Below, piece after piece: positions 1-64,000 of a DNA stretch of 64,000 bases; the stretch's first letter is position 1; every line of letters starts with the position of its first letter. The translations under genes and the position numbers were made by a program. The DNA is from Schizochytrium sp. TIO01 (lineage: Eukaryota > Sar > Bigyra > Thraustochytrida > Thraustochytriidae). The DNA lies in assembly GCA_004764695.1 (NCBI GenBank), contig SMSO01000004.1, positions 709,501-773,500 of the forward strand, read 5' to 3'. The notes below the pieces were generated by a model. It did not search any database. It was not told the DNA's origin and was given only the letters and a program-made list of their open reading frames with translations.

Positions 1-976
1 TTTTGTTTCCATCCGCTATTTTCTCACACCGTGATCTTTGAAACGAGGAAATAAAGAAGAAGAAAAGGTGAGTAAAAGAGAAAAAGAGAAAATCCAAGAA
101 AACGGAAAGGAGGAAAGTTTGCCTGGGATACACACGTCTCCAGTAAAATTAAGGGATACTGAAGACGCAAAAGACACGCCTTAGACGGTCGATCTCTACT
201 TCGCTCGTCTTGTGTTTTACTTTTGCAATCTAACAGTAGCGCAAGGATCGTTTTCTTTTAGATGAGCTTTTCCTTTTCTTTTCGTTTTTTCCACATTTTA
301 TTTTTTAATTTTGTATTCTAAATAAACCTGACAACTGGGAATAGAGAGGAATCACAAAAACCAAAGAAGCCATGAAATGCAGAAACTGCCTTCATAAGTT
401 GGCCGTCAGCTGCAACATCATCAATTGCAACAGTGCAAGGCCTCAGGGTACCATGAGCTGTCGAAAGCTCGTGCCAATCTACCAAAGCTGCAGCCTGTTG
501 ATGTGATAAAAATAGTAACACATGCATTATATTTTGTTACCCTACTAAAAAGTATCAGTGTTCAACGCGTGAAAACAAACAAATCTTTCTTTTTATAAAG
601 GGATCCAAAAATTCTAAAAAACATCGGACTCAGACCTACAAAGACAAAAGCAGATCCGTGAAAGCAAAAGCAGAGAATCAAGGTCAAAGACGCCCTGCAA
701 ATCCTCGTGGACGCTTGTTCCGCAGCCTCGACTGCACAATCAAAACCGAAACACCTCGTGGGGCGGTTCGCAAGCCCTGCCGCATCCTTCCTTTAAGCGG
801 GCCAGATCTTAGTGCAGCATCTTTGCTGGGATAGAACTTGTACGAGTGTGTAGCACTCGCAATCGTGTTGAGGAAACATCAAGTGGACAACAGCACAAAT
901 CTAAGGTACAAGACTTCAGCAAAGACAATAATTGAGACGCCACAACCCAGCTGAAGATAAAATAAGTTTAGGCAAA
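1..976. other. Gene-free 5' stretch upstream of HIBADH
   Basis: No complete gene is visible. It holds a purine-rich start (about 50-120), a possible terminal exon fragment on the minus strand (318-497, listed separately) and a plus-strand open stretch at about 590-840 that is basic and lacks an ATG. The last part is probably promoter and leader of the dehydrogenase at 977. A minus-strand ATG near 793 opens 33 arginine-rich codons, but no exon linkage can be shown. Confidence 0.5.
318..497 (-). pseudogene. Kinase-loop-like exon fragment
   Basis: On the minus strand a pyrimidine-rich tract ending in CAACAG is followed by about 60 open codons ending in TAG. The peptide contains WHELSTAHGTLRPCTVAIDD, which resembles the catalytic-loop pattern LH...HGxLxPxxVxxD of protein kinases. 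The catalytic aspartate is replaced by Thr and no DFG follows (HGFFGF sits near that place). The space up to the divergent dehydrogenase gene is too small for a whole kinase, so this looks like an isolated terminal exon or gene remnant. The kinase resemblance is judged by eye and is weak. Confidence 0.25.
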
Positions 977-1900
977 ATGACTGGCAAGATTGGCGTCATC
1001 GGCTTGGGCAACATGGGCTTTCACATGGCTTGCAACCTGCTCAAGAAGGGATCCAAGGCTGTCGTGGGTTTTGACGTTTCTCAGGGAGCTCTCGATCGCC
1101 TTCGTGCAGAAGGTGGTTCTGTCGCCACTTCTCCTGCAGACCTTGCCGAGCAATGCGATGCCGTGGTCACCATGCTGCCCAACAATGACCATGTGCGCCA
1201 GGCATACACTGGTGATGAAGGTATCTTGAAAACTCTGGCTCAAGGGTCGCTCTGTATTGATTCCAGCACCATTGATCCTCTTGTTGCACGCTCATTATAC
1301 TCCGAGGTGACCCAGAAGGGTTCTGTATTCGCAGACGCTCCTGTTTCTGGTGGTGTAGGAGGCGCAGAGCAAGGCACACTCACTTTTATGGTTGGTGCAA
1401 ATCCGGAGAATTTTGAGCGCTGCAAACCTTTGCTTTCACTCATGGGAAAGAATGTCATTAGTTGCGGAGATGTTGGCACTGGCCAAGTTGCTAAGCTTTG
1501 CAACAATTTGGTTCTTGGTATTTCCATGCTTGGCGTCTGCGAGGCCATGAACCTCGGTTCTCGCCTCGGAATTGATCGCAAAGTCCTTGCCGATATCATG
1601 AACACCTCAACCGCGCGCTGCTGGAGCAGCGATACTTACAATCCGGCCCCTGGTGTCATGGAGGGCGTGCCATCCTCACGTGAATATGAGGGTGGATTTG
1701 GTTCCGCTCTTATGCTTAAAGACCTTGGCCTCGTCGCCGATGCCGCCAAGAAGATTGGTGCGCCTCTTCCCATGGGTGAACATGCTCACTCTATGTACCA
1801 GCTTCTTGTTGCCCACGGCCTTGGTAAGAAAGACTTCGGAGTTGCCTACAAGTTCCTCGGCGGTACAGACAAGGATGAGGACTCCCGCAGCCCTCTCTAA
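977..1900 (+). CDS. HIBADH: 3-hydroxyisobutyrate dehydrogenase family
   Basis: Oxidises 3-hydroxyisobutyrate to methylmalonate semialdehyde with NAD+ in valine breakdown, if the family assignment to this subgroup is right. The 307-residue product opens with the Rossmann loop GVIGLGNMGFHMA. It carries the substrate-binding signature FADAPVSGGVGGAEQGT and the catalytic lysine in GTGQVAKLCNNLVLG, then the all-alpha C-terminal domain with KDLGLVADAAKK. Length matches the family. The start chosen is the ATG at 977; the frame is open back to 932 but only through a TTG just after a TAA. As read, the protein begins directly at the Rossmann fold and has no mitochondrial presequence. It is therefore either cytosolic or lacks an upstream exon (a CAG lies at 948-950). 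Glyoxylate or succinic-semialdehyde reductases of the same superfamily are possible alternatives. Confidence 0.88.
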   Translation: MTGKIGVIGLGNMGFHMACNLLKKGSKAVVGFDVSQGALDRLRAEGGSVATSPADLAEQCDAVVTMLPNNDHVRQAYTGDEGILKTLAQGSLCIDSSTIDPLVARSLYSEVTQKGSVFADAPVSGGVGGAEQGTLTFMVGANPENFERCKPLLSLMGKNVISCGDVGTGQVAKLCNNLVLGISMLGVCEAMNLGSRLGIDRKVLADIMNTSTARCWSSDTYNPAPGVMEGVPSSREYEGGFGSALMLKDLGLVADAAKKIGAPLPMGEHAHSMYQLLVAHGLGKKDFGVAYKFLGGTDKDEDSRSPL

Positions 1901-2212
1901 GCAGAAAGCATAGGAGCCTGATGTCTCTTGTTCGAAAGTAACTTATCTTAGATCATACCTTCCCTTTTTTTATTCATAGCGCGATGCTGACGATCCTAAT
2001 TGGATTGTTCCGACAAACCCTTGTCTTTAAAGTTGGCTTACTTAAGAATTGCACTTGTGCATGCTAACTAAAATTTCGCCAATATGGATTTGTAAGGTTC
2101 TGTTTTTCAATCAAGGATTCCCATAGGCAAACACAGAGATTGGGAGTTACCCTCCTCAATATTCAAACCTATGTGCCGAGTCAAGGCATTACATTGAAGT
2201 TAATTTAGATAC
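1901..2212. other. Convergent 3' spacer
   Basis: A+T-rich sequence between the stop codons of the plus-strand dehydrogenase and the minus-strand copine. It presumably carries both 3' untranslated regions. No other structure seen. Confidence 0.5.
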
Positions 2213-4015
2213 TTAATACCCGTATTTCGAATTAAACGGCTCTGAAGGTGCCTGTGCAGGATCAGATATGGCAACTGCATAGGGTGCATCCGACTCAGTC
2301 GCATCTTCGTCATCTGGTATGTGCTGAGAGTGGTCCACCGTTAGGTGACGACGCGAAGCTTCAGTAGGAGGATTGGGTCGGAAGCCTTTCGAAGACATGT
2401 ATGACACCAGCTGACCAGGAATTTCCTCAAGAACTTCACGAGCCAGAGCTGTGTAATGTTGATGCGAAAATTCCCTGAATGGAACGAATTGAACAATGTC
2501 ACGAGACATAACACGTCCATCAGCACGTAACGGCTCATCATCTGCATCAAGAATGTCCATATTCGAGAAATCCGCAGAGCCTACGCCTACAATGACGATT
2601 GACAAAGGAAGGTCCGAAGCATGGACAATTTCGCGAATCGTAGAGGTCATGTCATTGATGACGCCATCTGTAATGATAAGCAACACAGTGTAGCTTTGGT
2701 ATTCTTGAGTACACTCTTGGCTTGCGTAGTAGCTGGCCTTAGATAGCAGAGGTGCGAAATACGTTGGTCCATATAGCGATACAACGTCAAATGCGTTTTG
2801 ATATGCCTCCATCACGCCATCAATTCCAGCCACTTCTGGGCGCGACTCGTCAAACGTCAAAGGAAAACAGTGATTTACCTTACCATCGATTTCACCCCCA
2901 AATCCAAACACTGGGATTTGACCATCGGTATTGTACGCTTGAAGAATTTCACCCACCGATATGATTGCTCGCTGATATTCATTCAGTTCATCCACATGCT
3001 GTGACGTGCCGGAGTAACCTCTGCCTTGATAGTGTAAAGACTGAGGTGTAGATACTGCTCCATTGGAGGCTGTAAAATCGATGCCAATCATGAGATTAAT
3101 CTCACACCCACCCCGGATGTAGTCGAGGAGGCTATATCGTTTTTCAATAGTGCACTGTCTGATCAGGAATGTGCCTGAGCCTTTATACTTGGAGCCCTTT
3201 TTCTTCCTGATGCTGGCGTTTTCCAGAGTAAAAGATTCATCAGGTTGTAGCTCACGCAATGTCGATGTAAACTCGCCAATGAGAACATGAGATCCGCTTA
3301 AATTCCAATCATAAACACCGATGAGCAAAGGACGATCTAAGTCACCGTTGCATAGTACCTGCACGGGAATTGTGACAGGTTGCCAGATCGGGTTCAATTC
3401 CCTTGAGATGTGCTCACTCTGCCAAACCTTGACAAATGAGCCGTCGTCTCGTGAGCGAGAAATCGTCACAAACGGGTCTGATCGGCCTAGTCCAAACCAG
3501 TCTTTACGATCCAGCTTACTAGCACCAAATTGCAAAAATGCTACATCTTTGCAGGAAACAACCTCTTCGCCGCGCACTATTATCTTGCCTCTGGGTCGGC
3601 TAGACTGAGGCAAATAGAGGTCAGTGCTCCACGTTGTTCCTTTTGCACCCATAATGAACCCAAGTGTAGTGTTGGCGCCGCCGATAAAGTCTTGCTTATT
3701 AAGATCTTCACTTTTCGAATCGCGATCATATATCTCGAAGCGTAAATATTGTTGAATCTCAAACTGATAATTAAAGAGAAATTGATCGGGGAAGTCCGGG
3801 TTGAGGTTATCCCAAATAGTGTCGCTTCTGTAAATCTCCTTCCAGGGTTTGTCTGTGCGATCCCTTGTGTATACCACAACAAACGGGTCGCTCTTTGAAA
3901 AAAGATCCATATTAGGCAGGCCACGGCAGCTCACAAAGAGCTCTACTTGAGAGCTGAGCGACGATGCGCCTGTCTCCGGGTCTACGATATTAGCCATTGG
4001 CACAGCACCCTGCAT
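2213..4015 (-). CDS. CPNE: Copine, tandem copy 1
   Basis: Copines are cytosolic proteins that bind phospholipid membranes in response to calcium through two C2 domains and present a von Willebrand A domain to partners. The 600-residue product has the full layout in a single exon: C2A at about 20-145 (SDPFVVVYT, DRDS), C2B at about 155-290 (SDPFVTISRSRDDGS, VYDWN), and the copine A domain at about 305-520. The A domain holds a MIDAS-type D313-x-T-x-S in GIDFTASNG. The C-terminal VSYMSSKGFRPNPP is the usual copine ending, followed by an acidic low-complexity tail. The start is the ATG at 4015. A paralogue of the same length lies 1.27 kb upstream on the same strand (5286-7088), roughly 80-85% identical by eye, so this is a tandem duplication. 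Confidence 0.93.
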   Translation of the reverse strand: MQGAVPMANIVDPETGASSLSSQVELFVSCRGLPNMDLFSKSDPFVVVYTRDRTDKPWKEIYRSDTIWDNLNPDFPDQFLFNYQFEIQQYLRFEIYDRDSKSEDLNKQDFIGGANTTLGFIMGAKGTTWSTDLYLPQSSRPRGKIIVRGEEVVSCKDVAFLQFGASKLDRKDWFGLGRSDPFVTISRSRDDGSFVKVWQSEHISRELNPIWQPVTIPVQVLCNGDLDRPLLIGVYDWNLSGSHVLIGEFTSTLRELQPDESFTLENASIRKKKGSKYKGSGTFLIRQCTIEKRYSLLDYIRGGCEINLMIGIDFTASNGAVSTPQSLHYQGRGYSGTSQHVDELNEYQRAIISVGEILQAYNTDGQIPVFGFGGEIDGKVNHCFPLTFDESRPEVAGIDGVMEAYQNAFDVVSLYGPTYFAPLLSKASYYASQECTQEYQSYTVLLIITDGVINDMTSTIREIVHASDLPLSIVIVGVGSADFSNMDILDADDEPLRADGRVMSRDIVQFVPFREFSHQHYTALAREVLEEIPGQLVSYMSSKGFRPNPPTEASRRHLTVDHSQHIPDDEDATESDAPYAVAISDPAQAPSEPFNSKYGY

Positions 4016-5285
4016 TCTGACTAAGAGTTTAGTCGCAGAGATTTATTTATTTATTTGTCTTACAAAGCAAAGTTCTTCAATCCTAGGCACAACCCTGATA
4101 GTTACGGGTTTGCTGCCTCATGGGCACCGAGAAGAAATCATCCCATGCAGATGTAGTTAACATCATGGAATAGCATTGGAAACCAAAAACTGCTCCTATT
4201 CTTAAATACATCAAAACCCCAAACTGGTACTAGTAGGTAGGTGGGATTGATCTCTGTCTGATACGGTAATGGGTGCAGTTTACTTCTGTGTGCATACTCG
4301 ACAAGATGGGTTATTTTATGAATATAATAGTACCATGATAGGTGTTGCCTACTGCTTTGCAGAATCTGCGCAAAACCAGCTCAGCCTGTTTAGCCAGCTT
4401 GACCAGCTTAGCCAGCCAAGTGCTTCCGCAATCGCAGATGTCAACGTTCCAAGATCAAATCGAGCGTCGAACTGGTCACAGCAAGGCAGCAGTGCACACC
4501 AGGCGCCTCGGACCCACACTGCTTAACTTCGAGTACCCGCGCTGGTGGCGCCGGTGCTGCTCTTGGCAACAACTTCGAACATGCACCTTCAAGAATGAAC
4601 CTTGAATCGAAGTTCAACCTTGGAAATTGGGTTGAATGACTGAAAAATACTTTTAAATTTGGTTAATTACACTTGAAATGACTTGGAACTTTTTTAAAAT
4701 TAAAAAATCCAATGAAAATGTTTATATATTATTTTATTGGAATTGACAGCAAGAAGATTATCAATCGACTTACTCCATAGTACACATGATCATCAAACAT
4801 AACCACTCAGTACAGGATAAAATGAGTAAGAATATCATGAAGCTATACTAAGTAGCTTGCAATGAGAATCACAAAATATCTATGGAAAGAACATCATATT
4901 AACTTTGCTAGATACTACTCCATTCCAACGTGTAGAAGTGGTGAAGCCAAGGAAATATCTTTATCCACGTGAAGGATCCAAACGCAATGGATCGTCGTAC
5001 TCAGATAAAGTGCAAAAGGCGAAAGCATATAAAAATTAATAAAATCGAGATGCTGAAATTCAAGTTAAATTCCTGCTGCTATGCGTGCTTAACAAAGAAT
5101 GACACAAAAAAAATGCAATTTGCCTTGTCACTACCACTCTGCTCTAAAACAGGCTTGCAGCTGCACTAGAATTTTATTCAGCAGTTTTAATTAAAACAAA
5201 GAGTGTCTAGTGTCTAGCTAGAATCAAAGAAACTACAAAAGTCGTCAGCTGATTCAAGGCCAAATATTAGAGTTAATTTATATAC
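4016..5285. repeat. Inter-copine spacer with duplicated block
   Basis: Contains the upstream region of copine copy 1 and the 3' flank of copy 2. Around 4340-4620 it resembles 7400-7620 upstream of copy 2, including a 25-nt identical run at 4444-4468 and 7449-7473. The duplicated unit therefore extends several hundred bases 5' of the coding region. The rest is A+T rich. A TAGTAGGTAGGTGG motif lies at 4231-4244. No gene supported. Confidence 0.6.
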
Positions 5286-7088
5286 TTAAAAGTGATATGG
5301 TGGAGCAGATGGCTGGGAAGGCGCAGGTGCAGGGTCAGATACGGGTACTGCAAATGGTGCGTCTGGTTCAGCAATGCCACCACCATTTATCATCCGTTGG
5401 GAATGCTCCACAGCTAGGTGACGCCGTGAGGCCTCGGTAGGAGGGTTGGGTCGCACGCCTTTTGAAGACATGTATGACACTAGCTGATCAGGAATCTCTG
5501 CAAGAACCTCACGAGCCAAGGATGTGTAATGCTGCTGAGCGAACTTTCGAAACGGGACGAACTGGACGATATCGCGAGACATCAAACGCCCATCAGCACG
5601 CAATGGCACGTCATCTGCGTCGAGGGTCTCCATATTTGAGAAATCTGCAGAGCCCACGCCCACAATGACAATCGACAAGGGAAGATCCGAAGCATGCACA
5701 ATTTGGCGAATTGTAGAACTCATATCATTAATGACACCATCTGTAATGATGAGTAACACAGTATAGCTTTGGTACCCCTGGGTGGCCTGCTCGCTTGCAT
5801 AAGAAGAAGCCTTTGATAATAAAGGCGTGAAAAGCGTTGGGCCGTGTAGCGATACCACGTCAAACGCATTTCTATATGCCTCCATCACACCTTCAATGCC
5901 TGATACTTCTGGACAAGATTCGTCAAATGTCAAAGGGAAGCAGTGACTTACCTTACCATTGATTGCACCACCGAATCCAAACACCGGAATTTGTCCATCA
6001 GTATCATAGGCCTGAAGGATCTCACCCACTGACACAATGACCCGTTGGTACTCATTTAGTTGATCTACATGCCGTAAGCTATTCGAGTAAGCAGAGCCTT
6101 GATAATGTAAAGACTGGGGTGTAGATACTGCTCCATTTGAGGCTGTAAAGTCAATGCCAATCATTAGATTAAGCTCACATCCACCCCGGATGTAGTCAAG
6201 GAAGCTAAATCGCTTTTCGACAGAGCAGTGTCTGATGAAAAAGGTTCCCGAGCCTTTATACTTAGAGCCCTTCTTCTTCTTCATGTCAGGGTTTTCCAAA
6301 GTGAAGGACTTATCGGGTTGGAATTCACGTAATGATGATGTGAATTCGCCAATGAGTACATGCGATCCACTTGAGTTCCAATCATAAACGCGAATGAGCA
6401 AAGGTCGATCGAAATCACCGTTGCACAGTACCTGCACAGGAATTACGATTGGGCGCCAGATTGGGTTGAGCTCTTTGAGGATATGCTCGCTTTCCCAAAC
6501 CTTGACAAATGAACCGTCTTCTCTTGAACGAGAAATTGTAACGAACGGGTCTGATCGGCCTAGGCCAAACCAGTCTTTACGATCAAGCTTACTAGCAGCA
6601 AATTGTAAATGTGCAACATCTTTACAGGAGGCCACCTCCTCGCCACGCACAATAAGCTTGCCCCTGACTCGGCCAGACTGAGGTGACAAGAGATCGCTAC
6701 TCCAAAGGGCTCCTTTCGAGCCCATGATAGATGCAAGTGTTGTGTTGGCGCCGCCAATGAAGTCATGTTTTTTCAGGTCCTCATCCTCTGCATCGCGATC
6801 ATAGACCTCAAAGCGCAAATATTGCTGGACCTCAAACTGATAATTAAAGAGAATTTGATCGGGAAAGTCTGGGTTGAGGTTATCCCAGATTGTCTTGCTT
6901 CTGTAAAACTCCTTCCAAGGTTTGTCTGTACGTTCCCTGGTATAAACCACAACGAATGGGTCGCTTTTCGACAAGAGATCCATGTTCCGCAGACCGCGGC
7001 AGCTCACAAAGAGCTCCACCTGCGAGCTCAGGGATGCCGCGCCCGTCTCTGGGTCCACGACCTGAGCCATTGGCACAGCGCCTTGCAT
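5286..7088 (-). CDS. CPNE: Copine, tandem copy 2
   Basis: Second single-exon copine of 600 residues, same strand and same length as copy 1. C2A, C2B and A domains are all intact: SDPFVVVYT and DRDAED in C2A, SDPFVTISRSREDGS and VYDWN in C2B, GIDFTASNG as the MIDAS motif. Differences from copy 1 cluster in surface loops and the C-terminal tail, which here is Pro/Ala-rich and ends in SAPPYHF rather than FNSKYGY. Both copies keep the calcium-loop aspartates, so neither looks decayed. Both probably bind membranes in a calcium-dependent way, with separation perhaps by expression or partner. The ATG at 7088 aligns with the start of copy 1 (both begin MQGAVPMA). Confidence 0.93.
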   Translation of the reverse strand: MQGAVPMAQVVDPETGAASLSSQVELFVSCRGLRNMDLLSKSDPFVVVYTRERTDKPWKEFYRSKTIWDNLNPDFPDQILFNYQFEVQQYLRFEVYDRDAEDEDLKKHDFIGGANTTLASIMGSKGALWSSDLLSPQSGRVRGKLIVRGEEVASCKDVAHLQFAASKLDRKDWFGLGRSDPFVTISRSREDGSFVKVWESEHILKELNPIWRPIVIPVQVLCNGDFDRPLLIRVYDWNSSGSHVLIGEFTSSLREFQPDKSFTLENPDMKKKKGSKYKGSGTFFIRHCSVEKRFSFLDYIRGGCELNLMIGIDFTASNGAVSTPQSLHYQGSAYSNSLRHVDQLNEYQRVIVSVGEILQAYDTDGQIPVFGFGGAINGKVSHCFPLTFDESCPEVSGIEGVMEAYRNAFDVVSLHGPTLFTPLLSKASSYASEQATQGYQSYTVLLIITDGVINDMSSTIRQIVHASDLPLSIVIVGVGSADFSNMETLDADDVPLRADGRLMSRDIVQFVPFRKFAQQHYTSLAREVLAEIPDQLVSYMSSKGVRPNPPTEASRRHLAVEHSQRMINGGGIAEPDAPFAVPVSDPAPAPSQPSAPPYHF

Positions 7089-8848
7089 CCTGTCTAAAGA
7101 TGCCGATCAGGACGTAAGGATGTACTTATGCACGAACAAAAAAACTAATCACACGCAAAATACTCCAATCAAAGAGTCACTCTTGCTTCTTTACGATCTT
7201 TCTCGCAAAGAAGAGATACCACTCTGGACACAACTCTATTAAAGTACTAGTAGCAGTTCAACCTGCAAGTATTACGGTATTATTCACGTACGAGCAAAGG
7301 TTTTCCCTCGTAAAAGGAGGGTTACTCGGCGAAGAAGAAGAAGAAGCAGCCGCAGCCGCAGCAGCAGCAGCAGCACGAACTATTAGTAGTACCTACAGCA
7401 ATTGCTCACGAGGCCAAGCTCTTCCGCAAGCGCCGCTGTCAACCTACTACGTTCCAAGATCAAATCGAGCGTCCCCGCGCCGCAGCTGGGTTGCAGCGCA
7501 CACCAGTTGCCCCCGTGCCTACGCTAGCTAACTCTGGGTGCGAATGCTGGTAGCGCTGCTGCTGTCACTCCTGCAAACTTGAAGCACAGGACGCAGTTCC
7601 AGAGAGTTGGAATCGGGTTATGGAGGTGAACAAACTTTGATCAAAATGAAGCGAAGAATCGATTTTTAAACTTTAGTATAAAAGAATCAATGCCTAACAG
7701 AATAAGAAGAAAGAAAGAAAGTCTCTTCATTTCCTTTCTACTATGATGACTAAGATAAACAGCGGAAGTCTTATGAATAAGATGGATTAGGAGGCCTAGT
7801 AGGTGCATAGTACTAAATATAATATGATAATAAACTTGAATCTTTTCGTTCACTTATCTATTATGCAATCAAACTTCGTGTAACCTGGTCCGATTGCCCT
7901 TCGAGTTAATTTGCAGTTACCATCAATGGCCTTGGGAAAATGGATAAACTTAAGCGCCGTTGGGAAGGGTTGCTTGGGAGCAATGGCATGAGCAAAAGCT
8001 CGACGAACGGATTGGCTTGCCTGGGAAACCACTAGCAACTCTTTAAGATGTAGGAATTCGGCTGAAATGTTCAACAGGATAAGAAATATCAAAACAAAGG
8101 TGGGGGTATTCTGTACTTTAACACATTAATTTTCAGTTTAAATGTTTTTATAATTTCTTGCTGTAAAGCTTCTATTTATTTTATATAGATGTCATATAGG
8201 AAGGGCCGGCGCTAGAAAGAGCCGAGCGCAGTGGTCTCAAACTACCCCCCGGTTCCCGCTTCAGCATTGGAGATTGATCGATTTTGTGATTTCATGATTG
8301 ACATAGAACGATATAACAAGAAAGTTCAAGTTAGTCAGCTGCAGCAGCAGTGATTCTGTTTGCGAGCTGAGCACTTAGGAATAGACTCCAAGATATTTGG
8401 CGACGGCCTGCAGCAACGGCACCGCAGAAGCATGCTGATCACAGGTGAAAAAAGACGTGGTCCACTCCAGCTGCTGGAAATTGTCCCGGGTTGATGAGCA
8501 CTTTTGACACTGCCCAGGTATCTATCTACCTCGCTGTGCTCAGTAGACGCGGGCTTTAGAAGAAAGGCAGCGCAGATCACTAGCAGCTTCAACAAAAAGT
8601 GCTTTGCTTTGGCGTCTCGTGGGCAAAGAACCCGCTCGGAAACTTGACAGTTCTGCAGGTTTGACAGTGTCGAGGAAATATAGATTTTGCGCTTACGTCT
8701 AGGAGAGTGAGCTGGCTATACTATGTTAGGTTATTGCATTGCTGATGAACCGGCAATTCTCATGTCCGAACCTAGCAAGATTTACCTTGGAAAATAAAAC
8801 AAAAGTTCATGAGACTTATGTACCCATAATTTTGGAACGCGGACATAA
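7089..8848. other. Gene-free spacer upstream of copine copy 2
   Basis: Holds the upstream half of the duplicated copine unit (about 7400-7620), a GAAGAAG/CAGCAG trinucleotide-rich run at about 7331-7376 and A+T-rich DNA. The minus-strand open frame at 8335-8595 has no ATG. No gene supported. Confidence 0.5.
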
Positions 8849-9835
8849 AGAAGGGTTCCTCAAATTGACAGAGAAAGGGACAAGATCTTAAAGGAACAAC
8901 ACAAAGTCCTGGGAGATGGCGCGGATAAGGAAAAGGAATTCATCAAATATCTTGCTCTTTTTGCGAAGTCTCGCAAGCCCAAGAAAAGCCTGGCTGCCAC
9001 TGCAGAGGAAGTACTGTTGAAGAATAGAGGCTTCCTGTGGGCCGCCAGAGGAGGTTTCCTAGACAAATATGGCGATCTGCAAGGAGAAATCTGGTGCTAC
9101 CGAACCCAGGTTGCCTCGGAAACGGATTTCTTAGAGGTCAAACTGCTGGCTCAAACCACCAAAGCACTCCTCTACGAGCAGTGCGCCATGTTATTACCTC
9201 CGCTCCTGGAGGTGGGTGGCTTCATTTAGCCAGTGTGAATCCAGAAACGGTGAAACAATTTGCTATTTTCATAGCAAGTTTGGTGATGGACAGCTTTATT
9301 TTGCTCAGAATTGGAGAGAGTGATAACTTGCCCCTCGAGCTCGTGCCTGTCTTTCTGAGGACTTTGATAGGCTTATCGCGACAATGCGTGGTTGGATTGA
9401 CTCTTTGGCGTTGCTGTTGTTGGCGAGGATTTTGTCAAGGCTATATGTGAAGCTCAGGCCATGCAATTGAGGATTAAGGGTCGCCAGAATGAGTCACTCA
9501 TGCAACATCTTGGTGCTTTTATAAAGAACGAGAGAATCGAGTTTCCAGTTGATTGGGATATTACAACCTTCCTGGAAAGTTACCGCAAGAACAACAAATC
9601 ACACACCTACCGCTGTGTACTCGAGGACGAAAGGCAAGAATACTCCAAGGAGTGCGATTTGCTCATAGCTCGAATCCACTCAGATCCGCATTTTGGTCTC
9701 TGGAGTATGAAGTATCAGGAAGATATGGATCACCGCAAAATTCAGGCTATTCTGAAAATGGTTAAAGAGCAGGAGGACCCCCAACACCGTACCTTTAGGA
9801 GTCTTCGCGAGGCCTATAATGCCGTCGCTTGCTAA
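8849..9835 (+). pseudogene. Frame-broken gene of unknown function
   Basis: Protein-like sequence runs through this stretch but changes frame. Frame 2 is open from 8849 to 9229 (a basic/acidic helical text, then KNRGFLWAARGGFLDKYGDL). It continues best in frame 1 from about 9200 (GGWLHLASVNPETVKQFAIF) to about 9350, perhaps in frame 3 (CLSEDFDRLIATMRGWIDSL), and returns to frame 2 from about 9400 to a TAA at 9833-9835 (GEDFVKAICEAQAMQLRIKG onward). No GT-AG intron of sensible size repairs these steps. I do not recognise the family. The last 124 codons form a clean C-terminal frame with an ATG at 9461 and could be a small gene on their own. Decayed gene is the best reading, with sequence error the alternative. 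Confidence 0.45.
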
Positions 9836-10055
9836 GCGGTGTTTAGTGTTTTCGAGTTCATTCATACATTTTTTTTTTTTCGGTGTCTAGGATTAATAAA
9901 AGAAGCACCAGAAATTGAAACAAAACAAAACAAACAAACAAAACACAACAAAGATCGAATCACAAAGCCGTTTACAATTCTAATTATCAATCCACTTCAT
10001 TTTCTTTCTTCCATTTGGATCATCTATCCTCTTCTGTTTTGCTGAAGCCTGAATC

Positions 10056-11905
10056 ATGCCTTCTTTACGACGACTAGGGTCTATAGGCCTGTTCAGTTTC
10101 CTTCTTTCCACTTACTCTGGTTTCCTTGCTACAGCAGAGAGCTCTACTCCCATCTGGCTAGGCCGTATAAACTTGGGCGTGTTTAAAAATTGCAGTGATG
10201 CCTACGCGGCTTTCGAAGGGGCAATCAAAGCACTTGGGGAAGAGGCCGAAGAAAAAGAACAAGAACAAGAAGGAAAATCTCTTTCAGTTTTGCGTGAGCT
10301 GAAGTCATCTTCATCTTGCTTCATAAAATTCAGTGCTTTTGAGGACCAAGTCGAGGAATTACAGAATCGTCTCGATTGGCTGACTGAAATTGAAGCAGAC
10401 ATTGAGGTGGGCCATACTGGTGCCCCTTATGCGTGGGGACTTGACCGCGTGGACCAAACCTCTTTGCCTTTAGACAGGCGGCCTTACGAGCCTTTATACG
10501 ATGGTTCTGGCATAACGATCTATGTTTTAGACACGGGTGTTTACACTGAGCATAAGGAGTTTGACGGTGGTGAGCGGGCTTCCCTCGGTATAAATTTGGT
10601 TTCTGACGAATCTGCCGATAATCTAAATGGGCATGGCACGCACGTCGCCTCGCTAGCTGTAGGCACTCATGTCGGGACTGCCCCTGGCGCGCAGGTGGTG
10701 GCTGTGAAAGTGCTCAATAAATCTGGCAAAGGGAGCATTTCGCGAGTTATCGAAGGCATGCATTGGGTGCTCAACGAACTCGAAGAAAAGCAGAAGAATG
10801 AGACGAACGGCAGAGGTACAGGTGCGATTATGTCCATGTCGCTCGGAGGTAGCCGCAGTACTTTCTTTAACTCAGTTGTCAAAGAAGCCGTCGAGGCAGG
10901 TGTAGGTGTGGTGGTAGCTGCAAGCAACGACGCTCAGGATGCTTGCAAATCGAGCCCGGCGTCTGCTGAGGAGGCCATCACCGTGGGCGCGACGAAAAAG
11001 GGTGACAGCATGGCAGGTTACAGTAATTACGGGAGTTGCGTGGACCTTTACGCACCGGGCAGTAGCATCGAGGGGGCTTTGCATGGCTCGAGGACGAGTT
11101 ATCTTGTCATGTCTGGAACCAGCATGGCCACACCGGCGGTTTCAGGTGCCCTTGCGGGCCGGTTGCAGAAGCATAGCTGGGACCTTGCCAAGGCTACCAA
11201 GGATTTGCTGCTTTATACATCTCATAATCAGGTCACGAACACTCGCGGCAACGACGCTGCGGCGCAACTGCTTCGTGTAGAGCGGCAAGAGGAAACTTGG
11301 GTGCCCACGCCTCAGCCTACTCTCAGCCCAACGAACGAACCGGTGGAGATGTGAAGGTCTGCTTAGACTACTCGGCTTCGAGTTTCGGGCCTGCAGTGGC
11401 TCGAGAGAGCAAGCCCGTCGCTGGCGAGGTCGCTTTGGCCCTTACGGACTTGTGCAGTCACCCCAGTAACGCCGAAAAAAGGCAAATCAAGGGCAAGATG
11501 GTTGTGATTGACCGAGGCAGCTGTGCCTTTGTGGAGAAGGCAGCCAACGCCGAACGCGGTGGCGCCCGCGCTGCGCTTTTCCGTTTGATGAATACCTCTG
11601 CAAAGCTCTTTCCTCCTACTTCCTTTGAAAACCTAGTTACGCACATTCCCTCTGCACTGATTTCGTATAAGGATGGACAGAACCTGGAAAAGTATTACCT
11701 TGGGAAAACACTCTACTGGGGCCATGGTCCTCTGCCTGACACACTCACCAAAAGTCCTACAGCTAAGCCCACGAAGCCGGGCACGGATTGCTCGATTTTC
11801 AACCGCAAGAAGCGAAAATGCAAGCACAACCGCTTCTGTCACTGGGTCAAGTCAAGTAATCAGGCAACATGCGAGCTTAAAGAGATCTATCAGCGTGTCG
11901 CATAA
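10056..11905 (+). CDS. Secreted subtilase with PA domain, frame-broken
   Basis: A proteinase-K-like serine endopeptidase (S8). The first frame (10056-11354) gives a signal peptide (residues 1 to about 26, hydrophobic GLFSFLLSTYSGFL), an I9-like propeptide to about 125, and a catalytic domain with Asp in YVLDTGVY, His in NGHGTHVAS, oxyanion Asn in VVAASNDA and Ser in MSGTSMATPAVSG. It then runs into a PTPQPTLSPTNEP linker and stops at TGA 11352-11354. A second frame, shifted by -1 and open through 11905, continues with a protease-associated (PA) domain (GKMVVIDRGSCAFVEKAANA) and a Cys-rich basic tail. PA domains are normal subtilase partners, so the two frames are one gene missing one base near 11340-11352. 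A 32-nt GT-AG intron (11351-11382) would also restore the frame, but it is far shorter than the other introns here. Export and extracellular digestion are likely. Confidence 0.85.
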
Positions 11906-11989
11906 TGAGATAGATTTATCATGTCTATTTATTTCTTTTTATTTCTTTGTTGATTGATGAATTGATTTATCTATATTTTTCTTATATTC

Positions 11990-14197
11990 TTATTCCATCG
12001 ATCCTCGCATGTCTAAACTTCTTATGGACTCTCTTAAACGATGCAAATCATGCGCACAAGACCTTTTAAACTCAGCAGTGTGTTTGGGCTCGTAGACAGC
12101 ATCCCCGAAGTCAGTGATATAGAAGCGGGTACTCTCGTTAACAACGACCATATGGAAAGCAGAGAAACTTATATGACCGTGAGTGATTCCGTTTTCGTGG
12201 AGGGTTGTAAGTGCCTTAAACATTCCTTCTTGGACGAACTCTTGCTTTTTAACAGCGCGAGGCATGGTCCCCACGGGGGAGCCCTCACGTGAAGTCACCA
12301 AGATTTGTGGACTTTCTGTGGATTCACTAGCATAGAAAAGGTAAGGAGCGCATACTCCCTGCAGGCTGCGTAGAGGGCCCTTGTACATGTCAATTTCATT
12401 GAGAAATTGACCTTCAGAGCCTTCTTCCTCCTTGTCCAACATCTTTAGAACAAGGGGGATACCACTTACAGTCATTTTAATCGACTGGTCATAAAGGTCA
12501 GTATTCGGATGTTTTTCGAGAAGCTCCCATGGAAAACCAATGCAAATCTGCTTGAGAGGAAGATTGTCTATCAAGGCGAGACGAGCTGCATCTCCCTCAA
12601 GTTTCTTGATTGCGAAAAGATTTTCACTAACTGAAACATAGGCATTTTCCAGGTTGTCAATAATGTTTGCAGGGATCAATGCAGCATTGACACCAGCTCC
12701 AGGTACATTTCCACCGGCTCCGCCCCCGGCTCCCGCACCTGGCGGTTGTCCTCCGTGTCCTCCTTGGCCTCCTTGGCCACCTTGGCCACCGTTTCCTTGA
12801 TTACCGCCACCACCACCTTGCCCTCCGTTGTTGTTATTGTTGTTATTGTTGCCACCTTGTTGTTGCTGGGCTTGTTGAAGAGCGTTCCACGCGTTTACCA
12901 TCTCTTGAACAATCTGATTCTTTCGGTTTTGAGTTCTTTGATGACGTGCCTCTCGAGGAAAGGTGGTCCAGTAGTCGCTAAGATAACTATAGAACCGAGA
13001 AGGGTTTTCAACCACCATTCTATGCCCATTGTTCGTTTCTGCCTCTCTGGCAACATGCGTTAGAAAACTCATGAGCAGTGCGGCAGGTGAGTCGGTTGAA
13101 ATGCCCACCCCGGCGCCATTCAATCCAGGGCTGACGAACAAACGACCATCCGGTTCCATTTTCAAGAGCCAGGTCATCTCGCACGTCGAAAGAACTCCGT
13201 ACTTTCGTTGAAATGCTACCATGTAACCAGCAATCTGATATACACTTCTACGTGTGTGCTCGTCTCCCGCAGGCGCTTGAAGGTCAACATTATTTTCATC
13301 GATAGGGGCGTCGAGTTGATTTTGAGTGAGGCGTTGAGGAATGACAGCATTGCGGTTCCCTGTGGAAGCCGCAGGGCTGTAGTTGGGACCATAGTATCCC
13401 CTGACTAGGTTTCCTTGAGTAGGAATGTTGCGATTCATGAACTCCGACTGCATACAATCAGGTGCCTTGAGTTCAAAGACGACGAGATCCTCTCCGTCAA
13501 GAGATACTACGAAGTCTGGTCGCAGAAGGACAGTCGACGTTTTCTGTTGTCGAACCTTGAACCTTCGGTTCGGTGATTTGAACTCTACAGCCCAATACTT
13601 TTTGAGAACCTTTACGATAAACTGGAGTATACCTTCGCCATCCTCAGTATTTGCAAAGAAATCTTCAGCTTCTATATTGGAACATTTTGTATTAAAAGAA
13701 GCATCTCTAAAATTAGACCCCTCGCCGAAAGCGATGCCGTGCTCCCGAACATTATTCATGGTAATGGCGTGTTTTATTTCGACGCGAAAATTTAGCCAAT
13801 TGAGAACCTGAGCGGGTACAACGGCTCCTGGTGCAGGAGGAGTGGCCATCTCGAGCAATTCGTCGTTGCCTATGCGTGCCGGTACCTGGTACATGCGTTG
13901 AGAAAGAAGGTAAATGGCAGGTATGTGAGCAGTACGTTGATCGGCGTATTTATCCATTACCCTCTCGGCGAGATCTCGATCCGCAGCGGGCATATTTGGG
14001 TTAGCTACGAGGTGGTCACTAATTGTCTGACACATCTCTGTAAGCTGCTCGGGAACCAATTGGTAAAGCAGGCGTTTCTCAGCACGAGAAGCAAGCATCA
14101 CATCCGGATAACTTGCATTAGCAAAGCTTATATTGGCGTGGTTCGTATTGATGAGACGCAAACAAGCAGCATCCGCATCCGCCTGTGCATTCGCCAT
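11990..14197 (-). CDS. PD-(D/E)XK nuclease fused to pseudokinase
   Basis: A 735-residue single-exon protein in two parts. The N-terminal half has a restriction-endonuclease-fold core: LLRPDFVVSLDG with D228, then VVFELKAPD with E242-L-K244, the PD...ExK metal-binding signature. A Gln/Asn/Gly/Pro-rich linker (about 440-505) follows. The C-terminal part looks like a protein kinase: VAIK-type lysine K585 (IPLVLKML), a helix-C glutamate (FLNEIDMY), a catalytic loop reading H673-G-H675 instead of HxD, Ala680 where the metal-binding Asn should be, and an intact D696-F-G. It is probably catalytically dead or atypical. Nuclease and kinase tails are known in Crinkler-type and related eukaryotic effector or transposon-linked proteins, which is the nearest architecture I know. 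No signal peptide or LxLFLAK leader is seen. The start is the ATG at 14197; the frame runs on to a TTG at 14230. Convergent with the subtilase, 84 bp apart. Confidence 0.75.
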   Translation of the reverse strand: MANAQADADAACLRLINTNHANISFANASYPDVMLASRAEKRLLYQLVPEQLTEMCQTISDHLVANPNMPAADRDLAERVMDKYADQRTAHIPAIYLLSQRMYQVPARIGNDELLEMATPPAPGAVVPAQVLNWLNFRVEIKHAITMNNVREHGIAFGEGSNFRDASFNTKCSNIEAEDFFANTEDGEGILQFIVKVLKKYWAVEFKSPNRRFKVRQQKTSTVLLRPDFVVSLDGEDLVVFELKAPDCMQSEFMNRNIPTQGNLVRGYYGPNYSPAASTGNRNAVIPQRLTQNQLDAPIDENNVDLQAPAGDEHTRRSVYQIAGYMVAFQRKYGVLSTCEMTWLLKMEPDGRLFVSPGLNGAGVGISTDSPAALLMSFLTHVAREAETNNGHRMVVENPSRFYSYLSDYWTTFPREARHQRTQNRKNQIVQEMVNAWNALQQAQQQQGGNNNNNNNNGGQGGGGGNQGNGGQGGQGGQGGHGGQPPGAGAGGGAGGNVPGAGVNAALIPANIIDNLENAYVSVSENLFAIKKLEGDAARLALIDNLPLKQICIGFPWELLEKHPNTDLYDQSIKMTVSGIPLVLKMLDKEEEGSEGQFLNEIDMYKGPLRSLQGVCAPYLFYASESTESPQILVTSREGSPVGTMPRAVKKQEFVQEGMFKALTTLHENGITHGHISFSAFHMVVVNESTRFYITDFGDAVYEPKHTAEFKRSCAHDLHRLRESIRSLDMRGSME

Positions 14198-14758
14198 GGT
14201 GAGGGTTTCAACTGGAAACTCTGCCCACAAGCTTCTGCGCCTCTTACATTTCGTCGATTTCTAAACCTTTTCACCTTTACTGTTGTTCAAAGTCGTCTGC
14301 CGACTTCTTCTGTTCTTGTTTCGCACGCCCAGTTGCGTGTTTGCATTCCCCTTTCCATCATTCAAAGGCCAGTGAAGTATTTTCATTATTTATTATTTTT
14401 AATTGAAATAACTAGTTAGAAGGTACTGAGTGCACGCGCACGTGAATCTTTTTTGTGTGCTCGTGGCCCTAGAGATGATCGATAGTTCGGCACTTTCTAT
14501 GTTCTGAGAGTGCCTACTGAAAATATTTAATACTACTAATGACAACACTAATACTAATAATTGACGGCTTGTTGGTTTGTTTTAAAGCTTCCTAGTGTTT
14601 GTCATGAGATATAGTATAGTAGATATTTTGATTGATCGATTGAAAATGAAGAGAGGACGATTAAAGAAAAAGGATTCTTATTTTTTTTCAGAGTGTGTGA
14701 CAAATATTTTATTTATTTTTTAAGGAAAGGGTGTGCGAAAAAAACAAAACAAAAAAAC
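14198..14758. other. Divergent promoter spacer
   Basis: A+T-rich region between the nuclease/pseudokinase gene and the methyltransferase fragment, which are transcribed away from each other. It has T- and A-runs at about 14681-14760. No gene supported. Confidence 0.4.
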
Positions 14759-15146
14759 ATGAATGCTGACAACACCAATCGAGAAGACTATTGGGAAAGG
14801 ACCTACTCAGAGCCACACACAAGCGATAACGCCCACGCGCTCAAACGAACCACTCCCTCGAGTTTTGCAGAGTTTGCAATCCGCAAGCGACTAGATTATG
14901 TCCTTTCTGCTCCAAAACCTGGATCTGTAATTGACAGATTTGGCGTTGCAGTAGAATTAGGCTGCGGCTCTGGACAAGAAAGACTCCTGCTACTTGTCAT
15001 CGTTCTTCGATCATCTTGTTGCGGTAGATGCCTCGGAGGCTGCGTGTGCGTCGACTCAAGCAAGGGCCGCACAGACTGATTCTAAGCATGTCCAAGTCCT
15101 GAGGGCCAACGCGGCTAGGAAACCAAAAGAAAGGGAACGTAGCTAA
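14759..15146 (+). pseudogene. Truncated SAM methyltransferase
   Basis: ATG at 14759 opens MNADNTNREDYWERTYSEP and leads to a class I SAM-methyltransferase motif I, VAVELGCGSGQ, at about residue 65. The frame then slips by +1 near 14975-14985: motif II only makes sense in the next frame (SSFFDHLVAVDASEAACA, then HVQVLRANAA), which ends at TAA 15144-15146. The fold needs about 100 more residues and none are found downstream. Similarity stops near 15115, where an array of palindromic repeats begins, and the final codons and stop are made of repeat sequence. So there are two lesions, a one-base frame shift and loss of the C-terminal half. The family resembles small-molecule (TMT-type) methyltransferases, but the substrate cannot be told. 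Confidence 0.7.
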
Positions 15147-15290
15147 GTAGCCAAAGAAAGCAAGGAAAACAAAAGAAAGGCACCTAGCTACGTGATGTCA
15201 CGTAGCTAGGTATCCCAAACCAAAGCAAAGAGAGAAGGGCACTTAGCTACGTGATGTCACGTAGCTAAGTTGGGTCACGCAGCTACGTTG
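15121..15290. repeat. Array of perfect palindromes (AGCTACGT family)
   Basis: Two perfect 30-nt palindromes lie at 15182-15211 and 15241-15270. Each has 14-nt arms around a TG centre: ACCTAGCTACGTGA in the first and ACTTAGCTACGTGA in the second. The single arm difference (C to T) is matched by the complementary change in the other arm, so both stay perfect. Related half-sites flank them at 15137-15148 (AACGTAGCTAAG) and 15275-15289 (TCACGCAGCTACGTT). The units are separated by A/G-rich text with AAGAAAG and CCAAAG words, with a period near 59 nt. This could be a small non-autonomous element, an array of palindromic protein-binding sites or hairpin-forming DNA. It directly follows the methyltransferase break. 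Confidence 0.8.
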
Positions 15291-16537
15291 CAAAAAATCA
15301 TAGATGCTGGAAAGTCCTAAGAAAGGTCTAGTGTCTCTTATAAAATATATACAGCTAGCTACGGAGATATGGTAATTTTTTCTTACTCTCAAAATGAATA
15401 CTATGAAAATCTATATCTGATTTAACATCGATACTCCCCTTAGCTTCAGGCTAAGTCTAATGTAACCAGTGCTTTTGGTTTTTGTTCATTCTCATAAATT
15501 GTATAGCTGAGTATTCTTTTTACAACTCATCATGCCTAATTACTTGTTGACTTAGGAGCAAAACCATAAATGAATATTATTACCTACCTAACTACAAAAT
15601 ATCGATAGCCACAGCTGTAAATCGCTCCGTACAAAAGTGCTCATAGCGGCCCGATGATACGTCAGTTCATTCACCAGATTTGATTTTCTTCACTGTATTT
15701 TATCTTTCAACGCAAATTTCATCTATGCAAGCTATACCCCACGATAAACTACACCAATGTACCAAGACTCGACTATGTTTCCTTCGCCTTGCGTTGTTTC
15801 CATGGACAACTTTTTCATCTCCTGATCTATAAATACTCCACTCAAGCATCCATTTCTACCTGTTCACAGCCATCACAATCGTCCCAGCTACGCTTCCCAT
15901 AGACCTTAATAGTCTCTCCATTCTCTAGCTTGTATATCCAACATTTAAGGTTTCTTTGCCTTTTCCTTTCTTCATGATATCCTCGCTAAACTATACGGAC
16001 TCCTTCAAAGGGTCCCGGGGCGTGAAACGGCTGCGCAATTCTCTGTTATGGATAGTGTGCTATAGTTTAGTATAAATGGTTGCTAGAAGGATAGAGGAGG
16101 AAATGGAGAAGCAGCTGAGTAGTTATTTGCTGTGCAGCGGAAGGCCACCAAGCATCAAACCAGAGCTGACAGGGCTTGGCAAAGTCCAAGGTCATAGGAT
16201 AACTCTGTTTGTGAAGGTGGTTGTGATTGCTGATATAGTCAGTTTACACAAGTTAAAACCTCGCGACGAGCACTGGCGTGATTAGAACTTTGGATCGTTG
16301 TGCCCGAGGCGAGCCTCGGCTCAGTTTTGCTCGGTTCGCGTGCCGACAACAGGACTTGTAACACAGCTCAACCATTGAAAAGCATAACCTGGAGATAACT
16401 GCGAGATAGAAACGGTTCTCTCTGGAGGGAGAAACGTGTAAGGGAAACGCGCAGGAGAGCCTTCTTATTTCTGGTGTCAGAGACGGATTTAGAGCGGCAA
16501 ACCGGCTTCGAAGAGGCCCTTCTTCTAGCTAGTAAAG
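15291..16537. other. Gene-free spacer upstream of Aurora gene 1
   Basis: A+T-rich DNA with a TACCTACCTA motif at 15581-15590 and an AGCTAGCTACGG word at 15353-15364 that echoes the palindromes nearby. From about 16290 the sequence becomes more G+C rich, which probably marks the promoter and leader of the kinase at 16538. No methyltransferase C-terminus found. Confidence 0.45.
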
Positions 16538-17689
16538 ATGGACTTCCGCGGAGGTCTAAAGGAAAACAACCGTACCAACTATGGCAGTAACAGCAGTGGA
16601 GGCAGTAATGGTAGTGGCCCTAGCTCCACAACAGTTCGGGATCCAGAAGGTATGCGGCAAAAGATGACCAAAATGGGCGGGGCCATGCGGATTCCACAGA
16701 ATATTCCTCGCGGAGGAGGCATGGGTGCGGAGGTGACTGAGAGCAAAGACCCTAGCGATAGGCCCAACCGCGCTCTCAACCGACCTGCAAAGGCACGTGA
16801 AAGCATGGTCCCTGTGGACCCATTCACATCGGACGACGCGAACAATAACTGGAGTCTGGACAAATTTGACATTGGCAAGAAGCTTGGCAGCGGTAAATTC
16901 GGCAATGTGTATCTCGCACGAGAGCGCAAGCATGAGTACGTAGTAGCCATCAAAGTTTTACAAAAGTCTCAGCTGCAGAAAAATAATGTTGAGCACCAAC
17001 TACGCCGCGAGATCGAGATTCAAGCACACTTGCGTCACAAAAACGTTCTGCGTCTTTTTACATTTTTCCACGATGAAAAACGAATTTACCTTGTTTTGGA
17101 GTTTGTAGCGCGTGGTGAGCTCTATAAAGAGCTCCAGCGCAAAGGCCGCTTTCGGGAGCGCCGAGCTGCGCGGTATATTCGTCAGATCGCCGAGGCACTT
17201 GCGTACTGTCACAGTAAGAACGTGATTCACCGTGATATTAAGCCCGAAAATCTCTTGCTCACACTCAATGACGAACTGAAGATTGCAGATTTCGGTTGGT
17301 CTGCCCATGGTTCCAGCCGTCGTGAAACTATGTGTGGTACTTTGGATTACCTGCCTCCTGAAATGGTAGAGCGCAAAGGTTATGATGAGAAGGTTGATAA
17401 CTGGAGTCTTGGAGTCCTTGCTTACGAATTTTTAGCCGGTCGGCCACCGTTTGAGACAGAGGGTCAGGAAGCTACGTTCCAGCTGATTCTTCAGGTCCGC
17501 TATACCTTCCCATCACACTTCTCTCCTGCTGCCAAGAGTTTTATTAAGTCATTGCTCAGGAAACGGCCTGAAGATCGCATGCCCCTTTCAGAGGTTCCAA
17601 ATCACGAATGGATCAAACTCAATGCGCCACTTGTTGAAAAAAAACTTTACAGCAACATTAACCCAACTCAGGTGAGCACTCGCACATGA
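16538..17689 (+). CDS. AURK: Aurora-type Ser/Thr kinase 1
   Basis: Aurora kinases phosphorylate mitotic targets at spindle poles, centromeres and the midzone. This 383-residue single-exon protein has a 104-residue Gly/Ser-rich head and then the kinase domain from W105 ([20 protein letters not shown]). It has K139 (VAIKVL), H231-R-D233 in [14 protein letters not shown]251-F-G-W and the Aurora-type activation segment [11 protein letters not shown] with T264. DFGW, RRxTxCGT and the WxLxxFxIG entry are Aurora hallmarks and separate it from PLK or AGC kinases. Small oddities: LPPEM where APE is normal, and DNWSLG for DxWSLG. It ends in a short tail. First of four related genes in 10.7 kb. Which of A, B or plant-like types it represents cannot be decided by eye. 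Confidence 0.92.
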
Positions 17690-18173
17690 TCGCACTGCAA
17701 ACACCAGCTACAGAGCTGTTACAAATTCCCTCTTTGCCTTTTATAAGTACATATTCAATCATGCCAATACAATAAATTCAACTGTCTCCAATGGCACCAA
17801 GACGAGCTCACGTCCTCCAATATACTACGGAAAAAATTTAATAGCATCAACATACCCAAAACAACAACAGACAAGTCAGATTTGTAAGATTTTCAACTAG
17901 ATTATGGTGGTGTTTCAGATAGCTCTTTCTTGTCAAGTGAGTTGACGTGGCATCTAGCACCGCGTGGACACTACCAACCCACTTGTGACTTTGTATTGAC
18001 TCCTGCTTTATAGTTCTTCAGATCTAGGTAATATAGTTTCTTCAGGGATCTGCCTCTGAGATAACACCTAGCATGTACTTCTAGCCTCAGACTATTTGTA
18101 AATTATGCTAAGAATGAAGGTTATATACAATTGTTTCACCATTGCTTTCAACCTCCTCACAAAGGAGCACCTT
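17690..18173. other. Spacer between Aurora 1 and tRNA-Cys
   Basis: A+T-rich; probably contains the 3' end of the Aurora transcript and tRNA upstream sequence. No gene supported. Confidence 0.4.
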
Positions 18174-18245
18174 GAGTCGTTAGCTCAGTGGTAGAGCGTT
18201 CGATTGCAGTTCGAATGGTCACGCGTTCAACTCGCGTACGGCTCT
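18174..18245 (+). tRNA. trnC-GCA: tRNA-Cys (GCA)
   Basis: A complete cloverleaf without intron. The acceptor stem GAGTCGT pairs with ACGGCTC (one G-T). The D arm is GCTC-AGTGGTA-GAGC, the anticodon arm TTCGA-TTGCAGT-TCGAA with anticodon GCA, the variable loop TGGTC and the T arm ACGCG-TTCAACT-CGCGT. The discriminator base is T, as is usual for tRNA-Cys. The A box (TAGCTCAGTGG) and B box (GTTCAACTC) are internal, and a T-run at 18249-18254 would end Pol III transcription. It sits between two Aurora kinase genes. Confidence 0.95.
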
Positions 18246-18248
18246 TAT

Positions 18249-18254
18249 CTTTTT
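18249..18254 (+). terminator. Pol III terminator of tRNA-Cys
   Basis: A run of six T residues three bases after the discriminator base; T-runs of four or more end Pol III transcription. Confidence 0.75.
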
Positions 18255-18580
18255 TCCCTCTATTTTTTTTTATTTTTAAAGGAATTAAATTTTTAGTTTG
18301 TTAAGAATAAGATGAAAACCCTAAAAATTATGATTAATTTTAATTAGTTCTTTTCCTTTATTTTGTACTTAGACATGATATATTCTGGCAGGTGGCGTTG
18401 TGTGAGACAGCAAAGCTTCTGCTCCTAGACTTTACAACTCGAAAATAGAGTACCAATAAGGTTAATTCAGTCAGTCAATACATGATAGTAGGAATGATTT
18501 TGGGTCGAGAGGTAAGGCACAAATATTGACAGGATTATCTTAAAATTAATTGTATTGCAGGATTGCGTGTAGATATTCCT
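18255..18580. other. Spacer between tRNA-Cys and Aurora 2
   Basis: A+T-rich with a second T-run at 18267-18276. It includes the 3' flank of the minus-strand Aurora gene. Nothing else seen. Confidence 0.4.
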
Positions 18581-20090
18581 CTACTTTCGCATGTTTGTAA
18601 GAATCCAAGGATGGTCTTGGATTTGTTGAAGAGTGAGTCTCTCTTCTGGAGACGATCGAAGAAGCTTCGATACAAATTCTCGAGCTTCCTTAGAAACGTA
18701 GTCAGGGTAGTCAACCTCGTTTTGCATGATCTTCGTGTATGTAAGTTGCATACTAGGAGCATCAAAGGGAGGGTTGCCAGTGAGAAATTCGTAGGCAAGC
18801 ACTCCAAGACTCCAAATATCAGCTCTTGCGTCATGAGGTACACCGGCCACCATCTCAGGGGCCAAGTAATCTAGCTGATAGTTATGTATCGAATTATAAC
18901 AGATTTACGCAGTTAGTACACCAATTGTTTTATTTCTAGCATGAACAAGCGGGGGGTTAACTTACGGTACCACAGAGTGTATTGCGACGTGAGCTGGGGG
19001 CATGAACGGACGAACCAAAATCGCTAATGCGAATCTCCCCGTCGGCTCCTAGTAATAGATTTTCTGGCTTCAGGTCTCGGTGAATTACATTCTTTTCGTG
19101 TAAATGCTCAAGAGCCTGAGCTAATTGCACAATATACCTAGCAGTTGTTGGTTCGTCGAACCGACCGCACTCCTTGAGGGATTCGTAAATTTCACCGTTA
19201 GGTGCGTGCTCTAAGATAACATAGATTCGCTTCGCATCGTAAAAGTACCCATGTAGGCGAAGAACATTATTGTGGTGGAGCGTAGCCTGGATCTCAATTT
19301 CACGCCGCAGTTGATATGCTGCATCTTGACGCACGAGTTGTGCCTTATCAAGAACTTTAAGAGCCACAACATAGCGGCTTTGTTTTTCACGGGCCAAGTA
19401 CACATTGCCATATTTTCCACTTCCAAGCTGACGTCCAATTTCAAAGTCGTCCAAAGACCATGTGCTTCCAGGTTTCGCAGGAGCTCTGTGTGCTGTTGAT
19501 GAGCCGCTTGCAGGTGTAAGAACTCCTTTCGACACATGGTCAGCTTGAGGTTTGTAACCTTTAAGAAGCGGAGTCTGCGCTAGCCCAGCATTACGTGAGC
19601 GTTTACGTGCTGCTTCGGCACTTTTCAAGGCACTTCGTGCTTCCTTGTTGAGCATTTTATGATTGGCTTCTGGAGTGCCCATTGGTTGAAAGTGGTATTG
19701 CTCTTTATCATCGTCGTCGTCAAATGCGAGGCTTCCGCGATCTGATGCGCGAAAGAACTCATGAACTTCAAAGGACTCGTCCTGCCCATCTCCATCAAGC
19801 ATCTCCTCATCATTCACATCTCCAAAGACTTCATCGTTTAAGATTTCAGGTTGCCTTTGTCCATGATATTGCTGCTGCTGCTGCTGCTGTTGCTGCTGAG
19901 ACCTCGAAGAAGAGTTCGATTCACGTTTCGCATATAGCGGCGCTGCTGCCAAAGTGGTCGTCGTTGGAGCAGCCGTTTTCCCCGTTACTGCCACATGTGC
20001 ATACCGCCTTTGCGCAGGGTCTTGAGTACTTCTTGCTTTTCTTGCACTTCTTAACGCAACCTCGCGTTTCCTGGCACTAAACTCGTTCAT
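18581..20090 (-). CDS. AURK: Aurora-type Ser/Thr kinase 2, one intron
   Basis: Two exons, 20090-18966 and 18874-18581, join across a 91-nt phase-0 intron with donor GTAAGT and acceptor CAG. The join restores the activation segment as RRNTLCGT then LDYLAPEM. The product is 472 residues. It has a basic N-terminus, a poly-Gln run (CAG repeats at about 19870-19898), an acidic stretch, and the kinase domain from W211 ([20 protein letters not shown]) with [19 protein letters not shown] and [13 protein letters not shown]. The DFG motif reads DFGSSVH, so the tryptophan that follows DFG in most Auroras is Ser here. It is transcribed against its three relatives. Catalytic residues are all present, so it should be active. 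Confidence 0.9.
18875..18965 (-). other. Intron in Aurora 2
   Basis: 91-nt GT-AG intron. The donor GTAAGT directly follows the codon for Thr of CGT, and the acceptor CAG precedes CTAGATTAC. An in-frame stop lies three codons into the intron, so splicing is needed for a full kinase. Confidence 0.88.
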
Positions 20091-21245
20091 TCTCGCAGAT
20101 CAAGCCCGACTTTCACGCCCAAGATCCTTGCAGAACCACGATTCTGCTACAACTTATTTGCGCTTTGATCTCCATCTTTTCCTACTTGATAAGTTCTCTT
20201 TAAATCATCTCAGTTTCGCTCTGCGCCATATTAGCATTAAGGGATCTCAAAATGGGTTGCGCATTCGAAGCATACGATTTTCCGCTTTTTGTTGCCTCTA
20301 TCCGTCTCAATACAATCGACCTGTTCATTGTAATGTGCAACCATAAGCAGACCAGGTGCTGGGGCCCGTTTCTTTTCGATTGTGCCTCGCTGGGACCCGA
20401 AACCGAGGTTTCTTTGGCTCTTATGGCAGCCGCTTTCCTAAAAGAGGCCGCTCTAGCTTACGAAAGCCTCCCCTGAGACTGTGCTCCACGACGTTAACCT
20501 CGCGCCAAGGTCTCGTGGACGTGCCGCAGCAACTTGGCGGCGGTTTGCTGCGTGAAACCCTCATTTACTGCTTTCTTGTTAGTGACTTTTTGGTTGTTTT
20601 TACTTTTCTTTTTAGTAATATTTCTCTTTCTTTGCAAATCAGCGAATCGATCAACTCGCTCGACTGATTTCCTTCTGCTCCAAGCAGTGCAGCAGTCGCC
20701 TCTCACCGCAACGCCGCTCGAAGAACATCGTACCGAGTGCTAGGTGACCCTCGAGGCGGTGCCCTCATTAAAACGAGCTCCCTGAGAATTGGTGGGCCCC
20801 GCATTTGAAAGTCGTCGGCCAGCGAAGGAAACGAAATAACCGCAGCCACGGTATCGTGAGGTTACTCGACAAGCTCGCCTTCGTCTCCTGCATCGTATTC
20901 TGCCGGGTTTGGTTGCGCTTGGGATTGTTGGAGAACAATATAGTTAGCATAGGGTGTCGAAGTTCTGCTAGTCTAAGGGTCGCAGCTCTCATTTTTTCGA
21001 GTGGAGTTGGTGGGCAACTATTTGGATTACAAGGATCGAATTACGTTACGGTGGAATTTTGTCAAAACCATTGCGATTCTGCTGTCCTTACTGAGTTCTG
21101 ATTCACTTTGACCCCGCGATAATCGAGTTTGGGAAACTTCTTGGCTGACTCGAGAGTGTGGAGCCTCGAGCTAGAAGTCTTATTCCCGATTTTCTCTTTG
21201 TGTTTTTGGCCTTGTTACTTAACTTTAGCGTGGAGGTGATCAAGA
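20091..21245. other. Divergent spacer between Aurora 2 and Aurora 3
   Basis: Serves as the upstream region of both the minus-strand Aurora 2 and the plus-strand Aurora 3. The middle (about 20350-20900) is more G+C rich than other spacers, consistent with promoters and leaders. Short open frames on both strands have no recognisable content. Confidence 0.45.
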
Positions 21246-22794
21246 ATGTCGCAGCGAAGAGATAATTTTCAGAAGGCAGACAGCGTCAATGGAGGCATTT
21301 TACGGTCGCCAATCTATGGTGAAAACGCGATGCACGCAGGAAATAACACTAGCAGATTGCGCGGAATTAGTTGGGAAGACACTAAAGCTGCAGCTCTGCA
21401 ACAACAACAACAACAACAACAACATCCGCATCCGCATCCGCATCAAGTACATCCACCCGCATCAGCAATCACCTCTTCGCAAACCTCTCTATCAGCATCT
21501 AGTACAAACGAACCTCTGCCCGCAAAAACGGCAGTGCCGCAAGTCACCGATGAAATGATCAAGAGGTTTAGCAAGACCAGCATTGGTAGTACAACCAGCA
21601 CCAGCTCCAGCTCTAGCTCTGGAAGCTCTGCTGGAAGCAGCTACAGCGGGTTGACAAGCACAGATGCGCAGGAGTATGAGTGGGGCTACTAGTATAAGCA
21701 GTCATCGTTCGGCTTCTGCTTCATCGTTGCTTGACAACGTCTCCTCAGGAGCTTCACACCGGTCCACTGCAACCCACACTAGCGTGCAACCATCAGCATT
21801 GTTGTCATCAAGTATGAAAGCTACAACAAGCAGCGCTTCATCAACATTGGGAACAACGCCCGGCAGTTCCGTAAAAATTATGGCATCGAAGAGTGAGACC
21901 TCGGGTGAAACAAAGCCACGAAAACCTACAAGCGAGTCCAAAAGGTGGGGCTTGCAAGACTTTGAAGTAGGTCGAAGCCTCGGTAAAGGAAAGTTTGGTA
22001 ATGTATACCTTGCTCGAACAAAGAAAGAAAAGCGAGTCGTGGCACTTAAGGTTCTCTTCAAGGAAGAAATTGAAAAATCTGAGCTCATGCACCAGTTAAA
22101 ACGTGAAATCGAAATCCATCACCGTCTGCGACACAAAAACGTAGTGCGTTTATACTCATATTTTCACGACCGTGATCGCGTTTACCTGATTCTTGAATAT
22201 GTTCAAGGTGGTGAACTTTTCAGTGAGATTAAGAACTCCCCCTCGGGAAGATTTAGTGAAGAACGCGCTTCAGCCGTAATTCGCCAACTGGTTAGCGCTT
22301 TAGCGCAATGCCACCGGTTGGGCGTTGTGCATCGCGACATCAAGCCTGAGAATATCCTTGTGGCGCGTGATGGAACCATTAAACTGGCTGATTTTGGCTG
22401 GTCTGTGGCTGCCTCTCGTGCTGCGGAGGAAATTAAGCGGAAAACTCTATGTGGTACTTTGGATTACCTTGCCCCAGAAATGGTTGCAGAACAAGCGTAT
22501 AGTGAGCGCGCCGACATTTGGATGACAGGAGTCCTTTTGTACGAGATGTTAGTTGGAACTGCTCCCTTTGTTGCGCCTGATGCAATTAGCACATACAGCA
22601 AGGTGGAAATTTGCGAGTACCATTTACCTCCTGACATTTCTCCTGAAGGTCAAGACCTGCTCAAATCAATCCTTGTTAAAGACCCAGAGCAGCGTATATG
22701 GCCAATTCAAAAAATTCTCTACCATCCATGGATCGTCATGCACGCACCTTCTGAAGAAATTCAACGCATTCATCTTCAGGCCGGTCCTGTGTAA
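21246..22794 (+). CDS. AURK: Aurora-type Ser/Thr kinase 3, two overlapping frames
   Basis: The kinase frame (21664-22794, ATG, 376 residues) has a Ser/Thr-rich head. The kinase domain begins at W95 (WGLQDFEVGRSLGKGKFGNV) with [25 protein letters not shown] and [29 protein letters not shown] replaces the usual WSLG. Upstream and overlapping by 29 nt is a 148-codon frame (21246-21692, ATG) that is Gln/His/Ser-rich and has the same style as the heads of the sister genes. It looks like the true N-terminus, shifted by +1. A 28-nt GT-AG segment (21674-21701) would join the two frames, but it would be a very small intron. Otherwise there is a one-base insertion, or the kinase starts at 21664 behind a long upstream frame. 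Confidence 0.85.
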
Positions 22795-24853
22795 GGACGG
22801 CTGTCAACATGTTTTAATACCGCGGATAGTTCGCTAAGTATCATGCGGACTCTTTCTTTAAGCAATCACCGTACACTTTGTGCCTTCAAAATGAACTATC
22901 CTCTTCTCTTTGCAAGAATGAGGCCATCGGCACGTTCGCATGTATCCGTGCTTCAATGTTACACTCTTGCTTCTGTCGCCTCTGATCACTCAGCACCTGC
23001 CTACCGTTCACTTAGATTTTGCCCCTACTATTTGTTCTGATTACTGTTTCCGCAGTAATGAGGACAAACTCAAAATCCACAATTTACTTACCATATATAA
23101 TGCTCCATTCTAAATACTTCACATACGATTATAATCTCTCAATTACAGAAAACATAAATCCTCAGAACAAACAAACAAACAAAGCATTTATATTTTTTAA
23201 GATAACTCCCCAAGCCCAGCTCTATCATCTCAGTCTTCGTTGGAGTTTCTGCCTGTAAACGAATGTATTCGTGTACCAGCACTATTTTGTGATGTGTAAC
23301 TGATACGTCTCTTGCAAGGTGGATATAGCTAAAATGATAAATTAAAGGATTCTAAAGCCGTTCCTTTCTAATAAACCCATACTTTCAGTACACCTTTTCC
23401 ATCCCACGTTTACATGTCACTGCTGTCCTTGCCGGTAATCTACGTCATCCTGATCTTCATTTAATGCTCCTCAACGCCCGTTTTCCACTTCAGTCCTCCT
23501 AGAACTACTGGTAAATCTCGAATAGAAGAACGCATAATTACCATATAAGCTAAACTGGTATCCCCACTACAGTTTATGTGAACACTTTTGGAACAGCTTA
23601 TGCGAGAGTGGCTTGTACTCTGCTTAAGTCCTTCAAAGCAAGCGGATTTAAGTCCTTAAACTTGTCAACATGTACCAGAAATCAAAATGTATTGTAGTTT
23701 TTCAGGTCCTGCTTACGTCCGCTCAGAAAGAATAGATTGCTTGGAATTGAAGGTCTAGAATTAAAAACTTCTTTATCATTCATTCCTAACTGCCGGGTAC
23801 TATGTCCTTTCTAATATAAACTCTAATCCACGCATCGACCAGAGTTTTTTTTGTCTTCCACGTCTTACAAATTTACAGATTGTAATAGTTCTGTTGTGGT
23901 GTGTAGTTATCAAGAAGCCGGGGGCTGGGGGTCTGCTCACAAATACAAGGCACGCGGGAATGACAAGATGAAAATGAGTAGCTTGTGCATGCATATATAT
24001 CGACAAAGCATGTTTCACAGCTAAATATTCACCTATGCACATATTCACTTACTTGAGGTGCTTTGTTTTGATATCTTAGTACAATCATAGTGAACACCTA
24101 CCTTGTAGGTACTAGTACCTACCTACTATCTTTAAAAAATAAAATAAAATGAAAATAAAGTTTGAAAGAGAGATCGAGGCAAAGCATTCCCAAAGCCCTG
24201 GAGTCCTGCGTTGCAGGTGGCACGTGTCTCTGCAACACGCGGTGCGAGCGCTTCGCCTGCGGAAGGGAGGTACTTGGCGTTAGTTTTTTGCCTGTTCTGT
24301 CTTGGTTCCGGAGTCCTGGCGCCTGAAGGTCGCTCATTGGACCTGCATCGCTACATTGGGCCGTCTACAGGGAGTGGGGACTCCATAAAGGGACGAGGCC
24401 GAAGAAAGGTATTACGAAGTGCGCGAAGAAAACGAAGGATTTGGAGCTGGCGTGGTCTGGTAGATATAGGCTGAGCAAGAATCTTAAGGTGATTCCAGAC
24501 AACCTTTTAGGTTGTTAAGAAAATCTGCTATTAAGACTTCACCAAACGAGTTGGGACCAGAGTTTTTCTAAGTTTTGCCTTTAGATTGAAAATTTTGATA
24601 GTTTGCCTGTTTAGCAAGAGTTTAAGAGCGTCGCTTCGAAGATTAAGGAGCAGCTATTTTGCCAAGTGGTTGTGTATTTCGACGACTAGATCAAAGCGTG
24701 TCTATTATCATAGGTCTGGTGATTAGGTTGGTTCTCGTTAGAGCAGAACAGACTGTACCAGGTGATTGACTTGGTTTATCTGCACTGGTTCATCTCTGTG
24801 ACGCGAGTGCCATACCTCGCCCTACTCAGTTGATACTTTAAGGGCCTACGACA
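22795..24853. other. Gene-free spacer between Aurora 3 and Aurora 4
   Basis: 2 kb without a supportable gene. It contains a clustered CACCTACC/GTAGGTACTAGTACCTACC motif with internal inverted symmetry at 24095-24128. The part from about 24190 is more G+C rich and probably forms the promoter and leader of Aurora 4. Confidence 0.45.
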
Positions 24854-27190
24854 ATGGACTTTTCAAGGGGTTCTGCAAGTGCATCGTCTTCAGAGACAAC
24901 GACAAACACGCTGATCGCACAAAAACTCGCTCGCACACCTGGCAAAACAAACATTGGTGTCCTTTGGGCAAGCGATGCAAAGACTCCATCAGCACCAGTA
25001 TCTATGCGGGCGCATAAACCTGCCCTTAAAAAGGGGGGTAAGTCTACTTCTCAGCCACCAGGACCTCCGAGAAATGGAGTACTTCAGCGTGCTCTAAGTT
25101 CCAAAGCTAATCGCGAATCTGGAGCGGAGAAAGCTCCTGCACCCAAACTCGGTGGCGCGAAACGGATTCTACAGGAAACATCAGCATCCACGAATAGAAA
25201 GACTCTGGAATCTCGTCTTCATGGATCTTCCTCAGTTTCTTCTGTGCTTGAACAACAATCCCGGTCACGACACAGCAACGGTAAGCGAACGAGCAGCAAC
25301 GAAAGCTTTGGGAGCATTAAGCAGTATGAAAGTCTTGCATCAAGCACCAACAGCACACATAGTACAACCACTGATTACAATTCCAAATCCTCCATTGCCT
25401 CTTCTCACGATGGACCTGAGACAAACACACCAGAAATGGAGAAATCGTCCAAGAAGCAGTTGCCAAAATCCGTGGGTCAAATCTGGCAAGAAGCTGCATC
25501 AGGCCAGACTGACGAAATTCCAGCCGCAGTTAGCTCATCTGCACGACTTTCAAATACCCTGCCAAACCCGAAACGAAGCTCTCGAGATGAAGATAGCTTG
25601 TATGGAGAAAATACACGCACGAGCTACCTCAGTGCTAGAAGTAGCCATGCGGAATCACGAAGCTCTTCATCAATTGCCATGAATTCTAGCAATAAGTTGT
25701 ATACCCATAATAACAACGACGAAGAAAGGCGCGCCGAGCGTAAAGCTGCGATGATGGCTAGCTTTGTGAAACGAAAAGGCAGTATGATGAGCTCAACCCA
25801 CTCCACTACAATTGTACCCATGCCTACAACGGCACGACCCACCCTTGAAATCAATGCCTCAAACTCTGAAAAATATGGTCCCAAGGATCCATCCCCAACC
25901 TATTCATCCTCCGTGTCGAGTAGGAATAGTTCTGCTACTGCTTTCTCGTCTGCTTCATCGCCGAAAATGTTTCTGCACCATGACATTACAAAAGTGAACG
26001 AGGTTGAGAATGAAGATGCTGATGTTGATGAGGATGAAAATGAAAGTGCTAGCATTCCCGTCACCAAAGGTGTCCCAAAATTCCGTGCTTTTGGTGCCAA
26101 CCTTGAAAACATCAAACGAGACTATGAACCTCACTTTGAACAAACTCAATTCTCTGACGACAAAGGAGATAAAGAAAACAACCAAAACAGTCTTGAAGAA
26201 GATTTTGGAGGAGCAACAGGTGCATCGGCTGGCACAACTCCAGCTGGCTTTAGCTACCCGGACGATGAGGAGCCTCGCATTTGGAACCTCGAAGACTTCG
26301 ATATTGGGCGGAGGCTTGGTAAAGGAAAGTTTGGAAGTGTCTATTTAGCTCGCGAGCGAGCTTCTGGCTATATTGTAGCAATTAAAGTCCTACACAAAAC
26401 TCAACTTGAAAGAGCACACGTTGAACATCAACTCCAGCGTGAGGTTGAAATTCAGTCAACACTTCGCCACAAGCACATTCTTCGGCTTTACACTTTCTTC
26501 CATGATGACAAACGGATCTTCCTTGTCTTACAATTTGCTGCCCGTGGTGAGCTATATCGCGAGCTCAAACGGAAGCGTCGTTTCCCAGAGCCTCGAGCTG
26601 CCACTTACATCCGTGATCTTGCTGATGCGTTAGATTATTGTCACTCCAACCATGTTATCCATCGTGATCTGAAACCTGAGAATCTATTGCTCAGTCATGA
26701 TGGGACTCTGTTGATTTCTGATTTCGGCTGGTCTGTACACAGTAGCCAGCGTCGTGAAACTCTTTGTGGTACCATTGATTACCTTGCCCCTGAGGCAGTC
26801 ATGCGAAAGAAGCATGATTCTCGTGTTGATGTTTGGAGTCTTGGCGTTTTGACATATGAGCTTATTCTTGGCAACCCGCCTTTTGAAGAAGAGACTGAAA
26901 CGCTTACGTATAGCCGTATACAACGAGTGGATCTTCGTTTTCCGAACTATGGGATTTCTGACGACGCTAAGGACTTCATCAAGAGACTCCTTCGTAAGAA
27001 CCCAGAGCACCGAATGAAACTGAAGGACGTGCCTAACCATCCGTGGATTAAAAAGTTTGCACGGAATAGGCGCTCTACAATTACCAAAAATCCACTTGTA
27101 GCTAACTTTCGAGCTGCTGCGGGCCCTGGACAAACCGAAAGTTCATCTTCTTCAACTGCACCGTCTGCACTCACTGCAACAAGTGCTTAG
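24854..27190 (+). CDS. AURK: Aurora-type kinase 4 with long N-terminal tail
   Basis: A single-exon protein of 778 residues, about twice the usual Aurora length. The first 476 residues are Ser/Thr/Asn-rich and mostly disordered in appearance, with basic patches and an acidic stretch ([15 protein letters not shown]). A KEN box (K440-E-N in GDKENNQN) may mark it for APC/C-driven destruction, as in metazoan Aurora A. The kinase domain starts at W477 ([20 protein letters not shown]) and carries [41 protein letters not shown] and [13 protein letters not shown], so it should be active. A Ser/Thr-rich tail follows. The domain is closest by eye to Aurora 1 (shared HVEHQL, TFFHD, AARGELY and RRET), which suggests those two are the most recent pair. 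Confidence 0.92.
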
Positions 27191-27671
27191 CCTATGCGTA
27201 CGAATGTGAAAGATAGGGATTCACTATCTTATTATTAAGTTGCATAGTATTTACTGTACAACCGTATTTTTATTATGGCCAAACACCTCCTCACGCGTAA
27301 CGCGCTGATGTGTTTAAATTGATATAATAATCCCTTAGGAAGTCGAGAGCAACTTCTCTTTTCACAGTGTCCATGCTATCTCACTTGAGCTAGTTCTCTG
27401 GTCATTTAGAGAATTTCTGGGATGATTTTGCCTATTTTCTCGACATTAAAGAATTTATAAATAGATTGTAGCCCACTTTTGTTTTGTATTTGGTGTTTCT
27501 TTCGCTTATGGGATAGAAGGCTAGTCTATTAAAAAATTATACGAAACTGAGAAGAGATGGTCTGGCAAGCAAACGGAAAACATCGGATATATCTTCTTTT
27601 TTGTTTTTTTCAAAAAGAGGAAGCTGCACACATAATTGTTTGATTACATTTTAAAGATATTGAAATGAAGT
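27191..27671. other. Convergent 3' spacer
   Basis: A+T-rich DNA between the stops of Aurora 4 (plus) and RIB43A (minus). No other structure seen. Confidence 0.45.
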
Positions 27672-28796
27672 TTATCTGTCAGAACGGCCAAATGGCCACC
27701 ACTCTGCTTGAACTTCAGTGTCATACTGATACTGTTGATCCGCCTTGGCATCATAAAACTCCTTCTGTTTTTCTTGAAACAATCGACGCCGAAACGCTTC
27801 AGCGCGAACCTCTTGATCATGGTTACGTTGTTGAGTGACTGCAAAACGTCTCATTTGCTCGATGGAGTCATCAAGCTCCTTCTCTTCGCGATCAGCATCA
27901 GCACGTGCCTGTGCCCTATCGGAGCGCTGCTGAGCTTGGGTAGCGCGAATATTGTCTAGCTCTTGAGGAGTCATACCTTTCCATTCCTGCTTTACTACTC
28001 GATGAGGTTGTGATGAGGTCATTCTGTCCTCACGCATATGACGGCTATCATAGACCGCGTGAAATTGCTGTTGCGCAAGCTCCTCATCCAATTCACGGCG
28101 TACGCGAGCCTGCTCTTTGCGAAGATGGTCCAAGTACTCGTTGGTGCGTTGTACATCCATATTGCGATTTCTGCGAGCTTCGGCGTCTTCATGTGCGAGC
28201 TGTGTTCGGAGCCGCACTTGCTCCTTGAGAATACGCGCGTGAAGTGCTTCCTCTTCAGCTTCGAGTTCACGCATGCGCTGATTCTCAGCTACTTTATCAG
28301 AGATCATTGCATGTTGCTCACGCATCTTCTCCTCGCGCTCAGCACGATCCACAAGTTCTTTATCACCATCAAAGAACTGAGCTGCACTGACACCTACAGT
28401 CCCGATAGATGGAACTGGGTCCTTGCGGAGCTGGGCTGGGTCATACAAATCCGCTTCGGGACGGAGGTGGTTGGTTCGTGATTGCATAGTCCAGTGGTTC
28501 TGCAACTGCCTGCGGTGTTCTCGACGAGCAGCTTCTTCCGCAGCAGCAGCTGCTTGAAGAGCGTTAGAGACATTGATAATGTAGTTGTCCTCCTGATTCT
28601 TGAGGTCTCGATCATCTTGCCTCTTTTGGCACTTCTCAGCCAGCTGCTGGTCAAGACCCTGCACATCGAGACCAATAGCACGGCTCTTAGACATCAAAAA
28701 CCGAGTGCGGCGCTCTTCGCTGGCAGCTTTCTTTGATGCCACACGCAAACGAGCTTGAGTCTCTTCCTTAGACTCGGCGGGCCACGAATAGAACAT
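27672..28796 (-). CDS. RIB43A: RIB43A-like ciliary microtubule protein
   Basis: RIB43A proteins are filamentous proteins of doublet-microtubule ribbons, seen as microtubule inner proteins in axonemes. The 374-residue single-exon product fits the family in length (about 370-390) and layout. It has an N-terminal RIGxD-like segment (RAIGLDVQGLDQQLAEK), almost continuous charged coiled coil from about 40 to 350, a central hinge (HLRPEADLYDP, VSAAQFFDGD) and the conserved late motif EWKGMTPQELDNIRATQ. The start is the ATG at 28796. Its presence implies that the organism builds motile cilia at some stage. It converges with Aurora 4; no co-regulation is visible. Confidence 0.88.
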   Translation of the reverse strand: MFYSWPAESKEETQARLRVASKKAASEERRTRFLMSKSRAIGLDVQGLDQQLAEKCQKRQDDRDLKNQEDNYIINVSNALQAAAAAEEAARREHRRQLQNHWTMQSRTNHLRPEADLYDPAQLRKDPVPSIGTVGVSAAQFFDGDKELVDRAEREEKMREQHAMISDKVAENQRMRELEAEEEALHARILKEQVRLRTQLAHEDAEARRNRNMDVQRTNEYLDHLRKEQARVRRELDEELAQQQFHAVYDSRHMREDRMTSSQPHRVVKQEWKGMTPQELDNIRATQAQQRSDRAQARADADREEKELDDSIEQMRRFAVTQQRNHDQEVRAEAFRRRLFQEKQKEFYDAKADQQYQYDTEVQAEWWPFGRSDR

Positions 28797-31033
28797 TTTT
28801 CGTATTTTAGATGGTGCAAATCTTCACAAACTTCAAAAAGAGTGAAAGCTCTTAGGAAAGCTGACCACACAGCGTTACCCTTGCGGGGAGCCGCTGCTCT
28901 TTTGCAGATGCTTTCTCTTAAACCCCTTGCAAGCACGCCGCCCACGCGCGCGTTGGTTCGTGTTTCTGTCTGTAGATGAATCCTACCTAAGCAAACAAAT
29001 AATCGACCAAGTAGTGAATCACTTTCTCCCTCAGTACGCAACTATTGAAAAGTAATCGAGCATGCAAGTGACTCTAAAGACAAAGCCTTTAAGTATGCTG
29101 ATTTGTTTTCTTCTTCAATTCAAAGGTGCGTGCTCGTGGTTCTGTATGCATTTTCTCAGAACAGCCTTGACATGAGATCCCCGATCAACGGATATATAGT
29201 AACAATCGAATTTCTTTTTTTTCTTTTTCAATTAAAAACAGGTCTAAAACCGTCACCACTCCTCACCAGGTCCACTTAAAAAGACCTATTTCGCAACAGC
29301 AAGCAGCCTTGACGACATCTTCTCCTCCTCCCAAACTCATGTGCAAGAAATGGCATATATCATTGTTTTAGCGTGAGCTTTTACCCAACTTGCTGAAAAG
29401 ATTTCAACTCGTTGGCTCTGACTAGTGAGAGGAAGAGACGAAGTAAGTTACCATTAATAAAGGCAGCTAGTGCCTTCGCGAACTCCAGCTCTCTCAGCAC
29501 TTGAAGAAGGCATCCTGGGCCAGAACTATGACAGGGGCGTTCTTGACCACCTACTACGTACCATGGCCAGTAGTAGGTAGGTAGCGAACGTTTCTGCTGG
29601 CTGCATAAACTTCTCTAGCCTACTTAAGAATCTCTTCCTCCAAGGCCTTCGGTACAAATGTATTTTGGTTTCAGGTCTAACTTGTTCAACTTGAAGGCAT
29701 CTGCGGCTTCAGCGATCTGCTTCATTTTGGAGGCGGAGAAATTCCGTCGGCTAGCACTCTCGCTCGTCAGCCAGAGGTACTGCGATACAATCTTTTTTAA
29801 TTAAAAATTAACTAACTTGGGTAAAAAAACTCCTCAAGCCAAAACATCGATCAGTATTGGTCGGCTACTAACCATTGCCCATATGTGTTGGTAAGAGCGA
29901 TGATGTTAATTTGCCAATGATAGTGATTATGGTGTCGTGTGATCGAGCATCAATGATTATGAGCTCAGCGAAATGGGAACTTTGGCCGCGAGGAGGTTCC
30001 ATTTACAACAAAGGGTTGGAGTCGTCAGTGCGGCTTTCTGAAAGAAACCCTCCATCATGGAAACTAGCGAAGAGTATCACCACCAACTCGAACGGCCGAT
30101 GGAGGAAACTCATGCATCCATATCGTTGACGTCGGCAATCACGAAGCCTATGGCGAATCTGAATACATGGATCAAAACCCTTGAAATAATCTACAATTAC
30201 TCGAGTGCTTGCCTACCTAGGCCTGGTAGGTACTTCGTAGAGTAGATAGACCAAAACCTCATTACCAACCTTAGCATCGTTGGCGCACACCCCCCTTAAA
30301 AGGTCAAGTTGGCAGGCTGATTTCCATGTTAGGTAACTTTTGCACGCCCTGATTTATGTATGATTCATCATCGTCGAGGAAGGACAATCAACCACCTCGC
30401 GCTTGACAACGACTGACTGACATTCACTGACATTCATTCATTCAGACGGCCACGTTATTGGCATCGGCTCAGCAAGCCTTTCTGCGTGAGAGACTTCAAG
30501 ATCGTAGTATTCGGGCTCGTGTAAAAGGGCACACGGCGTGAATGAAGGCGACAACATCCAGGCAGGCTAATTTCATCAATTAAATCAACTAAACCACACA
30601 CACACAAAGAGCTCGCCTGCCGGTCCCGTGTCACGACAAGAAGCTCGAAGCTTTGGTCCTGGCACGAGTGAGTCATCGAACGAGCGAGCGAGCGAGCAAG
30701 CCAACAAACCAGCTTGAACCTAAAGCTTGAACGGCGAGTGAGCGCGTGTGTACCAACTCACCAGGAGCGCCACGTGCGACCATGCGCCGTTCTTACCCTC
30801 TGGCACAGACACTGTGCCACAACACTGTCCGTGCAAAGGCTTTATAACTCTGGCAAGCTATAGCTAACCAGATAGGTGCATTTGACTGGCAAAACTCTGC
30901 GTTGCCGATCGCGAGACGCTCCGATTAAAGGAGAGCAATCAATACCTAGGTTCATAATACATGATTCAGTATGAAGATTGTAAATGCAGGCAGCTGGGCA
31001 AGCGAGCATACTGTTCTGCAGCGGAGAGAATAG

Positions 31034-31064
31034 GAATAGTTCGTGCATGATGCACGAACTATTC
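31034..31064. repeat. Perfect 31-nt palindrome
   Basis: Arms GAATAGTTCGTGCAT and its exact reverse complement flank a single central G. Fifteen paired positions without a mismatch are very unlikely by chance at a given site. No gene or known element surrounds it. Confidence 0.85.
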
Positions 31065-32442
31065 AACTTGGTCCTTCCCGAAATTCATTCGAGCAGAATT
31101 TTAATCTGAAGGTTCTTTTATCGCCTTCCTCCCTCGAGAAAATTGCAAGGAGCCTTGGCGATAACGAGCTAACCGAAGTAGCGATGGGGCTTCTGATTCT
31201 GCGGAGCTCATATTGCACATCCACAGCGAATGTGATCATCTTGATGTCATTCGTCAGCAAGCTTTAACACAGACGCTACGATATGGCAATTCTTCTCGTG
31301 CAAACCTTGAGACAACAGTTTGACAAATTCGTATTCGCTACGTCCCCAGATCCCAAACACGCAGGTAGGTGGCGTTTTGAGCTCAAGTTATTGTCAAAAA
31401 AAGTATTGCGCCACCACACCTCCTACCTCGGTACACACTCTCCCAATCAAAGTGCATCCTGACTGACGCGAGGAGCTTTGACAGAGGCACGTACGACTAG
31501 CTACCCGACCATCCATCTCAATGGATCGTTTCATAAGCTGATCGAAACGATTCTCTCTGCGTAGGTTCTCCGTTGTACGTACGTACATCGATTGGCGAAG
31601 AGGAACCTGCTCAGTCGTTCGTAAGAGAATGAATAATCAGTCTGCATTAGAGCTCAGGTTCAGAAAGCAAGCTTTCTCCAGCGATCTTCACGTGGCAGGG
31701 TCGTGAGCCACGGGCCGTGGACTGCAGAGCAAACCGTGATGGGCTGTAGCAAACTCGGCAGCTTTCATTGCCAGGGTTTCTTTCGGCAGGTACCTTGGCA
31801 GACCCTGTTCATACAAACCAGCTGTTGCTCGACAACTGACAGATGTTTCGGGTGTGTCTTTTGTATGGATTAAAAACAGGTCCTTCAGGCATCTGGGCAC
31901 GAGGTCAGTTCCAGCGTCAGGCCTTGCAGCCTTTGTCACAACCCCGTTCAAGTTTATGGGAACCTTGTCAATCATCCATCGCCCGCTGCTCCAAAATCCT
32001 GCTGCGTGGATGGCCAGCCCATGCCGACGCCGCTCAAACGAATGCCAAGGCTCTCTCTGAGCACGATTCTGCTCAAACTGCTGCTGGAATGAATGCAAAT
32101 GTCATCCCCATGCAATCACTCACTCCTTCATTCATCTGCGGTTTGCGTTCATGATTTATTGACGGTGAGTGAGGCCATTACATTCGTTCAAGAGTAACTC
32201 GTTCATGGTCTACCTCATCCTCCCTTTGGAAACCCACGGGACCGACGCAACAACTCTGAGACAGAAGAGCTAGCTCGCAGGCCGATCAACAGGCGAGCTG
32301 CTGGATAAACTCGAAGTTAAGCTCGATCAGAGTGCCAGCTTGAGCGGCGGCTTTCAGGTTGAGCCGAGTCTCGCACTGCATCTGCAGACGCGGGGTTCTC
32401 CCGCAATCCAGAGCCTAATCAATCTCTTCTGCGGAGCCACAG

Positions 32443-32557
32443 AACAAATAAACAAACAAATAAACAAACAAACAAATAAATAAACAAACAAACAAACAAA
32501 CAAACAAACAAACAAACAAACAAACAAACAAACAAACAAACAAACAAACAAGCAAAT
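32443..32557. repeat. (CAAA)n microsatellite
   Basis: About 110 nt of CAAA units with scattered CAAATAAA variants near its left end. The minus strand gives spurious Cys-Leu-Phe-Val open frames in all three phases. Confidence 0.95.
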
Positions 32558-33531
32558 AGATTTTCAGATAAATTGTAAGCAGACAAATTATCTGAAAACG
32601 ATTTATGAGCCAATCAAGCAACTACAGCTGTGACAAACGGGAACTACAGATACCTACCAACCTGCTGCCTCCAACAGGTACGAGAGAGAGATAAATGAAA
32701 TGCCATGCCTGCGTATGCGTAGGTAAAGAAGAACAAAAACCCGTGAAACACTCAGTTTGGGCTTCTAATCCCCTCGTTCTTTGGACTGAATTAGATCCTT
32801 CCGTATCTCCAAAGTGTACTATCCACGTACCTAGAGAGTTGTAACACAGATCAACAGCCACTTCTGAATAATAAGGCTCTTTCGCAGCGATTCTTAATAC
32901 GCTTCGACAGTCAGAGTTCGGAAGCAAAGCATATGTATATATATTATTTTTCAGTTTTTCATTTTGTTAATTTTTTTTTTTAAGAATAAAAGAGTGAAAT
33001 TCAATTAAAGCGGGTGCCTATAGCGGTTGATAGGGAAAAGCTAGGACCCTGGAACCCTCGGGAACACGAAGCCACAAGTGCAAAATAGAAATGTTACACT
33101 CTTGAGAGTTGAGAGAGGCCTATGGTTCTCTCTAATTGTGCTCAGGCGTATGACAGTGAGAAAGACCGATTGCAAAGGAGGATAAGCCATAGGTACGAAG
33201 TGCTTTCCCGTTTAAAGTTTGGCTTTGATGATCAGCAAATGGGGAAAAAGTCGGAGCAGGAGAATAAAAAACCAATAAAACTATAGAGAGTTCAGAAAAA
33301 TGTTATTCAAGGTGAAAATAACTAAAATAGAAAAGAAAGTGAGTTTAGAAGACCAAAAGTTCGATACATAAATAAATAATACCTCGTGCAGCAGCAAACC
33401 CAAATTAGTGATCACAGCTGCTTCACGCTCGAGGGTAGCCCATCGTTGCTCGCGAGCTTCGAAGCTTACGTGGTGCATTCGCTTAGCGTCTCCTTAATCG
33501 AGGTCGCAATTGTCGATAGTCAGGCTCGTAG

Positions 33532-33930
33532 ATGATGGGCGACCAGCGCTATTACAATAACAATGGGCAGATGCCCACGGCGTACGCCCAGCCCGTGCAG
33601 GCTCAGCCGTACTATCAGCAGCAGCAGCAGTACAACGCACAACCCGTGTACAACGCACAACCACCTCCGGGTCCCGGTTACGGCCCCCCGCCTCCTCACC
33701 ACGGCTACGGAGGTCCTGGTTATGGTGGAGGCCCTGGTTATGGTGGAGGCCCTGGTTATGGCGGAGGTCCTGGTTACGGACCTCCGCCACAGCAGTTCAA
33801 TAGGTATGGCGGCCAGGACCAGTACTGGCGCGAGCAGGAGCGCAAGCGTCAGCAAGAAGACGCAGCCCAGGATGCCTGCTGCTGTCTCGCACTCACCACG
33901 CTCTGCTGTGCCTGCTGCATGTTTGACTAA
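33532..33930 (+). CDS. Small GPGYGG-repeat protein with CYSTM-like tail
   Basis: 132 residues starting at tandem ATGs (33532, 33535). The head is Gln/Tyr/Pro-rich (YYQQQQQYNAQPVYNAQP). It is followed by four 18-nt repeats coding GGPGYG (33712-33780 region), a charged stretch (WREQERKRQQEDAAQ) and a cysteine-rich hydrophobic end CCCLALTTLCCACCMFD. Gly/Tyr/Pro-rich proteins ending in a Cys-rich membrane module (CYSTM type) are found across eukaryotes, are tail-inserted in membranes and are often linked to stress or metal response. Family membership is inferred from layout, since such low-complexity proteins are hard to place. Single exon, no neighbour within 1 kb. Confidence 0.72.
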   Translation: MMGDQRYYNNNGQMPTAYAQPVQAQPYYQQQQQYNAQPVYNAQPPPGPGYGPPPPHHGYGGPGYGGGPGYGGGPGYGGGPGYGPPPQQFNRYGGQDQYWREQERKRQQEDAAQDACCCLALTTLCCACCMFD

Positions 33931-34986
33931 ATGCTAGCTTGCCGCAACTCATTGCTCTGAGATCCACATGTTCACTTCAATCGGCATTCTCAAATGCAGT
34001 TTGCTGACCGCACCATTTCATTGCCATACAGAAAATGGCGCATTGAAATCCTTCGAAGGGACCTGTGTTTTGATAAATTTGTAAGCTCCACCTGGCCAAG
34101 CCAATTCAGGATGCTGATACTGGCGGACCGGGATGGATACCTGTGTAGATGGAAAAACATTGTGAAAGCAGTCTGGCTAGGCAAAACTTGTGGAAATTTA
34201 AGCACTTGGATTAGAATAGCGTTCTAATCAGTTACCTCTAAGCTGTTTTTGCATTGCCCCATCACTGCCGATAAATGATGCCGCCATCCATTGAATCAAT
34301 CTCATATCATTTAAAGTGAATTTTGGCTGCACCCTCCTTGCTCAATTAACGTCTGTAGTAGTAAAACCTACGCTCGGATGGCTGGCAGCCCGCCCCTACG
34401 TTTACCTTATTGTTATTAGTGCGTGTTTCGACGCGTGTAAAGAACCCGTAGTAGACCACATTTTAATAAACTAAATGAACTTGTTCACCTATGCATTTTC
34501 GAAGTGTTTAGAAGTCCGAATCTTGTTGCGACATTCGCTGCCCCTCCAGCAGAACGACCTTGCATCTATTTACTATATTGTTGAAAGATTAATTGAAGAG
34601 CAAAAATCCAAGTCCAAATATCTTGCACTAGATAAACATCGTCTGTTCAGAACTGAAAATGATTAGTCGAGGTATTGATAAATATAGGTCTAGGTGGATG
34701 CCCTGTTCTTGTTTAGAGCAAGGGGGAAATGTTAAAGAAACATAAAATCAAGACCCATTTTTTCCCTAAATTTCTCCGTAAAAGCGATATGGGTGTACCT
34801 CTGTGCATATCAAGTTTATGTGTTTAGCATGTTACAATGTTATGCTTACATTCTTGATTTACTTTAAAAAGATTCTATCAATTCTTAATCACAGACATAA
34901 AATAAAGACTTGACGACCAAACTTGGTGCTTCTTTCCTCCAAATAAATGAACAGACTGTACCGTGTCATTCGTACTCACTTACTCT
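33931..34986. other. Gene-free spacer
   Basis: A+T-rich region between the CYSTM-like gene and the TauE/SafE-like gene (convergent). Short open frames only. Nothing supported. Confidence 0.45.
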
Positions 34987-36603
34987 CTACATTTCCTGCT
35001 GAACACTCGTAGATGAGGAGCTCATTGAGGTGAAAATTACCACAAAGACACCAATACTAAAAAACAAGATTGCGACAACCAAACAAATAGCTTGCTCTGA
35101 CATTCGACGCGCATAATGACTGGCGAGGAGCAACGCAATGATGTCGCAGGGAAGGGATATCGCAACAAGATGAGAGATTTCACTCACATCAACAGCTTTG
35201 TTTGCCAAGAACGAAAGAATCAAACTGAAGGTCATACATCCGCTGATGAAGGAGCTAGCGCATGTGGCAGCCAGGGTGCTCCACTCAAAAACCATGATGT
35301 AGTAAATAGCGAAGGCATTCCCGCCACCAAATCCGATCATACCAGACAAGCTACCAAGGAACGCAATATACAACATAGTAAAGCACGCGCGAGGATCAAC
35401 AAAGCTTTCGCCCATGATACGCTTAACTTTACGAAAACAGTGTTGCATATAGCTTGCCTCTTCATCAAGTTCCTCGCTCAACAAACCGTTAAAACTGTTG
35501 TTCTCCTCATCTTGAATGTAGCTCCGGTGACGCTGGTCAAGGATACCGTTATTTACTGATTGCCTTTCTGTCTCAAGGTCGCTGAGGACACTGGTACGGC
35601 GTGGACGAGAAGCTCCAAAGCGATCGGCTTCATATCTGTCAGCAGTCTCTATATCTGCGCCGGAGCCTTCAATAACCACATCAGCAATGAAGGTCTCATT
35701 ACCCAGCGTACGACCAACTCGGTCGTCTTCATCATCTTCTAGAGAGTCCCCGTTTGCTGACCCGACGCTATCAGATTCGACAAGTTCAACAGCTTCTTCA
35801 CGGTATAAGAGGGCACTGCCAAGATCCATGGACGATGTACTATTTCGATCTCTGTTGCCCGCACGTCGGTGCCGCACAAACCGCACGAGGAAGCCAAAAC
35901 CCATGAAAAAGTCAATGACTGCAACGCCTCCTTTAAGCTTGCCTTCGTTAGACCGCAAAAGGCTTATGCCAAAGGTTGATGACACGATCACTGCTGCAAG
36001 AACTGCAACGAAGGCACCCGACAGCATCGGCGCAACCATTTCTAAATTGAGTTTATGTCGATATCGCACGCATACGAGTGAGCCATTTACACAATCAACA
36101 ATAAAACAAAGAAAAAGTGCATCCAGCGCGCGCAAACCAAAGCCCGTTACCAAAATCTAACACAGTGATCGCCCAAGAATTCAAGTACCAGTACAACAAA
36201 TCATCCCATTACAATACCAATTAAACATATCCCACGTTAGTTTATAATCCTTCTTGAGAACCATACCCCTAAGATTCACTTTACAGCGTATTTGTATTCA
36301 TATATATTGCAATCCGAACCAGAACATCTGTGCATGGTGTGACTTCGCTTTCCTCTGAAGTTCTCACGAATGCATAAATTTGTGCAAAAGCTAATCATCA
36401 AGAAGAACTAGATCATGTAAGTTCAAAGGCGGCTGCCTGAAGGTTCTTGAAGTTCGCAAAGCCCTATAATTGTACAACGAGCTGAGCCTAGTTCCTTTAA
36501 AACGTACCGGAAGCAGTGTGCTGTACGCAGAGACCGCCAAGGAGGCGCTGGCGACGCCTGTGCACGCCGACAGCACTGCCAGCACCAGGCCTGACCCGCC
36601 CAT
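34987..36603 (-). CDS. TauE/SafE-like membrane transporter, one intron
   Basis: TauE/SafE proteins are 8-10-helix carriers thought to move sulfite, sulfonates or other organic anions. Exon 2 (36156-34987) lacks an acceptable start and begins within helix 2. A first exon is recovered at 36603-36508 (ATG, 32 codons, MGGSGLVLAVLSAC...), with donor GTACGT after CCG, a 351-nt phase-0 intron and acceptor TTAG. The join reads AYSTLLP then ILVTGFGLRALDALFL and VDCVNGSLVCVRYRHK, which matches the family pattern (PLL...GL..L.A...S.......N....RYR). The product is 421 residues: an N-terminal half-domain, an acidic Ser-rich cytosolic loop of roughly 150 residues, and a C-terminal half with GSLSGMIGFGGGNAF. 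The loop is much longer than in bacterial members. Substrate unknown. Confidence 0.8.
36157..36507 (-). other. Intron in TauE/SafE-like gene
   Basis: 351-nt intron with donor GTACGT and acceptor TTAG. It was inferred because the large exon has no ATG before its first helix and the upstream exon supplies the missing helix in frame. Confidence 0.72.
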
Positions 36604-39120
36604 CGTGGCACAGGCAAGCTTCGCAGTGAACCCCCCCCCTCCCAGCACCGACACCCTTGTGGACCGCAAACGCGTCACAGACAGGGCCCGCGATGAAGTT
36701 TTGCCTCGCAGAGCGGACTTCTTGAAGCACAAAGAAAAAGAAACCAGATTGAAGAAATCTGTGAATATATTTATCAACTATACACATAAGCAGATGGAAA
36801 CGAAACTTACGATTTTTAGTTCATGTTTGCATTCAGAAAATTTTAAAATTTAATTAAAAAATAGACTGAGGATGATTCAAGAGCCGAGGGCATGCCTACA
36901 ACCTGGCATGATCGAGCCACCATGCATGGGGTTGCTTGGTGTCCATGAAGGAGCCGTTTTTCAATCACGTCATGACAATCGCCAATGTGTGTGGTTGTCA
37001 TCATGATGGCGGACAGTTTATTAAATGATTACTCTTATGATTTGTATCAATCAGTCGAGCTAGCTACCTACTATAGTATGTTTGAGTCTTAGTCTCGGCC
37101 TACAAGTGAAAGAAGCAAATGTACATCTTCTTACAGAATCGAGCTGGGGAGATGAATCCCTTCTTACCAAATCATTTTGTTGGTGGTTTCGTTTTATAGG
37201 CTTGTGCTTTTGTAGGGTCACTGTCCTCACATTTCATCATTTAGTTCAACTCGTGCGCGTCCTGTTCAGCCAAAAGTAACTCCCGACTCTGTCGTGGAAA
37301 CGTCTGTGGCAGAGCACTCGCTACATCATCACTTTCAGAAACAGAAACTCAATCATTCATCCATTTAGTTCTTCATTGGTATTGTTGAATTGTGATGGAT
37401 CCAGGTGTTGCATCCAAGCCTTTGCGCTAGGTCTCAATTGTATTCGCGTTTGCGATTCGTTGTTGCTCGATACTTTGAGGTTTCTGCAGTGCATGATTGT
37501 TGAGATGTCCTGGTGACCGTGTCTCTCTTGTTTTTATCTTTACTTCCCACGTGTTGTGCTGCAATTCTCTACAGATAGTCAATACTACGGGGTGTTTGGA
37601 GGAATGCAGTGGCGCGCATACAAGCCGCACGGTCCGTGGCAGCAAGGCAAGCTACTTATGATTGTGGTCGTTGTGTGTCAGGTAAATGATTGAATCAGCT
37701 GAGTGAGTTTTTATGTTTCTCATTTGCTAAATTTCCCAAGCTCCTACACTAAACAAACAACAACCCATTTACAATGCCAAATAGCTACAAAACTGCCTCT
37801 AGAGACAGCATAGCTTCCCCGGTCTCTACAAATTCCAAAAAGCCACAGAGTTTCTGCAAAAACGTAAACATCAGGTTCAGATCTGAGTTTCATGAAAACA
37901 AGTTCCTTGGCAACAACACGGTATCACACAAGCCATGTGATGAGAATTGAAAGAACGCTAGAATTCCTCAGCGTGCGCCAATGCAAGCGCCAACTCAGTA
38001 CATATAAGAAGCAATTCCCAAATGTTATGCAAGCTGAATGCCATCGTTCACGACATCCATTGCAAGGCCTACTCTCAATCGTCAAATGTCCCATAACCGT
38101 CCTGACTGGTGCTACGAGGCCTCAATGACCCTGGCAAGTTATAGCAGAGCTGCACGAACTCGAACTTCTAATGCTGCATTTATTTCTGTGGGTTGCCATA
38201 GTAAATGTGCATGCATACTTTGAGGTCAAGGTTGGTGTCGCATGCATAGCCCACGAAAACTTCTCGTGCTCGCCTCAGTATTCATTACAAACCGCACCTT
38301 CGCCATGTCTTATCCTCAATTTCCAATGAACCACCTCGCCATCCAAGAGCATAGTAGGAGTGGTCAATGACACAGACTTGGAATTTGCACATTCATTCAC
38401 TCACTCATTCATTCATTGAGTCTTGGCTGGCTATTTCTTTCTTACCCTTTAGTTGGCAAGCTTTCAGTAGTAGTGGTAGAAGGCAATAAGACTCTCCTAG
38501 CGACTGCTAATGATGATGGCATTACATTACACTAACTAACTCTCCTCATTCTTGCTGATCTTTAGTTTTGATACCAAACGAGTAACATTTTCTTCGCTCC
38601 AAGTTTTCACCTTTCCGGCAGTTCCACAACGAGCCCGAGGCAAGGTTCCGGCCTCCCACGCATTGGAGGCACAGAGACGTGACTGCCCTCTGGCGACGAG
38701 TAAGCACACAGAGGAAACCTCAGCGAGCCTCGCGTTGATCCTGGCGCCTCGTGAAACGCAGCATCAGAGATTTGACTCGGTGACGTGTTTTCTTCAGAGT
38801 GTTGTTTACTTGTGTTTGCGTTGTTAGCTGAAGAAGATCTCCCTACGATCGGTTTGGATTTGGAGTTAGGCGAAAGGTTAGCGATCGAATTTGTCTAGAC
38901 AACTTCATACCTACAATTCAGGTTGTCTTGCATTTCCAAAACGCTTTCACGAAGTTACTTTGATATTCAATAATTTTTTTGGAGCAAACTCTACAGATAG
39001 ACTAGCTAGATTATCTTTGATAATCTTCGGCGAGACAGGATTTCACTTTTTGCTTAGGACAGTTCGCGAACTGTAGATTTGCGGAACCTTTTTTTTTATT
39101 CTAAATCAAGCGAGCACAGA
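36604..39120. other. Gene-free divergent spacer
   Basis: 2.5 kb between the divergently transcribed TauE/SafE-like gene and the TBC gene. It is mostly A+T rich with a few short inverted repeats (for example CATGACAA and TTGTCATCATG at about 36972-37014) and a CATT run at about 38389-38418. Short open frames do not resemble proteins. Confidence 0.45.
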
Positions 39121-40816
39121 ATGGCTGCAGAGGAATCCAAGGGAAAGGCTAGGGCCCGACCTGATCCACCGGTGAGACCCCCAAGACCCTCAGGAGCCCC
39201 CAGTATAGGCGGCTCTCCTTTGGTCATGTACACAGCATCTGAAGGTGCTTCGTTGGGACCACAAGCTGTACGAAATCCTCAGGGAAGCCCTTCGGTAAAT
39301 GATGACGATGGTTTTAGAAGTTCCAGAGTAGCTCCAGTCGCAGGCCTCGAAAATTATACAGCTCAAGAGAGCCGTGTGTACCCTGTAGACAAGGAAATGG
39401 AGGTGCACAACCACCCTATCCTGCGCCATTGGAAGCGGATGATTCTGTGCTTGATGATGTTCTTGATGAATTGGATGACAGCGATGACGGGATTGACGTG
39501 GATGAGCACGGAAACCTTATTTCAGAACCAACATTTGCAGAAGCAAGTCGTGAGGCTGCAGCAGCAACGGCTTCAAGTCCTTCTCCAGCTCCAGGTGTGG
39601 CTGCTCCCCCGAACGCTCCACAAGTTGCTGGTGTTGCGGGGCTGGTTGGCGCACGCGCTGTAGGACTTGCAAGACGCCAAGTTAAGCTTGCAAGCAGTGC
39701 TGTACGCAGTCGTGCTGAAGAAGAACTTGTGAGGGCCCGCGCTGCAGTTCTTGAAAGGCTCAGCTCCGGCGAAGAGGTAGACGCATTTGCAACTCCAACT
39801 AATGCTGACCTGGTTGCGTCTGTGCGAGGCTACGTCAAGAATCAAGTAAATGAGAAAGGTACTGCACTCGTTGGTGCTATCCGACAGAAACTTGACCAAC
39901 CTGGAAGGGCTGTGCCACGGAAATTTTTGAAACATTTGTGGCATTGGGCAGATATGCGCTTGATGTAGATCGTGAGGCTGTTGAAGAAGCTGATGATACG
40001 GAAATTGAACACCCCGCAGACCGTTGGCTTCAAAGATCTTTAAATTACATTGAGGTCATGCAGCCTGAAGGTCGTCGCTGGCTCGAGCTTGTGCTTGATC
40101 ACTCTGTGCTTGACAAGAACGCCGATCTTTCCTTTGCCTTCGAGGTCCAGCTCGATGAAGAAATGGAGCATCAGATTGACATGGACCTTCCTCGAACATA
40201 CCCAGACATCGAATATTTTGATGACCCTGCCGTATTGCTATCCATGCGTCGCGTCCTTAGGGCTGCTGCTGTGGCATTGCCCGAGGTCGGCTACGTTCAG
40301 GGAATGAACTTCCTTGTGGGCTACCTTCTGTTGCACTCTAAAACAGAAGAGACTGCTTTGCGAATTCTCATCGAGTTGATGGCAAACCCACGGTACAACA
40401 TGCGTAATGTCTTTGTAGAGGGATTGCCTAGTTTGCGAAAACTCACAGAGGTATTGCAAAATGTCGTTCGCTCGCGAGACCCGGAACTGTACAAACACTT
40501 TTGCGACATAGGCTTCGACGATCTATTTGTTGTCTATCAATGGATTTGCACATTATTTGCTGGAGCCATGCCGTTCGATGCCCTCGCCGATGCTTGGACT
40601 CTATTTTTCGAACGTGGATGGGTTGGCGTTGTTGCAATCACTTTGACTCTCATGATGGATCATCGGAAGGCGCTTATGCAATCAGATTTTGAGCGCTCGT
40701 TTGCTCTCCTAAAAGCTGCAGCAGCGAACCCAAATGATGGTTATATTGACCGCGCGCGGCAGATGCGATTTGCACCCACGCAAATAAGTGAGATCGAGCA
40801 TGCTGTTTTATCATGA
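39121..40816 (+). CDS. TBC-domain Rab GTPase-activating protein, frame-broken twice
   Basis: TBC proteins switch off Rab GTPases by supplying an arginine and a glutamine finger. Three successive frames make one protein. Frame 1 from ATG 39121 is Pro/Ser-rich to about 39400. Frame 3 (from about 39400, reading GGAQPPYPAPLEADDSVL, to about 39915) is acidic, then Ala-rich helix. Frame 2 (from about 39920, EIFETFVALGRYALDVDREA) runs to the TGA ending at 40816. The TBC domain in the last frame has both fingers: IDMDLPRTYPD (Arg) and VGYVQGMNFLVGYLL (Gln), then VYQWICTLFAGAMPF. So the catalytic part is intact, but each of two junctions needs one extra base. No GT-AG intron of normal size fixes either. 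The full product would be about 560 residues. Confidence 0.8.
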
Positions 40817-41390
40817 TAAAACTCTTTTATGTATTTATAGTTTTGGTACATTCTGCTTGCACCACTGTATTGCATCACTCATCATCTGACCAACAATTGT
40901 CCCTACTCGTTATTGAAGATAAATTAATCATCTGGTATCAATCTTAGGGAATACAATCGCATTTATTTATTTATTTTATGTTTTAAAATGTTTGAACAGT
41001 CAAGTGAACCGAAGAAGATAAAAGAAAACTAGGTGAGCACATTTGGGCCGTATTCATTGTGATTGTGACTAATTAAAAAAATCTAACAAGTTCAAAATTC
41101 GTAGTACAGCAATAGTTCTAATAGCACATGGGATATATCCATGGAACTTTAAATTGGAATGTCTGCTGTTTATCTGTTTTATTCATGCAGAGCACTAATC
41201 ATACATACTGTCATGTTGTTGTCTAAAGAAGAGACCGTGTTAGCTGGTCAATTCAGCGAATGGTCTGCAAAAGTGAAATCGTCATTTGCGAACCATCGCA
41301 GATCGCGTGTTGAGTAGACCAGAAAAGGAATCTTGCAAACGAATAGACTCCGTAGACGAAGCGAAGCTACGTGAAGGCGACATGCTTCCA
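40817..41390. other. Convergent 3' spacer
   Basis: A+T-rich DNA between the TBC gene and the minus-strand LRR gene. No other structure seen. Confidence 0.45.
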
Positions 41391-42734
41391 CTAGCTTGGC
41401 CCAAAGCTTGGCCGAGGAACATGTCGAAATCGCGGCGCAGATGGGTTTGGTGCTGTTGCTGTGTAGGGCTCAGGGGGCAGCTCTTCAAAGGAGCTTGCAG
41501 ATTGTTGGTTGCTGTGATTATGCCCCACGACGTTAATAGAAACAATGTTACGACTAATCAATCCATTCCCCGTAGACCTTAAGTGACCTTTTGATGATCT
41601 GCCGAGGGCTCTTCGTCTTTCTCTTGCCTGTAAAAAGGCGCGCTGATTTGGCTGAACTTCTTTTCCATCAATCATGTCAAGGTATTCGGAACGTGCGATC
41701 AACGTGTCGCGATAGCTCGGATGGTTAGCAACAGGTGTACCTGAAAGGTCAACATCACGAAGCAGGACGCAGCCTTCCAATACCGATTCTACCTCACCCA
41801 AGTTGTTTGAAAGTTGTGTGTTAAAAGATGCTTTCAGTGTCTGAAGGTTTCCAAGGCCAGCGAGAGGAGCAATGGACGACACATTCGAGTTACTGATGGT
41901 TAGCATCTGAAGAGAATCACTTAATGCTGCAACAGAGGCAGGGTCAATCTCGAATGTTTGACCTGGCTGGAGGCGCTGGTTGCTGAGATGAAGCTCCGCG
42001 AGAGATCTGCATCCTTCCAGGCCTTCGAGGCGCGAGATGCAATTTCCATCTAGTGAGAGTTTGATAAGATGATGCAAGTGATTCAGATTTTCGATTCGTT
42101 CTATGCAGTTGTTTTCCAAATATAGGTGGGTAAGCATAGTCGCGGCTTGCAGATTCTCGATGCGCTCAATTTGGTTATTGTAGAGGAAAAGAACTCGTAA
42201 ACGCTTGCACATATCAAGGTTAGAAATGACTGCGATGTGACGGCCATGCAGGGACAAGTTCGTAATCTTTTCAAAGAATTTTTCTTTAGCTTCTGTCGAA
42301 TGCTGTCGCATCGTCGTAGCTTTGCGAATAAGTTCTTCTGTAATGTGCTGTCTTGATTGGTGCCTTCGTGTCTGCTGGTTGTCTCCATGACCTTGATGAT
42401 CCTTTGTTTGATTCTGTTGTATTTGATGCTGACTGTTTTGATGCTGACTGTTTTGATGAGAGTGTTGGTGCTTATGAGCAAATTCCGGGATATGGTGCTG
42501 AACAGTTGTTGCAAGAGCAGCCTGTCCATTACGTCGTGCCGTTGAGTCTGCAGCTCGTTGACGCAGAATACCTGGTTTACCTTGTTGAAGACGCTGAGGT
42601 GCCGGACGAAAGTGTTGCCCTGGAGCGTGATGGCTACTTTGAGCCTTCATCGAGATGCTTTGTTTTTGAGTGAAATTAAAATTGTTTTTGCGCTGCGCGG
42701 GGAGTTCTTCGACTCGTCTATCCACTGTGGTCAT
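41391..42734 (-). CDS. PPP1R42: Leucine-rich repeat protein, PPP1R42-like
   Basis: 447 residues, single exon. The first 130 residues are Gln/His-rich and disordered. Then comes ITEELIRKATTMRQHS, followed by SDS22-type leucine-rich repeats (LRVLFLYNNQIERIENL, LTHLYLENNCIERIENL, LIKLSLDGNCISRLEGL) from about 165 to 370. The segment LHLSNQRLQPGQTFEIDP after the fourth repeat is a signature of PPP1R42 (LRRC67/TLLR), a protein phosphatase 1 regulator tied to centrosome, manchette and cilium. The C-terminal tail is low complexity. The start is the ATG at 42734. Without a search, another SDS22-like axonemal LRR protein is possible, but the FEIDP segment argues for this one. It adds a second ciliary gene to the window. 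Confidence 0.75.
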   Translation of the reverse strand: MTTVDRRVEELPAQRKNNFNFTQKQSISMKAQSSHHAPGQHFRPAPQRLQQGKPGILRQRAADSTARRNGQAALATTVQHHIPEFAHKHQHSHQNSQHQNSQHQIQQNQTKDHQGHGDNQQTRRHQSRQHITEELIRKATTMRQHSTEAKEKFFEKITNLSLHGRHIAVISNLDMCKRLRVLFLYNNQIERIENLQAATMLTHLYLENNCIERIENLNHLHHLIKLSLDGNCISRLEGLEGCRSLAELHLSNQRLQPGQTFEIDPASVAALSDSLQMLTISNSNVSSIAPLAGLGNLQTLKASFNTQLSNNLGEVESVLEGCVLLRDVDLSGTPVANHPSYRDTLIARSEYLDMIDGKEVQPNQRAFLQARERRRALGRSSKGHLRSTGNGLISRNIVSINVVGHNHSNQQSASSFEELPPEPYTATAPNPSAPRFRHVPRPSFGPS

Positions 42735-43782
42735 CTCTACTTATTCTACAAAGTTCGCAGAATAAGCTCTATGAGCCTGAAGAGAATTTTGCCTCCACTT
42801 CGCAAAGTGCTTTCCCTTCCTGAAAGTTGTTGGTCAGCGAACTGTAAGATGCTTCGTTCTACCTTCAGATGCTCGTAATGGTTCCCAACCTCTATTGCGT
42901 TGTCAGCCGTTGCCTTCTGTATACAATAACCGATGAACAGCCAATTTAGGTACCTTGTGAGCAAATTGGCCTGGTTTTAATCGTATTACAAAAATCGTCA
43001 AATATGAGCAACTTGCAAAGTCCGCAATAACCCTTCAATATCCTTTTCTGTCACTACAGTAGCCAGGAAATACTTCTCCACGTCGTTGCAGCGCTCTCCT
43101 TCTATGCCACTTATTCTTCGTCCAAAGACCAACAGCCCCAACTTTTGCTTCAATTGATTTCCACTGCTTCCCTGAAAACCCCTCTGTAGATCATCAAACA
43201 AAGGCTATATTGCTGTATATTTCCCCTTAATCCTTGGCCCTAAGCCTCTCATAACTGCCGCTAAGACCCACTCCTAACAAGCCTCTTATCCTTTATTATA
43301 ACCCCCTAGCCCGCTCCTCGTCTGTGGCGCACAGCGATGGAACGATCCGTTGAAACCTAACCGAGCTCGGATCAAACCTAACCGGGATTATTCGGTAATA
43401 TCCTGGGATTATCACTGCTAGCGTAGACACTAGGAGTGTGTAGGCCCCTTTCGTGTGGCTTGAGCGGCGCTCGAGGGGCTGCGGGCGGCCAGATCAATCT
43501 CGAGAACGCCGTTCGCGCCGCGGAGGACGAGGCGTACGTTGCGCGGAGCCTTCCTTGCGGATCGCTCGCCCCTAGAACTCCTTTCCAGGTACCTCCGCCC
43601 CCGCACCCCGCGCGGAGTTCGGAGATCGCCCGGCATCGGCAGTTGGCCCTTCATTGACTTTCTATCCAACTTTTAGCTAGCTATCCCTCATCCGCTTATC
43701 CTATTTTCTCAGCTCCGCACTACTCCTGCCTTGAACCCGAAGACCTTCGGTTTCTACGAATTCACAACCCACGTTTAATAAA
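42735..43782. other. Upstream region of eIF2 gamma with GC island
   Basis: Lies between the minus-strand LRR gene and the plus-strand eIF2 gamma gene. A minus-strand coding-like segment sits at 42998-43190 (listed separately). The stretch 43435-43640 is strikingly G+C rich. It is followed by a pyrimidine tract ending in TTTCTCAG at 43711, so a 5' untranslated intron (donor GTACCT near 43589) is possible. Confidence 0.45.
42998..43190 (-). other. Possible terminal exon of unknown gene
   Basis: About 61 codons end in TGA after an acceptor-like CTACAG. The text SSGNQLKQKLGLLVFG then ATVVTEKDIEGLLRTLQVAH has natural protein composition, but no ATG is present in frame. An exon upstream on the minus strand would be needed; a GTACGC in the GC island could serve as donor, but I cannot show it. 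Not recognised. Confidence 0.22.
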
Positions 43783-46313
43783 ATGGCTGAGAAATCCGTC
43801 TCGTTCGCCGCCGACGTCAAGGACGTCGACGAGAGCGACGTTCAGATCAACGCCGTCGAGGAGAAGGATGCTCACGGCCGTGTTCGCCAGACGCACCTTG
43901 CCTTTCAGGATGTAGAGAACCTCGATCCTGCCAAGCTGACACCGCTTACCCCGGAGGTCATCAGTCGCCAGGCCACCATCAACATCGGTACCATCGGCCA
44001 CGTGGCTCACGGAAAGTCCACTGTTGTCAAGTCGCTCTCTGGCGTCAAGACTGTCCGCTTCAAGAACGAGCTTGAGCGTAACATTACCATCAAGCTCGGA
44101 TATGCCAATGCCAAGATTTACGAGTGTGTCTCTCCGGACTGCCCCAAACCCGGTTCCTTCACTTCCCGCGGCTCCAACACCGCTGACGTCTTCGAGGATG
44201 AGAAGGGAACCTGGGAGCTCCGTCGCCACGTCTCCTTTGTTGACTGCCCCGGCCACGATATTCTCATGGCTACCATGCTCAACGGTGCTGCTGTAATGGA
44301 TGCAGCACTCCTGTTGATTGCAGGTAACGAGAGCTGCCCTCAGCCGCAGACTTCGGAGCACCTTGCTGCCGTGGAGATCATGAAGCTCCAGAACATTATC
44401 ATCCTTCAGAACAAGATCGATCTTGTTAAGGAGGACGCTGCCATCCAGCAGCACGAGCAGATTCGCCAGTACGTTTTTTAGGTTTCTAGAGTTTTGATTA
44501 TTGCTTATGGGGGTGATTTGGTGCGCAATGTGAAAATTGTTGCAAGAAAGAATGTATTTGAAGAGAGAGAGAGAGAGGGGGGAAATAAATACACGCAAGG
44601 TATCAAGAGATTTATTTCTTGTTATGATGGTGTGTTGGCCGGATAAACCAAGAATTGCAGTTGAGTATCGCCTGTGCAGTTCTAATAATCCTGCCTATAT
44701 TCCTGTTGGCAGACTTATCCAAGGACTCGTCGAAAGTTTTCCACTGGACGAGACCATTTCACCCTGCCGAGACTCCCTACTACGTCTTCAATAATAGAAA
44801 TAGAAGAGGAGAACATGGAGACTTTGCATGAACCTGGCTGTCCGTTCAGCCCTCGAATGAAGGTTGAATCTGTTTAATTTCCAGCTATGGTTCTTGTATT
44901 ATGTGTTATTGGAATTATCTTTGAAAAGGAGGAATGAGTTGAATGAATCTATATGTACAGCGTGCTTTGAAGAATGGCACCTGTTTGGCCGGATAAACCA
45001 AGAATTGCAGTTGAGTACCGCCTGTGCAGTTCTAATAATCCTGCCTATATTCCTGTTGGCAGACTTATCCAAGGACTCGTCGAAAGTTTTCCACTGGACG
45101 AGACCATTTCACCCTGCCGAGACTCCCCACTCCTGTTCTAGGTGAAAAAAGAACACCAGAACGCCTGGAGAGAGTTTAGTCTCCCTTTTTGTAACCACCA
45201 CGCAATTTGTTGAATGAGGTTGGATACTAGTACTTCATTAGATACTACTAGGGGCATCACAAGCGTGTGGATGGTGGAGAGTGTTCGCATATGATACACA
45301 TATTATACTATATTATAGGTATTATATGCAATACGGAAAGAGGGAAACATATGAAGAGGATATAAGGGGATGGATATTTTTTATATAGATGTACATATAG
45401 GATCAGAAGAGAATAAATAAGGGCGAGGAAGGGTGTGGTGATTGAAGGTAAAGAACACGGTTTTAAGAGAATATGGGAACTGACGATATTTTGATTATTA
45501 TTTTGTGTAAACAATGACAAATTGATGAATGACAGGTTTGTTGCTGGTACTGTAGCAGATAAGTCGCCCATCATCCCTATTTCGGCCGTTCTCAAGTACA
45601 ACATCGATGTCGTTTGTGAGTACATGTGCAAGCACATCCCTGTGCCACCCCGTGACTTTACTTCGAGCCCACACATGATTGTGATTCGTTCTTTCGATGT
45701 GAACAAGCCTGGTCAAGATATCGATAGCCTTAAGGGTGGTGTCGCTGGTGGCTCCATTCTCTATGGTATCCTCAAGGTTGGTGACGACATTGAGGTGCGC
45801 CCTGGTATTAGTAACAAGCGTGCCGACGGTACCGTTAAGTGCCTTCCTATCCGCAGCAAGGTTGTTTCGTTGTACGCAGAGGAGAACGATCTCAACTACG
45901 CCGTGCCCGGTGGTCTTATTGGTGTTGGTACTAAGATTGACCCCACCCTTACCCGTGCCGATCGTCTTGTTGGTCACGTGCTCGGACACCCCGGCAGCCT
46001 CCCTGAGGTTTACACTGAGGTCGAGATTAACTTTTACCTGTTGCGCAGATTGTTGGGTGTCAAGACCTCAGATGGTGGCAAGGGTGCCAAGGTGTCCAAG
46101 CTTCAGAAGAACGAGGTTCTTCTTGTGAACATTGGCTCTACCAGCACTGGCTGTACCGTTGTTGCTATGCGTGGTGACTTGGCCAAGATTCAGCTCATGG
46201 ACCCCGTTTGTACCAAAGAGGGCGAAAAGGTGGCCCTCTCGCGCCGTGTCGAAAAGCACTGGCGTCTTGTCGGTTGGGGTACCATCCGCCGTGGCTCCAA
46301 GACCGTAGAGTAA
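43783..46313 (+). CDS. EIF2S3: Translation initiation factor eIF2 gamma, one intron
   Basis: The gamma subunit is the GTPase core of eIF2, which carries Met-tRNAi to the 40S subunit. Exons 43783-44468 and 45536-46313 join across a 1067-nt intron (donor GTACGT, acceptor GACAG) that splits a Gln codon. The join gives EQIRQ then [16 protein letters not shown], as in all eIF2 gammas. The 487-residue product has G1 GHVAHGKST at 72-80, the Zn-knuckle stretch with CVSPDC, G3 VDCPGHD and G4 QNKIDL, then domains 2 and 3 ([25 protein letters not shown]). Codon use is strongly C/G-ending in exon 1, as expected of a highly expressed gene. The N-terminal 55 residues form an acidic extension. The antisense frame of 278 codons is a by-product of this codon bias. 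Confidence 0.97.
44635..44777 (+). repeat. 143-bp direct repeat, copy 1
   Basis: Starts TTGGCCGGATAAACC and ends GAGACTCCC. It differs from copy 2 at a single position (TAT against TAC). All three plus frames are largely open but none is recognised. Confidence 0.95.
44985..45127 (+). repeat. 143-bp direct repeat, copy 2
   Basis: 142 of 143 positions match copy 1, 350 nt upstream. The flanking DNA on both sides is unrelated between copies. The sharp borders suggest a recent duplication or two insertions of the same unit. Confidence 0.95.
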
Positions 46314-47316
46314 AACGATTATCCTTGAATGAAAACGAGCAGCACCATTTTATAAATTCTCTGCATATCTCAATCGATATTAACCCCTTCTTGCAAAAAC
46401 ACATGGAATCAACCCTTCTTCTTGCCCAAAATGATTTTTTTTCTTTTTTGCTTTGATGCTGGCCTTCTAACCCACACTGTATCCATCCAAAGTTGATGTC
46501 CCTTGTAGGCTCCACCTTCTCATCTCATTCAATGGGAGCAACATCAAGACACAGCTAGAACTATCCAAGGGTTTGCAAATGGCTGTTCGGACGTTTACTT
46601 GCCTTCCTTGCTGGCTGTCCCGGAAGTGTTAATCAGGAGCTTTAAACTCTCACTTTGCAAAGGCGACTATTCTCGACTCAATCGTTGTAAATCGAGACAA
46701 TCTGATCCTAGCTACGAGGACTTCGAACGCCATGATTTCCGCTGCTTGAATAAAATCTAGATCATGAAGTTGAGATATGGTATACAAGTATTCTATTTTT
46801 ATCTAATGAAAGCAAATCTGGATTAAACACGCAATTTATTATACCATAGGAGTTTATGTGATCTGTTGCTTAGTTGGTTGAAATGTTCACGGAAATGTGA
46901 TATACATAGTTTGACATCGATCGATTTCTAAGTTGAAAAGGATTGGAAAATAAGTATTGAGTAAAAGGGTGCAATGTTGCAGTTGCTTGTACAGTAGCAA
47001 AAGTAGCGAGTCACTTTAACAGAACCTGGGGCTGCACCATAAAGTAACAACTCTGTTCGCTTAAAAGTGAAAGTTCTCTACACCAAAGGCGTGAAACATA
47101 GGTATAATAAAGAGAAACGGCAAAAAGAAGCCGAGGGAGGAAATAGAGCTAGAAAACATGGATAAGACTAGGCAGGTAACATCACTTTGAGGCAAAGCAG
47201 TGTAATTCTCCTGCCCTGCTACAATAATCAGAAGTGGAGACCGAGGAAGAATAGGAAACTGGCAATGCCAAGTTGGCATGAAGGAAGGCTGTCAATAGTA
47301 TGTGTAAGAAAAAGGT
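46314..47316. other. Convergent 3' spacer
   Basis: 1 kb of A+T-rich DNA between eIF2 gamma and the minus-strand coiled-coil gene. No gene supported. Confidence 0.45.
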
Positions 47317-48045
47317 CTAATTTGAAAGACTTTCAGAGTCAGATTCAGTCTCAAACGCATTGTAGAGATCACTTTGTTTTGACCCAGGCTCAAAAAACTC
47401 ATCCGTTCGCACACTAGCATTGCTGCTTGATGTTTGATATCGACTCGAGTCATACGAAGCACATGATTTCATCATAAGAAGCGATGCTTGCGAATCGACA
47501 GACGCTAACGATGCATGACTTCGTGCATCAGATGACGTTGGGTTATTGCTTGTGGAAGAGTTTCCAGCACCGCTCGGTGAGTTTTCGCGCCCACTATTTG
47601 GAGGTGTTAGGTTGGTCTTGGCCGAGCGGAGTTCTGAGACAAGGCTTTCAAGCGCACCTGTGTTAGCACAGAGCAAAGAAACAATGCTTTGCAACGAGTC
47701 TCTCTCCTTTTCTGTTTCATTGAGTTTTGTCTGTAATGTGCGAATTTTGCTTTGCAAATTTGCCCGCAATAACCTTTCCTCTTCTAGTTTAGATCGAAGT
47801 TTGTCTCGCACTCTACGCTCTTCTTCAAGCTTACGGTGCACACTGCGACGTTCATCGTGTTCCTTGCGTACTGCTGACTGCAAGACATTGACGCGATCTT
47901 GGGCTTCGCGAAGCATTTTTGCTCGTGTTGGATCTCCTCCATCAACCCCAACAAACGGTTGAGTCTTCTCGCTGCGTTTCATGAACATCTGTAAAGTCAG
48001 CCCAATGCAAAATGCAATATTAACGAGTACAGCAATGAAGTACAT
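47317..48045 (-). CDS. Membrane-anchored coiled-coil protein, unknown
   Basis: 242 residues from the ATG at 48045. The N-terminus is a single signal-anchor helix (MYFIAVLVNIAFCIGLTL, then basic MKRSEK). Residues of about 45-130 form a charged coiled coil with repeated RKLEEERRVRDKL and SKLEEERLLRANL heptads. The C-terminal 100 residues are Ser/Asn-rich and end in an acidic ETESDSESLSN. No known domain is recognised. Topology suggests a tail exposed to the lumen or cytosol and dimerisation through the coil. The frame continues upstream to a TTG at 48075 after a stop, and that extension is also hydrophobic, so an upstream exon cannot be excluded. Confidence 0.7.
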   Translation of the reverse strand: MYFIAVLVNIAFCIGLTLQMFMKRSEKTQPFVGVDGGDPTRAKMLREAQDRVNVLQSAVRKEHDERRSVHRKLEEERRVRDKLRSKLEEERLLRANLQSKIRTLQTKLNETEKERDSLQSIVSLLCANTGALESLVSELRSAKTNLTPPNSGRENSPSGAGNSSTSNNPTSSDARSHASLASVDSQASLLMMKSCASYDSSRYQTSSSNASVRTDEFFEPGSKQSDLYNAFETESDSESLSN

Positions 48046-49007
48046 GATGAAGATCAATGGTTTTGCCTTAGCCAAGCACGAAAATCAGAATTGTTGCTAG
48101 ATCTCTTGGTCTCGACCCCAGGATTTTCACCAATGGTCCTTCGGGGTGTGGAATTTCGGCGCGGGGACACCCCTCCGCACAACAGATCCTTTCCTGTTGG
48201 AATTGCTGAACCGTTGAATTTTGCCTCTAAACAACGAAAACGTTTTGCCTTTTCCTTAACCTAGCCTGAGGCGGTTCACGCGTACTTGATACTTTCCACC
48301 TTTACAAATTCTTCTTCTTCGTTCACCTCGCCAAAACGAAGGTGTATTCGAAATCCGAACCAGGGAAGGAACCGGGGGTTCCGATTCCGTAGTCAGTCTC
48401 AGAAACCTGGAAAGGTTGACGTGTTGCCGTGTACGGTGAGTTGATATTGATAGTCAACCCAAGCACGGACAGCGCGCGATTAGGTCTCTCTAGCGATGTT
48501 GAGTAGTCAAATCAATCGTTAACTAAGTTCCACACTGCGCAAGACTCCAAAATATGGTTGCTCCAGGCCTCGTGGTCTCGTCTGTTGACACAAGCAAGCA
48601 ATGCAGCAGGACTCGGCCCGGCGTAGGGCTGCTTTGCCGGCCAGGCCGAGCGAGCAATAGTTCGACGAGGGTCAGGAGATCGACTAATCGATTCTCGAGC
48701 GATTGGTTTTTATAGGAGTAATTTGTTTATTGGTTTTTCTAGTTCATTTATCACTGATTTTTTCTTCGCAAAACATTTATTCGTTCCGGGTCAAGTTCTA
48801 TGATGACGAGGCGTGCTTAATCGGCCTCCTTAATTTCATGCCTTCGCGAGAAAGCATCACCAAGATCTCTTCAGCTCCCTGAGTTTCTTTTGTAGCGCAG
48901 AGTGGTTCTACGATGACGAGAGTTTATCAACTTTGCGAGAGCGTCATGAGCTCCGATGAGAGGCTGCTCGGAGCAGAAATAGAAATGGAAATGAAATATT
49001 AGGCGAG

Positions 49008-49046
<39 letters not shown>

Positions 49047-49998
49047 CTCTTTCAAGTTCTATTGCTTCTTACGGTTTATCACTAACAGCGTTCTTTCTTA
49101 GCCAGCTTAAAGAAAAAGTTCTTCTCTTCTCTTCTCTTCAAAACGAAAACCAAAACAAGTCCTTTCCAGACCTCGCTTTTGTTCGCGTGGACTCCAATTA
49201 TACCTTCGATGCTTCTTCACCTTAAATTGCAAAAGTTCTAAACAAGTCGCTGCTGCAGCTTCTCTCCCAATTTTGTTTGTATATTTATGGGAATGTGGAC
49301 CTCGAAGAGATGGAAAATCCTCTGCGTACAGAGGAAATGTACCCTTACAGAAAACAGGCATCACTTGGGGTGGACTTGCTCCAGCCGCACTCGAGCGGGT
49401 TAATGCCTTATCAATTCGCCATCGAGGCTAGAGAACTTCTCCAAGAGAAGCAAACCAGGCAGCGGGCAGGGACCGCAATCAGCGAGCGAGACCCATGATC
49501 TGACGTGACGAGAGGCGGAGGTATCTTCCTGCGTGATGATCGTTGGTTCAAGGTTATGGGCACCGCATATTTACATTATATATAACTCATTCGGCACACA
49601 CGTTCTTAGGAATAGGTACTTCGCGATAGGACTATCTGCTTCATATGGTTATGCTAGGCTCCACCTGGCGAAAGCACTAAGGAAAGCTAAATGAACTTGC
49701 AGATGTTGACTGCCTCGCTGACTGATTGTATGATGCGCAGATGGAAAAGGACTCTGAGAAACTCCGTTGCTTAGCTGGATTAAATTAAGGCGATGCATGG
49801 TGGTTGCTATGTCATAAAAAAAAAGAGTTGTCTGAACGCATATTAGCAAAATAAGTGCGGGTTGGGGAAGGGCAATATCAGATAAAATTATATGAAAATA
49901 GGTTTACAGTGGTTGTATTTATGGAGTCATCGGAGGACGAGGCTACACAGCTCGCCATCTTCAAAAGTATATAAAAAACAACTCGAAATCTGGACAAA
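48046..49998. other. Gene-free spacer with (GAAA)n
   Basis: 2 kb with a GAAA microsatellite at about 49007-49045. One plus-strand frame from ATG 49310 (62 codons, MENPLRTEEMYPYRKQ start) reads fairly like protein but is not recognised and has no support beyond that. Confidence 0.4.
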
Positions 49999-51735
49999 CT
50001 AGATGTTCCCTTCTTGCGGGACCTCGGTTTTGGTGTCATTTCCATGAGACTCTGCATCTTCCTTTGCATTCAATCGTCTTTCCAGCCATTTATAATAAGG
50101 ATTCTGAAAATCAACCCCACCAATGGTATCTTCGTACAACGCGCACACACGTTGGCGGATAGCAGTAAGGTTTGAAGGATCATAAATTTCCGAAATACAT
50201 GCCTTTAAAGGCTCCTTAGTGAAATCTTCAAAAGGCTTCTCACATTTGAGAGTGCGCGGCAAGCGGATTCGTAGCATGAGCACTTTATCAAAGGCAATCA
50301 TTTGCTCTTGAGGGACTCCAGGAACAGAATCGCCAAACATACTCCGGTGCTTAGCAGGCAACTTCAACGTACACCGAAGCATGCAGTACGCCAGCCTCTC
50401 CTCCGGGTTCGATCCATCAGGAAGCTCCTCAGAAAAAGTTTCACCTCTTCCGCTTACAATATGGCAAACAAGAATGTTTTGGTGTTCGATCTCAATCTTG
50501 TCAAAATTCTCCTCAAAATCAGCATATGTGCCTGGGTAATAGCTCAACGGAGTGAGCGAAGGATCTGCACAATAGGGGTTGGGATTCTTTAGTGCACCCT
50601 TCCTGAATTCCTCCATTATTTCCTGCTTAACAGATGGAACGCATAAGTCTGGGTGCACATCTCCATAATTCAATATCTTTGTGACAGCTTGAACTGTTAC
50701 TTTGACAAGCTCGTCAATAATGCCGTCAATTGGCAAGCAAAGTTGCACCATGAGGCAATCATACGCTACACGAGTCAAAGGAAGGCGAACCGCAAGAACA
50801 TCATTCGTTTTTTGCATGATCTTTCCAGATGCCAAGAAGTAATCTTCCTCTGCTGACTGGACAGAGCGAAATGACTTTTGTCTATGTTGACCGTAGTCGT
50901 AAGGACTAAGAGGAACCAGGCGAAGAAATTGTGGGCTTTTCACAACTGAAGACAGATTTCGACCCAGGAGTACTGGAATTTCTGGTTCGTGGCCTGGGAT
51001 ACGAATATGGTACGAGGGGGCGACAGCGTACAGAAGTAATTTCATCCGAAATGTTTGCTCCTCTGCAAGCTGCATTGTATCAAAGAAATAATCGTGCATC
51101 ATAATCCACGTTGAAAATATATCACACCAATCTTGTCGTGCCGCAAGCTTCGCGTCATGTTGTGGGATCGCTTCAATAGTTTTGTCCAGATAAAGCATAT
51201 CGCGGACGAATTCTTTATTTTTGTCCGCATGCAAGACCTCCAAGCCATTCAAGGCTTTGACAACCTTGAAAAAGTTGAAAGTTTGGTTTCTCTGAAATGA
51301 AAATACGCGCATAGACTCCCGCACGAGGTCCCCTTGAGATTTGCGAAGTTGGAAACATAGCTTTCGCAGACCAGGGTCTGTGGACAAGGGCTCTGGAATC
51401 AGGTAAAGACCATCGAATCGTTCGTCTGTTGGCGAATACAACTCGGCCCTGTCGCGACTCCTAATATTAGGGTGTTGCTGCATGATAGAGTTGTATAAGT
51501 TCCTCAATGAGTGTTTTTCACGAACGTCAAATGAACCTGGCATTACACTCGAAATCTCCGCAGGACTGCCACGTTTCTCACTGCTTGGGGCTGAAGCAAA
51601 TCCTCGCCAGGCCATTCTCCATGTTGGCACGGGCTGTTCCAGTCTGTGAATACCATCCAAGACGACCCGAGTTCCAGGTCGAGGACGCAGGAATTTAGTT
51701 GCTGCTCTTCCCAGTGCCAAAAGTCTCAGCGACAT
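49999..51735 (-). CDS. Unrecognised protein with mitochondrial-type N-terminus
   Basis: 578 residues in one exon, starting at the ATG at 51735. The first 45 residues are Arg/Leu/Ala-rich without acids until D27 (MSLRLLALGRAATKFLRPRP), typical of a mitochondrial presequence. A mixed helical globular protein of about 500 residues follows, with conserved-looking aromatic segments (WCDIFSTWIMMHDYFFDTM, RLPLTRVAYDCLMVQLCLPI). It ends in NPYYKWLERRLNAKED and a short polar tail. I recognise no domain or catalytic motif. Composition and intact length show a real gene. A role inside mitochondria is inference from the presequence only. Confidence 0.85.
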   Translation of the reverse strand: MSLRLLALGRAATKFLRPRPGTRVVLDGIHRLEQPVPTWRMAWRGFASAPSSEKRGSPAEISSVMPGSFDVREKHSLRNLYNSIMQQHPNIRSRDRAELYSPTDERFDGLYLIPEPLSTDPGLRKLCFQLRKSQGDLVRESMRVFSFQRNQTFNFFKVVKALNGLEVLHADKNKEFVRDMLYLDKTIEAIPQHDAKLAARQDWCDIFSTWIMMHDYFFDTMQLAEEQTFRMKLLLYAVAPSYHIRIPGHEPEIPVLLGRNLSSVVKSPQFLRLVPLSPYDYGQHRQKSFRSVQSAEEDYFLASGKIMQKTNDVLAVRLPLTRVAYDCLMVQLCLPIDGIIDELVKVTVQAVTKILNYGDVHPDLCVPSVKQEIMEEFRKGALKNPNPYCADPSLTPLSYYPGTYADFEENFDKIEIEHQNILVCHIVSGRGETFSEELPDGSNPEERLAYCMLRCTLKLPAKHRSMFGDSVPGVPQEQMIAFDKVLMLRIRLPRTLKCEKPFEDFTKEPLKACISEIYDPSNLTAIRQRVCALYEDTIGGVDFQNPYYKWLERRLNAKEDAESHGNDTKTEVPQEGNI

Positions 51736-52037
51736 CTTGGCGAGCGTCGAAAATTGGCTTTGAGGCCCTTCTACAAGTCATACATACATTCATTCCAGTC
51801 GTGGTGATCCACGGAAAATAAAGCCTCTCAGTTCTAGTATCAACTTATCGCAAAATAGAACGTTAATTAATTAGTAAGAACGGAAAATACCTAAGAAATG
51901 GTATACAAGTTTCCTGTGTGCAACCGCTCAAAAACAGTTCTGAGTTGACCTTTCTCATAGTCAATGCACAGAGCTTGAACGGGAAACGTGACAAAGCGCA
52001 GAGTCCCACCCCTCTTGGGTGCCGAGAACTGTTCGTG
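51736..52037. other. Divergent promoter spacer
   Basis: About 300 nt shared as upstream region by the minus-strand mitochondrial-type gene and the plus-strand Nnf1-like gene. No element recognised. Confidence 0.4.
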
Positions 52038-52977
52038 ATGGACGTCGAAGAAGCTGAGTCTGCTCGTTTTGAGCGTCTCAAAGAGGTAAGTGCGGTGTAC
52101 TCGAATCGCAAGGATGGCGATGATCTGAGCTTATGGGTTTCATTCTGTCGGGAGAAAGTGTTGCGAACTTTGGAGTAGAAGAAGAAGCGAGCGGACTCCA
52201 AGCATATTGGTTTTGAGGTATAATGTATTGTTAGAGACTAACCTGTTTTGTTATGCAATGCTTATTCTGTGGGTCTTTCTTTGATTGATGTGCTCAGGTA
52301 TACCACAAAGTTATCTCAGCAATTTTGCTCAAAGGCGTGACTGAGGAAGATGCCAAAGAGAGCTTTGAAGAGGTCTTGACAAAGTCAAAACGTTTCAAGG
52401 AGCACCATCTCACGCTCGTGTTCCAAAGGCTATTTATGGAGCAGGTTCCGCGGAACCTCAGAGTACGTTTAAAATTTGCGATTACACTGAGATAGGTATG
52501 TGTATATTTGTTCATGTGAAGGACTAACTGACCCTCTTGTGCTGCTCAACCGCTTTATCAATACTATAATGATGTAATCTGGAGCCTTGGGTTAAATGCC
52601 GATCCTTCTTGATTGTTTACTTCTCGACTGTGCAGCTCGAGTTTCAGGATGTGTGTGACGAGTTTAAGATTGCCACCTCACTTCAACGTTTGGATCAACT
52701 GTCAGAGCGCAAGCGCATGCGGGATGCACTTGCTGCAACCAAGCACGTGGATCAGGCCAGTAATGGAGCTGATGGAAAGCGTCCTGATATGCTTGTGACT
52801 GAAGCAATTTGTGCAAAGAAACGAGCCCGCTTACAGGAACTTCGCGAAAGGCTCGAGGCTGAGAGCCAGGCACTCAGCAAACTTTCAAACGAACTTGAAG
52901 CAACTCAAAATGAAGAAACTCAGTTGCGTGAGAAACTTGATAACCTCCTTGTACCCTTCCAGCTTCAAGAAGCCTGA
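52038..52977 (+). CDS. NNF1: Nnf1/PMF1-like kinetochore subunit, three exons
   Basis: Exons 52038-52085, 52298-52462 and 52636-52977 join in phase 0 (donors GTAAGT and GTACGT; acceptors CTCAG and TGCAG) to a 184-residue protein. It begins MDVEEAESARFERLKE, continues VYHKVISAILLKGVTEEDA and FQRLFMEQVPRNLR, and runs into LEFQDVCDEFKIATSLQRLD. A long C-terminal coiled coil follows. The pattern (RF..L..V...+L...+....F..C+......L.......L...+..EF..+..E......L..LD.L) and size match Nnf1/PMF1 of the MIND complex, which links the inner kinetochore to microtubule-binding Ndc80. These proteins diverge fast, so the call rests on layout and needs profile confirmation. Exon 1 could instead read on through the first intron in frame, but that path reaches a stop at 52178. 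Confidence 0.6.
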
Positions 52978-53757
52978 GATCTTCCTCAACAATTTACAAA
53001 AGGAGAAGATGCTCCTCCATCTGTGCTCGCTATTCAATAATGCCATTGCAAGTTGGGTAGTCTTCATGTATAAGCTACACTGTTAATTTGCAGAGGTAAT
53101 TAAACTAGAGGTCGCCATTTCTGCTAATCATTCCAGATCTCACATAACTTTAAAATGATAGATTTCCACTGAAAACTCTAACTCCAATTCTGCTGCTCCT
53201 TATCCTTTCTTCTTATTCAATGACGTATACTTAATACAGTGGTACCATACAAAGGGAGATTCTAATATTTTGCTTTTAGGGATGCTTCAAGCGAAACAAG
53301 GGGTGCTGACAAACAAGAAGTTCTTACGATGCTTTGCACTGTCGCAGTGCCCTTTTGGCTTTTGTCGCTTAAGCTTAAATTCTTTAAAATTTCCACTCCC
53401 ATCATCCCCAAGAATAGCTGAACAACAAACTATCGTGGCTGTACACGTACACATGTAGAATTCCGAACGACATTTCGTATCTGGCAGCAGAATCAAATAT
53501 ATCACTCTTTTGGTCTATTTTGTTCTTCATTTAAAAACAAACAAAACAAACCAAAAACAATAGTATGAATATTAAGCCTTGTACCATACAATCAGATATT
53601 CACTTCTTTCATAATAGAGTAAATCTTTATAACTCACTTACTAGATGAGCTGGCGTGTATAGTCTCGATAATGTAGTGCTTTTATGAAAGAACATGTATT
53701 ATACGATGAGCAAATCCGATTTTCGGGCACTTGAATCCTTCTTGGACGTAGGTACTA
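52978..53757. other. Gene-free spacer
   Basis: A+T-rich 3' flank of the Nnf1-like gene and upstream region of NECAP. Nothing recognised. Confidence 0.45.
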
Positions 53758-54792
53758 ATGGCGCAGGCATCTGGAACTCCACCTGCGGGTAGCGGCGGGT
53801 CCCCTTCAGTGGGATCTGCTGTGTCTTCAGAGATGGATGACGCTCCTGTGCTGCATCTGTTGACGATCAAGGAAGTCTTCGTGTTCAAGATTCCACCTTT
53901 ACAGGGCTCTCGAGGCCATCATGCCGCAGACTGGAATCTTGACAATCCAGCCCTTACAGGGCAGCTTCGTGTGGTGAGCAAGGGCGACAAAGTCTATTTG
54001 CAAATTCTTCAGATCCCTGAGAACTCCTCGGGGCTGCCGCAACTCTTTGCAAGTTGTCCTATAAAGTTGGACTCAGACTTGTCGAAACCCTCTTCAAAAC
54101 TCGACTACTTCGTGCAAAGTGTTGTTGACAGCTCACGATATTTTGTGGTTCGCCTTGAAGACGAGGTCTCCAAACGTCACGCCTACATTGGCATTGGCTT
54201 TCAAGAACGCCAAAGCGCGTTCGACCTCAGAGCAGCATTGGATGACGAGGTTCGCCGCATTTCGCGTGGAGAAAACTTCGTAGATGACGATGAAAGCGAG
54301 CTTCCACCTATTGATGCGCCTCCTGCCGTCGACCGTTCTCTAAAAGACGGTGAGACTATCAAGGTCAAGATTAACATTGGAGGTCAAAGCAAGCTTCGCA
54401 AAAAGTCGACATCTTCGTCATCGTCATCGTCTGCGAGCTCGAGTGGCGGCGGACTCATGCTCAAACCACCGAAGGCATCCTCACGTCTACGTTCTCCTCC
54501 TGGGACTTCATCATCGAGCGGAATTTCATCACCGCCTGCTGCTTCGCCTGCCTCTTCAGCTACCTCCTCTTCGTCAGCCTTGAATGACTCCCTTGCAAGT
54601 CTCTCACTAGACCCCATGCCTATCGCGACTCCATCGCCGTCACTGCCATCGTTCCCAGCACCAAGCTCACAGCCTCCAGCTCCTTTGCACCCAGCATCAG
54701 TACCTTCTGCCCCTGCAGCCCCGCCAACTTCAAGTGCTACTTCAAAAAAGGCAGACCCATTTGATGAACTTGACTTTGGCGATTTCCAATAA
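53758..54792 (+). CDS. NECAP: NECAP endocytosis adaptor
   Basis: NECAPs bind AP-2 and control clathrin-coat assembly. The 344-residue single-exon protein has the NECAP PH-like domain at about 33-180 with its hallmark segments: VFVFKIPPL, HHAADWNLDNPALTGQLRV, DSSRYFVVRLED and AYIGIGFQERQSAFDLRAAL. The rest is Ser/Pro/Ala-rich linker with KVKINIGG, a short motif kept at this place in other NECAPs. The end DPFDELDFGDFQ is an acidic Phe motif of the kind that binds adaptor ear domains. The start is the ATG at 53758. The C-terminal linker is longer than in animals, otherwise ordinary. Confidence 0.93.
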   Translation: MAQASGTPPAGSGGSPSVGSAVSSEMDDAPVLHLLTIKEVFVFKIPPLQGSRGHHAADWNLDNPALTGQLRVVSKGDKVYLQILQIPENSSGLPQLFASCPIKLDSDLSKPSSKLDYFVQSVVDSSRYFVVRLEDEVSKRHAYIGIGFQERQSAFDLRAALDDEVRRISRGENFVDDDESELPPIDAPPAVDRSLKDGETIKVKINIGGQSKLRKKSTSSSSSSSASSSGGGLMLKPPKASSRLRSPPGTSSSSGISSPPAASPASSATSSSSALNDSLASLSLDPMPIATPSPSLPSFPAPSSQPPAPLHPASVPSAPAAPPTSSATSKKADPFDELDFGDFQ

Positions 54793-55028
54793 GTAATCAT
54801 GATAGTAAAATGGATGATTGTTTAGCATACCTCTTTCCTTCTCATTCTCGCAACCTGCTTCTTTAAAAACTAATTCATAATATATTGTTTTTGTGCGGTC
54901 AGGAGCTAGAGTTTATTGTGTGCGAGGGTTTTGGACGTCTGTCTCTGATTTAAAGTTCACCCGAACATTAAGGACGGCATCCATCATACCTACATAAAAA
55001 GAAAGGGGAAGCCACTTCAAATGTAGAA

Positions 55029-57851
55029 TTATAAATCTTGAATAGTGTCAATAAATGCAGGGACGTTCTTCTTTGAAGAATCCTTCTCTTGTGTAGAAGA
55101 CTCTGCAGGTGTACCTGACGTTGCAAACTTTATTGAAGTAGCTGAAGGTGTTTCCTTCCCAGTCGTTTGATCAGCAAGTGGGGCTGCCTGAGATTGTTCA
55201 GGGCCACTATTGACAGTTTTGTCAACTTGTATTTGAGTTTTATCAACTTCAGCAGCTATCCCAGCACTAATTCGAATACTTTTTTTGGCCAATGATCCAA
55301 GTGATGGAGTCGACGACGTTTTGGTTCTATTAGGTCGAACGATTTTGCGTGGCTTCTTTTTATCAGACTTAGCACTGGACTTCGTTGGTTCATCGCTATC
55401 GTTGTCCGATGAGGAATTGCTAGACTCTTCAGAGGCTGAGTAGTTTTCACTGGAGCTTGATGAAGATCCTGACTCGGAGCTTGAGGTTGAGGATCCTGAA
55501 GAAGAGGATCCCGAAGAAGAGGAAGAACCGCTAGAGCTGCTTGAGTCTGACTCGTAGCCAACAGCATCATCTTCTTGCTCTTGCTTCTTCCTTCGTGCTT
55601 CGGCTGCCTCGGCTGCCATGGCTTCAGCAGCTTCTTTAGCAAGTCGCCGGTTCTTCTTACGCCTTTTGCGGCTTATCACATGATTAAGGTCATTGGGCAT
55701 CTGGCTTTCGACTTGGAGAAAGATATCGACTTCTTTTTGCACATTATTCATGAACAAACGCGTTTCTTTATTATCCAAGGACAGACGGCGAGAGAACACC
55801 TCAGCTTGGCCCTTTTGTTTCAACCTCGTTTGAAATCGTTTGACTGAACTCAGGAGCTTTGATAAAAGAATGATGATATCAGTTGTGCTTTCGTGGTTTA
55901 ACACAGTGGCCACGTCAATCAGAAGTTGGATTTCCGAGTGGTATCGTTCTTCGAAGTGATCAAGTATACTTGATAGTGGAGCGGTCTTAAGTTCTTCCAA
56001 TCGAGACAAATTTCGGCCAACAAGGCGCTTAATTATGCGAGACCACATCCGAGCGGCCCGAAACATACGCTCTTCAAACCCTTTGAAATAAAGCTCATAT
56101 GGGAGCTGTTGTAAATCATACGATCTGCTCAGATCATCCTGTGCGTTCTGTGGTCGAGCGAATGCGGTATATGTATGTCGCTCTACATTCTGGCCTATTT
56201 CTTTTAAAGCAGAGAGTTCCTTTTGTAACTCTGGGATCTGGTTTCGACCTGACTTCTCAAATAAAGTTTCACCTAAACGATTAAAGCTCTTGTAGAACTT
56301 CTTTTCATTCTTCTTGTTGCTAAATTCATCAACTGAAATCGTGTTGAATTCTTTAAAGTGTTTCCCTAAGACGGGGCAGCTAGGGTTCCACCGCTCGCGT
56401 CTATGAGACCAGTGAGAACGTCCAAGCATCGAAAATGCAAAAATGTTTAGTGCTGCGTAACCAACATGAGAATCGATCAAAGTTTCAAACTGAGAACAAC
56501 GTTGTTTTTTCTCTTGACCATAAGGTCGAAGGCAAATCATCAACCCGAGGAAGTGGGGCCATAATGTTCGGATATGGGCCAAATCGAGTCGAATACTGAG
56601 CCGGTATAAAGGGCGAACGAAAAAGAAAGTGGTATCGTCCATTCTTCGCTTTGGGAATTTCAAGCCTAAATAAACTCCAAGAACTGGAACATAGTTCACT
56701 TCCATGTGTCGCGTCACCGCAGGCACAGCGTTCGCAGTGAGCTGCTTCCGAGCCATAGGAGGGAGAAGCTTCATGTTGTCCTCAAAGACGCCACTAAATC
56801 CAAGTTCGCCACTTCGAGCGAGTACCTTGAGGTCATCCCACACAACAGGAGCCTCCAGTCGCCAACAAGCATACCATAAGATCACCAACAGTACACCAAT
56901 ACGCGGGGCAATAATATATTTGACACGAGGGTTAGGTCGAGCATGCTCCCTGAGAGTGATGCTTGGTGCGCAGTGTTTGCAAAGGTCCGAAATATTCACA
57001 TCCTTGAAGAATCGATATAGGTACCGCGTCAGTAAGTTGTGCGAAGCTTCGTGGAGGTTATCAATATCTACACCTAAGAATTGATGAATGCAAATAATGG
57101 CTTCATTCATGATACGACGTAGGCTTCGCTCGAAGGCATCCTCCAGCTCGTGCCTTGTCATCAGTTTCCCAGATCCGCTGATGACGCCTACCAACGAATT
57201 TTGAAAGGGAATACGTCCTCTAAAGTTAGTTTTCTCCACAGGAATTGAAGTCTTACCCACTAAGAAATTGGCGACTGCACCCTCTTCAATACGAATAGAA
57301 GTTGGCGTTACCGCGACCTCCTTCGCGGCCTGTCTTCGCAGTGAGTCTCGCACTTTGGTCACCTTCCTCACCTCAACAGGATTATTTCTGAGAATCATCT
57401 GTGGCTCCGAGTTAATCTCTTGGGTGAGGATTTCATACGGCTTGGGATGTGTTTTCACATCAGTTATACCTTTAGCCCGAAGTTTTTTTGCCTTTTCTCG
57501 GCTCTTGCGATACTTGACATGGGCTAAGTGTCGCTCCTCTGAGAGCAGTTTATCATGTTGAGCCTGAATAGCCATGTCCGCCGTGTATGTGGTTTTTCTC
57601 ATACCTATAATGCGTCCTACAAGTTGAACGTCATCATAATGTCGATCGCGACGATCCAGATTCGAGGATTCCAGAGCCGTTCGATTTGCTTGTACGAGTA
57701 CTTCACCGCACGATTCGCAAATGACCTCTCCAGTGGCCTCATCTTCTCGTCTCTGAAAACTTCCGCAGGACTCGCATGCCACCACGCGAGTTCTCTTCTT
57801 GTCATCCGTACCCTCGCGTTGGCGCTTTCGAAGGTGAAGGCGGCCGAGCAT
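55029..57851 (-). CDS. TAF1B: RNA polymerase I factor TAF1B/Rrn7
   Basis: TAF1B/Rrn7 is the TFIIB-like subunit of the Pol I core factor (SL1) and recruits polymerase to ribosomal DNA. The 940-residue single-exon product opens with a zinc ribbon (C26, C29, C45, C48 in CESCG...CESCG). It continues with a basic linker and a divergent cyclin-fold region (LLTRYLYRFFKDVNISDLCK, PRIGVLLVILWYACWRLEAPVVWDDLKV). A long helical region follows, and the C-terminal 230 residues have an acidic poly-Ser tract and basic patches. The cyclin-fold segment after the ribbon (choice of branch, WDDL) is what separates it from TFIIB and Brf1. It is longer than human TAF1B (588 residues) mainly through the C-terminal part. 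Confidence 0.85.
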   Translation of the reverse strand: MLGRLHLRKRQREGTDDKKRTRVVACESCGSFQRREDEATGEVICESCGEVLVQANRTALESSNLDRRDRHYDDVQLVGRIIGMRKTTYTADMAIQAQHDKLLSEERHLAHVKYRKSREKAKKLRAKGITDVKTHPKPYEILTQEINSEPQMILRNNPVEVRKVTKVRDSLRRQAAKEVAVTPTSIRIEEGAVANFLVGKTSIPVEKTNFRGRIPFQNSLVGVISGSGKLMTRHELEDAFERSLRRIMNEAIICIHQFLGVDIDNLHEASHNLLTRYLYRFFKDVNISDLCKHCAPSITLREHARPNPRVKYIIAPRIGVLLVILWYACWRLEAPVVWDDLKVLARSGELGFSGVFEDNMKLLPPMARKQLTANAVPAVTRHMEVNYVPVLGVYLGLKFPKRRMDDTTFFFVRPLYRLSIRLDLAHIRTLWPHFLGLMICLRPYGQEKKQRCSQFETLIDSHVGYAALNIFAFSMLGRSHWSHRRERWNPSCPVLGKHFKEFNTISVDEFSNKKNEKKFYKSFNRLGETLFEKSGRNQIPELQKELSALKEIGQNVERHTYTAFARPQNAQDDLSRSYDLQQLPYELYFKGFEERMFRAARMWSRIIKRLVGRNLSRLEELKTAPLSSILDHFEERYHSEIQLLIDVATVLNHESTTDIIILLSKLLSSVKRFQTRLKQKGQAEVFSRRLSLDNKETRLFMNNVQKEVDIFLQVESQMPNDLNHVISRKRRKKNRRLAKEAAEAMAAEAAEARRKKQEQEDDAVGYESDSSSSSGSSSSSGSSSSGSSTSSSESGSSSSSSENYSASEESSNSSSDNDSDEPTKSSAKSDKKKPRKIVRPNRTKTSSTPSLGSLAKKSIRISAGIAAEVDKTQIQVDKTVNSGPEQSQAAPLADQTTGKETPSATSIKFATSGTPAESSTQEKDSSKKNVPAFIDTIQDL

Positions 57852-60800
57852 CGCGCTTCAAGAGCTCTTTTGCACCCTTGAGGGGCTCAAACGCAATAGT
57901 TATATAGAAACCTGGTGAAGATGGTGATGAACTTGAAGCTCTTGGCGTTACTCTAGGCTGCTTTCGTCGCAAGAGGGCACTCTAAAGGGAGTGAGCTAGG
58001 GCGCGACCTAGTCCTAAGAAAACCCTTTCAATTTGACCCCAGATTGAAACTCGAATCGGGGATTTGAAGTAGAATTGAGTTCTGCCATCCAATTTGTCTC
58101 CATTCCATTACTTACTTGCTGTTGATTAACTCATACAAATTTTATATGAATTTATACTCGAGGATGTGGAACCTTGAAATTCGAGATCTTTGTAAAGTCG
58201 TATCTATACCTTGCAGTATTTGTGGTTGTGATAACAGTTTAGCTTGCTACGAGATAAAACTGTAGTTGTGTCATGCGAGCTAAAGTGATGCAATGTACAG
58301 AGAAACCCCTTTCGATATATGTCGAGAGAGTAGATAATTGGATTGAGTAGGTCAGATGTAGATGTTCTGTCCTGTTTGCTATCGGAAATTTGAACCTTGG
58401 GGCCATTTCTCTTGCCTGTATTGAGAGGGTATTGAGAAAGCTGCTCCAATTACTTGGTTTCCTGAAATAAATTTTCGTTTGGAAAGTAACTAAGTCTTAA
58501 TGGCAAGAAAAATGATGGCTAAGTTGTTTGCAACAAACGCGAACTTGGGCTGGGGTGGCCTTTACTCTTTTTTATTTTTGAAGGTACCAAACCATATGAT
58601 ATTGATACATACCTAGTGAGTTTTGGGGGAATACATTATGCCCATTACTATGCCTTAAAACTACTCGGTGCCACTAATAAAAGCTGATCTGGCAAAAGTA
58701 TACCGTTTTTGTTGTTGGAAAACTCTTGACAGCTCGGCATGATGAGAGGGTGATGCAATTCTTTTGCACAGTTCTTTGGATGTTATTCGTGTACAATCAT
58801 GCTTCGGGCATTCTTTCCATAGCTTAAAAGCTAATTTGGCAAATCGATGTGTATGTGCATACTCGTCATTCAAATACTACTTAGCGAACAAATATATTGT
58901 TATGGATAAAATACCACGATCTAGGGAGCATAAACGTTAGATTCTAGGAACCAAATGAAGCTGCATTTGGCAATGTACTAATTCTTATTCCTACCAAATT
59001 AAAAATGCACAATTATAAGCATCACGGTAACTCTCAAAAGATGCTGATTAAACCTTTTACATGGGTCAAGATACAACTAACTGCATGCCACTACCATGTA
59101 CAAGAACATTTTATTGTATATGACACACTCCATATTTTGATGGACTACCTCAGAAACAATTCTAAGAATTAACTTTAAGGATTTTAAATTATAGGGAACA
59201 TCATGGTGTGGCTTCAACGAAGATTTTGGTGTAGTATAAAAATGTACAGTACTTCTTTGCTGATACAACACACTGTTCAGGTTTGTAGCTCGTAATATGA
59301 ATACGGGCGCGAGCGGGTATCGATAAGTAATGATGTTGCTAGTCTACTTCTCTCAGGAGGAAGGGTTCTTGAGTTGTTTGGAATACAATAAATGACACCC
59401 ACATGAACCTAAGAGAAATCAAAACAAGTATGGGCGGAATAAGCACCACCTTATAAATGTACGACACGAGTTGTTATTTGCAAAGAGATCGGGTCATATG
59501 AATAGTTTGATTAATGTTAAGCTTTTGTAGAGAATTGAGAAAGCAAGTGCAACATTCAAAAGCAAACATGCATTTTGCGTTTGAAAATAGTGCAGGAAGG
59601 CGTCATAGCATTTCTATCTGTACTGGAAGAGGTTTCCTGTTGCAGCCGTTTGAAGACTTTTGCGTAAGCGGCTTTTCAATACCAAAGCTAAGAGCTGCGC
59701 GGATTTGTACAAGATACGAATGGACAGTATGGCGTGCCTTCTTAAGTTTGACTTCTTCATATTGAAAAACAAAATAGCTGTCTTGTTGAAATTTCCACTT
59801 TCTATGTGAACATAATAGGACTTACAAGGAGGAGGGGAATTCCTAACTTCATAGCCAATTTAATAAAACCAGTTTAGTCAATGACGACAGTATGCCATTT
59901 CTTCAGCTTAACTCTAGGTTGACATTTTCTTGAATCTTCCCAATCTTCATTGGCTGTATCCAGCAGGTAGCTTTGCAGTGGCGAGTGCTCACACAGGAAC
60001 CCTTCTAATAATTTAGATCTTCAATAATTCTCTCTTATTGAAAATATACCTGTTCCGACTCTTCGTCGCTATCTACATAGAATCCATTCATTCTTGAATT
60101 CGTTCATTCATAATCCCACGTGCTTAAACTTTCTTAAATTATGTGCATGTGGCTTATATCAAAGAAATTCGATTGCCGGAAAGTCCCAAATGCCCATCTC
60201 AGGATGCCCAGAGTACCTATTTGTAAAATAAATCCTTTTACTTTCTTACCTATCTACTACTAATTCTGTTGGCAGTAGGAAAAGATAGCTCTTTTACGTC
60301 GAGCTGGACCTGATCCCTCTCACGTCGGCGGCGCCATTTTTTGAGTGCTCTGTCGTATACTTTTTCGCTGTCTTCTTCCAAAGAAGAACCTGAAATCGAG
60401 CCACGGAGCTGATTTTGTCTGCATATCAAATCTACCTAATACGTGGTCCAAGTCCGTCATTTGATCGACTTCTACGTGTATATAATTAATGGCAAGCTGT
60501 TATAAATAAAATGAAAACAGCAACAAGAAGAGGAAAAGGAAGACGCTTTGGAAAAGAAAGCTTTTTTTTTTTTTTTTTTTTTTCTATTTTTTTTAATTAT
60601 TTTTTTTAAATATAAAGTAGAGCAAATTGTTTTTAAATTAAACATTCAAATTAAGACTAGCAAACTAAAATCTTTTCATAAAAAAATTATTACATATGAA
60701 AACAAAAAAGTAAAAAAGTAATTTTAAAAGGTCTCTCTCCTCTACTACTTCGCAGGCTCATCTGTTTTCGCTTCGTTTCATATCATTTTGCTTTTAAAAC

Positions 60801-61708
60801 ATCAGCGGCTCGGCACGGGATCCTTCTTCCCCGTGTTTCATTAATTCAAATAGGCTTGGCATCGACCTCACGAACATCTCCGTGCCATAATTATATGCTT
60901 TGCGAGCGCGTTGTCAAAAGCGTTGGTGCCAATTAATCACCAAACCAAATTAATTCTCCTATTAAAAAAAATAGTTAAATAAAAACACAAATCACTAAAC
61001 ATTTAAAAAATGTTGGGTTTAAAATTAAAAACCTAACGAACAAAAAACCAAAAACCAAAAAGCGCTTCTTTGAAAACGTTTTAAACCTTTTAAAAGAAAG
61101 AAATAAAAGAATAAGAGCAATAACGAGAGAATAGCAAATTTTATCGTTTTCGTGTATTATTGCGATGAATATGTTTCCCGAATGCTAACATGATGAAGAA
61201 TTAACGCCACCTTCACTCGGGCCGTATTCTTTCTCTACCTACGCACGCTCCGCCCGCTACGCATGGGAATGCGCAACCACCGCATGAAACGACAATGAGG
61301 TGAGCGATTGAGTGGAACAATGCGTTGTGTTGCGTTGTACCACAACTTCGGAAATAGCTTCGCCATTGCCGTGGTCCACCTTCCTCGGGTTCTCCGGAGA
61401 AACTCTCTAAGCTCTCTAAAACCCCAGTGTGCCTCCTCTGCACAGGCTACCTTTCATCCAAATGACGCTGATTCACATAAAGACTCTTTCCTATCACTTA
61501 CCAATAAACTCCCCAGTGGCTGAGACGCGCAATATTAAAACCAGATTCCGTCGCCCACTCGGGTAAATACAGTGAGGGGGTGGATATTCGGGACAGAATG
61601 GAACTGACTCTGAGAGAAAGAAGGAAAGAGTTGAGAAACAAACATACGCACGCAATCTCTTCGTCTTAGGCTGAGTGGCGCTTGCTTTTCAGAGTGAATC
61701 AACTGGCG

Positions 61709-61864
61709 ATGGTTTACACATTACAAAAGCTCGCGTGGGCCATTGCCTCCTTCGGCACGGCAGTATTTATCTCCGGATACGGGTCAGCTTGGGGTCTGCG
61801 TTTTTTTTTTTATTGCTCTGGAGACACCCAATCGAAAAGGATCTTAGAATCGTATATTTTATAA
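61709..61864 (+). CDS. Possible small hydrophobic protein
   Basis: 51 codons from an ATG in good context (GCGATGG) read MVYTLQKLAWAIASFGTAVF and then ISGYGSAWGLRFFF. This is a single membrane helix with a short basic/aromatic flank, of the kind seen in small organelle membrane subunits. A run of T residues codes the following Phe cluster and may instead be non-coding, so the last part is doubtful. Not recognised. Confidence 0.28.
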   Translation: MVYTLQKLAWAIASFGTAVFISGYGSAWGLRFFFYCSGDTQSKRILESYIL

Positions 61865-62065
61865 AGCAATATGTTCTGCCAATGTGCTCCTAGTAGGCAG
61901 GTAGGTACCGGTAGACCAAAAAGATCTTCGTAAATCTTTCGATTTTTTATTTTGTTTAAATTGAATAGAAAGGAAAAGACGAAAAGCCTAAGGAACTGGT
62001 AAAAGAAGTAAACGTAAATGTTAATGTGCGTCTAGGGGACCTTAGGAAAGCGGGTAGAGTGCGTG

Positions 62066-62072
62066 TATAAAA
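62066..62072 (+). promoter_or_regulatory. TATA box of WrbA gene
   Basis: TATAAAA 40 nt before the ATG at 62112, with a purine-rich GAGAGAGAGA leader between. The short distance implies a very short 5' untranslated region. Confidence 0.5.
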
Positions 62073-62111
62073 CTGAGTCTGGCTGGTTTAAGAGAGAGAG
62101 AGAAGTACAGG

Positions 62112-62798
62112 ATGGAGCAAATCGCAATCCAGCAGATCCCAAACGAGCAGAAGACCAGAAACTTCGAGTCACTCAGACCAAACACCACCTCCGCCAAGAT
62201 GCCCTCCGTTGTCATTGTGTACTACTCCATGTACGGCCACATCCGTACCATGGCTGAGTCTATGAAGGCTGCCCTCGAGGAGAACGGCTGCGAGGCCAAG
62301 CTCCTTCAGGTGCCCGAGACCCTCCCCGAGGAGGTGCTCGGCAAGATGGGCGCCCCGCCCAAGTCTGACGACGAGATCGCCACCCCCGAGGCTCTTGCCG
62401 AGGCCGATGGTATCCTCTTCGGTATCCCGACCCGCTTCGGTATGGCCTGTGCCCAGATGAAGTCCTTCTTCGACTCCCTCGGTGGTCTTTGGCAGAAGCA
62501 GGCTCTCGCCAACAAGCCCGCTGGTGTCTTCTTCTCCACTGCCACTCAGGGTGGTGGCCAGGAGACCACTGCTCTCACCTTTGTGACCCAGCTTACTCAC
62601 CAGGGCATGATCTTCGTGCCTCTCGGCTACCCTAACCCGGTCATGTTCGACATGAACGAGATCCACGGTGGCTCTCCCTACGGAGCCGGTACCTTCGCTG
62701 GTGCCGATGGCTCCCGCATGCCCAGCGACAGCGAGAAGAGCTTGGTTACCTCCCAGGCTGAGAAGTTCGCTGCCGTTGTCAAGAAGATGTCCGCCTAA
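62112..62798 (+). CDS. wrbA: WrbA-type NAD(P)H:quinone oxidoreductase
   Basis: A flavodoxin-like FMN enzyme that reduces quinones by two electrons and so limits redox cycling. The family core starts at residue 30 (MPSVVIVYYSMYGHIRTMAE, FMN phosphate loop SMYGHIRTM). It continues with FGIPTRFGMACAQMKSFFDS, GVFFSTATQGGGQETT and the WrbA segment GGSPYGAGTFAGADGSRMPS. Core length is 199 residues, as usual. The ATG at 62112 adds 29 polar residues in frame (MEQIAIQQIPNEQKTRN). ATG 62199 is the start that aligns with the family, so either may be used. Codon use is nearly all C/G-ending, stronger than in any neighbour. Together with the TATA box this indicates very high expression. Confidence 0.95.
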   Translation: MEQIAIQQIPNEQKTRNFESLRPNTTSAKMPSVVIVYYSMYGHIRTMAESMKAALEENGCEAKLLQVPETLPEEVLGKMGAPPKSDDEIATPEALAEADGILFGIPTRFGMACAQMKSFFDSLGGLWQKQALANKPAGVFFSTATQGGGQETTALTFVTQLTHQGMIFVPLGYPNPVMFDMNEIHGGSPYGAGTFAGADGSRMPSDSEKSLVTSQAEKFAAVVKKMSA

Positions 62799-64000
62799 AC
62801 TATGACGCTCCCTATCCTTTTCACAAACGTAAAGTACTCTACCTGATGGTATCATAACATATAACTATGAAATCAATCAATGAATCAACTTCTTCTTTTA
62901 CCACTAGTCACTCTGAATATATATAAATTCCTTTGTATATCCTATGTGCTTTCCTTTACAAGGGAGTTCGTGCGAATCAGTCCACTTCAAATACTCCGTT
63001 TCTACAGAATTGTAATTCCTTGCTCCTTACGAAGAGGCTAAAATAGAGACTAGCCCCCGCATATCATCCCTAAGCTCCAAATGGGTTGTATCTCATCAGA
63101 CTTTATCATATAGCTCTCCGTTTCCTTTCCAAGTCCCAAGCTATGAGATCACATGCGCGTATTTTACCTGTAAGGTTAAATCGAGTGGAGACATTGCAAC
63201 GACCAAGAAGAGGCGAAACGCGGTAGCTTGGAGGCATCTTCTTTATCCAACCAATGTCCACCGGCTGGCTAGTGTCTCTGCGCAAACTACCTGGCACGAT
63301 CGGAGTACACTCACAACGCCTGGTAAACACAAGCATCGCTGTAATACCTGTCCTCTCGGAGATTCAAGTTGGCCCTACTTGTAGTTCCATCCCCAGCTAC
63401 TACGATTCGTACGACCCACTGACTAGCCCCTTTATTTTCTTCCTTTCCATCCCAGACCAGCTAGGGACCTCTGGTATGAAACCGTGTGTAGATCTGTGAA
63501 TCGACCTAGTTCTCTCCAAAGGTCTTACAAGCAAGCTGCTGGCCTTCCACTCAGCGTTGCGCTCTTCTGCCCATAAATATAAAAATATATAACGGCTAGG
63601 CGATCTGGGGCACCGATTCTCCTGCAAAGAGGCTAAAGGCAGACGACCAGGATCCGTTTAGCTCATAGGAAGATATCCCATCAAATGCCAAACTCGATAT
63701 ATGGCAGTGCTGCCTTGTCGTGACCCTGAAACGCTCAAAATTCCAACGTCGTTCAACTTCTTTGCGCCCATTGCTGAATGCCTGCATTCGTTCAAAGATG
63801 TCCTTCTGCGGCGCAATCGAGGTGGCTCGAAAGTTTCGACCCTGGCCTTGTGTGTGTCCTCTCTCCGACAGCCTCATTCCTGAAAAACCTGCACTTAAAG
63901 AATGCCAAAGCAATTGAAGTGGTTGCAGTGAATGCATACAGTACATCGCGTGCATGTGTGCGCACGCACGTGCATGTGTGCGCAGGTACCGATTGCGTGT
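62799..64000. other. Gene-free 3' end of window
   Basis: A+T-rich 3' flank of the WrbA gene. A minus-strand frame at 63596-63955 (ATG, 119 codons) is not recognised. A GTGCATGTGTGCGCAC-type alternating purine-pyrimidine repeat lies at 63950-63984, a possible Z-DNA-prone tract. Nothing else supported. Confidence 0.4.

What the first reader, a model, noticed from the sequence alone, without database searches (positions are those of the whole stretch)
11990..14197. PD-(D/E)XK nuclease joined to a dead protein kinase
One protein carries a full PD...ExK signature (D228, E242, K244) and, after a Gln/Asn/Gly linker, a kinase-like domain that keeps K585 and DFG but has HGH for HxD and Ala for the metal-binding Asn. 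Nuclease and kinase tails are known in Crinkler-type effectors and related selfish-element proteins. Here the usual leader and P-loop header are absent, so this may be a free-standing genome-defence or conflict protein in which the pseudokinase senses or regulates.
Basis: partly seen in the sequence, partly recalled or inferred. Interest (0 to 1): 0.75.

Follow-up and report, generated by a model that had tools for sequence, protein, structure and literature searches.

The report
Protist nuclease fused to dead kinase
A protist carries a large family of proteins that join a DNA-cutting-enzyme-like part to a small kinase part, and the one found here belongs to a branch whose kinase has lost its catalytic residues, which suggests a nuclease controlled by a non-catalytic switch.

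Summary
Window 11990-14197, minus strand, is one open frame of 735 aa with D228/E242/K244, a Q/N/G linker, and a kinase-like tail with K585 and DFG, but HGH for HxD and Ala680 for Asn. It is not a singleton: the same 64-Mb genome (probably a thraustochytrid) has at least 39 places with both parts. Among 27 long ORFs the D/E/K triad is complete in 22 and a QxxxY motif present in 22. The kinase is a minimal, Bud32-like one (window protein E=2e-4). Of 20 members outside the window's clade 18 keep the kinase catalytic residues; all six full-length clade members lack the Asp and the Asn. Nuclease and N-terminus change faster than the kinase. REase-kinase fusions are already described as a common Crinkler-type C-terminus (PMC5289972, passages), so this is a variant of a known kind, without a detectable Crinkler header. 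Function is inferred: a nuclease effector regulated by a catalytically dead kinase. Structure prediction failed.

The parts
11990..14197 (-). Whole gene: ATG to stop, 735 aa, single open frame
   Evidence: the start Met aligns in 6 of 6 clade members
13703..14197 (-). N-terminal region, residues 1-165, no known domain
   Evidence: no Pfam hit; conserved in the clade
12902..13690 (-). Nuclease-like region, residues 170-432
   Evidence: family alignment; weak nuclease hits of relatives
13466..13519 (-). PD...ExK stretch, residues 227-244 (D228, E242, K244)
   Evidence: triad complete in 22 of 27
13223..13237 (-). QxxxY motif, residues 321-325
   Evidence: 22 of 27
12668..12880 (-). Gln/Asn/Gly-rich linker, residues 440-510
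11993..12616 (-). Minimal Bud32-like kinase domain without catalytic residues, residues 528-735
12443..12445 (-). K585, the retained kinase lysine
12158..12181 (-). Altered catalytic loop, residues 673-680: HGH for HxD, Ala680 for Asn
12104..12112 (-). DFG, residues 696-698
11589..14958 (.). Segment duplicated at 92% identity on another contig (C6, locus L002), gene included

Best explanation
The protein belongs to a lineage-expanded family in which a PD-(D/E)xK-type nuclease domain (PD...ExK plus QxxxY) is followed by a minimal Bud32/Kdo-like kinase domain. Most likely it is a nuclease effector used in intracellular conflict (against invading or selfish DNA, or in self/non-self recognition), with the kinase-like domain controlling when the nuclease acts. 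In the window's clade the kinase can hardly phosphorylate any more; it probably holds or releases the nuclease by binding a nucleotide or a partner, or by forming mixed complexes with kinase-intact paralogues. Shown here: motifs, architecture, family, clade-wide loss of catalytic residues, faster change of nuclease and N-terminus than of kinase, and one gene pair with strongly different nuclease cores between alike flanks. Inferred: fold, nuclease activity, target, regulation, conflict role.
For: Triad in 22 of 27 and QxxxY in 22 of 27; relatives' weak HSDR_N and VRR_NUC hits; Bud32 in 21 of 23 members, window protein E=2e-4; clade-wide loss of Asp and Asn, 6 of 6, against 18 of 20 intact outside; pooled omega 1.11 N-terminus, 1.16 nuclease, 0.53 kinase, nuclease against kinase p=1.2e-4; L057/L054 nuclease-core difference between flanks 90% and 97.8% identical; kinase-domain likeness to anti-phage kinases PD-T4-6 (17 of 23 members) and MAD6 (16 and 17 of 23), which is of the general kinase core; CRN8 of Phytophthora infestans forms dimers, its D470N kinase mutant still kills and its R469A;D470A mutant is dominant negative (PMC3426532, passages).
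Against: No fold; nuclease profiles find nothing relevant in the PDB; no nuclease-family hit for the window protein itself. L007 of the clade has lost the nuclease triad, and so have L031, L046, L035 and L041 in part outside it. Kinase constraint in the dead clade is mixed: omega 0 in L001/L002 but 1.67 in L003/L004, pooled 0.93. dN above dS in the nuclease is not significant in the pool, p=0.12. In CRN8 the double kinase mutant and the five-serine mutant lost cell death, so kinase state does matter there. No expression data and no neighbouring defence gene was identified.
Confidence: 0.5

Rival explanations
1. It is a Crinkler-type effector that is delivered into another organism, with a header diverged beyond recognition.
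For: REase-kinase is a common CR C-terminus (PMC5289972); rapid turnover, with broken copies beside intact ones.
Against: No Crinkler domain in the protein or genome (control silent); no hydrophobic leader in the N-terminus as read by eye; the genome looks like that of a thraustochytrid, a group mostly of saprotrophs (recalled).
Confidence: 0.12
2. It is a housekeeping or DNA-repair nuclease with a regulatory kinase-like tail, with no part in conflict.
For: A QxxxY-type nuclease could process DNA ends (recalled); places are scattered without end bias.
Against: At least 39 divergent two-domain places, many broken, and omega near 1 in the nuclease; the window's copine paralogues give dN 0.11 and dS 1.20.
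Confidence: 0.15
3. The gene is a decaying relic: dead kinase first, nuclease to follow.
For: L007 has lost both active sites; broken relatives exist; L003/L004 kinase omega 1.67.
Against: 735 codons open; triad complete in 5 of 6 clade members; kinase part 0 non-synonymous against 4 synonymous changes in L001/L002, p=0.0021 uncorrected; whole-gene omega 0.20 between L001 and L003, though dS is near saturation.
Confidence: 0.1
4. The family is itself selfish: a mobile nuclease or toxin-like gene that spreads by breaking and copying into the genome.
For: Gene-sized duplication on another contig; many dispersed copies.
Against: No inverted repeats in 11500-15100; the copied segment includes part of a neighbouring PA-domain ORF, as a plain segmental copy would.
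Confidence: 0.1

Closest known systems
CR (Crinkler-RHS-type) proteins with REase-kinase C-termini (Zhang et al. 2016, not held; known here through the review PMC5289972)
   Same: REase-type domain followed by a kinase domain in one protein; large, fast-changing families
   Different: No Crinkler (Ubl/LFLAK) header found; minimal Bud32-like kinase; a clade with dead kinase. I could not compare sequences with theirs
CRN8 of Phytophthora infestans (PMC3426532, passages)
   Same: C-terminal kinase of a CR protein; its newly annotated REase part is mentioned in PMC5289972; dimer formation and dominant-negative kinase mutant
   Different: CRN8 is an active RD kinase with leader; the window protein lacks HxD-Asp and Asn
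Bud32 / Kae1-associated kinase and Kdo kinase (NCBIfam TIGR03724, NF002475)
   Same: Minimal kinase domain; 21 of 23 and 16 of 23 members match
   Different: Fused to a nuclease-like domain; catalytic residues lost in the window's clade
Type I restriction enzyme R-subunit N-terminus (Pfam HSDR_N)
   Same: PD...ExK followed by QxxxY; two relatives match at E=0.0046 and 0.0022
   Different: No helicase part; matches are below Pfam's cut-off; window protein itself has no hit
Anti-phage kinases PD-T4-6 and MAD6 (PADLOC, NCBIfam)
   Same: Kinase-core likeness in up to 17 of 23 members
   Different: Likeness is of the general kinase core; shared architecture was not tested

Membership tests
Crinkler / CR proteins | N-terminal Ubl/LFLAK header (Pfam Crinkler, PF20147) | tested here: not met
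   No Pfam hit in the protein at E<=10; none in the genome, control silent. Other header kinds were not tested
Crinkler / CR proteins | REase domain coupled to a kinase domain | tested here: met
   Motifs and profiles; no sequence of a published CR protein was compared
Crinkler / CR proteins | Delivery into another cell | not testable with these tools
   -
RHS (retrotransposon hot spot) proteins | Pfam RHSP domain | tested here: inconclusive
   None in the protein; none in the genome, but the control was silent
PD-(D/E)xK nucleases | D, E and K active-site triad | tested here: met
   Present here; complete in 22 of 27 ORFs
PD-(D/E)xK nucleases | QxxxY motif (HsdR/RecB-like branch; recalled) | tested here: met
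   Q321, Y325; 22 of 27 ORFs
PD-(D/E)xK nucleases | REase-like fold | tested here: inconclusive
   AlphaFold pLDDT 34.6 without alignment; no PDB match
PD-(D/E)xK nucleases | Nuclease activity | not testable with these tools
   -
Protein-kinase-like fold, Bud32-like | Sequence similarity over both lobes' core motifs | tested here: met
   TIGR03724 E=2e-4, residues 614-729; hhalign 3.5e-6 and 3.4e-30; below the model's curated cut-off
Active protein kinase | HxD aspartate and metal-binding asparagine | tested here: not met
   H675 and A680; lost in 6 of 6 full-length clade members

The most novel reading that the evidence does not exclude
A probably free-living protist runs a polymorphic intracellular immune or allorecognition repertoire of at least 39 nuclease-kinase loci, in which the nuclease and N-terminal parts diversify and are exchanged as cassettes while a minimal Bud32-like kinase is kept as the control module, and a whole clade has turned that kinase into a non-catalytic switch.
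Probability: 0.25. Interest if true: 0.8.

Novelty: new variant of a known kind. Interest (0 to 1): 0.5.

Why it matters
REase-kinase fusions are known mainly from Crinkler-type effectors, where how the kinase relates to the nuclease is unsettled. A family without detectable header in a probably free-living protist, with natural kinase-intact and kinase-dead clades side by side, makes that question directly testable, and asks what such proteins do apart from infection.

Tried and rejected
Tried without result: AlphaFold of residues 1-442 and 511-735 without an alignment (pLDDT 34.6 and 37.3), so no fold search was made. Rows fetched by the genome search were not handed to structure prediction because its stated rule does not list them. 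A PDB sequence search with the window protein gave 30 hits at E<=10, most of them on the Gly/Gln-rich linker; one kinase (CaM kinase 1G) at E=1.1 over 653-703. Five scans of viral contigs gave no relative. The one scan of bacterial and archaeal genomes gave two proteins alike in the kinase core; their ORFs of 303 and 332 aa show no nuclease part by eye.

Considered and rejected: chance motif (conservation); transposon with inverted repeats (none in 11500-15100); clustering at contig ends. Positive selection in the nuclease was considered and is not claimed: single pairs reach omega 2.7 (p=0.0037) and 3.1 (p=0.013) uncorrected, the pool does not (p=0.12).

Rows dropped: from the ORFs I chose 27 long ones (table). 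The tree used 24 (without L063, L035, L041); A1 used 23 (also without L046); the nuclease profile A4 used 21 of the 24 cut (without L007, L046, L061); the intact-kinase profile A6 used 16 (the 24 without the six clade members, L046 and L061). A4 and A6 therefore lean towards intact sites; the counts to trust are those. For one search I gave 62 of 62 rows, 71 of 71 and 32 of 71; the 39 left out were mostly kinase-only or at places already listed, so the kinase-only count is a lower bound. One of the 39 two-domain places (C6:1527868-1532056) holds two genes, and several are broken copies. The close pairs are seven of those printed, chosen as not sharing branches; L057/L054 was left out because its nuclease dS is saturated. 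The tree tool warns that long branches meet, among them L057/L054 with the window's clade, so that sister relation is unsure.

Papers: Zhang et al. 2016 is not held. PMC5289972, PMC3426532, PMC6131194 and PMC9815663: passages only. All others: search listings only. Searches for the family in thraustochytrids (one paper, PMC5772912, not opened; 10 of 17 listed), for pseudokinase with Crinkler (4 papers), for selection on Crinkler domains (10 of 12 listed) and for Bud32-nuclease fusions (10 of 63 listed, none of the ten holding the word bud32) showed no listed paper whose title or abstract start describes this family; that does not show that none exists.

Full report
Observation. The ORF lies on the minus strand of 11990-14197 and is a single open frame of 735 aa. 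All residues named in the finding are where it says. Frame 1 of the plus strand over the same stretch is broken by stops. That the gene has no intron is read from the unbroken frame and the clade alignment, not from transcripts.

Genome and host. The window is contig C3:709501-773500 of a 64.06-Mb assembly in 37 contigs. Two strong PfaD-type PUFA-synthase matches lie in open frames of 2044 and 1647 aa (E=1.6e-201 and 6.0e-201). I take this as pointing to a thraustochytrid; that such genes are typical of thraustochytrids is recalled, not from a call. Elicitin, Crinkler and RHSP searches gave nothing, but their controls were silent too, so they prove little. No tool named the organism.

Family. 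A protein search of the genome gave 62 matches at E<=0.01. Two more queries gave 71 each at E<=1e-4. Merging 165 of these 204 rows gave 86 places: 39 with both nuclease and kinase segments, 41 kinase only, 6 nuclease only. The search scores only its best candidates, so these are lower bounds. The two-domain places show no end bias (mean relative distance to the nearest contig end 0.253 for 38 of 39 places with known contig length, 0.25 expected; 3 within 100 kb of an end). Some are intact long ORFs, others are broken.

Nuclease part. Among 27 long ORFs the triad aligned with D228/E242/K244 is complete in 22 (not in L007, L031, L046, L035, L041). QxxxY (Q321, Y325) is present in 22 of 27; that this motif marks HsdR/RecB-like nucleases is recalled. 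L064 and L065 match Pfam HSDR_N at E=0.0046 and 0.0022, L038 matches VRR_NUC at 0.11, over stretches that include these residues. All are below Pfam's cut-offs, and the window protein itself has no Pfam hit. A PDB search with 21 nuclease segments found nothing; one with 10 found one hit at E=0.85 without bearing on the matter. The fold is likely but not shown.

Kinase part. Pfam Pkinase is found at E<=1 in 18 of 23 members and NCBIfam Bud32 at E<=0.1 in 21 of 23, among them the window protein (E=2e-4, residues 614-729). The clade profile against the family's intact kinases gives E=3.4e-30, against two kinases of the window 3.5e-6, against PDB chains at best 0.02 (casein kinase I). In 26 of 27 ORFs only 26-59 residues follow the DFG glycine (L063 is broken there), against 130 in a kinase ORF of the window. 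So this is a minimal kinase, like Bud32 and Kdo kinases.

Dead clade. The window protein groups with L002, L003, L004, L005 and L007 with support 100/100. All six lack the HxD aspartate (H, H, A, N, S, N in the order L001, L002, L003, L004, L005, L007) and carry Ala for the Asn; K585 is kept in five of six and DFG in four of six. Three fragments of the clade that can be read at the motif lack the Asp too (L058, L052, L053); two others cannot be read there (L055, L047), and L056 and L063 stop before it. Of 20 members outside the clade 18 keep K, HxD, Asn and the DFG Asp; L046 and L035 do not. Loss in the clade's ancestor is the simplest reading.

Evolution. Seven close pairs that share no branch give pooled omega 1.11 (N-terminus), 1.16 (nuclease) and 0.53 (kinase); nuclease against kinase p=1.2e-4, nuclease higher in 7 of 7 pairs. 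dN above dS is not significant in the pool (p=0.19 and 0.12). The window's two copine paralogues give dN 0.11 and dS 1.20. Within the dead clade the kinase shows no amino-acid change in L001/L002 but omega 1.67 in L003/L004, pooled 0.93, so recent constraint there is mixed. The deeper comparison of L001 with L003 shows long-term constraint (whole-gene omega 0.20, dS about 2, near saturation). L057 and L054 share 90.1% DNA identity over 576 bases at the 5' side and 97.8% over 2216 bases of kinase end and downstream flank, while 40-residue windows from 161 to 560 are 17-68% identical: module replacement, or extreme local divergence.

The duplication. The window gene and L002 share 11589-14958 at 92.4%, including part of a neighbouring PA-domain ORF. 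No inverted repeats were found in 11500-15100. This looks like a segmental copy rather than a bounded mobile element.

Mechanism. The best reading is a nuclease effector under control of a kinase-like domain. In CRN8, the closest studied protein I could read about, a D470N kinase mutant still caused cell death, the protein forms dimers, and the R469A;D470A mutant lost cell death and was dominant negative; a five-serine mutant also lost it (PMC3426532). The review PMC5289972 reports the view of Zhang et al. that the nuclease is toxic and the kinase regulates it. A clade that gave up catalysis but kept the domain fits regulation by binding. Whether the target is viral DNA, a transposon or a competing cell is open; nothing here decides.

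Placement. The architecture matches the REase-kinase class of CR C-termini; the header that defines Crinklers was tested for in the protein and not found, so I say that it works like them and do not file it as one. New variant of a known kind; interest 0.5.

Noticed in passing
window 16529-17686 (+), 18960-20099 (-), 21655-22791 (+), 24842-27187 (+): Four ORFs with full or partial Pfam protein-kinase domains within 11 kb; the first two look Aurora-like to me (recalled). Unlike the finding's kinase they are ordinary kinases.
   Followed up: no
window 2216-4042 (-) and 5289-7106 (-): Two tandem copine genes, dN 0.11 and dS 1.20 between them; used as a yardstick.
   Followed up: partly
window 10053-11351 (+) and 11228-11902 (+): Subtilase ORF and overlapping PA-domain ORF, probably exons of one gene, convergent with the finding's gene; the duplicated segment of the finding ends inside the second.
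   Followed up: partly
G000 C7:820368 and 832146; C35:480201 and 491967; C13:3255207 and 3266961; C31:6678569 and 6687302: Pairs of kinase matches 11.75-11.78 kb apart on three contigs and 8.7 kb apart on a fourth, in ORFs of 726-740 aa: perhaps a large repeated mobile or viral element that carries kinases.
   Followed up: no
G000 C1:8494 and 13151; C34:3335628 and 3340314: Kinase matches with equal scores and nearly equal spacing (4657 and 4686 bases) on C1 and inside C34: perhaps an element present both as a separate contig and integrated. Only observed.
   Followed up: no
L005 4636-4966 against window 9207-9531: The flank of paralogue L005, on the same contig, holds two short stretches 80-83% identical to the window about 2.5 kb beyond the 3' end of the gene: a shared repeat or an old local duplication.
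   Followed up: no
window 18174-18245 (+): tRNA-Cys (GCA) gene between the kinase ORFs.
   Followed up: no
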